Shown here in pieces: positions 1 to 64,000 of a DNA stretch of 64,000 bases (positions within the stretch are counted from its first letter, which is position 1; each line of letters starts with the position of its first letter). The position numbers were made by a program, and so were the translations under genes. The notes below the pieces were generated by a model. The model had not been told where the DNA came from. It saw only the letters and a program-made list of their open reading frames with translations, and did not search any database. The stretch comes from Tribonema minus. Lineage: Eukaryota > Sar > Xanthophyceae > Tribonematales > Tribonemataceae. The stretch lies in contig JAFCMP010000086.1 in NCBI GenBank assembly GCA_017506865.1, positions 1-64,000 of the forward strand. Direction: 5' to 3'.

Positions 1-576
1 ACCCTAACCCTTAACCCTAACCCTACCCCTAACCCTAACCCTAACCCTAACCCTAACCTAACCCTAACCCTAACCCTAACCCTAACCCTAACCCTAACCC
101 TAACCCTAACCCTAACCCTAACCCTAACCCTAACCCTAACCCTAACCCTAACCCTAACCCTAACCCTAACCCTAACCCTAACCCTAACCCTAACCCTAAC
201 CCTAACCCTAACCCTAACCCTAACCCTAACCCTAACCCTAACCCTAACCCTAACCCTAACCCTAACCCTAACCCTAACCCTAACCCTAACCCTAACCCTA
301 ACCCTAACCCTAACCCTACCCCTAAACCCTAACCCTAACCCTAACCCTAACCCTAACCCTAACCCTAACCCTAACCCTAACCCTAACCCTAACCCTAACC
401 CTAACCCAAACCTAACCCTAACCCTAACCCTAACCCTAACCCTAACCCTAACCCTAACCCTAACCCTAACCCTAACCCTAACCCTAACCCTAACCCTAAC
501 CCTAACCTAACCCTAACCCTAACCCTAACCCTAACCCTAACCCTAACCCTAACCCTAACCCCAAACCTAACCCTAA
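1..576 (+). repeat. Terminal telomere repeat array (CCCTAA)n
   Basis: An almost uninterrupted array of CCCTAA, with a few variant units (CCCTACCC, CCCAAACC, CCCCAAACC) at about 20-30, 315-327, 405-412 and 559-566. C-rich strand 5' to 3' at the left edge is the orientation expected of a true chromosome left end. The unit is the TTAGGG type, not the TTTAGGG of most plants or TTTTAGGG of Chlamydomonas. The array stops at 576 and unique sequence follows without any transition zone. Confidence 0.97.
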
Positions 577-1063
577 GGATGTGCCCGTTGAAGTCCTCGT
601 CGCTGAGTATGACGCCGTTGTCGCGAAGTTGCCTTCTGATGTACTCGAGGCCCATGATGTAGCTGTCTGGGTCTTGTTCTGGAATCATGAGGCTTTCGGT
701 GAAGAGCCGCCTGAGCTCTTGTTTGCGGGAGGTTGACTTCGTCTCGTACTTATTGGTGAGACAAGACCAGGCCCGTGCTGCGCGATCAGCCCCTGGAGAA
801 ACTCTCTCGACAAGGAAGTATGACTCGTGAAGGCAGCACATGGCCAGTTCTGCGTACGCTTGCTTATCCAGTTTGCTGCCCTCGGCCTTGGCTTCATCGC
901 GCAAGGCGGCGAGGGAATCTGCGTCCAGTGTCTTCAACACGGCGTCGGTCCCTATCAACTCTGCTCGGGCACGGAACTTGCCGTGCCATTGTCTCCAGCT
1001 TTCTTGCTTGCCGTCGAAAATCGGCAGCCGAAGGACGTCCCTAGACCCTATCGGTGTGACCAT
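577..1063 (-). pseudogene. Copia-type retrotransposon gag fragment truncated by the telomere
   Basis: On the minus strand an ATG at 1063-1061 opens about 160 residues matching the UBN2/gag-polypeptide domain of Copia LTR retrotransposons: an N-terminal FDGKQESWRQWHGKF segment (the 'F-G-x-N-Y-x-x-W' region of the family), a central AWSCLTNKYE motif, and the QELRRLFTESLMIPEQD and SYIMGLEYIRRQL segments. The reading frame then runs straight into the telomere repeats at 576, giving a meaningless RVRV/GLGL tail. The element's remaining gag, protease, integrase and RT are absent, so this is a chromosome-end remnant. The frame is also open upstream to 1231 but the protein similarity starts near 1063. 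Family assignment rests on pattern recognition of the domain. Confidence 0.75.
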
Positions 1064-1675
1064 GTTGGCAAGTAGGATGCTTGGAACAAGTCCGGAGAGG
1101 AGACAGAGTGCAGACTGGAGAGAAGTCTGGTATGCTGTAAAGCGCAAAGTGAATATTAAGCAAGCACAGGTCCAGGCTGCTTCCACCGAGAAGGTGCGAA
1201 TAAGGCACAATCGTATAAGTGCATAAAGCACGGTGGAACCTATAAAGTACGGTGCAACCAGTCATACCCCGGGGCAACCAGTCATACCTCGGGGTGACTG
1301 AGCAGACACAGAAAGCCTGCAATTCCAACACGGTCCTCCAGCCGGAGTCTCTCCTGCCTTGCTACCTGGCTTGGCATCTAGTCATGGAGCTCTAGCTGAG
1401 TCGTCATTTCCGACAGACTTCACTACAAGACCATGGTATGGCCTCAAGGTCAGCTATATCGATCATATGCTGCAATGCTTTTCGCTGTGTCACACTTGGC
1501 GTTTGTCACACTCTGCGTCGTATACCAACAGAATGCCATTCCTCATGGCTGCGAGACTGCGCATGCTCCTGGTGTGCTAGTATGCACTGCACAAATAAAA
1601 CAACTCTGATGTATGTCAGCAACAAGCAAGCAATGTCATGCAATGTGGAGTGCTGTGAGCATCAATTATTGCTTT
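1064..1675. other. Subtelomeric stretch without recognised gene
   Basis: This lies upstream of the Copia gag fragment and may hold its leader or LTR. A short local repeat is visible at 1255-1295, where 'caaccagtcatacc-cggggc/t' occurs twice. I see no credible coding exon. Confidence 0.5.
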
Positions 1676-2592
1676 GCTAACCCCAACTCTAACCCTCACC
1701 CAAACATTACCCTTATCGTACGAGGCAGTGGCATACAAGCAGTGCTCGTGCAATCAACATGCGAAGCTGCTAGTGCCAGTATCCTTCTCATACTCTTGGC
1801 TTGTGCTTTTCAACAATCACTACGTCAACTGATGGCTGCCTTCACAGGTTCGCATTGCAGCTCTGGCATTGGTCCACAATGTGTGATATCACTACTTCCA
1901 TTGGCCTCCAGTACTCCATGATGCTATGTCAACTGCACCACATACTGCAACAACGATGTGCACAAGCATCTCACCGCTGGCTGACCAACCCAGAGGTGAG
2001 CTACCACATGCAGCGGACTATACTGCACGAATGCTGTCAGCTGCCTGCATGCAATGCCTGAGTTAACTTAAAGCAGAGGGGCTCTGCGCATACTAATATA
2101 AAACTGTCAACTTCAATGTGCACATTGCATGAGCATTGCCTGACAGCACTATAGAGCTCACATACAGGCAGCGCTGACCTGCTGCGCCGCCTCAGGCATT
2201 AGGTCTGAATGGTGAGCATGTAGATACCATCTATAGGTAAATGAGCAGCATGTGCTTCGTGTCTGCCATGAACAAACACGGAGCTGTAAGTAACAATACC
2301 ACGTTACATGTGCACATTACATGCGTATTAGCTCATGGCACAGGTGTCTTGCTGATCTACACAGCGCTGACCTGCTCAACTCTGCAATTTTCTGAATCCC
2401 TGACCTACTAGTAACTGTAAACCAAACCCTAATTGCAATCTATCCACTGCATGCTATCCACCGTATGCGCGAAATCGATGATTGTCCTGGTAGACAAGAC
2501 TCGTCAACTTTGGCGGGTCACGTCTACTCAACCTAACAATGCGATTGAGTGTGTAGTGCATCGAGACATGCATGCAATATAAGGACATTTGT
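1676..2592. repeat. Subtelomeric direct repeat, copy A
   Basis: About 0.9 kb that recurs at 2923-3789 in the same orientation. Both copies begin with degenerate telomere-like units (CTAACCCCAACTCTAACCC here), carry 'aggcagtggcatacaa' near their start, 'aggtgagctaccacatgcagcgg' in the middle and 'gacatgcatgca...ataaggaca' at the end. Short open frames inside (1801-2061) are also present in the second copy but have many differences and no recognisable domain. Confidence 0.85.
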
Positions 2593-2922
2593 TACGGATT
2601 GTACATTGTGGTATCCGTGTCTGATGATGCCATTATTAGGGCATACCCCTGATATGTCGGTTGATGATGCAGGGTTTCATACAAGTTACTCCGGAGTCAG
2701 ATCCCCTGGATTGTGCCGAGGGTCCAATTGCAACTTGCCAAAAAGGCAGCTGCAAAATCACTCTCAATCTCTCTATCTCTCCCTCCTGGCACAAGACAGC
2801 TATAGCTGAGGACACCCCCACCTCCACAGGTCTCCACCAACAACAAGGTAAGTTAGCATGCTGTAGCACACTGCTGAGCTCTCCTAAAACACATTGTGAA
2901 AAGGAAGGTGTGATTGCTTCCT

Positions 2923-3789
2923 AGCCCTAACCCTGACCCTAACCCAAACATGGCCCTTATCCTACCAGGCAGTGGCATACAAACAGTGCTCGTGCAATCA
3001 ACATCCGAAACCGCTAGTGCCAGTACGCGTCTTATACTCTTGGCCTGTGCTTTTCAATGATCACTACGTCAACTGATCGCTGCCTTCACAGGTTAGCCTT
3101 GCAGCTTAGGCATTGGTGCACAATGTGCGACATCACTGCTTCCATTGGCCTCCAGTACTCCATGATGCTATGTCACCTGCGCCGCATACTGCAACAACGA
3201 CATAGGCGAGCATCTCACCGCTGCCGGACCAACCCAGAGGTGAGCTACCACATGCAGCGGTCTACACTCCACAAATGTTACCAGCTGCCTGCATGCAATG
3301 CCTGAGTTAACTTAAAGCAGAGGGGCTCTGCGCATACTAATATAAAAATGTCAACTTCAATGTGCACATTGCATGAGCATTGCCTGACAACACTATGCAG
3401 CTGACATACAGGCAGCGCTGACCTGCTACGCCGCCTCAGCCATTAGGTCTAGACGGTGAGCATGTGAGTACCGTGCATACGTAAATGAGTAGCATGTGCC
3501 TCGTGTTTGCCATGACATGCGTATTAGCTCATGACACAGGTGTCTGACTCATCTACACAGTGCTGACCTGCTCAATCCTGCTGTTTTCTGAATCCCTGAC
3601 CTACTAGTAACTGTAAACCTAACCCTAATTGCAATCTATCCACTGCATGCTATCCACCGAATGCGCGAAATTGAAGATTGACCTGGTAGACAAGACTCGA
3701 CAACTTTGGCCAGTCTTGCCTACTCCACCTAACAATGCGACGAATGAGTGTGTAGTGCATCAGGACATGCATGCAGCATAAGGACATTG
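2923..3789. repeat. Subtelomeric direct repeat, copy B
   Basis: Second copy of the 1676-2592 unit, offset about 1.25 kb, with scattered substitutions and a deletion of roughly 50 bp around 3510 relative to copy A. The 330 bp between the copies is unrelated to either. Confidence 0.85.
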
Positions 3790-4968
3790 CGAAGAGGAAA
3801 GTGTAGTTACAAAATGCGTTTGCACAAAAATACTCAGTGTATGGGCTGCCTGCATGGATCGTCTATGCTGCTGCATAGCATTCTCTAATACCATCACGCT
3901 GCACTACATGAATGCTGCCAGCAGCCTGCAAGCAATGCCGTAGTTCACTGAAAGCAGATGGAGGATGATAATATGAAATTGTGATCTTCAATGTAAACAG
4001 TACATGAGGATTACCGAAACCTATGATTATAACCCTAGCCGCACCTACAGTCCTTGCCCTAACTCTCCGCACTACACATTCCATTTGCAGCCCTGCGGTC
4101 AATGCAGGCAATACATCGGCGCTAGCACACTCTGGTCGACCATGACTCTCAACATTCAACACCACGTGTCCCCGCCCCGCGTGCGTGTGACACTGTGTGC
4201 AGCGAGGACATAACCGGGACCCACCTGCTGCACCGTCTACTCCTTGCGGGACCCACCAGAAGTGTTGAGCTCACCGCAGTGCCTGCCAGCGCTGCTGCTG
4301 TGGTGACAGCCGCGACATGGCCCCCATTGCCCTCCCCTCCTCCCCACCCCGACAGCCCCGACATGGCCTCCATTGCCCCCCCCCTCCTCCCCACCCCACG
4401 TTTAGCAGCCCCGATATGGCCCCCATTAAATGGCCCTGCCAACCAGCCGCAGCCTAGGCTGTTGCGTGCTCTGCTGCATGGGCCTCGACCCACTACACCT
4501 GCAGCGTTTCTGCATATCTGTTGCGTTCCGCGTGAATGTATGCTGTTACCCATATGGTCTGCGGTCCCCCTCTCTCTTTCATGTCCCCCTTCACCGTCAC
4601 GGTGCTGCGCCGTACCTGTGCAGTCATGTTCTACGTCATCATTGCATGAACATCCGCATGCGTGCATCTCTGCCTCTTGGTGCTTTGCGTCGAGTCGCCG
4701 TACCCCGCTCGGTGCTATGCCCACAACGGTTACCCACAATGATGCACTGCCTCAAACCCTGCTTGATTGACCGAAGGTTATGACCCCTCATCAACACCCC
4801 GAATTGACACATTTCACCATGGCTTGCCCTACTTGCATTAGGGTTTCATGGTATGACGCACGCCGTCGTAGATCATTCCCTTGTCATGAGCACAATTTAA
4901 CAACAAAACCTGTACTCATCTTGAATGATGCAGCCAATTCTGAGCGGAGCAATGCCTGACTATACTTG
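3790..4968. other. Non-coding flank left of the LTR retrotransposon
   Basis: No gene recognised. A C-rich tandem duplication of about 60 bp lies at 4313-4425 (gacatggcc/tcccattgccc followed by CTCCTCCCCACCCC, twice, plus a partial third). Long open frames on both strands across 4149-4770 are a by-product of this Pro/Gly-coding low-complexity DNA. The last bases, ACTTG at 4964-4968, are the left target-site duplication of the retrotransposon. Confidence 0.6.
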
Positions 4969-5277
4969 TGTCGTAAAGCGGCCCCCTATCTGGCTAGTTC
5001 AACCTAAGGGGGAGTTTCCCCTTGGGTCATACTTCAACTGTGTACGGGAACGCTGTAGGGCTTAGTAATCAGACACGATTTTAACCTTCAACATGGCACA
5101 GCTTCTTCTGCTTCTACCTGTTTAGCCACGCTTGCATATCACGGTGATATTGCACTTGGGGAGGGCGCTCCGGTCCACCTCCCACGGCACCAGGCAGTGG
5201 GCATTTCCGGCTGTTTCAAGTCAAGGTTGAGACTGAGTCTCACACACTTCACCCTCTGTGGTTGACACACCACCACA
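4969..5277 (+). repeat. 5' LTR of the gypsy-type element
   Basis: Starts TGTCGTAAAG and ends ACCACCACA, the usual TG...CA. It matches 17608-17916 over the same 309 bp with five substitutions. The CA end could be shifted by one base because the neighbouring target duplication begins with A. Confidence 0.95.
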
Positions 5278-6004
5278 ATGGCTGATCTCGGCAGGTGCTG
5301 ACCTGTCACGTACAAGTTCGCGTAGTGCTCGGGGCACTGCACGCATGGGAGTGTTCGCTGTTTCCGTCGGCACCTCTGCTGCACGCAACCTGAGGTGGCG
5401 GCTGGGGTTCGGGTTCTGCACCATAAGCTGTGCTGTCTACTGGCGTTCTTTCGGGAGCGGCACTTACAGCACTCGTGAGTCCGGGACTTGGAGGCCAGCC
5501 ACACACGGAGTGCCGGGCAGACAGCAGCTGTAAGCGGCGACAGCGCCATCTCCGTTTTTCGGGCGGATATTTTGCTTGGGTAAGTTGCTGCCGCGCCTGC
5601 GCAGGGCACAGCAGTTGTTTACCTCTTTGTTTGCGATACCTATCGCCTGTGTTGGTTCACGAGTCTCTGGCTCGTGTGAACGGCGTGTGCGTGCATCTGA
5701 CTGCACGCCGTGACCGTATCCTTTTTATTGCGGGCGGAGCAAATCTTTCCGTATTTGCGTAAGTTTGACAGACACTGCTCTTCACGTTCGCGTAGCTTTG
5801 CGTTCTTGCTACATTGCTCTCTACTGGCTCGTTCACTTCGTTTGGGTGTGCTACTTCTGCTGTTTCGTCTAGCGTCAATTACATTGACGCTGGGGGGGAG
5901 AACTCGAACAGCAGTCGGCACTGAACAAGCAAGGTTCAGCAAGTAAGGAGTGTACTGAATATTTTTCAATAAATTTTTCAAATGATTTTCATGAAGTAGT
6001 CAAT
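5278..6004 (+). other. Retrotransposon leader with probable primer-binding site
   Basis: Directly after the LTR comes aTGGCTGATCTCGGCAGG, where TGG can pair with a tRNA 3' CCA end; this is the expected primer-binding site position, though I cannot name the tRNA. About 0.7 kb of untranslated leader follows, becoming AT-rich (tcaataaatttttcaaatg) just before the gag ATG at 6005. Open frames inside it have no recognisable content. Confidence 0.6.
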
Positions 6005-9000
6005 ATGTCAGACAGCGGAACTAGCTCTCAGACCAGCACGGCTCATGGTGTGCATAGGGCACCAGAGAGGGTGGGCTCGTTCACCACATCTGTGAATTCA
6101 AGCCGTAGGGCGAAAATTGAGGCGCTGGTGGAAACAGTACCTCTGCAAGGCAGGACCATTCATAAGGAAGGTGACCCACTGACAGTAGCACTGACGCAGA
6201 TTGAGAAGCGCAATGTGGCAGCTCTTTGGCACCGCTACCCAGAGGGGTTCTTGCAGGCGCGCAGCGCACTTAAGCGTATGCGCGAGGAAGATGTCTGGCT
6301 GGTTAACCAGAGATCTGAAGTCCGGGCAGACGAGGAGCCCCCCACCGGTGAGCTAGTATTGGTGTGGTTGGAGCGTGATAAAAAATGCATTGCCCGTGTA
6401 GGGGTGGTGGTCAAGCATGATGACAAAACGTTTGCGACGCGGCTGCAGCGTGACTATGCGCGCGGAGATGATGAGCCCGCGCAATGGGAAGTTGAGCTGG
6501 TGGGGGGTATAGAGCCAAATTATGTGAGGTGGAGGCCGTCTGGGTATGAGTTGGCCATTCTGCACCCAGCGAATCCGAAGGGTGCAGGTGCGAATAGGGA
6601 AGGACGACCGGACCAAGCCGTGATTGTGCAGGTTGCGCCGGCCTGGTGCCAGCCGTTGGGCCGTTTCCCTAGAGCTCATGCCATCACTGACCACATTGTT
6701 GTACGGACACTGGTGAACCCTACAGTGATGCAGGTCGCGGCTCACACTCTGACTCCTTGCATTCTCCCACAGAGTACCCCTATGAGGGCCAAGATAGGCA
6801 GGGCGTGGCGCACATGTGTCATGGTGCAGGATTTTGTGGGCACTGACACTCATGTGCTTGACAGGAATGTGTTTGACCCCTTGTTGCTTGTGCGGGGCGA
6901 TGACACGGGAGAAGACTTTTATTTGCCTGCGTCGTGGACCAGATTGCAAGTTGCTAGACCCTACTGGGTGCAGCCGTTGGCCCCTGCGGAGCCGCTGGCT
7001 GACGCTGCCAACTGGGCGCGAGTAGAGGGCCCATTAGCTGCTGACTGCCTTGATCCTGACAAGGGCCCTGTACTGACGGTGCCTCTCTCTGTGCCCACCG
7101 CAGGCCTTGAGTTCACTATGCCAAGAGATGCCATAACTGACCGCTGTGTAGACCGCACTCTTGCTCAACTCGTCCGCCAAATGAGGGGTAACCTCAATGA
7201 CCCCATAGCTGTGAATGAGCTGCATACGTGGCGCAAGCAGGCTCACCAGTTGCAGCTGCAGCAACAGGGTTTGCCGCTGCAGCAGCAGCAGCAGCAGCCA
7301 CCGCAGCAGCAGCAGCAGCCGCAGTTGCCGCCGCCGACGCCGCAGCAGCAGCAGCAGCCGCCGCCGCCGCAGCAGCAGCAGCAGTTGCCGCCGCCGCCGC
7401 AGCAGCAGCAGCAGCAGCTGCCGCCGCAGCAGCAGCAGCAGCAGCAGCAGCAGCCGCCGCCGCCGCAGCAGCAGCAGCAGCAGCCTCAGGGTCAATGGCA
7501 GTTGTCAGAGCGGTGGCAACAACACCGGCAGCAGCAGACGGAGGACGCACAGCCGCCGCCGCCGCCGCAGCAGCAGCAGCAGCAGCAGCAGCTGGCGCCG
7601 TCGCCGCCGCCGCTGCAGCAGCTGCCAGTGGCACCGTCGCCGCAGCAGCAGCAGCAGCAGCCGCCGCCGCCGCCTCCGCCGCCGCAGCAGCCGACGGAGG
7701 GTGACGACCTGCAAGTGATCACCAGGCAAGAGGCAGAGTTGGCAGCCCAGCAACGCTCGGCTGCCTTGCGTGCGATGGCTCCTCGGGCGCTCAAAGGTGT
7801 CTCACATGAAACGCTCTATTTTTTGGATGACCCCCCGGAGGCAGGTTTGGAGTACCGAGGGGTGGACAACAAGGCCATCAGCCATGAGGTCATTACGTGC
7901 ATGATGCAGGAGTGGTTGGACTCGCTTGCAGCGCGTGTGTCATTTGAAGGGGTGCAGTCGATCCCCGATCCCAACTCGGACCTGCGCACTTGTCCGTCAT
8001 ATGTCGCTTTGATGCTGCAATACTGCTTGTCCGCCGAGCTGCGTAGGAGCATTAAGGCGTTCCTGCATGAACATAGGGGCGCTAATGGTGACCTGTCAGG
8101 CAGGCAGATCAGGGCGTTGCATGCTCACCTCAACCGCGAGTACAGTGAGTCAATGCAGCGTAGCAAGGCAGACACAAGGTTGGAGCAGCTGCGCCTGAAG
8201 CCGGGAGTGAGCATCCAGGTATTTTTGTTGGACTTTGAGAAAGTGCTGCGATACACATTGTACCGGTTGGAGTTGGGAGAGAAGGTGTTCAGAGACAGGT
8301 TTGTCAGAAGGCTCATTGACACTCTGGCAAGATCCAAAGACGTGAAGGCCCGAGTTGAAAAGTTCTTGGAGGCACTGGTAGAGTTCAGGGTGGTGCTCGA
8401 GCGCCAAGGGACGGATCAACTGGACATGGCGTCGGTAAGGCTGAAACTGCAGCAGGCAGAGAGTGTAGTGGCTGCAACGAAGGGCATGTCAGTGCGAGCA
8501 TGCTTGGCGGCAGTGGTGAGTAAGAAGTCTGAGAAGCGGGGGGGCTCGACATATGCGTTTGGTGGTGGCGGGTCAGAATCTGAGTCGGAAAACTCTGAGG
8601 GCGGCGCTTCTGGGGCTGACGTTCTTGCCACGCAGGGCGGCAGCGGCGCTGTGCCCAACACTCGGGCTACTGACACTAACGCTGAAACTCCGTGGAATGC
8701 AGCGCTGGACAGGTTCAGCTCCCATCTTCAACAGCATGCCAGTGACATGAACCAGCGTTTTGACTCACTTATCCGCGCAATGAGTCAACGTCACGGTGCT
8801 CCTCTGCAGACCGCACCTCACAGGCAGCTCTACTACCCTGGTGGCAACCGCCAGGGCCCGCCCAATTACGGCAGGCAGGGCTGGGGCGCCGCGCCCAACA
8901 TCGGGGGCAACTTCAACTCCAGGCCAAACGGGGGGTTGATCTCCAATACCGGGGGGGGGGGGCGTGTCGCTAACAGCTTCCCCCTTGATCCCTCCAGTCT

Positions 9001-9523
9001 CTCCCCTGAGTTGGTGCAGGCTGTGCTGGCAATTGTACACGGCGAGCGGCCAGGCCCCACTGCGCCCAGTGGCACGTGGTCCACTGCGTTTGGCGTGGGG
9101 GCGGACAACGAGGCAGAGTACTCCTTCTCGGCGCGCACCTACTTCGCGTGGGATCCCTCAGCAGGCCGGGTGTGTCTGAGCTGCGACCCCGACAAGTTCG
9201 CTGAGTGTTGCTGCTTCGTCGCGGACGATGAGGTAGCGGATGTAAGAAGTCTGGTCTGCGTGGCAGGTGCTGATGCTGGTGGTCAAATTGTCAGGGTGGC
9301 CCCAGTGGTGCTCATGGTAGAGGCTCAGATTCACAATGTCATGCCTGCAGTGGTTTATCTGGATTCGTGCGCAGGCTGCGATGTGATGCAGTTCAGGGCG
9401 TACTGCCTTCTGTTGCGTAAGCTGAGAGACAGGGCAGAGACGGCGCAGCAGGCAGTGCGTTTGGAGCAGTCCCAGCGCCAGCCCACATTAAGGCGATTCG
9501 TGGGGTTGGCAGGCACCTGGTAG
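6005..9523 (+). pseudogene. Retrotransposon gag and start of aspartic protease
   Basis: An open frame of 1,172 codons from the first ATG after the leader. Residues 1-400 are an N-terminal region without recognised domain. About 415-565 is an extreme Gln/Pro tract made of CAG and CCG codon runs (7248-7698). Residues 590-830 look like a gypsy capsid region (helical, with LDFEKVLRYTLYRLE). About 860-1030 is Gly/Ser/Asn-rich linker. Near 1115-1125 the sequence VVYLDSCAGCDVM resembles the retropepsin active site (normally D-S/T-G-A); the Gly is replaced by Cys here. No CCHC zinc knuckle is visible. The frame ends in TAG at 9521 just inside the protease, and the rest continues in another frame, so one frameshift separates them. 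Confidence 0.8.
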
Positions 9524-9525
9524 CA

Positions 9526-10392
9526 GTGATGTTTATGGTGACTGTGCAGGTGGAGATTGCGGGCGTCTCAGCGCAAGTTGACTTCCATGTGAGCAACCAA
9601 ATCGACCCTCAGTTCCTGCTCAGCTACAGCACCATTGCGCGTATGCGGTTGGACATGCTCACGAGTCGCTCGCCTGCCATGATACAGCATCCTGACTTCC
9701 CTAACAAAGCAGTCAAGTCGCTGACCCCTGATGAGGTAGCAGCCAAGCGTGACCAATGGCGTAGCGCACGCAATGCTGGCAACCAACAGGGAGTACAGTC
9801 AGCGGAAGTTGCAGTTGACCTAGGCTCGGTGTTGAAGTTTGAGTATGGGTCGCTGCCCGCGGAGCTGTCGGAGGAGCGTGCGGAGAATGGTGAGCCTGGC
9901 CCGAAGTTTGTGTTGAGCAAGGGCACGCAGCAAATGCAACCACCTATTGACCTTGACAGTGTTGATGATGAGAGGGTGATCAGTGTGGATGATCTGCCGA
10001 AAGCGGGATGGGAGGTAGACGTGCAGCACAGGCGCTGGCACAACGGGGAGACGAGTGAGGTAATGTTGGTCAGCTCAGAGTCGATTGACAGTGCCTCAGA
10101 GGATGGAGAGCTGGCTGACAGGTATGTGAAGGAGACGGACTGGACAGAGATGTCAGGTGATGATTCAGCAGATGACAGTGACATGGAGCCCGATGCTGCG
10201 CGCACTCGATCCTGTGATGAGACAGTTGAAGTTGAAGTTGACGTGGCACTTGCTGAGCTTGATGCAGATAGGCGCTCAGGGTGCTACGACAAGGGGGGGG
10301 GTCAACTTGGGCAGTGCAAGATTGGCACCCAGACAGGTGGGCAGCAATTTCACCAGTGGAGCGCGGTGAGTACCCGAACGTTGAGCACATGA
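9526..10392 (+). pseudogene. Protease C-terminal part and acidic linker of the polyprotein
   Basis: A 288-codon frame beginning right after the gag stop. VEIAGVSAQVDFHVSNQ followed by the hydrophobic FLLSYSTIARMRLDML resembles the second half of a retropepsin. The rest is a Ser/Asp/Glu-rich linker. It overlaps the methyltransferase frame by about 110 bp; the frame change falls at or near the G-run at 10292-10300, a typical place for a one-base slippage or homopolymer error. Confidence 0.65.
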
Positions 10393-12983
10393 CCGTGTCA
10401 AGCCTCACAGTGGTAGACTTGGGGGCGGGCATTGGCAGCTCCGTGAAAGGTGCAATTATGGGAGGGGCGCAGGTGGCATTGGCAGTGGAGATAGATGACA
10501 CATATGCTGCCACCTTTCGCGCATCTCACCCTAACGTGCCCTTGCTGGTGGCAGACTACACATCTGATGAGGTGTGGGACAGGATTATGGAGATAGACCC
10601 TGACCTTGTAACTGCCAGCACCCGTTGTGAAGGCGCCAGCAGACAGCGCTTCAAGCCGGCTGGGGAGATCAGAGTTGATGCAGAGGCAAATCAGGTAACC
10701 CCAGAGTTGGTGAACAAGGCCATTCAGCGAGGCGTGAAATGCCTGATGATTGAAAATGTGCCAGAGATCAGCGAGACAATCAGTGGATAGTTGGCGATTG
10801 AGCATGCGCACCAGGCAGGATACCATGTGTTGTCATTTGAGCTCTCAGGTGCAGACCTAGGGTTCCCTAACCTGCGCAATCGCGTGTTCTTTCTCATCAC
10901 CAGGGGAGACCAAACTGTTGTGGACGCCTTGCGTAGAGTGGCAGGCCGGATTGAGGAGGCCAAGTATGGCGGTCACAAGCAGGAGAGAGTGCAGATTAAC
11001 CCCGGTGAAATGTGGGGCGTGTCTAACCCTGTGTACGTGCTGCCGCCGCGCAATGCCACAGCTCGCTGGACACACGACGCCAAGCGCAGTGCTCCCACTC
11101 TAGTTTCACGCCACTTCCATGTGTTTCGCCAGCCTGCAGACGACCAGATGCGTCGAGGTAACATTGAATTCTCGCTCTCACATTGGTATGTCCCCTCGCA
11201 GGCTGACGTGATGCGAGCGAATGGCTTGTGGTGGATCAAGGTGCCGCCGGGGGTCAGTCAGACTGCCCTGGCAAAAGGGTGTGGCCAGATCGTGCTGGCA
11301 CCAGTCATGTCATTTATTGTGCGCATCTTGCGCACTGAGCCTGTGTTGTTTGACGCGCAGCATCGCCTGCACCCTGCGGCGTCGCGTCTCATTGAGGATG
11401 GCATTTTTGTGCAGACACTTGGCCCGTATGCACTGCCTGAGGAACACCCTCAGGGCGGCACTCTCGTGGGGCCTGTACTCATTGCCTCCTCTCTGCCTAG
11501 CACGCCATTTTTGCGCAAGCTACGGCACATGCAGGGCGCGGTCAAGAGCGCCGGCAACAACAACCGCGAACCAGGACCACAGCCGGCCTCTACCTCAACA
11601 TCAACTTCAAGCACCAGCACGGCAAGAAGCACCGACGCGGACAGCGGTGGAGACACGAGCAACGGCGACGGCAACGCCAGCGGTGAAGACGCTGAAGGCC
11701 ATCGCAGCGGCGGGGCGCGCACGCCAGGTAAGATGACAATGTTGGAAGCATACAACCAAGTGATGGATGAACTTGATGAGCGCTTGGGCAAGAATCACAT
11801 GTCAGAAGACCCAGACGTAGCCGCTACCGCCAATGCTGAATTGCCAGGGTGGGATGATATTCTGCTGGTTGCTGAACAAGGCGCATCGGCGCACAAGCAA
11901 GCTACAGTACGCATTGCCAAACAATACCCAGTAACTGAACCTACAACAGCAGGAGTTGCAGTGTTGGTGACGTGGACAGGGTGGGTGCCGCCGGGCAACT
12001 ATGTGCTAGAAGGGGTAGTAGACCCAAAGGGGCACTGGGCAGTGCGGCGCCAGCGAGAGTTGGTGGAGGAAGGTAATCAAACCAGCACTATAAACATCAC
12101 TATTGTGCAGCGTACCGGTAAGCTGAAACCGGGTGTTAAAGTGGGGCATCTACACTTGTTGGATGAGCAGGTGTGGAACAAGGAGGTACACCAACATTTA
12201 GTAGGCATTACGCGCAGTTTGCTGAAGCTGTCTGCGGAGTCGTTGAGACAGTCTGATACACCTGCGCGTGACAGTAAGTTGGCAGCGGTCAAAGCAAGGA
12301 TAGCGAGTGTTGAACGCAATGATCGTTTGGCCACAGCCTGCTTCATGGTAGCGATGGGGTGTGTCACGCCCGCTGAAGCACGTGCACAGTCGGAAGGGGC
12401 CATAATTGGAACAGCTGCAGAGGATTTGTTTGCGCAGAGTAGTGCGCAAGGTTGGGGGCGCCAAGTTGAAGTTGAGGGGGTGAACACTGCTGATGACAGA
12501 ACAACCCCTGTAGCAGGCACGGTACCGGGGGTACGACCACCTGCAGAGCCCCCACCAGTAAAAACTTCACGCACTGCAGTCTCAGAAACTCACGCTAGAA
12601 CTAAACAGGAAGCAAAGATTGATGTAGAATCGCCACCTGGTGTTGACACTGGCGCAGGTACAGAACCTGGTAATGAGTGCACGGACGAAGAAGCAGTGCA
12701 GCGAGCGCGGGAGTTGGAGTGGTTTGCCGCGTTCAAAATAGGGGAAATGGATCACCTTACAAACAAGCAGAAAGAGGTTTCAACGGATTTGCTGCGCAGC
12801 ATGGCTAGGAAAGGTATCTTCTCATTTGATGGCAGGCCAGGACAGACGTCGTTGGTCCGTCACCACATTGATGTAGGGGATGCTAAACCAGTACGTGCAA
12901 GATTGCGCAAGTACAGCTTGAAGGAGCTAGAAGTGCTGTGGAAGGAGATAGATTTTTTGATAAAGGTTAGGGTTAGGGTGTGA
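10281..12983 (+). pseudogene. Cytosine-5 DNA methyltransferase domain and pre-RT region of the polyprotein
   Basis: One frame interrupted by TAG at 10788-10790. Methyltransferase motifs in order: motif I VVDLGAGIGS (about 10411, S-adenosylmethionine binding); a motif II-like acidic residue in LAVEIDD; motif IV PDLVTASTRCEGAS with the catalytic Cys codon at 10626-10628; motif VI MIENVPEI (about 10746); motif VIII-like GADLGFPNLRNRVFFL (about 10850). The residue before the Cys is Arg where the family almost always has Pro (PPCQ). The target-recognition part appears short. Downstream, 11.55-11.75 kb is Ser/Thr-rich linker, and 11.95-12.17 kb resembles the segment found before RT in gypsy polyproteins (ITIVQRTGKLKPGVKVGHLH). 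The frame enters the first RT residues (VRARLRKYSLKELEVLWKEI) and is then broken by telomere-like repeats. Confidence 0.82.
12964..12979 (+). repeat. Telomere-like insertion inside the RT coding sequence
   Basis: The bases AGGTTAGGGTTAGGGT sit exactly where a gypsy RT should read IDFLI(K/R)-x-GVIEPSNSPW. The frame before (to ATAAAG) and after (GTGATTGAACCG) is normal RT, but the two are out of phase across this block. It contains two TTAGGG units. Confidence 0.8.
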
Positions 12984-13633
12984 TTGAACCGTCAAATTCG
13001 CCTTGAAACTCTCCTTTGATGATAATACCCAAGCCGGATGGGGGGTTGCGAGTAGTGCAAGACTTGAGGGCGATTAATCAGGCAGTCAAAGAAAAGGGCA
13101 GCGGCCAAGATGGTTTTCCGCTGCCACGCATTGATGAGGTGCATTCAGCGTTGAATGGCTCTGAGTGGTTCAGCTCTATGGACGCAGTAGCTGGATTTTG
13201 GCATGTTGAACTTGATAGAGAATCCAGGCCACTAACAGCATTTCAGACCAAATGGGGGTGCTACCAATGGAAGGTGGGACCCATGGGGCTCATGAATATG
13301 CCATCTACTTTTCAGCGTCTGATGCAGTTGGCCATGGGGCATGATGCGTTGTGGGTGTATGCATTAGTGTATGTGGACGATATTTTGGTTTTCAGCAAGA
13401 CTTTTGAGGAACACATGAGGCATTTGACGGTAGTGCTGAGCCGCTTGCTCTCCGTTGGTATCAAGCTGAAGCCATCAAAGTGTCATTTCGCAATGAAGGA
13501 GGTCAAGTTTCTGGGCCACATAGTGGATGCGCGAGGTAAACGTGTGGACCCATCAAAAGTGGCAGCAATCGACAAGATACCACTTCCCACTGACCTCCAT
13601 GCGTTCTTTCTCATGTATGGCAGCATATTATAG
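12980..13633 (+). pseudogene. Ty3/gypsy reverse transcriptase core
   Basis: Reads VIEPSNSP-stop-NSPLMIIPKPDGGLRVVQDLRAIN, where the TGA at 13004 replaces an expected Trp codon, then FPLPRIDEVHSAL, SSMDAVAGFWHVELD (motif A Asp), FQTKWGCYQWKVGPMGLMN (motif B), ALVYVDDILVFSK (catalytic YVDD, about 13368-13382) and VKFLGHIVD. This is the standard set of gypsy RT motifs. The frame is lost near 13600 and continues at 13527-15644 in a different phase. Confidence 0.9.
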
Positions 13634-15644
13634 GCAGTACATTTCCCATTTTTCTACAATCACGGAGCCCCTGGTAAACCTCACGCGCAAAGGTGTGCCG
13701 TTTGAGCTTTCTGATGATTGTGTAGCAGCTTGGCAGGTTTTGAAGGAGGCGCTAAAAACGTCCCCTGTGCTAGCTCATCCAAACTTGAAGGGGATCCTTA
13801 ATGGTACAGTCAAGCTGGTATTGCAAACAGATGCTTCAGACTATGGAGTGGGAGCAGTGCTGACGCAAATTTGTCCTGTCAATGGTGAGCATCCCATAGG
13901 ATAGTATAGTAGGACTTTAAAAACTGCTGAGCGCAACTACGGCACCTATGATAGAGAAGCGCTAGCGGCCGTGGAAGGGGTTCACTACTTCAGGCAGTTT
14001 TTGGATAATGGCAACACGTTTACTCTACAAACTGATCACTCTGCGCTAGCGCATCTCATGGGTGGCTCAGAACCGCGAACTAAGCGGCAAGAACGTCACA
14101 TATCAGAACTGCAAGAATACAACATGGATATAGTACATAGGCCTGGTAAAGAGAATGGTGATGCAGATGCTCTCTCTCGTATCAGGGACGGTGCTTATGT
14201 CATGATGTCTGCAGGAGTTGACCTCTCTGTGAATGCAGCGCAGACCTCGCCGCATGGGGGCGTGCAGAGGCCCACACCTGACACCAAAGAAAGAATTGCA
14301 GTGCCTGTTCGTGCTTTTAACGACGTTGAGAAGACAGGTGAAGTGCAGTGCTCGAGAGTGCAGGTCAGCATGACAGCAGTGGCGCAATTGTGGCCAGAGG
14401 GAGAGGATGATCACCCAGGAGAACCAACGCTGGACGATGGAGACAAGTTTGACAGCGACGAAGAAACAGGTGGTTCAGTAAAGGTTAGGAAGCAGCAGCT
14501 TCCAGTTTTTCAGTCGAGTGACTTAGCAGATTCTTTGGGCAGCGATCCAGTGCTTGGTAAGGTTGTGAAATACCTGCAAGCAAAAGCCAGTAGTAGGGCT
14601 CACGGTCTAACCCCAGTTGAAGTTGAAGAGGCGCGTGCTTTTGAACGTGCAGGTTATTATATGCGCGAAGGAAAGATGTATATTGCTGCAGGGGGAAGGT
14701 CACACAGGGCAGGGACAGACTTGTTGGTTATACCAAAGGCTCTGCGCGAGCGCGTGTTGCTTGAGTGTCATGACGGTGCAATTGGGGGAGGCCACAGTGG
14801 TTTTGCTCGCACCTATGACAAGGTTAGGCGCAGGTACTTTTGGCCAGGCATGTATGCGGATGTTTTTCATTGGGTGCTTTCTTGCATGGCGTGTCAAAAG
14901 CGCGAGTCAAGGCGTGATGCACGAATTAGGGTACATGGCTTTGGAGATATTGATTTGCAACATGCATTCCAGTTGGTAGGGTTTGATATAGTAGGTCCTC
15001 TGCCAACATCAGACGATGGCAACCGTTTTATTTTGGTTTTCACGGACTACCTCACTAGGTGGCCGGAGGCCTTTGCAATCCCTGATAAGTCAGCCCAGAC
15101 GGTAGCGCGCATCATCGTTAGTGAAATAGTACCTAGGCATGGGTGCCCGCAGATGTTCCTGTGTGATAATGCGAAAGAGTTTAGGGGAGCGTTGATGAAA
15201 GAGCTGACCAGATTGCTGGGCGTTGAGCAATGTTTCACTTCACCCTACCACCCCGCATGCAACGGTCTCACTGAGCGCACCAATGGCTCACTTGTGAACA
15301 TTTTGTCCATGCTTGTAGAAGACAATCAACGTAACTGGGATCGTGTGCTCCCGCAGGCCCTCTTCAATCACCGCGCTTGCACTAACACCACCTATGGCAT
15401 GTCACCTTTCCGCATGCTGTACGGTCGCGAGCCGTTGTTGCCGTTTGAGGCTATGCTAGGAGATATACGTCTGTCTAAGTTGTCCAACAGGTGGCGTACC
15501 GCCGCAGAGCACCTGGAGGCTACCCATGACGCTATACGGGAGGGCTACCGCCCTGGTCCAATCATCGCGTCAAGAGCAGGAGGAGAGACTGCGCGAAGAA
15601 GCGGCAAAGGAGAAGGGCTATGCACGGCGCTTCCAACCCGGTGA
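13527..15644 (+). pseudogene. RNase H and integrase of the gypsy-type element
   Basis: The frame has one stop (TAG, 13902-13904), where HPIG-stop-YSRTL replaces the usual I-x-Y-x-S-R-x-L. RNase H is seen as VLQTDASDYGVGAVL, REALAAVEGVHYFRQFL and LQTDHSALAHL, followed by RPGKENGDADALSR, the conserved end of the domain. Integrase follows: an HHCC zinc-binding segment (LLECHDGAIGGGHSG...CMACQKR, about 14760-14900), then the DDE core with Asp in VGFDIVGPLP (about 14980), Asp in FLCDNAKEF (about 15160) and Glu in CNGLTERTNGSL (about 15275). The frame is lost near 15560. Confidence 0.9.
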
Positions 15645-16296
15645 TACAGTACTAGTCCATTATCCGCCTGTGCGCAAGGGTCTGAGCCGCAAGTTGAAGG
15701 CAGAGCGTTGGCTGGGCCCCTTTGTAGTAGAGAGGCGTATACCGGGCTTAGACACTTATGTCTTGCGTGCAACGCATCAGGGTCAGGTGATGTTGAAGTA
15801 CGTCCACTGCAGTAGACTGAAGCTTGTGAAAGAGAGGCATGCAGTGGTGGAAACACCCCCTTTGACAAACGTTCCGCAGGAAAAGCGAGTTACCTCCACC
15901 CTTGACGCAGCTGATAAACCAGTAACGCCAGCAGCCTCAACGCTGCCACGCACTCCATGCCGCTATGCCAAGGGTGATATTGTGAAGGTGTCTCTGAAAG
16001 CTTGGAATGAGACATCGACTGACAGTTGTGATGGCTATGTGGTACATGTACAGGCCAATGGTATGGTGGAGTTCATTTGCCCAGTTGACGCTCCCGAACC
16101 AGATGAGCTGATTGCGCAATTGCAGGATTTTGCCGGCCGCTATCGAGGAAGGGCAGCCAGGGGCGACAAGCATTTCACCAATCTCATCTACACGCTCCAC
16201 CATACTTCATCTTTCCTCACAGAGCGTGTAGGCACATTCTGGCACCCTCCTGCCGCTGCAGCGCGAGTGCTCACCTTCACCGACGGGAGCACGTGA
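15526..16296 (+). pseudogene. Integrase C-terminal GPY/F-like domain and element C-terminus
   Basis: Continues the integrase in a shifted frame. It reads RRFQPGDTVLVHYP and WLGPFVVERRIPGLDTYVL, the GPY/F module that follows the gypsy integrase core, then KYVHCSRLKLVK. A further 150 residues include a second small segment RYAKGDIVKVSLKAWNE...CDGYVVHVQANGMVEF that looks like a beta-rich, possibly chromatin-reading, fold. I do not recognise a canonical chromodomain. The frame closes at TGA 16294. Confidence 0.75.
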
Positions 16297-17607
16297 TTAC
16301 GCACAAACTTGACAACTCACCTCACTGTTATTTTGGGCGCAGGATGACGCGCTCTCAACTCAAAGCTTTTGATTATACGGCGTGGGTCCCACGTTGGTGC
16401 TCATCCCAGAGCCCGTAAGGGCGCCTTTCTTGAATTGTCTGCCTCATGTGCTGAATGAGTCAGGACACAAGAACTTCAACTTCAAGATTCGAGGCGCGAG
16501 GCGGGCGATCCAAGTTTGTCCAAGTCTCAAGAAATGCGGCGATGGCCGTTGTGGACGATGGGCATACCTGGGGGGGGGGGGGCAAGCATACTGGGAGTAC
16601 CGAGTGCCCGCTGCGATAGCTGGTGAGGCCATCAGGCCCTTGACGTGCGTATGGGCGCCAGCACAGTGCACGCGAAGTTGAAGTGTCGCGTTGACTGCGG
16701 AGGTGATCAGGCCGCGGTATAGTAGCATTGCCGCAGTGTTCCCCTAGTGATTTTGCTGCTAATCACATCAATGACGTAGCAGTAACGATGTAGATGTGTA
16801 GCAGGCCACCTGGGTTCAAGTCCAGTCCTGTGAGACGATACCTCTGCGTGGTGGGTGGGTCACATGTGGACATGGATGAACTGCCAGTCCCATACATAGA
16901 CCAAACTGATTCAAGGTCATCATAGTGCCACCCACTTGAAGTTCAAAAATTCCCTACCTACTCCAAACTACTCCAACCAAAATTACTGCAGCAGCGAGCA
17001 ACCGTGATTGGGTTCATGGGCGCCTCCCGTCTGCCTGTCATCATCTCCAGTCAGCCAAAAAATAAGGCAGGCTCGGGTGGCAGTCCGTCGTGCCTGAAAT
17101 TGTTCTCATGGCCAGCTGTGTCGTGGGTCCTCGGAATGGCATTACGGTGGTATTAGATATATATACATACTCCCGTGTGATGCGGCAGTGGCACCTTAAT
17201 GTGTGACCCCGTCCGCCTGGTAGTGGCGCTCAGGTGCTCCCATTTTCGGGGGTGATGTTGAGAGGAGGCGCTACCAGATCGGTCGCGAGTGCCCTGGAGA
17301 GGGACTGCTCGTTACGTTGATCACACACCCCTTTAGAAAATAATATCAGTCCCCGAGCAGACAGTGGCGTGGCACGCCTGACTTCCTGATTTCTACCAGC
17401 GTCTTAAAGAGGGGCCAGCTAACCTGAAATGTGCTGATTGTTGCCCGTTTATCATGTGGTAACCTCAACTCCAGGAACATCCCTGTGAAATCTGCTGAGA
17501 AGCTGTTGCGAAATTATGTGACTCGCATGCACGGCGCACAGTGTTGTTATTTGACTGGCCGCTTTTCTTTTGATCCATGCGCCTGGGTGTCGATGGATGA
17601 GGGCGTA
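16297..17607 (+). other. 3' untranslated region of the retrotransposon
   Basis: 1.3 kb between the last open frame and the 3' LTR, without credible coding content. It has a G12 run at 16570-16581 and a tRNA-B-box-like GGTTCAAGTCC at 16811 that does not fold into a tRNA. The purine-rich GGATGAGGG at 17594-17603 just before the LTR is the likely polypurine tract. Confidence 0.6.
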
Positions 17608-17916
17608 TGTCGTAAAGCGGCTCCCTATCTGGCTAGTTCAACCTAAGGGGGAGTTTCCCCTTGGATCATACTTCAACTGTGTGCGGGAACGCTGTAGGGC
17701 TTAGTAATCAGACACGACTTTAACCTTCAACATGGCACAGCTTCTTCTGCTTCTACCTGTTTAGCCACGCTTGCATATCACGGTGATATTGCACTTGGGG
17801 AGGGCGCTCCGGTCCACCTCCCACGGCACCAGGCAGTGGGCATTTCCGGCTGTTTCAATTCAAGGTTGAGACTGAGTCTCACACACTTCACCCTCTGTGG
17901 TTGACACACCACCACA
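17608..17916 (+). repeat. 3' LTR of the gypsy-type element
   Basis: Matches 4969-5277 over 309 bp with five substitutions. ACTTG at 17916-17920 repeats the 4964-4968 flank and marks the target duplication. The insertion site is only about 160 bp upstream of the first lectin exon. Confidence 0.95.
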
Positions 17917-18080
17917 CTTGGAGCGCAGCCTTTAACTGGCACCCCTGGATTTTCTTCAGGTCTTTTCAGCGAAAATTCCGCATCCGCGACCGTTCTGCGT
18001 TTTGTTTTTTGTGTGTCGGAGGCCAGCAGCGCACAGCAGCAGCGGCAACTCAGACGGCGCAAGCTCGTGTTCTCGCACAG

Positions 18081-20106
18081 ATGGATGCATCCATGCGTTG
18101 GGTGGGTGAGCTGCTTCTGGCTTTGCAAAGGCTTCTGGGTGTGAAATGTCATCACATGCTGATGCCAGGAGAGCGGCTCAATCGAGGCCAATCCATCTAT
18201 GCCAATCAATACAAGCTCCAGCAAGAAGGTAAATCACTGACTATCACTACTACCTATGTGCCTCTGCTGCATGCTCTGTTACAACTTCCGGATCAACCAC
18301 ACCGTGTGACCTGAATGCTTTTGATTTCGCATCTTCAACGGCTCTTGTAGACCAGCCACTGACAGATGCCCTGCGAGCTTTCAACTCAAGTGATGGATCT
18401 GCACACTGAAATGCATTCACACCGTCATGCCTTTCGGTTGAGTGCCTGGCACTTGCAGTGCTGCACGCAGCGCGTAACAAGCCACTTTAAGTATCCAGAC
18501 GACGTTAGCAATTGTGCTGGTCAATTACCTTTTCAAGAAAATAGCACCGGCACACACCTGGACTCATAGTTGTAGGCCACTCGTCTCCCTTGTTGCTCCA
18601 TTTCAAAGATTTGCTCCATTTGCAGGTCCCCTTTAGTCAGTGCCTGCCGTGTCTTTTTGATGCAGACACAGCAGGTTGTTCATACCCTAATCTATGCATG
18701 CGAAAAGGCGGCTCCAAGCAAGTCGCTGAGTCTCTACCTGTAGTGTGTCATCATCCCACCATTGTTCTCACGCGTCCGTGCTTTGCAGACCAGAAACTGG
18801 TTCTTTACCAGGGCACCGTCCCCATTTGGTCCAACGGCTGCCAGCACTGCGGGGTCATGTACACAATCATGCAGCACGATGGCAATTTGGTGTCGTACGA
18901 CAAGACTGGTCAGCCCGTCTGGTCGACCGACACACACGCAGCGGGCGCGTGCCTGATGGTGAGGTTCGTGGGCCTGCTTGGCGTGGTCGCCAGCCTCAAT
19001 ATGTTCTGCAGTTTCGAGGGTGCAGAGGTGCTGTGGGAGTGCAAAGGCCGCAAGAGAGCCCTGCACAACAACCTTATCGAATGGACAGGCGCCGGACGCT
19101 ACGACCCGAACTGGAGCTGTGGCACGCCCTTCGACATGTCGCCTGGGAAAAGCGTGTTCCGCAGGAGCCGGAACGCGCATACCTTACAGCCCATGGAGCG
19201 GCTTGACTGTGGGCAGCACATTGCTGCTGGGCAGTACCGGCTTGTTCAGCAAGAAGGTGCGCAGGCTGCACACCACGCTCTGCAGTTGGTCCTGTGTGAA
19301 TGGGGTGATGTGCAACCTGTTGAGCACTGCCCAGCGCTGCTCATTTTCACAGTACTGCAGTCAACGACCTGTTCATGAGGTGTCGTGGCACGTGTGAGCA
19401 CCATGTCCGACAGCTCTTGCCAGTGTCGCTCATGTGCCCATTTCAGCCACATTTGCCGTGCAGCACGCACTGCAATGCACAGATACCGTTGTCAAGTGAA
19501 AAGAGTATTCTCAACAATGTGGGGACGGCATTGGCGGCTGACCACACTGTGGCAACTTGTCACCCAGAGCTGTACAATCTTTTCATTTGTTTCCATAGTG
19601 ACATCAGGCTGATGTCTGATATGGGCTGCATTGCTGTGCATATATAGGCACCTTTGTGCAAGTGTTGACTGGCTCAGCATTGAGCTGCTCTCACATGTTG
19701 CCATTTCGATAAGTCGTTACTGCTACTCCCCCATCTGCGTCTGGTTGGAAACGAACACAATCGTCGTGACGCAGCCTTGTTTGTTGAATGCGCCCCGACT
19801 CTTGCAGATCACAACCTGGTCCTCTACCACAATGGTGCGCAGAAATGGGCAAACAACCGCACGGGCTCTGATGCCATGTACACCTTGCTGCACCTAGACG
19901 GCTACCTGGCTTCGTACAACAGCAGCCATCGCTGCGTGTGGTCTTCGTCGAGCGTTGGCGACGGCGCCGCGCAAGAGGGGGCGCAGCTTGTGCTCACGCA
20001 GGATGGACTGCTGGGCTTGGTGCTGGAGGATCCCGTGAGGGTGCTGTGGGAGTGCCTCGGGCGTCAAGTTGAGCTTTGCCAATGCCTCCAAGAGAACAAG
20101 ACGTAG
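18081..20106 (+). CDS. Bulb-type (mannose-binding) lectin-domain protein
   Basis: Three exons: 18081 (or earlier) to 18228, 18789-19256 and 19808-20106. Both introns are phase 1 and rebuild the same GAx Asp codon, so LQQE-D-QKLVLYQG and VQQE-D-HNLVLYHN read through cleanly. Each lectin unit has the B-lectin pattern: L-x-x-GQxI-x-x-xQYxL-x-QQ, then LVLYxxG, then QHDGNLVSYDKTGQPVWST (exon 2) or LHLDGYLASYNS...VWSS (exon 3), and a closing VLWEC in both. Family knowledge: such domains bind mannose through the QxDxNxVxY motif. Exon 2 keeps QHDGNLVSY closely; exon 3 (LHLDGYLAS) is more degenerate. No signal peptide is clear. The true start is uncertain, because the frame is open upstream to 17901 and the LTR insertion lies immediately 5'. 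Confidence 0.75.
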
Positions 20107-20176
20107 TGTTATTTGATATTTGTGTTGCCTCCGCAACTTGCAGCAGGAGCAGGCAGCAGCGCCAGCAGCGTACACT

Positions 20177-20701
20177 GCAGTGGCAGCAGCAGCGCAGCAG
20201 CAGCAACTCAGACGGTGCAAGCTCGAAGTCTCGCACCAATCGATGCATCCATGCGTTGCCAATGAGTGGGTGAGATGCCTCGGCTTTACAAAGGCTCCTG
20301 GGTTTCAAGTGTCATCACATGCTGATGCCAGGAGAGCGGCTCAATCGAGGCCAATTCATCATATGCCAATCAATACAAGCTCCAGCAAGAAGGTAATTCA
20401 CTGACTATCACTACTACCTGTGTGCTGCTGCTGGCTGCTGCTGCTACTGTGCAGGTAGCATGTATACTCTATTACAACTTCCGAACCAATCCTACCTTGA
20501 ATTGCTTTTCACTTCGCATGCGGCAGACGCTTTAACAGCTCTTGTAAGCCAGCCACTGGCAGTAGACCAGCCACCTGCGAGCTTTCAACTCAAGTGATGG
20601 ATCTGCAGACTGAAAATGCATTCAGACCGTCATGCCTTTCGGTTGGCTGCCTGGCACTTGCAGTGCTGCATATAACGCGCAACAAGCCACTTTCAGCATC
20701 C
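20177..20701 (+). pseudogene. Decayed duplicate of the first lectin exon and its flanks
   Basis: About 0.5 kb that repeats 18021-18497, including 'atgctgatgccaggagagcgg', the same 5' splice site context (caagaaggtaa) and downstream 'acaagccacttt'. Relative to the first copy one base is inserted (tcatcatatgcc against tccatctatgcc), so the segment that reads RGQSIYANQYKLQQE in the first copy is out of frame here. It lies just after the stop codon of the lectin gene, so it is a tandem duplication that never acquired, or has lost, the following exons. Confidence 0.75.
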
Positions 20702-23663
20702 ATTAGTTGTGCTGGTGTGCTGCACATATAGTGCATTTAGAGGTGCGGTCACGGTCACCTGTTGCGCAGCTCACTGTTGAAGACCATAACAATATAGGTA
20801 GCTGGATCGACCATAAGAGTTGATGATGCGCACCGGACGCTGACATACATGCCAATTTGGCTGCAAACGTGCTGCCTTCAAGTTGTATTATATGTGCGTC
20901 CAGGTGTTGTCGACACATGTGCCATGCACATGTCTCGGTACCTGTGCCGAGATCGCCACAATGGTAACTGGGTGGTGTCCCAGCTCACAGTGTTGACTCT
21001 TCAGAAGTGAGCTCATGAGGAACTGCTCCACAGCCCAGTTACAGCCTCAAGCCTGCAAGTGTTGCCTTGAGAAAGCAGCGGCAAATGCAGTTGTACTCCC
21101 TTCAGATACCACGAGCCATGGCGCTGGTGAGTGTGGCAATGCAACAAAAACCTCCTTCAAGCATGTTCTACTTCGAAGTACGTAGATCAATTTCTGATCA
21201 TTAGGCGAGCACAAGCACAGATGCAGCTGATCGCTGCTGCCATTCAACTGGAGGTGACTGTAACAGTTGACAAATACGGGCACAACTCTCCAGTTGAGCC
21301 CTGGCCTCCTCAAGACGTGCTACGTGCTGCCAAACACACATCTATCATCCCAATGCACGCTACCACTTCTGAAGTATGCCGCTTCACGACACATACATCC
21401 CAATAAATAGAAGTACATAGTTTAGGGCCATGAGTCCATCTTTATGAGGTATCTCTGAGTCCATCTTTATGAGGTATCTCAACGACCACCTCCACACAGC
21501 CGTGGTGATCGTTTGGAATACGTTTCCTTGCTGCTCCGGCGGCGACAGCGGTGGTGGGTCATTGTACAGGGCATTTTATGAGGTTTGCGAGACTGCTCAA
21601 CCGAAACGCTCATGCGTGTGGAGGAGCACTGCCAGGGGGTGTCGATCGATGGATGACTTACACGCCAGTTGTCAGCACAGGTCAGATAGTATATATACAT
21701 GGAGGGGAGGCAAGTTGAACCAGATTTGGACAGACGCCAGACAGCATATGCAGCGCGACAGTATACCCACTTTGAATCGTTTCCACACGCCATTGATCAT
21801 GCGGTGTGCAACGAATTACAATGTCCGGCACATGCTGACACACAGGGTGCCGCACCCGCAACATCACGCAACATCACACATCTCCACACCGCACCATCGC
21901 AGCAGTTCAACTCCAAACATGACTGCAAATGTATAAACGTAAACCAGCACGCAGCAGCAATTACGTGCGAACAACCGCCGTCGCGCCATGCGCCTCAACT
22001 TGCGTGGGTGTCGCCCTTGTCATGGAGCGTGAGCACCCCCTTTGGCGCGCCTTCAAGTTCACCGGGCGACACAGCGGGCCCACCTAACCCTAACCCTACC
22101 CCTTCAACGTAGTGGTCGGCATGCTCGCCCTGCCCACGATGCTCCTACCTCAGGCTGTGCAGCGGACCGCGGCGTGAAGCGCACAGTCCCTAGATGCATC
22201 GGGCTCACTGGCAGGCTGCCGCTGCGAGGACGAGTGCAACACTGAACGGGGACTGCACGGCGCCTTCATTCTCCCTCACTGCAGTCGTGGCGTGCGCAGT
22301 GCAGTGGGGCGCAGTAATTTTCATTCATGTACTTTGTAGCATATTCATCGAGGTAGGTGTGATGTGGCGATGTGGTGGCAGAGGGAGTGCTGGAGGCTGC
22401 AGGTGGTGGGGGCTGTTGGAGCTTGCGAGGCAACGCGGACGACAGCGCATAAGACTGCGCATGATCTTCGCGAATGCAGATATTGTGCTGATACAAAGGT
22501 ATGAGGCACACACGAGGCAGCCATAGATGGATCACCTGCTCCGCCAGCGACGGGTGCGCCAGGTGTACGGCCTCGACATTGCATGTGACGCCAATAACTG
22601 TTCAGCAGGACCTGCCTGCCCGCCGGCGCCTCCTGCTGCACTTTTGTTTCCTACGATCCAAAGCAACAAGGGGGGCATTGGCACTTATGTGTAGCATTGG
22701 ATCAACTTATATCACCAGCCTGCAGTCGCAATGGCCACGCCGCCGCTTCCTGCTGTAGCTCGCCAAGGCGCATTGATGCTCAGCAGGCGCTGCGCATACG
22801 TGAATGGCAGCTGCTGGTCAAACTTAAGTCAATTGAGATACAACCCGCCTGCAACTGCATGCAGCACACCTCAGCCAGCGCTGAGAGTGCACACTGACAG
22901 AGCTGTGCACCACGCACACGCAAAGCGACAGAAGTCACACCTGGTCCAGCGGTTGGTGCCAAACAGCCTGCCGACTGCAGCACCAGTGCCCTCACGTGCA
23001 GTGCACAAGTCTCAGAGTGGGAAAGGAGTGCACGACAGGAGCGGCCGCGAATGGCGGTGACACGCAGGGTGTGCAATGTCAGCACATGAGACGGATGGCG
23101 CAAGGGCGTGGCTCTGCGCATGTGCTGCATGCAATCTCTCGCTGGCAAACTTTGAAGGCGCCCAGGCCGCCGCTCTGATGGAGCGCTGCTGCCAAACCTT
23201 TAGTTTAAATTGGTTGTACAATCACTCTATTGTCGTGGTGGGCGCTCCGGGTGACATGCAGTACCGTGTCATCTTGATGGTACACGACGCGCATGGCCGG
23301 CGTGAGACACAGTGAACTGCGATGCTCAGCAGATGAGCGACCCCCCGTGCAGCGCTTGATACGTATCTGCGAAGAGCACAGCACGCTGCAAACTACTCGC
23401 CTACCGCCGGGCTCGCGGTATGCGGCGTGCGGGTGCTGGACTAGGCGTTCTTGACCACATCAGCTCAGAACATCTGGCACACAGCCTGGTGACATCCTGA
23501 GAACAGGGTGCAGTCACGGTGGTGTCTGGCAGGCACCAAGCGCCACATGCATCTCGCCCCCCAACCGTTGTGACAACTCAACATACAGCAGCACCATGTA
23601 TAGCCCCTTGAGTCGGGCTCACACAGATGCACTGCACGACGGGAGCACGCATCTGCAAGCATA
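20702..23663. other. 3-kb intergenic region without recognised gene
   Basis: No open frame has a recognisable domain or convincing splice structure. Visible details: a 26-bp perfect tandem duplication at 21429-21480 (gagtccatctttatgaggta twice), and a short telomere-like block CCTAACCCTAACCCTACCCC at 22084-22103. Confidence 0.5.
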
Positions 23664-23677
23664 TGAAGTTGAGATTG

Positions 23678-26632
23678 AAGTTGTATATTATGTCCTGGAC
23701 CGCATGGGCTGCGCGCACGATAAATCGGGCTTGCGATAACTAAATCTACGGAGGAGCCGGCGGTTCGGCGCTGGCCGGCGAGGGCCGCGGCACTTGCAAC
23801 AGTGCGATGCGGCGGTAAGCGCTGACGTCGCCATCAGGGGCAATGACTGCGTTCCAGTTGTCGATCACGACACGTGTGAGCGCGCGCTGTAGCGCGAGGG
23901 AGGTGCGGCGGCGCCAGAAGGCAACGCGCTGCGCGAGATTGTAGCTGCCCTGCGAGCTCTGCTCGGCGAGTGCGTGTAGCAGCGCTTGGGTGTCGCGTGA
24001 CATAGCGCCGAAGTGGTCAAAGGCTGCGGAAAATAGGGTGTGTGTAGTGGGGTCCAGGGCCCCTGAGACTACGTATGTGTCTATCTTTTCCTGCGAAGCC
24101 GATTCAAGCACGCGCTGCACATCGCGCGCGCCCCCCTGAGCCTGACGGAGGCGGGAGGGGCATGAGCTGTCACGTATGGTGACGTCTATGCAACAAGCTA
24201 CTTCAAAGCCGCCGCGCAGTTTAGTGCACCGGCCTGCTGCTACCGCGTCGGCGCTCGGCTGCACTTTAGGGACTGGAAGGCAGACCTGGTTGCTGCCAAA
24301 GACGATGTCCATGAACTTGTTGAACCCGTGGCGCGCCGCGTAGCGGCGGAAGGGGGCAAGGGTGTCCCGGTCGAGACCGCGGAGGTGGGCCACCTGCTTG
24401 AGCAGCTGAAAGAGCGCGTCTGCGAGCAAGTTGTGTCGCGTGACGTTAAGCCCTTGTGTGCAGCGGCGCAGGTGGGCACCCGAGTCCACTGGTCTATGGC
24501 ACTTGGGGCACCGCGCCGCAGCGGGGGCGGGGCGCTCCACGCCCAGGTGGCGCCGCAGCGTCTCGCGGAATTCCGGCGGGGACATGGTCTCCGCTGGGTC
24601 AGTGCTCGGCAATTGCGCCAAGAAACCCATGGCCCCCTTAGAGGCGCCGCTGCGCCACGCCGCGACTGCTTCCAACGCATTTGCTGCTTCAAGCCGACGC
24701 AGCTGCGTGGCGGCGAGCGCTGCGTCTAGCACCCGTGATAGCGCCGCTTGACGCCGCGGCAGCACGGCGGCCGGCGGGGCCTGGGCAGAGCCTGGCTCGC
24801 GCGCCACCGCTGGCGCAGCAGCGCGGCGCGCGCCGGCGCGAGTCCGCATGCCCGGCCCCGCAGCTCCGCCTGCCCGTTGCAGCAGATCGCGCAGCGCCCG
24901 CCATGCGCCGTCGTCCTGGCGCCAGTCCTGGTACCAGACCGTGGGCAGGAGCAGTGCGAGGGCCGCTGCAGCCTCATCGCTGCCGCTGCGCAGCTGCTGC
25001 AGGCAGGTAGCTATCTGGGTGAAGGTGAAGCCATAGCGGGCATGCTCTAGGACGCGGCTGCGTGCCGCGACTGGAAATGCCGCCAGTGCCGGCCCCATGC
25101 ACTCGAGGGAACGTGCAGCAAATGCGGCACATGCACGGGGCGCCGCGCCCAGCACGCCAAAGCCACCACTCCCCAGCCGCAGATGCACGCGTACCTGCTG
25201 ATGTGCTGGTAGCGTCACTGGGGCCTCGCCACCCCAGTCGGCGCCGCGTACCCATGCCACTGCCGCCGCCCACAGAGAGGGCGGCGCCGCCGCCGCCGAA
25301 ACCGCCGGCGGGCCGCGGCAATCGTCACCCGCCGCCGGCGCGCGCTGGTGGGCCGGCGGCGTAAGACCCGCCGATGGCTCCTGCGCCAGCGCGGCCACGG
25401 CCGCTAGCGTGATGGCGTCGAAGCGCCGTAGCTCCTCGTGCGTGAGGGATGGCGCTGTATTGCGCGAGACATGCCCTGCGCGGGCGGGGACGGCAAGACG
25501 CAGAATGGAGAAGGCAGCCTGCACATCCTCCATCTGCACAAGCTCCGCAACCAGGCGGTCGGTGCCGGGGGCACGAAGGGTCGCCGCCACTTGCGCGCGC
25601 ACGAAGCCCTCGGTGCCGACCGGCACCCCCATCAGCGTGATGCCGTCGTCACATACTGGTACGGGGACATTGGCGGCGGCAAAGACGGCGGCGGCGCGCT
25701 CGCGGGCGCCGCCTGAGGCCGGCACCACCGCCGCGCATTTCGTGACGTTGACCTGAATGTTGAGCTCGCTCAGCGCCTGTTGTATGAAGCAGAACGCGCG
25801 GCCAACGTGGTCGAGCACCGGCGCGTCACAGCTGGGCGTCATGATGGTGAGGTCATCGAGGTAGCCCGGAAGCGCCAGTTGCGGGAACTTGGCGCGGGCA
25901 GCCACCATGGTGCCGCGCAGTGCCAGCGCGAACAGCAGCGGCCCCAATGGGTCGCCCTGCTGCACGCCCTGTTGGGAGAGGATGATGGCGGCGTCGGCGT
26001 GCCCATCTAGGCCAAATTGTAGCCAAGGGGCCCGGCCGGGGCCGTAGATGTGCTCGACGTAGCCGTACAGGCCAGGCAGATGCTCGGCCACCGCGGTGAG
26101 GACTGCCGAGCGCGACAGCGCGTTGAAGGCATTACTGCCGTCAATGGCAAGGAGCACGCCGCCGCACTCATGCGTGAGCTGCGCCATGAGCGCCACTCTC
26201 TCTGCGCCCCCCCGCGCGCCGACCCCAAACTGGCCAATTGGTTCCAGCAGCGCGGAGACGCGGTCCCGGGTGTCCGTGCAGAAGGTGCGGGCGAACAGGC
26301 GGCGGATGGTGTCGCCGCACGCGATGGGGCGCGCCTTCTCGCCCACAGCGCTGAGGCGCGCGGCCGCGTGAAGGCGCCAAAAGGGGGCGGGCAGCGCGGC
26401 GGGGGTGGAGTACACCGCGGTACCCAGCCACGCCAGCAGCTCAAGGAGCCAGTCAACCGTGCGCCCCGACGTGTGCGCCGTGTGCCGGACGCACTGCTGG
26501 AGGTGGGAGTTGCGCAGCCCAGAGGGACCGGCGGCCGAGCCAGGGTTGGCGGCGAGGATGGCCTCGCGTAGCCCGTCCGCCGTGAATGAAGCGCAGTTGA
26601 GTGGTGCCGGCGCCGCCAGCGCCGCCGCAGAT
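23678..26632 (-). mobile_element. 5'-truncated non-LTR retrotransposon
   Basis: A GC-rich block with a single long minus-strand reverse transcriptase frame, flanked by the identical 14-mer TGAAGTTGAGATTG at 23664-23677 and 26633-26646, which behaves as a target-site duplication. On the minus strand the insert begins inside coding sequence and ends after only about 70 bp of 3' untranslated sequence, with no poly(A). The TSD call carries a caveat: TTGAAGTT-type sequence is unusually common in this window. Confidence 0.6.
23746..26632 (-). CDS. Non-LTR reverse transcriptase with C-terminal zinc knuckle and endonuclease-like region
   Basis: About 960 codons without a stop. RT motifs in order: AAGPSGLRNSHLQ, EKARPIACGDTIRRLFAR, LLAIDGSNAFNAL (motif A), QQGVQQGDPLGPLLFALAL (motif B), PGYLDDLTIM (motif C, catalytic YLDD). 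A CX2CX8HX3C knuckle (CPKCHRPVDSGAHLRRC) follows, then about 200 residues including NKFMDIVFGSN and VACCIDVTIRD that sit where R2-like and related non-LTR elements carry a restriction-like endonuclease; I cannot confirm its PD...K residues. There is no ATG at the 5' boundary. The first Met is about 150 codons in, inside the RT domain, and a TAG lies just upstream of the frame, so the N-terminus is missing. The intact frame and base composition differ sharply from the flanks. Confidence 0.82.
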
Positions 26633-26646
26633 TGAAGTTGAGATTG

Positions 26647-27308
26647 CAACTTCAACCCCTAATCCTAGCCATCAGCTGATTGGATTACGCCGCGCCTGGC
26701 AAGCAAGCAAGCTTGTTTGACAGGGCAGGTTGGAAAAGCCTGCCCCCTGCTTACCCTAGCCTATCTTTGATCCTGTCCCTGACCCCTACCGCTAGCACTC
26801 AAACATCACCGTACCTGATTGATCGGGCTCTTTGACAAAGGCACACACGGGGGCGAGCTCCCCCTTCGCATCGTGTGGCGTGATGCGCTTCATGAGGCGC
26901 AGGCTGTGCTCGCTGAGGATGATGCCGCCAAACAACGTGTTGAGGGTGAGCCGCCTGCAGTTGCCTGAGCGGGCTTTGCACACGCGGCGCACATATGCGG
27001 TAAGGCATGACCACCAAGGGTGTATGCAGCCTGTGTCTAAACACCGTGAATGTACTGTATATCAAAGCTTATACTTCGAAGTACTTTTAAAACATTACTT
27101 TCACTTCCAGGCGGGCAGCAAGCAATACGTTTGCTCGCAGGCTGCTCGACAGATAAAAACCCTGTTGAGTGTCTTCCGTCACCGCCACAATTCAGCGCAT
27201 GCCACAGTGATGCTATGCCATAGCAGCTACCTGCATTGCAATGCACCGGGCTACCCAAAGAGGCCCTCCGGGAATGCCCAAATACGTTGACTGTTGAGGC
27301 AGTCACTT
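26647..27308. other. Short intergenic region
   Basis: It begins with CAACTTCAACCCCTAATCCTAG, a telomere-like degenerate stretch. A minus-strand frame at 26992-26792 (containing LFGGIILSEHSLRLMKRIT) looks mildly exon-like but I cannot connect it to anything. Confidence 0.4.
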
Positions 27309-27670
27309 CTAGGAGTGCGGCGCCTCTGGAGTCCCACTGGTAATCATGCACCCGCGCCAGCATAGGCATATGCAGACGATGAGCTCAGGCCTGAGCTGCC
27401 ACTCGTTGCGCTGCTGTTGCTGCTGCTGTAGCTCAAGCCGCGCCTGCGCCTCCGCCCGCGCCGCGGCGGCGGCGTCGTTCAGGCTCTGCTGCTGCTGCTG
27501 CCGCGCGTTCGCCTCAGCGCTCTCGACGGCGGCGCGCAAAGCGTGCTCGTGCCGCGCCTGCGCCTCCGCCAACGCCGCGTCGACGGCGTCGTTCACGCTC
27601 TGCTGCTGCTGCTGCCGCGCGTTCGCCTCAGCCCTCTCGACGGCGGCGCGCAGCGCGAGGAGAGGTGTGT
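27309..27670 (-). CDS. Gln/Ala/Glu-rich coiled-coil exon with internal tandem repeat
   Basis: The minus-strand frame contains two near-identical units of about 114 bp (27437-27550 and 27551-27664) encoding ALRAAVE(R/S)AEANARQQQQQS followed by NDAVDAALAEAQARHEH. The heptad-like Ala/Glu/Arg pattern predicts coiled coil. An intron acceptor (aatcacag) lies just upstream at about 27676, so this is probably an internal or last exon; the frame ends at 27309. It lies divergently upstream of the Fanzor gene. A different Gln-rich coiled-coil gene (55769-56548) occurs inside Fanzor-family copy 3. Whether this exon belongs to the same element or to a host gene is not resolved. Confidence 0.4.
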
Positions 27671-28156
27671 CTGTGATTCAGGGATGTGATGTGGTCAACG
27701 TTGCTGCCTGAAGGTGATCACCTTGTGTCAGGCTGGGGTCATCCATTGGTCACCTGTGCCTCATGAGCATCGAGGCGCACTATAAGTCTGCATGTCCGTG
27801 ACTTTGAAGCTGTAAGGCACAAACTTGAAGTTCAGGTGGTTTTGCGCGTGACACTTTTCTTTGGTTCAACATGCCTCAAGTGCATGCATGTCGAAACTTT
27901 CCGGGGAAAACGTCGACATGGATTTTGGCCGCACATGTGGTGGGCGCCCGGCAGTTGCAGTGTCAGCCCGCTACGCGGCGGGGAGATATTTTGTGCGGCA
28001 CAGCATACACTTTGATGCAGCAGTGATTACCTTTGAACGACGGTCACCGTTGCCGTTGCCGTGGGGGCAGGATGACCATCACAGTGATTCAAGAAAAGTA
28101 CAAAATCTCTCTGCTCATTGCCACTCTGCTGCCGCTCTGCTCTCTGCACGTCCAGA

Positions 28157-31100
28157 ATGCGTACCATAGTGACGAGCTACCGGCAGTGCTGCAAGCCGGT
28201 GGACCCACGTCGTGGCCAGCCCAACGTCACCGACCTGATGCAGCAGGGCCTGGTTCGGGCCAGCAACGTCATGGGTGTTCTTGCCCACCTGACGTCAGTG
28301 GCCATCAACTACGTAGCGGAGGCCGCGGTTGCCACAGAGTGGATTTGGAGCCAGAACCACGTGGTAAATCTGAAGCGCTGCGTCGCACGGCGGGCTCCGG
28401 TTGGCGGCCAAGGGGGTTTGGCACAGGTGGTAGAGGGGAACGCCGACGTGCAGGTGAGCGCAGGGCTGCGCAGCATCACAGGTGTGCTGGTGCGATGTAC
28501 ACTGAAAAGCGTCGCGCTTTAGGTCTGGGACGCTGACTCTTGGCCCAATTCTGGATGTTGGCATGTGATCTACCCATCGGATCACGCGCTGCAGTGCTCA
28601 GCGGCAACCGTGGTGCTCATACTGATTGTTTTTACCATGGTTGAAAGGTACATGGTTTTCAGTGGTCACCGACAGGTGTGTGCTGCTTTCAGTGCATGTT
28701 GTTGCTAGCGCTTGATGAGGTGCGTGCATGCTCAGCACGTCGTTGCTAGCGCTTGTTGCGGTGCGTGCATGCTCAGCAGGAGTGAACTCAGCGTCGCGGT
28801 CCTGTGAACGCGCCGCGATGCACTTTCGCATCCAATCCCACGTGATGTTGTGCAACTCTCGGAGTCTCGGCACTGATGAAAGCTCAGAGTCTCAGCACAT
28901 GTCATGATGCTGCTGCCGTCACTGTCATTTGCAACAGGCACATCTAGCAGCGTGCCACCTGTCACAAGATGTTCGGGACGACATCGACAAGTGGTACGTT
29001 GCCAACTTCCGGCCGCCGCTCATGCGTCAGTACCTGACGGCCGCGCGGCGCCATGTCGTCGGCGCCAACTTCGACTTGCGCCTCAGCAAGGACGCAGCGC
29101 GCCGTCTCGAGGTGCGTGCGTGGGCCCTGCGCCCCCGCGTCAGGGACGGAGCCACAGCGCTCAAGAACTTCGAGAGGATGGTGGCGGCGGGGGGGGTCGC
29201 CGCCTACCGGGCAGCCACGGCGTTCGACGAGCAGGAGGTGAGTCATACACCATTGCAGTATGCAGAGGTGGGGACCATGTCATTCTTGTCTTCAAGTTGA
29301 TGATATGACCGTCAGCTAACTGGCTGGTTGAGATGTTATATATGTGAGCAGTTGCCATACCATGCCCCCTTCCTGTATTATATTGATACCATTCAAGTTG
29401 TGTTGAGCTTCTTGCCGCTGAATATCAGTATTACAATGTGGTGTGTCAATACTTCAACTAATCACACAGTGCCATGGTGCCACTCATGTGCTTCGCACCT
29501 GGGGCCTTGAAGACTGGTGACATCACAATGGCAGTTGATCATGGTGTGGAGCTGGGACATCGGGCTGCGATGCCCAAGAAGATAGGGCATGCTTTACTAA
29601 TGACTGCAGTGAACTCATTCAGGGCTGTGACGCAGTGCTCTGCTTGGTGAGGAGTCATGTTGTACCGCAAATGCCAACCGCTGCTGTTGTGCACTAATCG
29701 CGCAGGCTCACGATACTCTGCTGAGGTTCATCAACGCCAACAGACTGCCAGAGGAAACCTGGTGGGTGCCGCTGGCGGAGATGGAGGGGGACCTGCGAGC
29801 AAAGTTCTGGGCTGCGGGCCTCTTCGAGGAGCCGCATGGCGGTCACGCTGCAGCTCAACAAGACGGGGACGAGGAGCTCGACGAGGACGGCGGGGATGGC
29901 GGGGAGGCGTTCGCGGGTGCCGCGGCTCTGAACGAGAACGAACCCGTCGACGACGAGGAGGGTGATGACGAGGCACCGGTGCTGCTGGCGCCTCCTCCCG
30001 GCTGGCCGGAGTCGTCGTCGACTTTCTTCTTCAACCGCCGCTACAAGACGTGAGTCGTGGCAATTACTTCTATGAGACATGTAATGTGTGCTCTGCCACT
30101 GACACGTGCAACTGCGTTGATGCCTGCGGCAACACACGTGGTCCATCTGATGCTGAGGCGCCAACTTGATGGCGGTGCTGGGTAGCCGAGGCCTGCCACC
30201 GCTGTGAATGGATTGTGCAAGTCCATAATTTTTGGCAGTCTGTGGTCTTGCCATGGTGCCAGTGTCACTGGGGCCAGTTTGCAATTGATGGTTGTGCCTG
30301 TACACGTTGTACATGATGTGCCTACTTAGTATTGCTGTGAGCTTAAATTATGCTGGCCACGTCGTGTGAATGCTGCTACATGCCATGACCGCTGAGATTG
30401 AGGTGGCGTGTCTCATATGACCTTCAACTTCTTTGGCGCCTTCAGCTGAGGCCACCAAAAATAGATGAACATTTTTATAAAAGAAAGTCGTTGAGAAGAT
30501 GATCGAGACTTCAAGCTCGTGCTGCGCGCCCGAATGACTGTTGATGTTGGTCTTACGCTTCCTGCTGGGCGCCCCATGCCTGCTTTGTCGCAACAGGGAC
30601 TACAAGCCGCCCGAGCAACCGCATCGTCTCCATGGCGCTGTCAAGTGCCTTGGCGTCTTGGAGCGGGTACGCACCAACAACGAGCAGTTCCTCTTGGCTC
30701 GCCAGGTGACGCTGGAGCGCGCAACAACGACCTACCGCAGCTCAGCACCAAGACCCACAAGCGCTCCGAGGTTCGGCAGAAGGCCCAAGCAGCGCAGCCC
30801 CTGAACGCGCAGTACAAGACGCAGGTGTGGCAGAGTGCCGGGCAGAAAGAGAAGGGCTGGCTACGCACCATGGCCACCATCGCCTCGCCCGCTAGGGCAT
30901 GGGCGCAAGAGGGGCCCGAGCTCCTGTCGCCCGAGGAGCAAGCGGAGTGGCGGCGTTACGTGGTTGCGGTGAGTCACTGCGTTCTCACTGCTGCTGCTGG
31001 TAGTGAGCACGCATGGTGTTGAACTTGGAGTTACTTGGTGTTTGGTCAGCGAGCGAGTGCTACCTGTTTGTGCTGCACCTGCTGCAACTCTTAGCGGCGA

Positions 31101-34100
31101 AGCATGTAGGGGTACGGTGATGGCGAGGCGGGGTAGGAGTTGGTACTGGATCAGTTGTCCAGTGGCGCGGTGGAACATGTGAACGGGCGGATGCTGAGCA
31201 CTGATTGCTGCTGCGGGATGGTCGCCTGCTGCCGCGGTTTGCTCAAAAGTCAGTTGCCCAGCACTGACTCTGCTTACGCCAGTTCATGTGCAATAAGTAG
31301 TACATCTTCAAGTTCTTGGACAATGATGCATTCATGAGCATCTGCAATATTGGTTTGGAATATCTTAGATTCCTGCAAAGTAGAAGTTACTGCCACGTTC
31401 TGGCAAGTTCTAAGAAGGTCATGCCCCCGCCGTTGGGGACGTTTCTCCTCCGACACGGTGTGTGCATTCTGCACATGATCACTTCTCTGCTTCGTGCAAG
31501 CCGCCTCCAGCACCTCCTTTTCCTGTGCTGCTATGCATTGGTCATGGTGTGTCCTTGCAGCGTAACTCTCTGAGTGTTCAATTACCCTGCACTGACTCTG
31601 TTGATTCTGCATCGCATCAATCCTGTGCTCCTCACAAGGGCACGATCTTGCTGCTGGCAGTCAGAGGTGCTCATTATGTGATGCATACCTGTGCGGCGGA
31701 AATCTAGTTGATTAATCCTTCTTTTTATTTGTGTCCCTCCTGTGTAGGCGGCCAACATACGCAGCCTGGCATTTCAGCGGAGGGCGCAGCCAGGGACGCT
31801 GCGGCCGCAGGCCCGCTTCACGCTGCTGCCGGTGACGGCGCTGCGCCCAGCGTTCCTTCAGCTGAGCCAAGACACGATCGGCACGCTGGTCAACAAGGTC
31901 GTCGACGCCCACATACCGGTGCTGAAGGCGCGCGTGAACGAGGCACGTCCACGGCGTAGAGCAGACCTGGCGGTTGTGCAGCCCCTGTTCGCCAACGTCA
32001 CCGGCGTTGCAGCGTGGTTCGACGCAACGCTGGCGCAGGGTGCCGCCGCCGATGAGCTCACGCGCAACCACTACCGACACCTCGACTACTACATTGGTGC
32101 CGGCACCCAACAACGTGAGGCACTCAAGTCGGCGCTGCAGCAAGGCCAGTCGAACACCGCCTGGTGGGGCGGTGTCTTCGACTTCCACACCAGGCGGCGG
32201 CGGCGAAGGAGGGAACGCCCGCGCCATCGGCGGCGGCCAGACCCGAAGCTGCGGTACCGCCGCCGACACGGCCCCAAGGGGCAGCAGCGCCGGAAACCGC
32301 TGCGTCCCAAGGGGGGGAAGACGGCGGGGGGGCTGCCGCTGCTGTGGGGGCTGGGCTGGACGCTCGCCCCGCCGGACGGCAGCGGCGGCGGCGGCGCCAG
32401 GGGGCAGCGTCCGGTGTGGTTGGTGAACCACTTGATGACGGACGGCCTCAAGGTGAGCAAAGCAGTGTCACACGGTGGCACTCGCCCCCTTTGGGTTCTG
32501 GTGACAGAATTTCATGAAGCTGTGTAGCAGGCGGATTCGTGTGATGACACTGGCGCCTTGCACGCGAGCGCTGCCTGTAGCACTGTGATATTGCTGTGAG
32601 ACTGACCGCATGGTTGCACATGTGCTGAGCATCTGATGCGCGTTCGTGGTCAGCTGCAGATTTTTGAAGTTGCTTGTTGTACAGTGCTGACCATTGGTTA
32701 GAGGTGCCATCAAGTTACAGTTGCTCCGTGCTGCAGTGCCAGAAATCATGTTTCATTTCTTGAGTTCAATTTTGCATTTCCTTGAGTTGCAGTTTTCACC
32801 AATAGCTTTCAACCTCCGCTCACTCCGCGTTGTGCGGCACGCGTCTGACGAGATGTAACGCTCTGCGCCGCCACTGTCAGATATATTTTGATGCTGACAG
32901 CGGCGCCACTGCATGCGTTGCTAATGCCTCTTGGGGTTAGGTTCAGAGCTCGAGGGTAGGGGTCGAGGGTTGGGTAGGGGTAGGGTTAGGGTTAGGGTTA
33001 GGGTCTACTAGGGTCTGGGGTTTAGGGTCTAGGGTTTAAGGCTGAGACAAGGGTTAGGGTTAGGGTTGGCGTTAGTGCATACTTATCACCAGTACGACCG
33101 CTATCATGTCCTTGTCTCATCGTAAAGCACGATAAGAACGTAAAGCACAAGAAGACTCACAACCCCTGCGCTCCCTGCGCAGCGTCGCGAGCAGCTGTCG
33201 TGCATCAGCGCGCGCCAATTTATTGCCCATCTGCCGCAGCAATGCTGGTCATAGCAGCACGCCTTGCTGTAGGGCATACGCTGCACACAGATATGACTTT
33301 GTCTTTGCCCGCAACTGGTTTCATTGGTGTTGCAGGTGTGCGTGGGCCTGGTGGCAGTGATCAAGCCTCGCCAACAAGAGCGCGAGGAAGCCGGCGCTGA
33401 GCGCGAGGGAGAGGACACCGAGGGCGAGGGAGAGGACACTGACGACGGCACCGAGCACCAAGTCCAAGTCAACTGCGGCAGGCTGCCGACGGGCGTAGCC
33501 GAGCTGCGGAAGAGGGGCTACCGCAGCGTCCAGGCGGAGTTCGACATCAAGCGCGACAAGCGCGGAGTTTTCAACAGCGTCAAGAAGCTGCCGGACAAGT
33601 GGCTGCAGGCGTTGCATGACGCAGACGAAACCGAAGGGTGAGTCTTGATCACTGCAGCAGCAAGGGCTCTCAAGACATGCCTGCATCCTGGTTCTATGTC
33701 TTGCGCTGTGTTCGCCTACTGTCAGCTGGAGGCTCTTGAAGTATGTGCTTGGCGCATGCATGTCTGGCTGTCACATGAGCGGTGATGAAGAGTGAATACT
33801 TGAGCGCTGCCAAACCGCGCATTGTGCACATGCCGCCCACGTCGATGGCTTGCTGGCATCGCACCCCTAACCTCAACCCCCGATGACCTAGCCCTAACCC
33901 TAGTTGGACTGAGCTAGGGCTTGTCCTTACCCTGGTTGAGCCTCTTTGACAATACTCAAACATACGCCAGCGTTGCTTGCTTGTTGCACTGACGACTGCG
34001 GATGGTACGCGTGGCTGCTGCTTCTTCCTGCAGCGGTGCGATCCCTGAGAAGTATGCAATCAAGGCCATTGGCGTGGACCCCGGCCAGAAGTCGATCGCC

Positions 34101-35657
34101 GTCAGCGTCCGTGGGCTCGTGACCCCAAGCCTGTCCGCTGCAGACCTCAAGGGGACAGCGGTCGAGTCCAGGACTGCTGATTTCAAGTGAGTCCCACTAA
34201 CTTCAGCACCAATCTAACCCCGCAGAGGTCGGTCTGGAGGTTGCTGTAATTGATGCACGTGCTTGCTACTGCCACTCTTGAGCACTGACTCAAGCGTGCT
34301 GCGGTGCTGGCCCTTGTTTCAGCGCTGACTGCTGATCGACATTATATATTATCTACGCTTGACTGCGCTCAGCGTCAGCAGCAGCAAACATGTCTAATGT
34401 GATATGTCTCACAGCGGGCATTGTCATATAGCCTGTGATTTAGAGCTAGCGCAGTGAATGCCTGCAGCAGCAGAATTTTGCAATTAACTTTGAAAAAGCA
34501 CCATGTATGTTTGACAGTGTATGCGGGGGTCGTAGGCATTGTAGCACAAGGACGGCAAAGCGATGATTTAATGGAACTTTTTAAATGCACACGTGTCGTG
34601 AAGCTGTGCATCCACTTTGTCACAAGTGATGATGCACAGCGGGTTAGTGGCGAGTAGGGGGCGCAACTGGCAATCAGAGCACTTCTATTTTCACCGTGCA
34701 GGCTACTCTGACATGCACTGATGCAATGCTTGCCAAGTGACACAAGTGGGCACAGTGCATGCTGGCGGCAGAGCTCAACATGACGAAAGCAGTTGAGAAT
34801 GGAGGCCAATTCCTGTCTGTGATCATGCAAGTAATTGAGAACGCCAGTGTATGGTGTTTTTAACATGTAATTTGATGTATGCAAGTGCACGCCGGCAGAG
34901 ACTTGCAGCTCACTGCAACTCCCCCCCCCCCCCCCCCCCCCCCCTCTTTGCTATGTGCTCCCTCCCCAGGTTCGAGGCGCTGGCCAAGAACTCGCAGCGC
35001 TACTTTGAGAGGTGCAACAGGAGGGACCCGCAGTTCCAAGCGGCGGAGGCGCAGTTCACGGAGCAGACGTCCCTCCGCAGGCCCGGCGTAGCTGTGGCAG
35101 CCAACTACGCCGCAGTGACGTATGACACGCTGTCCGTGCGCACCCGCCATTACTTCACCTGGGAGCGGCGGATGCGCTCCTTCAACTCGTACCGCGCACG
35201 CGAGCGGGCGGTGGCCCGCGTGGCGCGGGACATCATCGGACCGCGCGACACGGGCGTGCATCGCGTCGTCTTCTTCGGGAAGGCGGAGTTCGGGAGCGGC
35301 TCCCGCGGTCCCATCCCGAGGAAGCGTCTCATCCGGCACCTCGCGTGCCTGGCGGCAGTGGTCCTGACCGATGAGTACCGGACGTCAATCACCTGCCCCC
35401 AGGATAGGGCACCCCTGCACCGCCTCGCCTTGGGATCCCGGGTCTTTCGTTGTGCAAACGCGAGGCCTGGTGTCCCCGTGGAGGTGCGGTGCAATGTAGG
35501 CGCCATCGACCGCGACCATGCCGGGGCTGACAACATCCTCATGTGCGGCGTGGCGATGCTGCTGGGGGGGGTGCGTCCTGCCGCGTTTCGCCGCGGCCCT
35601 GACTGTGGCAAGGCGGCCTCCCAGGCCCACGTCTGGGTCAATCCGCACGCGGGCTAG
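28157..35657 (+). CDS. Fanzor: TnpB-like RNA-guided nuclease, eight exons
   Basis: Exons by frame and GT-AG sites: 28157-28453, 28938-29237, 29706-30049, 30597-30968, 31748-32452, 33336-33637, 34034-34186, 34970-35657; phases agree at every junction. About 1,050 residues, within the size range of Fanzor proteins. The RuvC parts are unmistakable: RuvC-I AIGVDPGQKSIAVSVRG (Asp codon 34076), preceded by the NHLMTDGLKVCVGLVAV strand; RuvC-II VVFFGKAEFGSGSRGPIPRK and LTDEYRTSITCPQD (Glu codon 35373); RuvC-III AIDRDHAGADNI (Asp codon 35514). Family knowledge: Fanzors are eukaryotic TnpB homologues that cleave DNA guided by an RNA from the element's end. The TnpB-type zinc finger is atypical (CPQD instead of CPxC). 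One base is missing near 30722 in exon 4, the only frame break. The 3' region is shared with other copies. The start codon is the least certain point. Confidence 0.9.
32933..33068 (+). repeat. Interstitial telomere-like repeat in a Fanzor intron
   Basis: Blocks of GGGTTAGGGTTAGGG and degenerate GGGTCTAGGG/GGGGTAGGG units over about 135 bp inside the intron between exons 5 and 6 of the Fanzor gene. G-rich strand on plus, opposite to the terminal array. Confidence 0.85.
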
Positions 35658-36165
35658 CGCCTGCCTGCACTGCTGCTGCTGCTGCTGTGGGGTATGTATG
35701 CATGTGGGGTTGGGGGGGGGAAGAGGGGGTAGATCAGTCAGGCTGCCAGGAGGGGGGGGGGGGGGGAGGAAAGGGGTAGGGGGGGGGGTTAGCCTATTGA
35801 GCAGCCCTCAGTTGGTGCATATAGCCACTGAGTAGTAGCAGCAGCAGTAGCAGTGGCAGCAGCGGCGGAACCATCAGCACCAGCAGCGGTACCCCTCACA
35901 CACACACACAACAATTGGCGTGTCTATCATGACACCTTGCCACGGGGGGACGGCGCGTAGTGTGCGGCATCGCGGCGCGCGGCGTGCAGCGTCTGCGGGC
36001 AACGCCCGGTGTCGCATGTGCGTTGCCTAACCTTGATCCCTATGGGGGCCCGGTACTCAACCGGTCTTGGACCTCGCAGCAGCTATTACAGTGTAGGTGC
36101 TGACGCGGTCTCTGCTATTGAGCTCTACCTCCTCCGGAGGTGGAGTGTGCAATGCCCTTAATATG
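35658..36165 (+). other. Right-end non-coding region of the Fanzor element, candidate guide-RNA locus
   Basis: About 0.5 kb from the stop codon to the point where similarity to other copies ends. It holds (CTG)n, several G-runs (35712-35788), a CAG/TAG-rich block, a CA run, a segment ending 'gatccctatggggg', and a terminal part with the hairpin CTCTACCTCC-TCC-GGAGGTGGAG (36123-36145) followed by TGTGCAATGCCCTTAATATG. It is conserved at 44265-45450, a copy without any protein-coding part. In TnpB and Fanzor systems the guide RNA is transcribed across the element's right end into the flank, so this is where it would be expected. No RNA evidence is available here. Confidence 0.6.
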
Positions 36166-37638
36166 CAGACCAGAGCATCACATGATACAATTGAACTGGT
36201 ATAGGCAGAACACCCCAGATTGTGCACACATATGCATTGTATGCCTCGGCACCAGCATGCAGACCGCGCGTGCCAAACGATCAGGGGAAAGTATGAGGTG
36301 CGAGCGCTACAGGCAGTCAGAAAGTGAGGCATGCTGCTGTTGACATTCAAAGACTGCTGACCCGCGATGCACGATTATCATGCCCTGCAACTCATGAGTT
36401 GCGCACTCTACTCACTCAGCGCGGGCGGCGGCTCCTTCGGGCACATGCTCACTGCCCTCCACATGTTTGCGGTACGGACAAGCGGAACGGCAAAGAGAGG
36501 GCTGTTTGCCTCTAGCGCAGCACTCGACAAAGCTAGTCTAAGAGTGGTGCTGACCATGGCAAGTCACTTGAAGTCACGTTGGCATCTGACAGGGACCGCA
36601 CCACCGATGCCATCCGGTTCCTGGGCCTGAATGCTGCAGAAATGACCGGTGACCAATAAATTCTGCGAAGAGCCTCTGAGAGCACAGGGCAGGCTTGCTA
36701 GTGGTGGCCACCATGGCCGGCGACATCGGGGATGAGCGTGCAATGCTGACGTCGTATGTTCGGCCGTGAAAACGGAGGTGCAAGGCGGGAGCTGGTCCAT
36801 TTTGCATAGAGTTCCTAGGATCAGGCCCTCATTTTGTTGGCAATGGTGAGCACGACGGCGACCGCGGCGGTAATTGAGACAGTTGCCTGCTGATGTACGA
36901 TACATGACATTGTGCATAGCGGCAGCAGGACGTGGCGGTGGACGTGACCTTGCAAATGTATTACCAGAAGTCATTACCAGCGTGAACACTGTTGCAAGTG
37001 CAGCTGTGGCCCACCGGATGCACTTGCGTTATTCGACAGCACGTGATGCTCTGTTACACGGTAATGATGTGACATATGACATTGTCATGCCATCAGTTTG
37101 TTCACGGTCAATTTATGACTGAGCAATTACTGTATGGCCAGCACCTTTCTGCTCATAGCTGGGACTCTAGGAAATATCTGGCTAACAATCATAGACAATA
37201 TTAACTGATCGTCTTGTGTTGGCCTGCTGGCCTGCAGGATTTTTAAAGTCAGCGTTACCTTCTGAAAATTGAGACTGGGCGTTGTGCACGTGCAGCCGCA
37301 GCGCCTCTCGTCCCAGATGATTGCGAGCTGTCTTGCGGTCGACCTACTAGGCCTGGCACAAGTTTTATCCTCCCCCTGACGAATGCCACAAATTGCCATC
37401 TTGGTGGACGTTCTCTCTGGCTTTATTTCAGCCCCCAAAAAAAACACCTTCCTCTTTGTTGCGCAGCTGGCCATGATTAGCGTCGCGGCATGCGTAACAG
37501 TGGGTATGGCCAATTAAGGCCAGTACAGTTCATTGCCCAGCACATGAGCCTTTACAGATGTGCGAGATGTGCACAACAACTGAGATCTAGTACGCGCGAG
37601 TTCAAACTTCAGTGTAGTGTAAGTGTAGGTAGTGAGTT
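36166..37638. other. Intergenic region between Fanzor copies 1 and 2
   Basis: No recognised gene or repeat. Open frames on both strands are short and featureless. Confidence 0.5.
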
Positions 37639-37926
37639 CATTATTAAGGGCATCACACCACCCGAGACCTCGCAAATCTCAGGCGTGTGATCAGAGCGGT
37701 GCTTCGACTCCCATCTGAAAGTGCTTCCACACCACTCGCCAGGAAATACCTCTGGGCCCCCATAGTTGCTGCAAAGAGGGGTTCCCGACCATAACTCAGC
37801 GACTCAACCCCCCCGCATGGCAAAATGTCACATCGACATGCCTGATAGTTTTGTGTGTACTGACTGCCACTGCTGCTACTACACTGCCCCTCTCCCATCT
37901 ACCATGTGAATGATGCTGCATGGCAG

Positions 37927-38058
37927 TCAGCTGCCCCCCCCCCCCCCCGCCCCCCTCCTCCCCCTACTTCCACCCCCCAAGGCCTGGCTGACCCCGTGCC
38001 CCATCATCATGTACATGCATCTGCATATGTACATAGATATGCCTCGCAGGCGCTCACA

Positions 38059-38092
<34 letters not shown>

Positions 38093-38779
38093 CAGCAAGG
38101 CGCTAGCCGCCCCCAGGACGCCAGATATGCGCCTCCGAGGCGTTGCCTGCCCATACCACGGCCCCGGCAAAACTCAGGAGGACGCACCCCATAGAGCATC
38201 GCCATCACGCCGCACATGTCGATGTTGTCCGCGCCGGCGTGGTCGCGATCGATGGCCTTCACATTGCACCGCGACTCCTCAGGGACATCAAGCCCCGAGT
38301 TTACGCAACAGAACACCCTAGATCCTAGGGCGCTGCGGCGCAGGGGTGCCCGATCCTGGGGGCAGGTGATCGAGGTGCGAAACTCGTCGCCGAGGACCAC
38401 CGGTGCCAGGCAGGCAAGGTGCCGGATCAGGCGCTTGCGCGGCATGGGCCCGCGGGAGCCACTGCCAAACTCCGCCTTGCCGAAGAAGACCACCTTCCGC
38501 ACACTGGGGTCGGGTGGCCCCAGAATATCACGGGCCACCCGTGCCACCGCCCGCTCCCTGGCGCGGTAGGCGTCGAACGTGAGTATGCGGCTCGTGTGGT
38601 AGTGGCGTGCGCGCACGGACAACGTCTGGTATGTCACCGTGGCGTAGTTGGCGGCAGGTGCTCCGGGCTTGCGCAGGGAGGTCGCTGGCGTGAAAAGCTG
38701 CTCCGCCGCGTCCATCTGCGGGTCCTGCTTCCGGCACATCTTCCAATAGTGCTGCGAGTTCTTGGCGAGCGCCTCGTAC
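37927..38779 (-). pseudogene. Last exon of a second Fanzor gene
   Basis: Begins after a splice acceptor (gtccag, 38780-38785) at the same codon phase as exon 8 of the full gene and reads YEALAKNSQ..., matching it throughout. It retains RuvC-II VVFFGKAEFGSGSRG and GDEFRTSITCPQD and RuvC-III AIDRDHAGADNI. The two copies are clearly diverged outside these motifs, so they are distinct subfamily members. Near the C-terminus a one-base shift moves the frame: the alternative frame reads NASEAHIW...GGG-stop like the full gene, while the actual frame runs on through an Ala run ((GCT)n) into unrelated residues. With no upstream exons it cannot make a nuclease. Confidence 0.88.
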
Positions 38780-40408
38780 CTGGACGGCAAGGCAAGGGGC
38801 GGAGGGGCAGGGGGGCGGGGGGGATGAGCACCGCTTCATGATTGCTAAACTGGAACAGCACACCAACTTGAAGCTACTGTAAATCATACACAAGTGTCAT
38901 GCAAAATATCACTATATGTTGCATGAGTCCGACCACTGCTGCATCAGTGCATGCCATGCTGTTGCAGTAGCTGAGGGTGCGATCTGTCCTCCCCGAGATG
39001 CATGAATACCATGTCACGTAATTAGGTGTTGGCGCTGTTTTTGCTATATGCATCCATAATGCCCCGTGACTGGAACTTGTAACAGCGCAGCGCAACATCA
39101 TGATGATGACGTGTGTACATGTTTGCTGTGAATGCCGTGTATCTGTGACCGTAGCTGATTGCTGCACAACCACCCAAGTATCTGTAGGAGCACATATCTG
39201 ACGCTATGCATCGGCCAAGACTGCAGACCCTTCGGGGGTTACGAGACCAGATGTTTGATGGATGAATGTGCCACTGCCGTCTGCCACGATTGCTGGGTCT
39301 GTCGCGTGCTTATACTTGTGTCAAGTCAACAAGAGTGTCAGACTATTTGTGCAGTGGCACATACAAAGATATGCAGTCACCGTGGCACATACATAGATAC
39401 ATAGATATGATGATATGATGCAACACATGTTCTACTGCCGCTGTACAGCATGCACCAGGCGTGTGTACAGCTACTATAGTCTACTTTGTTGCCTCAAGCT
39501 CCTGCTGCACGTCGTACCCATGCCCCGACTTAAAGTGCCCATGATGTAAACCTTGGCTTGCTGCGCATGCTGGACACGAATTTCAAACAGTGCACGAAGT
39601 CATGTAGCTATCCCATTGGACCATTCATGATGTGCCATGTGCAAGAGCATGGGTGGTGCTGATGCCGTCCCTGCTTGCGTGCTGCAGTGATGGCCTGTTG
39701 AGCTGCCTGATGCTACTGTGACACATTGCGCGATAATCTTGTGGGCAGAGTTCCCTCTGATGCTGCGTCACAGCACATGCACTGCATGTTGCTTCTATGA
39801 TGGTGGAGAGGCATGTTGAAGGTCTGCATTTTCGATAGAGGTACAGTTGTCACAAATGCACTGATGCATCATTGGTGACTCAAATGATCGTAAGCTGTGG
39901 CGACAGTCACTGTGCACGGCCATATGTGATGGCAGGGGTGCTAACACAAGCTGGTATTCTATTAACTCGCTCATTGTGGTGAGGCGACCCTAGGGGGAGC
40001 TGTTGTTGAAGTAGGGTTGTGTAACCGCCGGTACACGACGTGCCTTTGATGCCCAACACCAAGACTTCCTGACAGGACTTCTCTCCACTGCCTTGGACCG
40101 CTGGCTATGCTCTCATTTGATATGGGTTTGCACACAGCACATGGACATGTGGAACTGAGGTCTCAGGGGTCGCAAGGTGTGTGTTTTCTAGCAGTAGTTC
40201 ATAAACACAGCAGTGAGGCACAGATCAGTCTCTCGCTGACACGGGCAGCAGTGGTAGTTGACAGGCGACATTTGGGCATTGCAAGTCTGCTGCCACAGAT
40301 CTCGATCACTGCGAGTGCTCTCCTTTCTCAGGCTGCGGTGCTTTTGCAGTCTGTGGTGCTGTTACAAAAGGCTGGCTGTGTGTGAGAGAGCTGCTTCATT
40401 CTGTCAGA

Positions 40409-40556
40409 TCAGCTGCCATTCCGCACAAGTGGAATGGCATTTCTTCTTTCACGTTCATTCTTGTATTCCTGGCAGAATTTCCTGCGCGCAGCTCTGCTTT
40501 GCGCCGCCGCAGTGACGCCGGGCCTGCGCCGCAAATTCTTCGCCAGCGCCTCAAGA
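40409..40556 (-). pseudogene. Fanzor exon remnant in copy 2, deleted
   Basis: After a C-run and splice acceptor (gttccccag) the frame reads LEALAKN, like the start of Fanzor exon 8, then jumps to RRRPGV, which in the full gene lies about 30 residues later, and continues with unrelated ARRKFCQEYKNERE to a stop. The same remnant is at 53475-53622. Confidence 0.7.
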
Positions 40557-41071
40557 CTGGGGAACACACAACAGAGGGGGGGGGGGGGGGGGGGAGTTGC
40601 AGCTGCCTAGTGAATCAGATTGACCATATATGACATGCCCTAGGGTTAGGGTTTGACTGTGGATCATTTCATCATTTTTATGAATGAGTTCATTCTTGGC
40701 AATCCACATGCGCAGCAAGCATCAGGAGATATAACCGCCAGCTGGGCCACCCTGAGGCTCTCCGTCGTCACCTCCTCCAGGTTGCACAGCTTTGCTGCTT
40801 GTCAACTGGTGCCCTCATCGCACCAACTGCTAGCGCTTCATTGAATTCGCCTGCTGCTGGTCATGACTGGATGCGATGCAAGTCGGATTCTGTTCACGCG
40901 CAAGCTGCTGCAAGCTGCTCCTCAGGCCTAAGCAATTGAATCTCCTGCGGTTTGTCATGTTTTGCTGGCTCTCAATTTCTCGCTGATCTGCTAACCTTAA
41001 TGCGCGGCTGCCTGTTGCTGCTGCTGCTGCTGATGCTGCTGTCGCATGGCAGACGATTTTCTCCAGATGCC

Positions 41072-43866
41072 CATGAACTTCAAGGTCATGATGCCGACGC
41101 TATGTCTTCTAATGGCTTCATCATCAGGCAACGCCTTCATGACCTCCTTCAAGTTGCCTAGTGTTTTTCGTTGTGGCGCGGCGAGGATGCCTGCTTCTGC
41201 ATCACGTGTGGCGCTGTGCATGGCTAATCCGGATGTTCAACCACCGGAAGAGACTCTGCTGCAGCAGACGCTGCGGGAGGCCCGAGAAGTGAAGCAGAAA
41301 CTCAATGAAGTCAGTGAGAGAATTGCTCGCGTCGGTGCCATCAGAGCTGTCAGCGACGCTCGCATGGCCGATACCGAAGCTGCCTTGTCCAGCTTCGGTC
41401 AACAGGTGGAAGAACTGATGAAGGCTGGGGTCCACAATCTTGTCTTGAGGCAGTCGCCGGACCTGCAACCTCTTGCAACCGATAACCTTGTTCAGCTTGC
41501 GGGCTTGTTCGGCGGTGGCGACGAGGCCCGCCTAAAGCTCGCCGACAGTGCTGCTTGTGAGCTGCTTGCTAAGCGGATGGTGCCTCAAGTGATGAGCCGT
41601 ACTTTGTCCAAACTCAAGGTGAGTCCTGCCAGAGCATTTGCATGTAGGTTGAAATGTTGATTGTTGCTTGATATGTGCATCAGCGAAAGCTCAACTCAGA
41701 TGACCTTCCTCACATGATGACATTGTGACAAATACCGGCTCGCATCGCCGAGGTGCAGTAGAGCTTGAACCTTGACGGCAATAGCCTGAAAGGGGTGATC
41801 GCAGCACCACTTTCGGGGCAGTACATCCTTCATCCAGCTTTGATGCATGAGTCAGCGTGGTGAGTTGGCCCACATCATTACCGCTGTAGCTGTGTCCACC
41901 TGGTGAGCTTGGTGAGCTGCGCGCTAACTGCAATGCCTGTGCTTAGTCATCTTGACTGCAATTCAAGTGTTTATGTGTGCCTGGTTTTCTATCGTACAAA
42001 TATCTTTGTATATCATGATCTCTTGGTCTCAAGGACCCATCAAGCCTGTCTTCACCTTGTGGTGTGTTCTTGTTGTGGGTGTCCCTTCATGCCCTGCTGG
42101 GAGAAATAAGAAAACAATCTTGCACAAAGATGTCTAAGGAATGCAGACTTCGTGTGCAATTTACAAAATGCAACAATTGTGTGTGTGCATGCCTGCGTTG
42201 TGTCCTGCCGCTATGCTGTGCATGACATATACTTGCATCAAATCTGTTGCTGTATTTGCACCTCCATGTTTATCCAAAGCCCCATTGCTGGCTGTGGCTG
42301 CTGCGTTGCCCTCCTGCACGACACTTCATGTGTGGCATTGTGCTGTCTGCCAAAACTTGCATGGAGGCATGGCTTACCCAGGGATGTTCATGCCCCTTCA
42401 TCTTATGCTTTGGCTGATACGCCTTTGCTGTCCACTGATGGCCTGAGATACTTGCAGGCATACCATCGCGTTGGCGAGCACATCAAGTGGATGGCTGATG
42501 ACGATGAAGTTGACGTGGACGCTGTTGAGAGCTTCATACGGAGCGTTTTGGCTGACCGTGCCAACCTCAGTGCAAATCACCTTGAGGAGAGGACAGAGCT
42601 GAACAAGGCGCTGGCACAATTGATGGCTGACGTCAAAGCAGTACAGCGGGGCTCAAACAATGACGGCGTCAAGGTGAGTTAAGCATATACATCTTGTGTA
42701 TCAGGTTTACGTATGGACTTGTATTTATAAAGGCCCAAGGGAGGCCGGGTTGCCTATGCAATCGAAAAGCTGCGTCAACGCAGCAGCCTAGTCTGCGAGT
42801 ACCCTAATGTTCCGTTTCCGGTTCTGCTTTTGCTGCAGTGGCCTAACCCTAAGAGCACACCAGTTAAGCAGCTGACCTGCCGTCGCTTAGGCTTGCTTCA
42901 GCATTCTACATCCATGTCCCCACGAACAACCAGCCGTCCCTGCTTACTGGACGTGTAGCGCTTGTGCTCACATGAAGCATCTTCCCATCCACAGACTGTC
43001 ACTATGTCAGCGGCTGACGCCGAGCGGTAGGTCCACCAGCACATCGAACTGCTCACGTCGATGACTCTTCAACGCTGGCAAATGGGTGTTTCCAGCTTCG
43101 CGCGCCTGATACACTATCTATTGCTGTGACACGACCATCACCATCACTGTGAGGCCTCTGTTCCCTACTTCACCATATTTTGGCATGTTTCTGGTTGAGT
43201 AAGACGTGAAGCGGCTTCACATTGCGTTGTCGTGCACCCTTGCACTTTCCCTGTTTGTCCGGGAGCTGACCACACTAGCCACCAGAGGCTGCGATCGTTG
43301 GTATGTAAAGCTGCTTCTATATATCATCGTCTTCGCTGTGTCAACAAACGTAAAGGTGTAACTCGTTGTCAGTGTGTGAACGTGTACGTGTTTTTGTAGT
43401 GTCTCTGACCCTCTTACACTTCTTTCTTTTTTGCCGCACCCAGGTGCTGATGCAGAAGGCTGCTGGCGTGACGTGTGCAATCGCGTATACGTGTGAGAGG
43501 GAGTTGGAGGAACCATTTGCTACCTTTATGCCGCCACAGGTGCAGCAGAAAGAAGCTCTTGCCTCTGTGAAGCACATCCCTACTCTCAACAAGGTGGTGA
43601 TTCAGGTCTGCCATGTGCAAGCATTGTTGGAGTATGACACCTCGGTGCGCGAGCTTGGTATACAGCTCAAACTACTTGCCTGGCTAGCCCGCATTAGGTT
43701 TGGCAGCAGCGTTGATGATGAGCTTATAGGTGAGCTGAGCGTGGCTTCATATGGTGACGATCCGCTTGTGGTTGTCGACAGCAAGCAGCGCTCACTGGCA
43801 CGCGCACTCTGGGGTTTTGAGCTAGTGGTAGTCCCTTACAGGGTGTCACGCTTCAAGTGGGACTAG
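41072..43866 (+). CDS. Unrecognised three-exon protein with presequence-like N-terminus
   Basis: Exons 41072-41618 (a Met at 41046 is also in frame), 42458-42673 and 43444-43866, with phase-0 introns and good GTGAGT donors; about 395-405 residues. The N-terminus MNFKVMMPTLCLLMASSSGNAF is hydrophobic and is followed by a basic, Ser/Ala-rich stretch ending RVALCMA, which resembles a plastid or bipartite presequence. Next comes LLQQTLREAREVKQKLNEV, predicted coiled coil, and an alpha-helical body. The C-terminus ends RVSRFKWD. I recognise no family. The frame is clean and exon junctions agree, so I consider it a real gene. It lies between Fanzor-family copies 2 and 4. Confidence 0.65.
42711..42801 (+). 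repeat. ~90-bp short interspersed element, solo copy
   Basis: The sequence TATGGACTTGTATTTATAAA continues to GCAGCCTAGTCTGC and recurs at 44672-45334, where it is split by a hAT-like element. This copy lies in intron 2 of the 41-kb gene and is the uninterrupted version. Confidence 0.75.
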
Positions 43867-44671
43867 CATAATGCAGGCCACTGGAGCTTGTGGTGATGCA
43901 TCAATGTGCCAAGAATGTCATGCTGCAAAGACAATTGCGTTAACGGCAAAGATGGTGGTCGCACTTCTTGTGATATACGGCGGCAGAGATAGTCGTCGCA
44001 CTTGTTGTGGTGGGCGCACGCAGGCATCGCTGGTGCGGGTGTGTGCAACCGACACAAATTGTAATGCTGCTGGCGTGAGGATCAATGCATTGAAGCCGCA
44101 ATGCGGTATGTGTTTACACATCATCATTGACATGCCTGTGCAGCTGCCGCATGATTTGTGCCTGTTGTGAAGTAGACCTGATGTGATGCTTGAAAACAGT
44201 ACATGTTGTAGCACTGACGCAGTGGTTGCAGTGCAGACGCTGCAATGGCCAACATATGGCTACAGCTAGCGCCTGCCTGTGCTGCTGCTGCTGCTGCTGT
44301 GGGGTTTGTATGCCTGAGGGGGGGGGGGGGGGGGGGGGGGGGGGGTAGATCAGTCAGGCTGCAAGGGGGGGGGGGGGCAGGAGAGGGGGAGGGGAGGGGG
44401 GGGGGGGTAGCCTGTTGAGCAGCCCTCAGTTGGTGCATGTAGCCACTGAGTAGTAGCAGCAGCAGTAGCAGTGGCAGCAGCGGCGGAACCATCAGCACCA
44501 GCAGCAGTACGCCTGACACACACACAACAATCGGCGTGTCTATCATGACACCTTGCCACGGGGGGCGGCGCACAGTGTGCGGCATCGCGGCGTGTGGCGT
44601 GCAGCGCCTGCGGGCAACGCCCGGTGTCGCATGTGTGTTGCCTACCCTTGATCCCTATGGGGGGCCGGTAC

Positions 44672-45334
44672 CTATGGACTTGTATTTATCAGGGGTTGTC
44701 ACGACTCCTCGCTCGGAGTCGTCTCTGACTCCGCTCCGACTCCGCTCCGGCCGGAGCGGAGTCGGAGTCGATCGGCATATCTCATTGCTCCGCGGAGTCG
44801 GAGTCGGAGTCGTTCCGCCGATCAAGTTGCTCCGGCCGGAGTCGGAGCGGAGCCGTACGTATGGGCGGAGCCGTACAGTTGCTCCGGAGCGAAAGGTCCC
44901 GACTCCTGGCTGAGCATGCTCAAACACGCATATTTGGTGCAATGCGGTACAACGCAGTGCTGGGTTGTGGCTGCAAGTGGCTCAGAGACAGGAATGTACA
45001 TTTTGAGGTGGTGCTGGTTGCAGCAAGGCAGGGTCGGAGTCGGTCTGGAGTCGTCGCACGACTCCGCTCCGACTCCGCTCCGGCCGGAGCGGAGTCGGAG
45101 TCGTTTGAGCCGGCCCATTGCTTCCCGGAGTCGGAGTCATCCAACGAAGGGTGCCAGCTCCCCGGAGCGGAGTCGCAGTGGTGAGCTCACGAGTCACTGC
45201 TCCCCGGAGCGGAGTCGGAGTCGTCCAGGTTTTGAGGAGTCGTGACAACCCCTGGTATTTTATAAGGCCCAAGGGAGGCCGGGTTGCCTATGCAATCGAA
45301 AAGCTTGCGTCAACGCAGCAGCCTAGTCTGCACT
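44672..45334 (+). mobile_element. ~90-bp element inserted in copy 4, split by a nested element
   Basis: Flanked by GGTAC at 44667-44671 and 45335-45339. In copy 1 the corresponding site (36050-36054) has a single GGTAC, so this is an insertion with a 5-bp target duplication. Removing the nested hAT-like element leaves about 90 bp, matching 42711-42801. Confidence 0.75.
44690..45254. mobile_element. Non-autonomous hAT-like miniature element (565 bp)
   Basis: Perfect 20-bp terminal inverted repeats: CAGGGGTTGTCACGACTCCT at 44690-44709 and its complement at 45235-45254. Flanked by GTATTTAT (44682-44689) and GTATTTTAT (45255-45263), an approximately 8-bp target duplication. The empty site is present at 42711-42801 (GTATTTATAAAGG). 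CAGGG termini and 8-bp duplications are typical of hAT transposons. The interior has no coding capacity and is built from GGAGTC/GACTCC units, including long palindromes around 44725-44770 and 45059-45103. Confidence 0.88.
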
Positions 45335-45450
45335 GGTACTCAACCGGAACACTGACCTCGCAGCAGCTATAGACAGTGTAGGCGCTGACGCGGTCTCTGC
45401 TATTGAGCTCTACCTCCTCCGGAGGTGGAGTCTGCAATGCCCTTATTATG

Positions 45451-46198
45451 ACTTGTGTGCCCCTTAGGGTTGCGCCTGCGCTGAAATGCAATGCATACAA
45501 CATGAGCATGGATGGGATACTGTATGACTTGTCTGCCTCTGCGCTGAAGTGCAATGCATTCATCACAGGAATGCACAGCAATTAGGCCTCGCCCTAAGTT
45601 ACCTAACCCTTACGCCCCAAAGCAGCAGCAGTCAAGTAAGTGTGTACAACAGCAGCACATGTACAGTGAGCAGGCCCACACACAGCTGTACAGCAGATTG
45701 CTTTATTGCACCAGTTGAAATGAACCTTCATGAGTTCTGTAGCTGCGACATGGCAGCTCTTCTTGGTGGCTACTTCTTTCATCCTAGAAACAGCCTTGCC
45801 ATGAGGACACCATGTACGTCTGATAGCGTGTGTTGCATTATACTCCCAATCTGCCAAACTTTGTAGAAATGTCAATGGCATCAACTTGCTGTGCCACAGT
45901 CTTTAGCTGCGATACCTAGAAGTACTTGGTGTCAAGCCATCCACGACCATGCAGATGTGGACAGCACCACCGCGTCACTGCGGTCCCTTGCTCTGTGCTG
46001 CCTACCTCATCACCAAGTAGATCATTTAAGATGGAATCCCAAGGTGCTGCAGAATGCGTGACGACATGAAGTGTGACAGCGTGCCTGGACTAACCATTCC
46101 TACAATTGACATGCAGCCATCCCTCAGCGAACTCCCCGAGCCTGCTGACCAAGACTACTGCCCCGTGTGCCGCTCGTTGAACAAATGCAACATCGCTG
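45451..46198. other. Intergenic region downstream of the channel gene
   Basis: No recognised gene. It would contain the 3' untranslated region of the minus-strand bestrophin-like gene. A short telomere-like CTAACCCTTA lies at 45602. Confidence 0.5.
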
Positions 46199-49100
46199 TC
46201 ACTCTGTGTCACTGACAGACGCGGCTGAAGATGGTTGGCCTGCAGCAGCTGTCGCCTGCTGCTGCAAACATGCCCATGGCGGGTCCGCGCTCTTGTCAAC
46301 GACATTTGCGATTCGTTCAAGGTCCAGCGCTACTGGCAGCGGCGTCGGTGAGGATATTCGCGTGATGTCCATGTACATCTTCTGGCAGTAGGATGCCAGG
46401 GGCAGCTGCTGGCGCCCGGCATCAAATGGCTGCAGAGAAGCAACACGAAGAGGTTCGTGGTACATACGGTTTTCAGAAATGTTCATGTGCCAGCATACAT
46501 AGGTCATTAAGCTGTTGAGTGACAACGACGCACAGCAGATTTGTTGTTTGACAGAACCGGCTACAGGCACCAGTTCATGAGTTGACACGCAGCGACCCTC
46601 ATACTGTTTCGTGATTTGCGTGGATGAAGCTGCATGACAAGCTCCCATCTGGCGCACCCACTGCAGAATATGAACGACACAAATAGCACCCAGTAGATTA
46701 GCGGTATGCTTTCAGCGCAGGGCTGGGGACGGCAAGAGAAGGTCAGTGGCTTCATGCGCTCACAAGTACTAACGTCAAGCACGTCTCAATGCAATTGCTC
46801 GTCGCCTGACCCTTGAATGAGTCATATCATGTTGTCACAATACTTGGATCGTTGTACATAGCAGGTGGATGTCCACATGCCTCTGGTGAACACGCCTCCC
46901 TGCCCTACTGTGCCCACCAGTACCACACAGCTCAGAAGATCACGAGGGCGCCGACAATGAGCTTAGAGGGCGCCGACAATGAGTATATGCATGCTTCAAA
47001 TGTCATACTTCATGATGCCTCTTCAAGGCGCATGATACATGTAGCTGTGCTGAATAACTAAAATGTCAGTGCATGCCTATTTAGTATGGTCAACGCCAGT
47101 TGCGCCTGACGTTCGCTAGCTGTAAGGCGCTTGCTGACGCACATGCTTGGCCTTCAAAACAAATTGTTTGCAGCGATCAAACTGCTCGCTAATTAAGCAT
47201 GTGCACTTGCAATAACTGACCACCACCCGCAAAAAGTGTTTTCGACAGAGACGCGCTCCGCATAGCGGAAATGCAGACTGCACAGCTACCTGCTATTATT
47301 CCAAGTACTACACAATCGCTATCAATGCAAAGCGAACTTCACTTTTGCTGTCTGCGCACCTGCTCAATGTAGTACGCAATGCCCTCAATGGACAGCAGCC
47401 CCCAGCATATCAGGCCCACAACAGCTGCAGTCCAATATCCCGTGTGTCCCACCAGCACCATGGGCAGCGTAAATAGGTACACCGTCAGGAAGCGACTCGT
47501 GTGTCTGCTGTAGCTGCGCGGCACCGGTGTGGTTAGGATGCGCTCGCACATGCCTAGAAAGTCCACCAGTTTGCCAACTTCCACCTCCATTTGCAACCTG
47601 CGTTTGTCATGGCAGTGGCATGCACGTCGATTCAGTGTCAGCGTGTCAGTGTCCAAGCGCATGTGCGCCACTTTTCAGAATATAGAGTGCAGTGCCTGTC
47701 AAGGGGATTCAGCTCGTACCAAGAATAATTTTCCAGACCGGTAAAGGGCCAGTAAAGCCAGTCGTTGAATTGTGTGAATGGAGGTGACATGCCTACTTTC
47801 TGTGACCAACATTCGCCTTGGGCTGTACACATATTTGTGGCGCCAAACATGTACATGAATATGCGTGTATGTATCAGCGGCACCAGCGCGTATATGGCGC
47901 ACATGATCGGCAGCTCCGATCTGTTGACCGTGTTCAGCGTACACGTGAAGATCGTCAGCTCTCTACGCCTAACCAGACACCAATGGCTTTGAGCATCGCC
48001 GTGGTAAACTTCAACTCCATCATGCAGCTGTCACTCGCTCTGGCCACATGCAGAGATAAGTTGGGGCATCAATGTTGGCCTATACCCGGCAAACGGCAGT
48101 TGTACCTGCTGTGATAACATGACATGACATTCACGGATTGTGTATGCAACTGCAAGCATACGAACTCTGTATGAGTAAAGATTCTGTTTCTCTGCTTCAA
48201 CGTCACCGCGCGACGTATCATGTGTAACAGTCCATAAAGTCATGTACATATGGATGTGGCAATGTTAATATCTTCAGCACCACGTGTGTAGCTGTCAGCG
48301 CCTTTGCATCAAATATGTACAGCGTAGACTTCACATGTGGTGATTCTTTCATCCATCATGTTTGATGGAACCCTTTGGTGCCACTAACCACAGTCAATTG
48401 GGGCAACCAGTGCTTCAGCGGCTGCTTGAAACGTGGCGCACGCCGCATGCAGGTCGAAAAAGGACACCGACGGCATCGTTCAGTCACATGTGCTGCATGG
48501 ACGTTCATCGCCTGATTACACTTGTCTGCTAGAGAGGTTAGCTGAAAGCAGGCGCGGTGATTGTTGCTCGCTGTGGTGTCTCACATGCACCCATAAAGGT
48601 GCGCGCGTATCGGATACTGAGCTCTCAAATGAGATTGAGCACCAATAATGCCTTGCTGCGCTGTGCTTTGCAAAGCAACTGGTGAGAGACTACAGCTGCT
48701 GTGTTAACGCTATCTGAGAAGTATATTTGCGCAGCTGCAGTCAGTACGCGCAGGTACGCGGTATGTGCACGGCATGTTATAGCCACCATGGAAAAGAAAA
48801 GTAGATGCTCAATGTATGTGAATGAGGCATTCACAACAGCAGAGGTGTAGGTCCCAAGTGTGGCCACCAAGCACTCTTCTTCGTGCCACAAGTACTCAAA
48901 CTATCCACTTCGCTGCCATTGATCTTCTGATGCTCTTCATCCTGAAGTTGCATGTACCGTGAATCTTCTGATGCTTTCATCTTGAAGTTGCTTTTATCTT
49001 GAAGTTGCAGCCGGTGCTGTGCGCGGCCCTGTGGCCATGCGTGCTTCAACAGAGAAAGGCAGTCACTACCTTTCTCGCAAACTGAGAAGGTCTAAGGCTT

Positions 49101-52100
49101 CAGACACAAAGAAGCACAGCAACACACACACCTGGCCGAAGGCAACCAGCTGAGGAGCGGGATGCCAACGATATCGTGCAGAGGCAGAAATTTACCACAG
49201 TAAAGCATGGACCGTTGGATCCTCAGCTTTTCCAGCAATCATGTTCGCAAGCGTGAGAAGGGCGCACGCGAAGCTGGTCAGGCCTGACACTGTATTGCAA
49301 CAGTTCCATCAGTTCCAACGTTCCCCGTGAGCTTCTGAGTTATGTTCTTTTTGAAGTATACAAGTTGAAGTTTTTGTAATGGGGCACTAAAACCTACCTG
49401 TATGCAACGCTGGTGTCATCCTCCCGACACCTCCCCCCATTGACTCCGCTGCCTCCGCAGGTTCCATAAGCCAACTGTATGACTTGCGTCATGCGCTCAC
49501 AGGCCATCAAAGGCGGGTTGGGGTTTGACAGCAGCAGCTCCAGCTCCGACTCCGGCAACGCCAGCCACTTGAACTCCGTGTCATCGCGAGTATCCTTGAC
49601 AGGGCAGATGTGACAGCAGAGAGTGGCATTAAGGTAACGATGACTTGCTGGCGCACAAGCTTTTCAAATGTAAGGCCATGCGGCGCACTTGAAATAGTCT
49701 ATATGCTCTGGAAGTAGTGCCCCACAGCAGGAGATGAAAGTAGAGACCAACAATGCGCAGGTATCATTTATGAAAATCACGTAGCACATGTCTGCGGACA
49801 GCACGAGGTCTGTGGAAGGTTCAAAACACTTGCACGATGCTCACTCTTTGTCATGTCAGCCATGTGCAATCATGCAGTCTAACCCAAAGATATGCATTGC
49901 AGGTGAACATTACACTTTAGTGTTAGCTTTGGGTTTACCTAACATTCACATGAGCGGGGGTGTAGGATTCAAGTTGCAATTGGCTGCCGTAGGATTAACC
50001 CTACGAATAGGGTTAGCTCTAGACTACCTGGAGCAGCAACATGCATTTCACTCACTTGCAAGTGTTGCTTGAGAAGCCAGGGGTATGCTTTGAGATACTC
50101 CAGCATTGCACGGTATGTGGTGTCTTCATCTGACATGCTGCAGCAGGCAACAACAGCAGCGCCATAAAGGGCAAAAATCAGTAAAAACTTTCGGCACAAA
50201 ATCACCACACTGCGTCTGCGGGTGACATGTGTTGTGTGTTGGTGTGTTGAGCGCTGTGGTGGTGTGATGAGCGCTGACATCGTGTGATGATGATGGGCGC
50301 TGTGCTTTGATGAGCACATGTGACGATGTGATGAGCACGCGTCCCAAGGACGGAGCAGCAGACAAGTCGAGTTAAGTGCACCATACCATGACTTTGGACC
50401 TGAAGCCACCAGACCATTTATCACCATGTTCACTCGCCAAAAATGTCAAGATCATGCAATGCAATTATGTGTTGCCATTTGAGGACACTGACCCTGACAT
50501 CGCAGTGCTGCATGGTGGTGTGTCACCAAAGTTGAAGTTACGACTGTGTACTCCTCACCATGACTGGGTCAAGCGCGCGAGATTGCGAGTGGTGTTGGTG
50601 ATGCAGCCCCACACCTTCCGTGCCTCCCAAAACCTGGTGTGCAACACAAGTGCAGGTCACAGAGAGGAATCATCCAGTGATGTCAACAGACTGGAGTAAT
50701 GTGTAGCGACACACGGGCAAGAATCAAAAGTGTGTATTTCAAGGCAAGAAGACGACCAACAAAACAAGCAGGCAAGCGCTGTATTGATCGCAACTGCACT
50801 GAGCGAACACCGTCGGAGATGCCAAAACCCATCTGTGTACGTCAAATGTAGCGTAATTAACTTCAAGTGCATTGTTAAGCTGTGCAACGGCAATCGTACC
50901 ATTTGAAAGGGCTACAGCATCTGCACCTCAATAGTGCTTCCAGCTTGCTCAACAGGATACATTTACTTGGGACATTTAAATTGCACGCTGTGAAGGCACC
51001 CCTGAACCATAGGTGGATGGAGACAATGTGCATGCTTGTACCACACAACTGAAAGCGTGTAGTCAAGGCCCTTCCCGCCTCAACAGATGTGCATGCTGTC
51101 ACCCATTCCTTGCATACCTTACATACCCCAGTCAAGTCAGACGGACGCAACCAAAACCTTTACAAGTGGCCAAGATTGGCAGCACGTGGGCATGTCGAGT
51201 GACGAATCGTATGTTCACATGCCGATGACGGCATACGCTGCAGCGACACTTGATACAATTCTCACGCGCTCGAATGCCCACCTGTCATAGGATGCATTGC
51301 TGCGGAACACCAGCAGCAGACCCAGAGCGCTGGCCATGATGCTGTGTGGCATGGTCGTATCTCCCACGTGGTCAAAGTAATGCTCCGGTGTCATGCCATG
51401 CACTACGCTCACTGCCGCCGCCCACGCCGTGTTGAAGAGCAGGTGCGACTGGATGCTCAGCAGCAACCTGCAACTAAGCGGCCAACGGGACCCAGCATCA
51501 GCAGGCTGCCGCAGATGTGCAGCTACTGACAAAAGAACACTGCGGCCTGCAGTTGAATCATAAAGACAACCTGGAACTTGTTTGGAACTTGTCAACCGTT
51601 GCTTTCAAGAGATGCCTGCGCCACTGCCTGCGCATGGCGGGCAACATCGCTTGCCGAACGTGTTTATCATGTGCACCAGATGTACTCTAATGCCTAGGTT
51701 TCCGCTGAACACTATTGAAACCACTTGCCGCCTGATAAAGCTGGCAAACACAGAGGATACTTGCGTTGCAGGAAAGTTGCACATGGAAGGCGACAGGCGC
51801 GTACACATGGCACTCGCTCAGATGCAAACTAGTTGGACGGTGTTTGCAAGCTGAAGTTGCGCATGCATTGCGCGTGTGCAGCTGCCCGCTTGTGCAAATA
51901 CAAATCAGCGAGCTCAGCCAGGAGGTTCCAGCACTGGCAGTCCTGGTGAATAATAACACTGCCAACATGAGATGACCAGGTTGAACGTCACTTGAACACG
52001 TCTGTCACGATCGCTGTCAAGAGTAACCCGTATCAGCCTTGTTCACCTCCACCATCTTTGTCAGCTTTAGTGTTAGGGTGACCAAACGCTCTGACGGCTG

Positions 52101-52447
52101 AACGCAGAACATCTGGTGCAAATGATTATCGTGAATCCTCTGGCACGGGCCTGTAGTGCGTGATGTCGTGGTGAGTTTAATGACGTAACCGCTTGTTTGC
52201 AGCAGTTGCATGCACAGTAGCAACATCAGAATTGTTTGAGAGCGCGCACTTTCACAAGCATGATCTCTAACGCGGGCGCCAGCGCTGACCTTGACTTGGG
52301 CAAATTGATCACATTTTCCAGCCAGTCCTCGCTGGAGAATGCACGCGGGGCTCGCAACCTACACACCAGCAAGCTCCTGCGCAGCAGAAAAACAAAGAGC
52401 AGACATGCCAGCCTGAACACCTCAACACCTATTTGGGGGCGGGTCAT
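46199..52447 (-). CDS. Bestrophin-like (UPF0187/VCCN-type) chloride channel, seven exons
   Basis: Minus-strand exons: 52447-52290, 51467-51266, 50399-50339, 50129-50056, 49594-49431, 47597-47360, 46429-46199; phases agree at all six junctions, giving about 385 residues. Family landmarks: SIQSHLLFNTAWAAAVSVV (TM1), SALGLLLVFRSNASYDRW (the family's most conserved segment), YPWLLKQHLQ, LLLSNPNPPL, VDFLGMCERILTTPVPRSYS followed by RHTSRFL, LSIEGIAYYIEQPFD, and LPLASYCQKMYMDI. Plant VCCN1 and bacterial homologues conduct chloride; VCCN1 sits in thylakoid membranes. The N-terminus MTRPQIGVEVFRLACLLFVF then RRSLLV...APRAF could be a targeting presequence. The usual W(W/Y)E-x-R-K after SYDRW is replaced by AFERVQSHG. 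The start codon and the Ser/Ala-rich C-terminus are the least certain parts. Confidence 0.85.
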
Positions 52448-53294
52448 GCGGCATCGTGTCCGGTAGGCTAAGCAGGCAGCATAGTAACAGCAGCAGCAGT
52501 AGTGGCGGTCAGGTGCAGCAGTAAGACTTCGAGACAGACCGGCATGTCTATACAACCTCTAGCCAATGGCGAGCACTATCGCCGTGTTCAGCGGTCCTCT
52601 CGTTAGTCACTATGGGGGGCAATACGCTGGACATTCGGCGAGCGACAGCGAAAGCAATAGTCTTAGCTGGTGAAGAGCGCTGCGATCAGACTCTTAAGAG
52701 TTTTAAATACCCTCTACCTTCTGACATCTGATGACCTCAACGTGGTGAACAAATTGCATTCTGATATCCATGCAGCTGCGTCCAAAGTGCAAACACAGAT
52801 GCACGGGAGCACCGAATCAAATACAACATCAGCGAACCTTCGTCTTGCGCGCCGAGGCGCCACAGCTGAAGGCTTAGCTGGCCATCCAAGCCTCCTGGTG
52901 CTAATGCCGCTGCGCTGCAATGTGATCAGCGCACTGCACTCGTGCACAAGGCAGCTCAATGCAGCCGCCACCAGGATTGCGCATGACCTGCAGGCGCCTC
53001 GTCGGCCCCACAGTCGCCTCCGCATGGCGCTGTCCGTTTTTTGTGTGAACCAAAATGAGAACATTAGCTTGCTTAGAGCTAGCCCTAGCCCAGCCCTAAC
53101 CACTCTGGCTAGGTCTACCTGGGGCTGTCACTGGTGAAGTTGACAACTTGAACTTCTGGACTGCCTGCCCTGCCTGCCTGGGCTGCCTGCCCTGACTTGT
53201 GCCCCTCACTTGACTGTGGTGATGGATGTCAACCTATCTCTGGCGCCCTACCTCCGGATGTCTTCCAGAGATACTGGGCGCTGATACTAGGAGC
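52448..53294. other. Intergenic region upstream of the channel gene
   Basis: Probably contains the channel gene's promoter. Overlapping frames on both strands at 52670-53137 are open but I see no domain. GCTAGCCCTAGCCCAGCCCTAACC at 53080-53101 is telomere-like. Confidence 0.45.
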
Positions 53295-53474
53295 TTGCCG
53301 AGAATAAACTCATTCATGAGAGGAGAGAGAGAGAGAATGGAATAAATGATGAAGAATAAATAATGAAATGATCCACAGTCAAACCCTAACCCTAGGGCAT
53401 GTCATATATGGTCAATGATTCACTAGGCAGCTGCAACTCCCCGTCCCCCCCCCCCTCTGTTGTGTGTTCCCCAG

Positions 53475-53622
53475 TCTTGAGGCGCTGGCCAAGAATTTGC
53501 GGCGCAGGCCCGGCGTCGCTGCGGAGGCGCAAAGCAGAGCTGCGCGCAGGAAATTCTGCCAGGAATACAAGAATGAACGTGAAAGAATAAATGCCATTCC
53601 ACTTGTGCGGAATGGCAGCTGA
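53475..53622 (+). pseudogene. Fanzor exon remnant in copy 3, deleted
   Basis: C-run and acceptor (gttccccag) then LEALAKNLRRRPGV, as in copy 2 (40409-40556), ending at TGA 53620. The shared internal deletion shows that copies 2 and 3 derive from one already-deleted ancestor. Confidence 0.7.
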
Positions 53623-55574
53623 TCTGACAGAATGAAGCAGCTCTCTCACACACAGCCAGCCTTTTGTAACAGCACCACAGACTGCAAAAGCACCGCAGCC
53701 TGAAAAAGGAGAGCACTCGCAGTGATCGAGATCTGTGGCAGCAGACTTGCAATGGACATGTGTGCTGAAGTGTGATTACACAGTGCAGCAGTTGCTGGGA
53801 CTTCCGCAACTGCAGGGGGAGGGTATGAAGTCGTCGTAGTGATAGCTGTAGTTGGGTGGGAATGGGATGCTCTGCCATGGGAGCCGTCGCTAATGATATT
53901 TGTCTATATGCAATATGCTCTGCATGACACACTTTCTAACTACACTCCTTTTGAGAGTCAAGTGCTGATGAATGAGCGCGTTGCTCAGGCGCACACAAAC
54001 CCGAGTTGGGTCTGGTCTACGACCCAGGACTCCGGCAGCGCGTGGCCACGGACTAACTCGTACGCGTAACCTGTCGTGTGAGGCAACGAGTAAAACCTGC
54101 ACTGGTCCACAGCTGACAACGCGCGGTACGAAAATTTCGCATACACTGCGTGGTTGTTTTCGCGAGCTTCTCGAGAATAATCGGTTGAAGTTGGTTGGGG
54201 GCGAAGTTTGTGTTTCAAAACGAAGGAGCGTGAGCGTGCGTTGCAAATGCGATTGCGAGCAAGCAACGACGAGATATCGTATCTTCTATATAGCTGACAC
54301 CGTAGCGGCTCGGCTCGGACGCAGTGGCTTCTCATAGCGAGCTTTAGCGACCTTCGTCTTCACCGACTCAAAGCTCAACGCCACGCTGCGCTGGCCGAGA
54401 GCTACTGCCAAAGAGATGTGCATGTCAGTAAGCTGCATTTACATTGTGCATGCCATCTACTCAATGCTTTCATATCTGAATCAGTACATTGCACCCGTGT
54501 TTCGTGCCCTAGTATCAAGGCACGCACGGCTTTCGAGCCGAGCCTCAGACGATTTCCCCGAAGCAGATTCAAGCGTCTTGTAGTGTGATGCATGAAACAG
54601 GACATTGATGTGAAGATCTGGTGAAAGCCATCAAAAACCCATTGAAACAGGAAAAAAACCTGTTCGACCAGCAATAACCTGTTCTACAGGTATACGCATA
54701 CCCGTTGCCTCAGAGCACAGGTTAAACTCGTACCCGTAGCCGCTCTCACCAGTTTTTTAACAATCGTACGCGTACTCGTTAAAAAAATTTCTCGCACTAC
54801 GCGCCACCTTTTCAACAATGGCACTACACGCCATCTCTGATAAAAAGTACCAGCTTGTGTTAGCACCCCTGCCGTCACATATGGCCGTGCACAGTGACTG
54901 TTGCCACAGCTTACGATCATTTGAGTCATCAATGATGCATCAGTGCATTTGTGACAACTATACCTCCATCGAAAATGCATACCTTCAACATGCCTCTCCA
55001 CCATCATAGAAGCAACATGCAGTGCATGTGCTGTGATGCAGCATCAGAGGGAACTCTGCCCACAAGATTATCGCGCAATGTGTCACAGTAGCATCAGGCA
55101 GCTCAACAGGCCATCACTGCAGCACGCAAGCAGGGACGGCATCAGCAGCATCCATGCTCTTGCACATGGCACATCATGAATGGTCCAATGGGATAGCTAC
55201 ATGACTTCGTGCACTACTTGAAATCCGTGTCCAGCATGCGCAGCAAGCCAAGGTTTACATCATAGGCACTTTAACTCGGGGCATGGGTACGACGTGCAGC
55301 AGGAGCTTGAGGCAACAAAGTAGAATATAGTAGCTGTACAAACGCCTGGTGCATGCTGTACAGCGGCAGTAGAACATGTGTTGCATCATATCATCATATC
55401 TATGTATGTGCCACGGTGACTGCATATCTATGTATGTGCCACTGCACAAATAGTCTGACACTCTCGTTGACTTGACAAAAGTACAAGCGTGCGACAGACC
55501 CAGCAATCGTGGCAGACGGCAGTGGCACATACATACATCAAACATCCGCTCTCTAGTGACCCCCGAAGGGTATG

Positions 55575-55603
55575 GGGGGGTGGGTGGGTGTGTGGGTGTG
55601 TGG

Positions 55604-55634
<31 letters not shown>

Positions 55635-55636
55635 GG
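55575..55636 (+). repeat. GT/GGGTGT microsatellite and G-run
   Basis: TGGGTGTGTGGGTGTGTG-type units followed by a G-run of about 19 inside copy 3, at the edge of the block shared with copy 2. Confidence 0.85.
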
Positions 55637-55768
55637 CGCCCACCTGTGACACCATGTCAAACCTCGGCACCTGCCTCAACCGCCACCCTACAACAACAAC
55701 TGGCAGTGCGATGGCTGGTCACCGCGAAAGTTCGCAGGCTCGCAGCGAATTGAATGTGCCTGGCCCAG

Positions 55769-56548
55769 TCAGTCATCACCTACCATTGGTACTTGTGGCT
55801 GCGGAGCACTTTCCCCCCTCACCCACAGTGAGCCCAGCTCCTCACAGTGCGCCTTGACGGTTCCAGTGTATGCCTGCAGGCGCCTGCAAAGCATGCCGCT
55901 TGCCAGTTTCACCCGCCAAGTCCCGAGCGGCGCGTCAGCTGGGCCGCCATTGTCCACTCGCTCGCAGCTGATCATCTTCTGGTCGAGAACAGCCATGCCG
56001 GCCAGCAGCTGAATGACACGCAGCTGGTGGTCCGCGAAGCGTGGCACGGTCACCAACACACTGCGGGCTTTGGCTTCGGCAGGCACGCCGGCAGCAGGCG
56101 CCGGCCCCTTGATCAGCGACATGTCCGTGACCTGGCGCCGCACGCGCTCCCATTTGTACTCGTCAGCCAGGGATTGGAGCTGCTGCCTCAGATCATGCCG
56201 CTCCCGAATAGTGATCATGTGCTGCTCCGTTGCTGCTGCCGCAACGCCGTCAACGACCCGTTGGTGCTCCTCCTTTGCGGCCTGAAGCTCATCGCCCATC
56301 CGCAACTCAGCTGCCATGACCGTGTCTCTCAGCAGCTGCTGGTGTCGCTCACGTTCGTCTTCCAGCGCCGCCGCGACAGCCGCTGCCTGGGCAAGTTCGT
56401 GCTGCACCTGCACCTGCTGGTGCCGCTCCTGCTCTTGGGCCAGCGCAGCCTCAAGGCCCTCGGCCCTGCCGCGCTCGCTCTGCAGCTGCTGCTGCAGCTC
56501 CCGCAGCAGCAGCTGCTGCTGCTGCTGCTGCTGCTGTTTGTCAAGCAT
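55769..56548 (-). CDS. Coiled-coil protein of unknown function inside Fanzor-family copy 3
   Basis: A single 259-codon frame from ATG (56548-56546) to TGA. Residues 1-130 begin MLDKQQQQQQQQ and continue as Glu/Gln/Ala/Arg heptads (ELQQQLQSERGRAEGLEAAL) typical of a long coiled coil. Residues 130-259 are a compact, mixed region containing VLVTVPRFADHQLRVIQLL and APLGTWRVKLASGMLCRRL, which I do not recognise. The ATG falls exactly at the boundary of the terminal block shared with copy 2, so the gene looks like cargo fitted against the element's right end, transcribed toward the left end. It could be a captured host gene or a transposition accessory. Confidence 0.6.
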   Translation of the reverse strand: MLDKQQQQQQQQLLLRELQQQLQSERGRAEGLEAALAQEQERHQQVQVQHELAQAAAVAAALEDERERHQQLLRDTVMAAELRMGDELQAAKEEHQRVVDGVAAAATEQHMITIRERHDLRQQLQSLADEYKWERVRRQVTDMSLIKGPAPAAGVPAEAKARSVLVTVPRFADHQLRVIQLLAGMAVLDQKMISCERVDNGGPADAPLGTWRVKLASGMLCRRLQAYTGTVKAHCEELGSLWVRGESAPQPQVPMVGDD

Positions 56549-56917
56549 GATGGGGCAGGGGGTCAGCCAGGCCTTGGGGGGTGGGGGGCAGGGGGAGGAG
56601 GAGGGGGGCGGGGGGGGAGGTGGACTGGCTGACTGCCATGCAGCACTCGCATGGTCGGTGGGAGGGGGCAGTGTAGCAGCAGCAGTGGCAGTCAGTAGTA
56701 CACAAAACTGTCAGGCATGTCCATACGACATTTTGCCATGCGGGGGGGTTGAGTCGCTGAGTCATGGTCGGGAACCCCTCTTTGCAGCAACTATGGTGGC
56801 CCAGAGGTATTTTCTGGCGAGTGGTGTGGAAGCACTTTCAGATGGGAGTCGAAGCACCGCTCTGATCACACGCCTGAGATTTGCGAGGTCTCGGGTGGTG
56901 TGATGCCCTTAATAATG

Positions 56918-57431
56918 AGAACAGAACTTCCACTCAACCCAACCAACTCAACTATTTTTCAAAAGATCACCAGTAGGGTTAGCTAACCCTAATCCAGGAA
57001 TCCTATCCCAGAGCATGATCACAGACAGCTGCCAGGTCCAAGCGGCCCTGATCAAAGCACAACAGTGATGTATGCAGTCGGTCGTAATCGACACGCTGCG
57101 CGCATTGGTGCTGTCATGACCCCTACATTAGGAATGCTCTGAGCTTACATGCATCATCTTCAATAGTTGGGAGCACATCAGCATCGTGCACTCACCTTGG
57201 ATTTCCAACAATAATACTTTGGAGCCACATGATTTGCAAGCACCATCATGCTGCCTTCGCAAAGATCTGCGCAGCATACATTTCAGCATGCATTCGTAAA
57301 ACCCTCAACTGTCACTTTCTTAATCGGGCGCGCTGACCAGAAGGGCGCAAAGCGCTTGCACACACACACTACACGACACGACACGCAGCAAGCCTATCTA
57401 CCGGTGCCCATCACTGCAGCGCATAGGTCTC
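56918..57431. other. Intergenic region with a telomere-repeat palindrome
   Basis: TAGGGTTAGCTAACCCTA at 56974-56991 is a perfect 18-bp palindrome of telomere sequence. Nothing else recognised. It would contain the promoter of the following gene. Confidence 0.6.
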
Positions 57432-59185
57432 ATGAGCGCTCAGACCTCGCAATCGTCCGTCTTCTCCGACAACGCTCTCAAGGCAGGCTTTCAAAAGGGT
57501 GAGACTCCACTCTGAAGGCCCACCCGTTTTGTCGATAGCGTGGTAACCAGGCACAGCACCTAGCCAGATGCTTCCGTATCGTGAAGATACATCACACACT
57601 GCCTACTGACATGTATCTCTGGCACGCCCCTGCGATCTGCAGTCTGGAACCGGCGCCTGCAGCAATGGGTCGAGGTACCGATCAGCCAGCCCGCAAAGAG
57701 TGAGGCCTCGGACGAGCAGGTGTCCAGCAACGCCTTCGCCTCGGGGTCCAACCAAAACAGTGGTAAGTCAAATACCACATCTTCTCCCGTATCCAGCTTC
57801 ATCTCACGTGCTGTGCGCGAGAGCGTGTGGACAAAGTTGGAGGGTTAATCGCAACGGGCAAAACGGAGCTCATGTGCTGCTTGGTCTAGATGTTTGGTTG
57901 TCGAATCTGCATGTACTGAAGCTTCCACCCTGCACTGTATGCGTTGCCTGGTCAGGCTGCTTTAGCCTGTTGTCCTAATCACCACGCACTGTGTCCGTTT
58001 TTTCGCGAGTACCCTCCAAAGAATTCTCTGCCCAGTATCCAGCAATACCTGTTTCTGATAGCTCAGGGAGATAAGCGCAGCGGTCACATCATCAAGCCCA
58101 TATTGCGTTCAATTTATCCGTTAAGGGATTTTTCGCGCTGTAATATCACGCAGGCAACTTCATCACAGACCGGAGCTCCACGAGGGTGCACGCGCCACCG
58201 GGCGGCAAGACTTCTTTCAGCTTTGGGCATGAGGAGAATGCACCGGCACCGCGCGCTCCTGTGGTTACCATCCCTGCGGCAACGACAAGGACGACTGCGC
58301 AGAATGGCACCTCTGCCAACGTGTTCGCAACTGGCTCAAATCAGAACAGTGGTGAGTGGGAGGGCAACGAATTATATACTCATGAGTCTATCCACGCCTA
58401 AAATCAACAGGATATTCAGGATACTGCACTGGCTTCGTATTCGATTGTGGTCTTGCAAGATCAGCTGCCGTGTCTTTGCTCACTCGCAGTCGTTGTGGCT
58501 GCTGGAGGTTGCAGAGATGCAGATTCTGCCTGGAAACCGTGTTGCGTAGTGGCCACAGCTTCTTTTGCAAAGCACACAATACGTGGTGATCGCATGTGCT
58601 CCAGTTCTCGTCGATGGCGCGCTGCCTTGTAATACTTTGTAAAATGTGGCACTGCTGCTGGGTCGGCCTGCCACTGCTGGGTCGGCCTGCCAAGCGGTGC
58701 ACCATACATGCCGACTCTCATGAATTGTTCACAGGGAACCCAGGAGTTGCTGGGTCTGTACTTTGGTGCCGTTGATGTATCTAAAACCTCAATTGTTGCT
58801 GTTTGCGTACAAAGTTTACTGCAATGTGTCGTAAATGTTTGGGTGTGTTGTACAATAACCACGACATACACACTTGGGTTCATTTGGTTTCTTAATATCC
58901 CTCCACAGCGCATGCTCCAGCAATTCACGCTGCGCTATGACTGCGCTTGCATCATCACATCAATTGCATCTCACACCCTTGGTGGGCTGCTGATGTACTG
59001 CATCTACTGACGGCTGTTGTAGTTTTACGTTTCGTAAAGGCACTGTGCTTTGTCATAGACTAACCTTTTTACCGTCTCCAACCGTGTGTTGTTGTCTGCT
59101 GTGAGCAGGCAACTTCATCACGGACAAGCCCACCACCAGGGTGCGCGAACCCCCTGGCGGCAGGTCATCCTTCACCATGGGCTAG
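57432..59185 (+). CDS. Jupiter/HN1-like (SPIRAL1-related) microtubule-associated protein
   Basis: Four exons, all introns phase 1: 57432-57498, 57643-57762, 58154-58351, 59109-59185; about 153 residues. The repeated module is GNFITDRSSTRVHAPPGG followed by KTSFSFG (exon 3) and GNFITDKPTTRVREPPGG then RSSFTMG-stop (exon 4). Between them, exons 2 and 3 each end SSNAFASGSNQNSG or SANVFATGSNQNSG. The S-x-R-V-x-x-PPGG-x-S-x-F pattern is that of Jupiter/HN1 proteins in animals and resembles SPIRAL1 proteins in plants, which bind microtubules. The first exon, MSAQTSQSSVFSDNALKAGF, fits by phase but is not diagnostic. No frame damage is seen. Confidence 0.75.
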
Positions 59186-60889
59186 GAGGGAGGCACATAT
59201 GAGTCAAGCTTGAACGAGCACCACTGTGGAAATGACAGCAAGGAGAGGACGGATTATGGCGCAGCCCATTTTGGAGTATAGCGGGGGGGGCTGGGGGAGC
59301 TGCGGAGGCTGGAGTGAAAGACCAAAAGGGGGTAATGAAGGGGCTCTATGAGTCTGTGTTTGCGTTGTTGGTGCACCCTCACAATCACGTCAGAGACTGG
59401 CCAGTCGCGTGCAGCAAGCAAAGCACACAGACACTTTTATCAGCCTGCACGCTGTTCGTTGCGTTTTGGGGGGAGGCATACAGCAATATGATATATGTGT
59501 TGATGGTCTTCATCACGGCGATGTGTTCCACACTGACATTCAGAGGCGTAAATGGAAGTGCAGTTTTGCGGTGTGCTCAAGCTTTGCCGCTCTGTGTGTA
59601 TGTTCGACTGCGTATGTTTGTATGCCGGGCCACACAGGACTGAACACTCTGCATTTATCTGGTAGGGCATGAATGAGGTGTACATAGTATGTGGGCACTC
59701 CGTTGCAGTATTTGAGCACTGTTTGCAACGCAGAAGCGCTGTGAAGGTGAAGTTGCCTCGGCCTGACCCAAGGTGCATTTCATGTGACTTGACGTGTTTT
59801 TTTCACATTGTGCGCATGGTTTGACTCTAAGTGCCTGTTGCAAGTCAACAATCAATCAAAGCTATTATCACGCAGTGACTGCCTTACTTTTCGATGTGAA
59901 GGTGGCCTCGAGAGCTATCAGAACATCAAAGAAGCCTGAGACTGTTCGCAGTACAAGCTACATTGCATTGCTCGTGACTAGCAGCCCAGTGCATGAGCTG
60001 GAGTAGGCAATCAATGTTCTCACATTCGTCTTGCATCAGCAGCTACCATCACACTGCCCGCTTTTGCTCCCATGGGTACTTGTTTTACAAATTGCCATCA
60101 ACCTGCCAGGTGCCACAACTGCATTCCACACATCTATGTGTGTTTCAATGGACTCCTTGGCTTCATGAGGATGCCTATGGATGTACATATGAAGCATCCC
60201 CGTCACTTGGGAATGGTCCAGACCATGTGTCGACTGTCAAGCTGACATTAAAATTGCGCCTGACGCATCTTTGCACCATCTAGTGTGCTTGGACCAAACA
60301 CTGCAAACAGTTGCGTAAGGCCCGCAGGAGCTAGGCGGGCCGTACATATATGATGGCGTATACACAATATCTATAAACGTATCCTATGGCGTACATGTGC
60401 TGCCTGTATACACCCCCATGTACGCGTGAGCAACTCTGGGGCGAGCACTGGTCTATGTGCGGCAGGCTGTTACAGTACTCCGATGTTCATGATCTGCATG
60501 TTGATGAGTGTGCTGATGCCTGCCTATCATGCTGTAATGCTACCAGACCATATGCTGCAAAGCATGTATCTGTGCATGTTCAAGGCGTGCTGATGTGTTT
60601 GTGCTTCTACGCCATGATGGCCCCAAGTGGGATTGGGATTGCCATGCTCATCAGCTGAGTCAGGCTGCAGCGTCATGCACGCGGGCATGCACCTGCCCCC
60701 ATAAACGCCATTATGTATGTTGATGTATATGTATATATGCCAAACTATATACTTATGCCGATATACGCCATATATTGGTCGGCACAACGTACTGCCCCAT
60801 CTCTCAAATTAAGGCCTTTTCGCTTCTTGAACGAAGTTCAAGTCGGATGTGTTTGAAGTTCGATTTTGTACACATCTCTGAAAGTAAAC
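59186..60889. other. Intergenic region without recognised gene
   Basis: It includes TA-rich ATATA/GTATA stretches at 60340-60400 and 60710-60775. An inverted pair TTGAACGAAGTTCAA at 60829-60843 lies just upstream of the next gene and could be a regulatory palindrome. Open frames such as 59314-59643 have no domain. Confidence 0.5.
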
Positions 60890-63486
60890 ATGGGCAGTCA
60901 CAAGCATAAGGATCGCAAGGAGCACAAGAAGAAGGACAAGCATAAGGAGCACCGCAAGCGCGACAGGCATGAGAGCAGTGGAAGCGACAGCGAGGAGCGA
61001 TCTTCCAAAAAAAGAAAGCATAGCAAAGAGACTGAAGCACGAGAAGCGACGGTGCCTTCGGTGAAGCTGACGGAAGATGACTACTTTGTGCGGGTCGACG
61101 AGTTCTCCGTCTGGCTGCTGGATCACCGCCGAAAGAGGTGTGTCCCAATCTCGCTTTTTTTTATAGTCGAACTGTGCAGGGTCGTGGTGCTGTTGCAGTA
61201 TTCGCGTCATTGCAGTTGCGACATGCACGCAGACCACATGGTGGCATGTGCTGCAATCAGTCGCATTGCAAAACCGTACAACAATGCTGCCACCAGAGGG
61301 CTCAGCCCTTTTCACGCGCTGGTGCCACTGGGGCTGCACTGCCGGTGTGGTAGTACTTGTACAGCTAGGTCGCACCAGTATCAGCATTTGCTAGCTATCA
61401 CTGACATGTCGATGTTGTGTTGCATTGCGCCGCTGAATGCATTGCAGGTTTGAGGAGCTGTCCAGCAAGGATGCGCACAAGCAGTTTGCCAAGTTCTGCA
61501 AGGAGTGGAATGCTGGCAAGCTCGAGCCCACGTACTACAGGTCAGTTGCTGAAACACTGTGATGCTGCCTTGGCACGATCTCAGCCTGTTGTATGTGCCA
61601 TCACGCTGGTCATACAGGTGCTGCATCGCCTCAACATGTTTTTGCATGCTTTCCGACAGTGTGTTCTTGCGTCTGTGTTTTGCAGAGGATGGTTCTTGCC
61701 CAAGCTGCCTCACCATCCACCTTACAATGTCATCTGCGCACTTGCCGAGGGCTTGCTGTGCAGCTTCAACTGGACAGCGACACCATTGCCCTATTACTAG
61801 AACGCTGCATGCATACATATGCATGCATACATATGCATGCATACTTGCATGCATACTTACCTACGTGCATCGTCATCACGCGTCCGCAGCGGCGCCATTC
61901 CTGAAGACAAGGTAGCGGCCGCGAAGAAAACGCAGCACTCGTGGGGCTTTGTCAAGCGCATGACGGACCGTGACAAGTCCACCCTCAAAGCGGCCACCAA
62001 CTCCATCAAAACAGACACGGCAATCACAAAAGCCAGCGCCGGTGGCAGCACGGCCTGCGCTGCTTCTCACGCGACGAACATGGTTCGGCCATCAGTTGCT
62101 CCGCGAGGGGGCGGGGAGGGGGACACAGGGGGGTCCAGGGGGCATGGCAGGGGGGGGGGTCTCAAGGCAGTACATGCTGCGGCACTGGACGAAATTGCTC
62201 CAAAGGAGACGGGGCGGCAGGCGGCAATTGACAAGAGGCGAACCGTGGGCGCGGCTATGCATGGCGCTGCCAGGGTAAGTGGTGGATGCACATGTGCTGT
62301 ATATGTTTCTGGTTTTGTTCCTTCTTACATCTCAAAAATTCAAGGAAAGAGATTGCCTATGAGCGTCTGGCCTAGTGCGAATTAGCTGCAGCAGTTGAGA
62401 ACTGAGCAGTTGAGAGCATGGCGTGAGGCTATCAGGCATTTGGGCCATCACGAGATGGCGGTAGATGTACAGCAGTGCTTTGGCCTTTGTTGAGCCACCT
62501 GTCACTGTCTATTCGCGGTTGCACATCAAAGGTCAGGCGAACCCTACCACAAGTAACTTCCGGCTGCCTTCCTGAGTGCAGTTCGGATTTTTTGTAATTG
62601 CCAGTCAGAGGCTCACTATTGAAGTTATACCCTTTTTTGTTGGCATGCGCTCTGGGAACAAGTCATGTAGGGGTATTGAGGGGAGGGGGTAGGGGTCACT
62701 AGACCATTCAGCATGATGCGACGTACATGTGATGATTTCACCGCAGTGACGTCGAAGCGCAGGCGTCGATGGCTCATGTGTACATACATACACCAGCGTG
62801 TTTGTTACAAGACCGCAGGTGCAAATGGCACTGGCGGCTGCTGGTGCTGCTGATTTAACGCCGATGATATGTCACTCAGAACAGTGTACTCAACAGTACT
62901 CTGTACCATTGCTGAGTACACACTTGCACTGTGCTGCATCTCAATGCTGCTGTGACGCACTAAATGTCCTTAGTAAGCGTTCTCGGCAGGGTTTGTGCAG
63001 GTGACAGGTGACACCACATTCTACTGAATTTTCCCGCAGTGAAGGAACAGCCTGCACCATACACTTGCTCCATTGGTGGTAGGCTCTTGAAGCATCCGCC
63101 ACTTTTTTCTTGTTAACGTCGGAGCAGATGAAGTTCATGGTGAGGCAAACCCCAGAGAAGACCACCACCATGACTGGTGTGTGCCCATTTTGTGCAGTTG
63201 CAGCGCGTAGCTGCAGCCGCAGATATGCTTGTCAACATTCTTGTTGACTCTGTTGACGATACTGTTTGGAGCAAAAGCTACTACTGGTTGCTATAAGCCG
63301 CTTATAATAAGCGTCAACTTTTTCGTGTCAGACTGGTCATCAGGTACTGCTCGGCCACATGTTGCGCGTTTGACCGCAATAATGTCTTGCCTCACTGCTT
63401 GTGCAGGAGCGCGAGTTTCAGAGGGATGGCTTGGATTTGCCAGAGCAGGACACCATGGGAGGGGGCGGAGCTGATGACTTTAACAG
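60890..63486 (+). CDS. SCI1/NKAPD1-like nuclear protein (partial or 3' end uncertain)
   Basis: Exons 60890-61137, 61448-61540, 61890-62274 and 63407-63486, all phases consistent; a further exon may start at 63621 (phase fits) but its content is not diagnostic. The N-terminus MGSHKHKDRKEHKKKDKHKE and on to KKRKHSK is a Lys/Arg/His-rich nuclear-targeting tail. The core VKLTEDDYFVRVDEFSVWL then FEELSSKDAHKQFAKFCKEWN and GKLEPTYYS matches the 'DYF...EF..WL...F..L....A...F..F...WN..KL...YY' signature I associate with plant style cell-cycle inhibitor 1 and animal NKAPD1-type proteins. Exon 3 continues with TQHSWGF and exon 4 ends MGGGGADDFN, also as in that family. The function of the family is poorly known. 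Repeated GCATGCATACATAT units sit in intron 2 (61803-61862). Confidence 0.62.
61803..61862 (+). repeat. GCATGCATACATAT minisatellite
   Basis: Four to five imperfect units of (A/T)GCATGCATAC(A/T)TAT/ACTT in the intron before exon 3 of the SCI1-like gene. Confidence 0.85.
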
Positions 63487-63885
63487 GTATGATTGCATGT
63501 ACTTCAAACTTGAAGTAGCTATCATACTATACAGGTTTTGCTTCATATGTGCAACTGGTTTGCGGATGTATTGAGATCCATTCGTTCACCGCTGCCGTCT
63601 ATAGTTTGTTGTGAATTTAGGGCTGGGGCGCGCTTGTCAGTCAGCTCCTTGTCTGGTAAGAAGTCGACCACTTGCTTCGTAACCACTATAGCTATATCTG
63701 TGGGGGAAGAATTCGCCACGGTACGGCAGTTGCATATGCGGAGGCCTAGTAATCCAGGGATTAGCGCCTGCATGGGGGGTAGGGGGGTGGGGGTGGAGGC
63801 GGGGGCAAAGGGGATCAGGCCAGGTCATGACTCATGACCTGTGCCATGAGTCATGACCTGTGCCACAGTGTGCGCCAGGGCTAGC

Positions 63886-63948
63886 TTAGGGTTAGTCTAA
63901 CCCTAACCCTTAAGGGTTAAAGGTTAGGGTTAGGGTTAGGGTTAGGCA
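63886..63948. repeat. Interstitial telomere repeats in both orientations
   Basis: TTAGGGTTAGTCTAACCCTAACCC is followed by TTAAGGGTTAAAGG and then four TTAGGG units. The orientation changes twice within 63 bp. A (CCCTAA) to (TTAGGG) order is the reverse of a simple head-to-head telomere fusion. Confidence 0.85.
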
Positions 63949-64000
63949 ATAACAATTGTGCTTAGGGTTACCAAGCAACACGCTGCAAAGCTGTGAATCT

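Follow-up and report, generated by a model that had tools for sequence, protein, structure and literature searches.

Locus and gene model

The stretch analysed here (64,000 nt, hereafter the window) forms the left end of a contig of 304,255 bp in the 158-Mb genome of the yellow-green alga Tribonema minus. The contig starts with CCCTAA telomere-type repeats, which bears out the description of the element family as subtelomeric given in an earlier note on this DNA. Similar repeats are found at the ends of contigs C105, C335, C4 and C204, each time at most about 6 kb from a family copy. Two 300-nt direct repeats in the window (4969-5268 and 17608-17907, 98% identical) flank open reading frames with reverse transcriptase, RNase H and integrase domains, and probably mark a young LTR retrotransposon. 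The ORF at 10791-12980 resembles a C5 DNA methyltransferase by eye, with no Pfam match at E<=0.01.

The forward strand carries an eight-exon gene (Table 1) whose seven introns all start with GTGAGC or GTGAGT and end with AG. The earlier note had described an eight-exon frame with agreeing phases. The exons are indeed in place with GT-AG borders and the junction phases agree, but the frame changes inside exon 4, at about 30700-30725. Because of this internal change, the literal splice (3,161 nt, a length not divisible by 3) reaches a stop at about residue 382, ahead of the RuvC motifs, whereas a piecewise reading of the eight exons gives 1,054 residues. The introns are consistent with a long adaptation to a eukaryotic host. 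In P0006, the sole relative labelled as a transcript assembly, intron 7 is read through unspliced into exon 8 (by eye). A piece of intron 4 (31316-31573) is a dispersed short repeat with more than 20 matches elsewhere, and intron 5 contains a degenerate internal telomere-type repeat (32931-33075).

Table 1. Features of the Fanzor-type gene, its predicted 3' end and neighbouring copies (window coordinates)
Feature	Position	Strand	Evidence
Exon 1	28157..28453	+	Open frame, proposed start ATG 28157, donor GTGAGC; no profile support; by eye like the P0013 N-terminus
Exon 2	28938..29237	+	GT-AG borders; weak collinear match, E 0.02-0.07
Exon 3 (acidic insert)	29706..30049	+	GT-AG borders, phase 2; no match alone
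Exon 4, frame change within	30597..30968	+	Two frames match successive parts of intron-free relatives
Exon 5 (RFTLLPV block)	31748..32452	+	tblastn E 3e-6 to P0014/P0011; profile stretch E 5e-29
Exon 6	33336..33637	+	tblastn E 3e-4 to P0014/P0011
Exon 7, RuvC-I GVDPG	34034..34186	+	tblastn E 0.002 to P0014; DPG
Exon 8: RuvC-II DEYRTS, degenerate zinc ribbon CxxD...C...C, RuvC-III DRD, stop TAG	34970..35657	+	tblastn E 2e-30 to P0014
Conserved, foldable 3' end (candidate scaffold of an omega RNA)	35916..36163	+	Identity, fold z
Predicted terminal fold: closing helix and three branches, the last a hairpin near CTCCTCCGGAGGTGGAG	36043..36163	+	Fold prediction
Would-be guide under the omega RNA interpretation	36164..36183	+	10/10 other ends stop at 36163-36169; start placed to within about 3 nt
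Copy of exon 8, different subfamily	38073..38822	-	75% nt identity to the window copy; over 1.6 kb, 89% to L043 and 82% to L054
5'-truncated 3'-end copy, about 660 bp inserted	44265..45450	+	35653-36056 at 44265-44671; 36052-36165 at 45335-45450

Homology to Fanzor and TnpB proteins

Intron-free relatives from Tribonema minus (P0011-P0015 and P0018) were found by protein search, and the piecewise protein was compared with a profile of nine intron-free relatives. The match reached 333.6 bits (E 3.4e-101); among 200 shuffled control sequences, 89 were reported with a top score of 7.0 bits. The signal is strong from the end of exon 4 to the start of exon 6 (E 5e-29), over exons 6-8 (E 3e-37) and in exon 8 (E 7e-35). 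It is weak in exon 4 across the frame change (E 0.016, both sides), in exons 2-3 (E 0.069) and in exon 2 alone (0.021), and neither exon 1 nor exon 3 alone matches this profile. When P0011, P0012, P0014 and P0018 were compared with the window by tblastn, exons 5, 6, 7 and 8 were matched in order. The intron-free proteins P0011-P0015 and P0018 (contigs C90, C112 and C179) share the order of conserved blocks, the RuvC-I Asp and the rearranged glutamate with the window gene, except that the P0013 C-terminus is without these motifs. They differ in having long single open frames and an intact first zinc pair, and their contigs also carry giant-virus capsid matches. The three that were compared are 37-42% identical to the window exon 8.

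The Pfam family PF07282 was detected at E<=0.001 in 10 of 11 intron-free relatives, and its curated cut-off (26.3 bits) was passed by all 14 places listed elsewhere in the genome. Window exon 8 scored 18.8 bits, under this cut-off, and gave no match in an NCBIfam search. The earlier note had made its reading depend on a Fanzor/TnpB profile match to exons 6-8, and on this point it survives narrowly: these exons match the profile of the relatives, but exon 8 falls short of the PF07282 cut-off. A second profile, made from exon 8 and its relatives, gave seven matches, with a TnpB-like one (L79) at E 2e-4. The other six (E 0.05-0.26) were two Cas12f proteins, a TnpB, a Parasitella Fanzor 1, a transposase and one unrelated ssDNA-binding protein. 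An alignment search for distant homologues added one new protein, P0021, and two scans of the viral_contigs set confirmed no relative. The predicted structure of exon 8 is of low confidence (pLDDT 61). Among the 28 PDB chains that Foldseek listed for this model, the Spizellomyces Fanzor 8gkh came first (E 0.044), a Cas12f second and the same Fanzor third, with no match at E<=0.001. A model of the full-length relative P0011 was too poor (pLDDT 42) and was set aside. A descent of exons 4-8 from Fanzor/TnpB, Fanzor being a eukaryotic relative of the CRISPR nucleases, is supported by their homology to the intron-free relatives.

The motifs GVDPGQKSIA, TDEYRTS and IDRDHAGADNI named in the earlier note are all present. 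The RuvC D-E-D residues are thus retained, in GVDPGQK of exon 7, in the rearranged glutamate and in the DRD of RuvC-III; the glutamate is followed by six residues and then by the first ribbon cysteine (E-YRTSIT-C). In Yoon 2023 (PMC10711439), DPG at RuvC-I and a rearranged glutamate ExxxxxxC before the zinc ribbon are given as Fanzor features, and the window gene has both. The search pattern used there, which is not a definition, is DPG-x(120-160)-E...CxxC...CxxC...D; the window gene departs from it by a DPG-to-E spacing of 168 residues and by CxxD in the first zinc pair. The spacing also exceeds 160 in five relatives recounted without gaps, in which 198-210 residues lie between the Asp and the Glu as compared to 170 in the window gene. 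The motif of Bao and Jurka 2013 is D-X(125,275)-[TS][TS]-X-X ... RD plus a C4 zinc finger (PMC3627910). Its spacing part is found in the window, where 170 residues separate the RuvC-I Asp from the Glu, YRTSIT follows and DRD is present, but the C4 finger is not, CPQD (CxxD) standing in place of CxxC.

The zinc-pair residue was read at 14 distinct intron-rich places (28 overlapping loci, window included), of which those on C356, C108:244k and C289 are near-identical copies. It is D at 13 places (26 loci) and V on C379 (2 loci), and CxxC was found only in the intron-free L038, by a motif pattern search that would miss more diverged motifs. Since D occurs at 13 of the 14 places read, the change to CxxD is old and shared and is not a defect of the window copy. 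We call the protein a Fanzor-descended variant because the C4 finger, a defining feature of the 2013 motif, is not retained.

The repeat family and its 3' end

The 3' part of the gene belongs to a repeat family. At least 63 matches to 33200-36163 were found (40 of 139 candidates scored); 21 of them, window included, reach the 3' terminus, and all of these have different starts, some of which may be alignment breaks. With a query extended beyond the terminus, the match broke off at 36163-36169 in all 10 other 3' ends, which come from 9 loci, one of them within the window, and their flanks differed. The last 107 bases match 38 genomic places, with 32 reaching to within 2 bases of a query end beyond which the match could not extend, and more diverged 3' ends show 73-88% identity. 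Few matches were found to the upstream exons. There are 18 to exon 5, several of these being pieces of a single place or intron-free relatives, and eight to exons 2-3, two of them the window itself. On C335 and C204, telomere repeats terminate the element pieces on their 5' side. In L042, two copies of the element 3' part are inverted relative to each other and have the same flank upstream.

A true 5' end of the element at 33697, where 5 of the 63 matches start, was considered and is doubtful, as C51 continues upstream past about 400 extra bases, which lie at this intron-6 point (C51:340863-341551). Inverted matches of at least 8 bases to the 33697 break were not found in a scan.

The window holds further members of the family. 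Of the three defective relatives that the earlier note had counted within 28 kb, one is a copy at 38 kb and one a copy at 44-45 kb, whose matching parts are 44265-44671 and 45335-45448 (Table 1); the rest consists of two fragments (40526-40602 and 53439-53505; 88 and 73 alignment columns, 76-77% identity). That the window gene was the source of its neighbours is unproven, since the 38-kb copy is closer to copies on C546 and C93 (89% and 82% over 1.6 kb) and the 44-45 kb copy, 90-91% identical to the window copy, does not stand out from copies on other contigs, which reach 86-92% over a similar stretch. The insert in the latter (44672-45334, about 660 bases) shows a possible 5-bp duplication, 36052-36056 being matched on both sides.

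Target duplications of 11-14 bp were recognized at the truncated 5' ends of two of nine copies examined. The L041 duplication, ATATGTCAGAT, abuts the truncated 5' end, and that of L039, ATATACAGGTCATA, is followed by 9 extra bases before it. The other seven copies share a flank run of only 4-6 bases; in a random control of 3,633 segment pairs, a shared run of at least 11 was obtained in 12 and of at least 14 in one. The bases directly before the two duplications are GCCC and CATC. After CCCTTR, the 3' flank reads ATA at 9 of 11 ends and TTA at two. The base ahead of ATA is C at both sites with duplications, so that a C|ATA target motif, read at two sites only, is no more than a sequence lead.

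Conservation of the 3' end extends well beyond the coding region. Compared with the window copy in bins of 50 nt, the other copies are 87-98% identical in the exon and 97%, with many indels, in the bin directly after the stop. Identity is about 80% over 35720-35869 and 89-98% in the next six bins, which start at 35870, the last 290 or so noncoding bases being about as conserved as coding exon. The segment 35916-36163 has a predicted folding energy of -123.7 kcal/mol, against -103.0 +/- 4.8 for 200 shuffled sequences, none of which was as stable (z -4.35). A scan of 172 segments on both strands, with a grid set so that one segment starts exactly at 35916, gave the lowest z at the 3' end (-3.84), by a small margin over a telomere-like stretch on the minus strand (-3.56) and a coding stretch (-3.4). 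The closing helix of the terminal fold ends 3 nt short of the element 3' terminus. Double changes were observed in 2 of 85 pairs, a level that 88 of 500 shuffles also reached, the copies being too alike for covariation to be informative. An Rfam search of 28000-46000 gave two matches only (E 0.48 and 0.96), far under the gathering scores. Judged from conservation and predicted folding, the 3' end is a candidate omega RNA.

Spread of the element and origin of the gene

We consider it likely that the window carries a predicted RNA-guided DNA nuclease gene of Fanzor descent, borne by a mobile element. The conserved foldable 3' end would act as the omega RNA scaffold, with host DNA just past the terminus as the guide, and its position would predict both the guide and the target motif. 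Intact members would cut the matching target, which could help to keep or copy the element. The element itself would have spread by a one-ended, 3'-anchored mode such as that described for Chlamydomonas Fanzor1 elements.

Bao and Jurka 2013 report the Chlamydomonas reinhardtii Fanzor1 elements CRe-1, CRe-2 and CRe-3 and propose a one-ended Helitron transposition for them (PMC3627910). As described there, these elements are also multi-exon (5-10 exons, 8 here), with 5'-truncated copies, intact 3' ends, a hairpin near the 3' end and target duplications of variable length where copies are truncated (7-19 bp, 11-14 here). In contrast, their duplications follow TTTT or T-rich tetranucleotides and their 5' end is Helitron2-like (PMC3627910), whereas ATA is found at 9 of 11 3' flanks here. 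The Tribonema protein also has a degenerate zinc ribbon. Since the T-rich target rule does not hold, the Tribonema family works like a CRe-type Helitron2 and is not equated with one. An autonomous Helitron owning the 3' end was also sought: none of 15 Helitron_like_N matches lies within 10 kb of a 3' end (by eye; the nearest is about 13 kb away, on C542). The Mucor MCi-2 Fanzor1 family has similarly fuzzy 5' ends, a conserved 3' part and 11-12 bp duplications of the pattern ATAATTNNNN(N), but its subfamilies share alternative 5' regions (PMC3627910); none was identified here. The Spizellomyces SpuFz1, according to Saito 2023 (PMC10432273), has the same Fanzor RuvC arrangement and 'ghost' copies keeping only the ends. 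Its omega RNA lies at the right end with the guide beyond, to which the candidate 3' end is likened, and its target motif is CATA, as compared to C|ATA at the two readable sites here. It differs by a single ORF, terminal inverted repeats and a CCCC zinc finger (PMC10432273). The Tribonema family suggests a second case, in stramenopiles, of the one-ended mobility described for green-algal Fanzor1 elements.

An extended form of this reading appears improbable to us. The element would be a self-contained 3'-anchored OMEGA unit, with a 3' omega RNA whose guide is directed to the flanking target and a CxxD lineage active in spite of its non-standard ribbon, and a break at C|ATA would start one-ended copying that leaves duplications of 11-14 bp. 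Fanzor would then be the direct agent of transposition.

The main rival for the mode of mobility is a LINE reverse transcriptase acting in trans on the Fanzor transcript and making 5'-truncated copies, the 3' end then being a retrotransposon-like recognition tail and not an omega RNA. LINE insertions usually show a fixed 3' end, variable 5' truncation and target duplications, and the fixed 3' end, variable truncation and 11-14 bp duplications observed here fit this pattern. A reverse-transcriptase ORF (23749-26658, minus strand; 970 aa, RVT_1 E 8e-9; possibly a LINE) lies 1.5 kb away. However, the start of L039, one of the copies with a target duplication, falls within intron 7, and L042, L043 and L052 keep exon 7 together with intron sequence; because these copies retain introns, spliced mRNA was not their template. 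Furthermore, no poly(A) run was seen past the 10 junctions looked at, and an 18-base 3'-end pattern found 19 times in the genome does not occur at the reverse-transcriptase gene of the window. We regard this explanation as possible but doubtful.

A different question is whether the window gene is still functional. Pairwise dN/dS was calculated for 10 exon-8 copies, skipping gaps and stop codons; two copies, on C521 and C105, have an in-frame stop. Values against the window copy were 0.16-0.40 in all nine pairs. Of the remaining 33 pairs of 90 codons or more, 31 gave 0.13-0.60 and two exceeded 1, each with only 2 synonymous changes. These comparisons suggest that exon 8 was under purifying selection in the past; as many copies are truncated, the ratios would reflect selection on source genes. 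An intact gene, perhaps domesticated by the host, would also agree with dN/dS below 1 in exon 8, as well as with the good splice sites and with the window copy being the sole near-full-length copy found. The frame change would then be a sequencing error or be bypassed by a very short GT-AG intron in exon 4, where a 35-nt GT..AG stretch would be frame-compatible (by eye). That stretch, however, encodes NNDLPQ, matching the conserved block INNDQPYL of relatives. No relative found spans the frame-change site, and sequencing error and mutation are therefore indistinguishable there. We find an intact gene unlikely. The copy, which the earlier note had called near-intact, has all eight exons but also one frame change in exon 4 and one lost zinc cysteine, and is probably a recently decayed, otherwise full-length family member.

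That exons of unrelated genes were strung together into a spurious model is hardly credible: exons 1-3 have little or no profile support, but the consecutive matches of exons 4-8 to a single family (333.6 bits, with 7.0 as the top score among 200 shuffled controls) already contradict this idea there.

The window gene has intron-free cousins in the same genome, some of them on contigs with viral genes. Ten NCLDV capsid matches were found; C112, C179, C90 and C21, which also have intron-free Fanzor-type matches, carry one each, and C144 combines one capsid match with a PF07282 match. The nearest capsid-Fanzor pair, on C112, is separated by about 10 kb, the remaining ones by tens of kb. No capsid match was obtained on further contigs that have long intron-free matches, such as C346, C68, C379, C59, C401 and C279. 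PMC13236599 describes a Fanzor in viral elements of Ectocarpus and homologues of integrase in Tribonema. Besides this report, where Fanzor refers to Ectocarpus, main texts gave no lead linking Fanzor to Tribonema, and the gene may be listed in supplementary tables of surveys. A transfer from virus to host would be one direction compatible with these contigs. As one genome contains both an intron-rich family and intron-free cousins located on contigs with capsid matches, the proposed virus-mediated spread of Fanzor becomes testable within a single species. On the capsid-bearing contigs C179 and C112, the loci L002 and L003 are intron-free TnpB-like open frames of 577 residues with DMG at RuvC-I.
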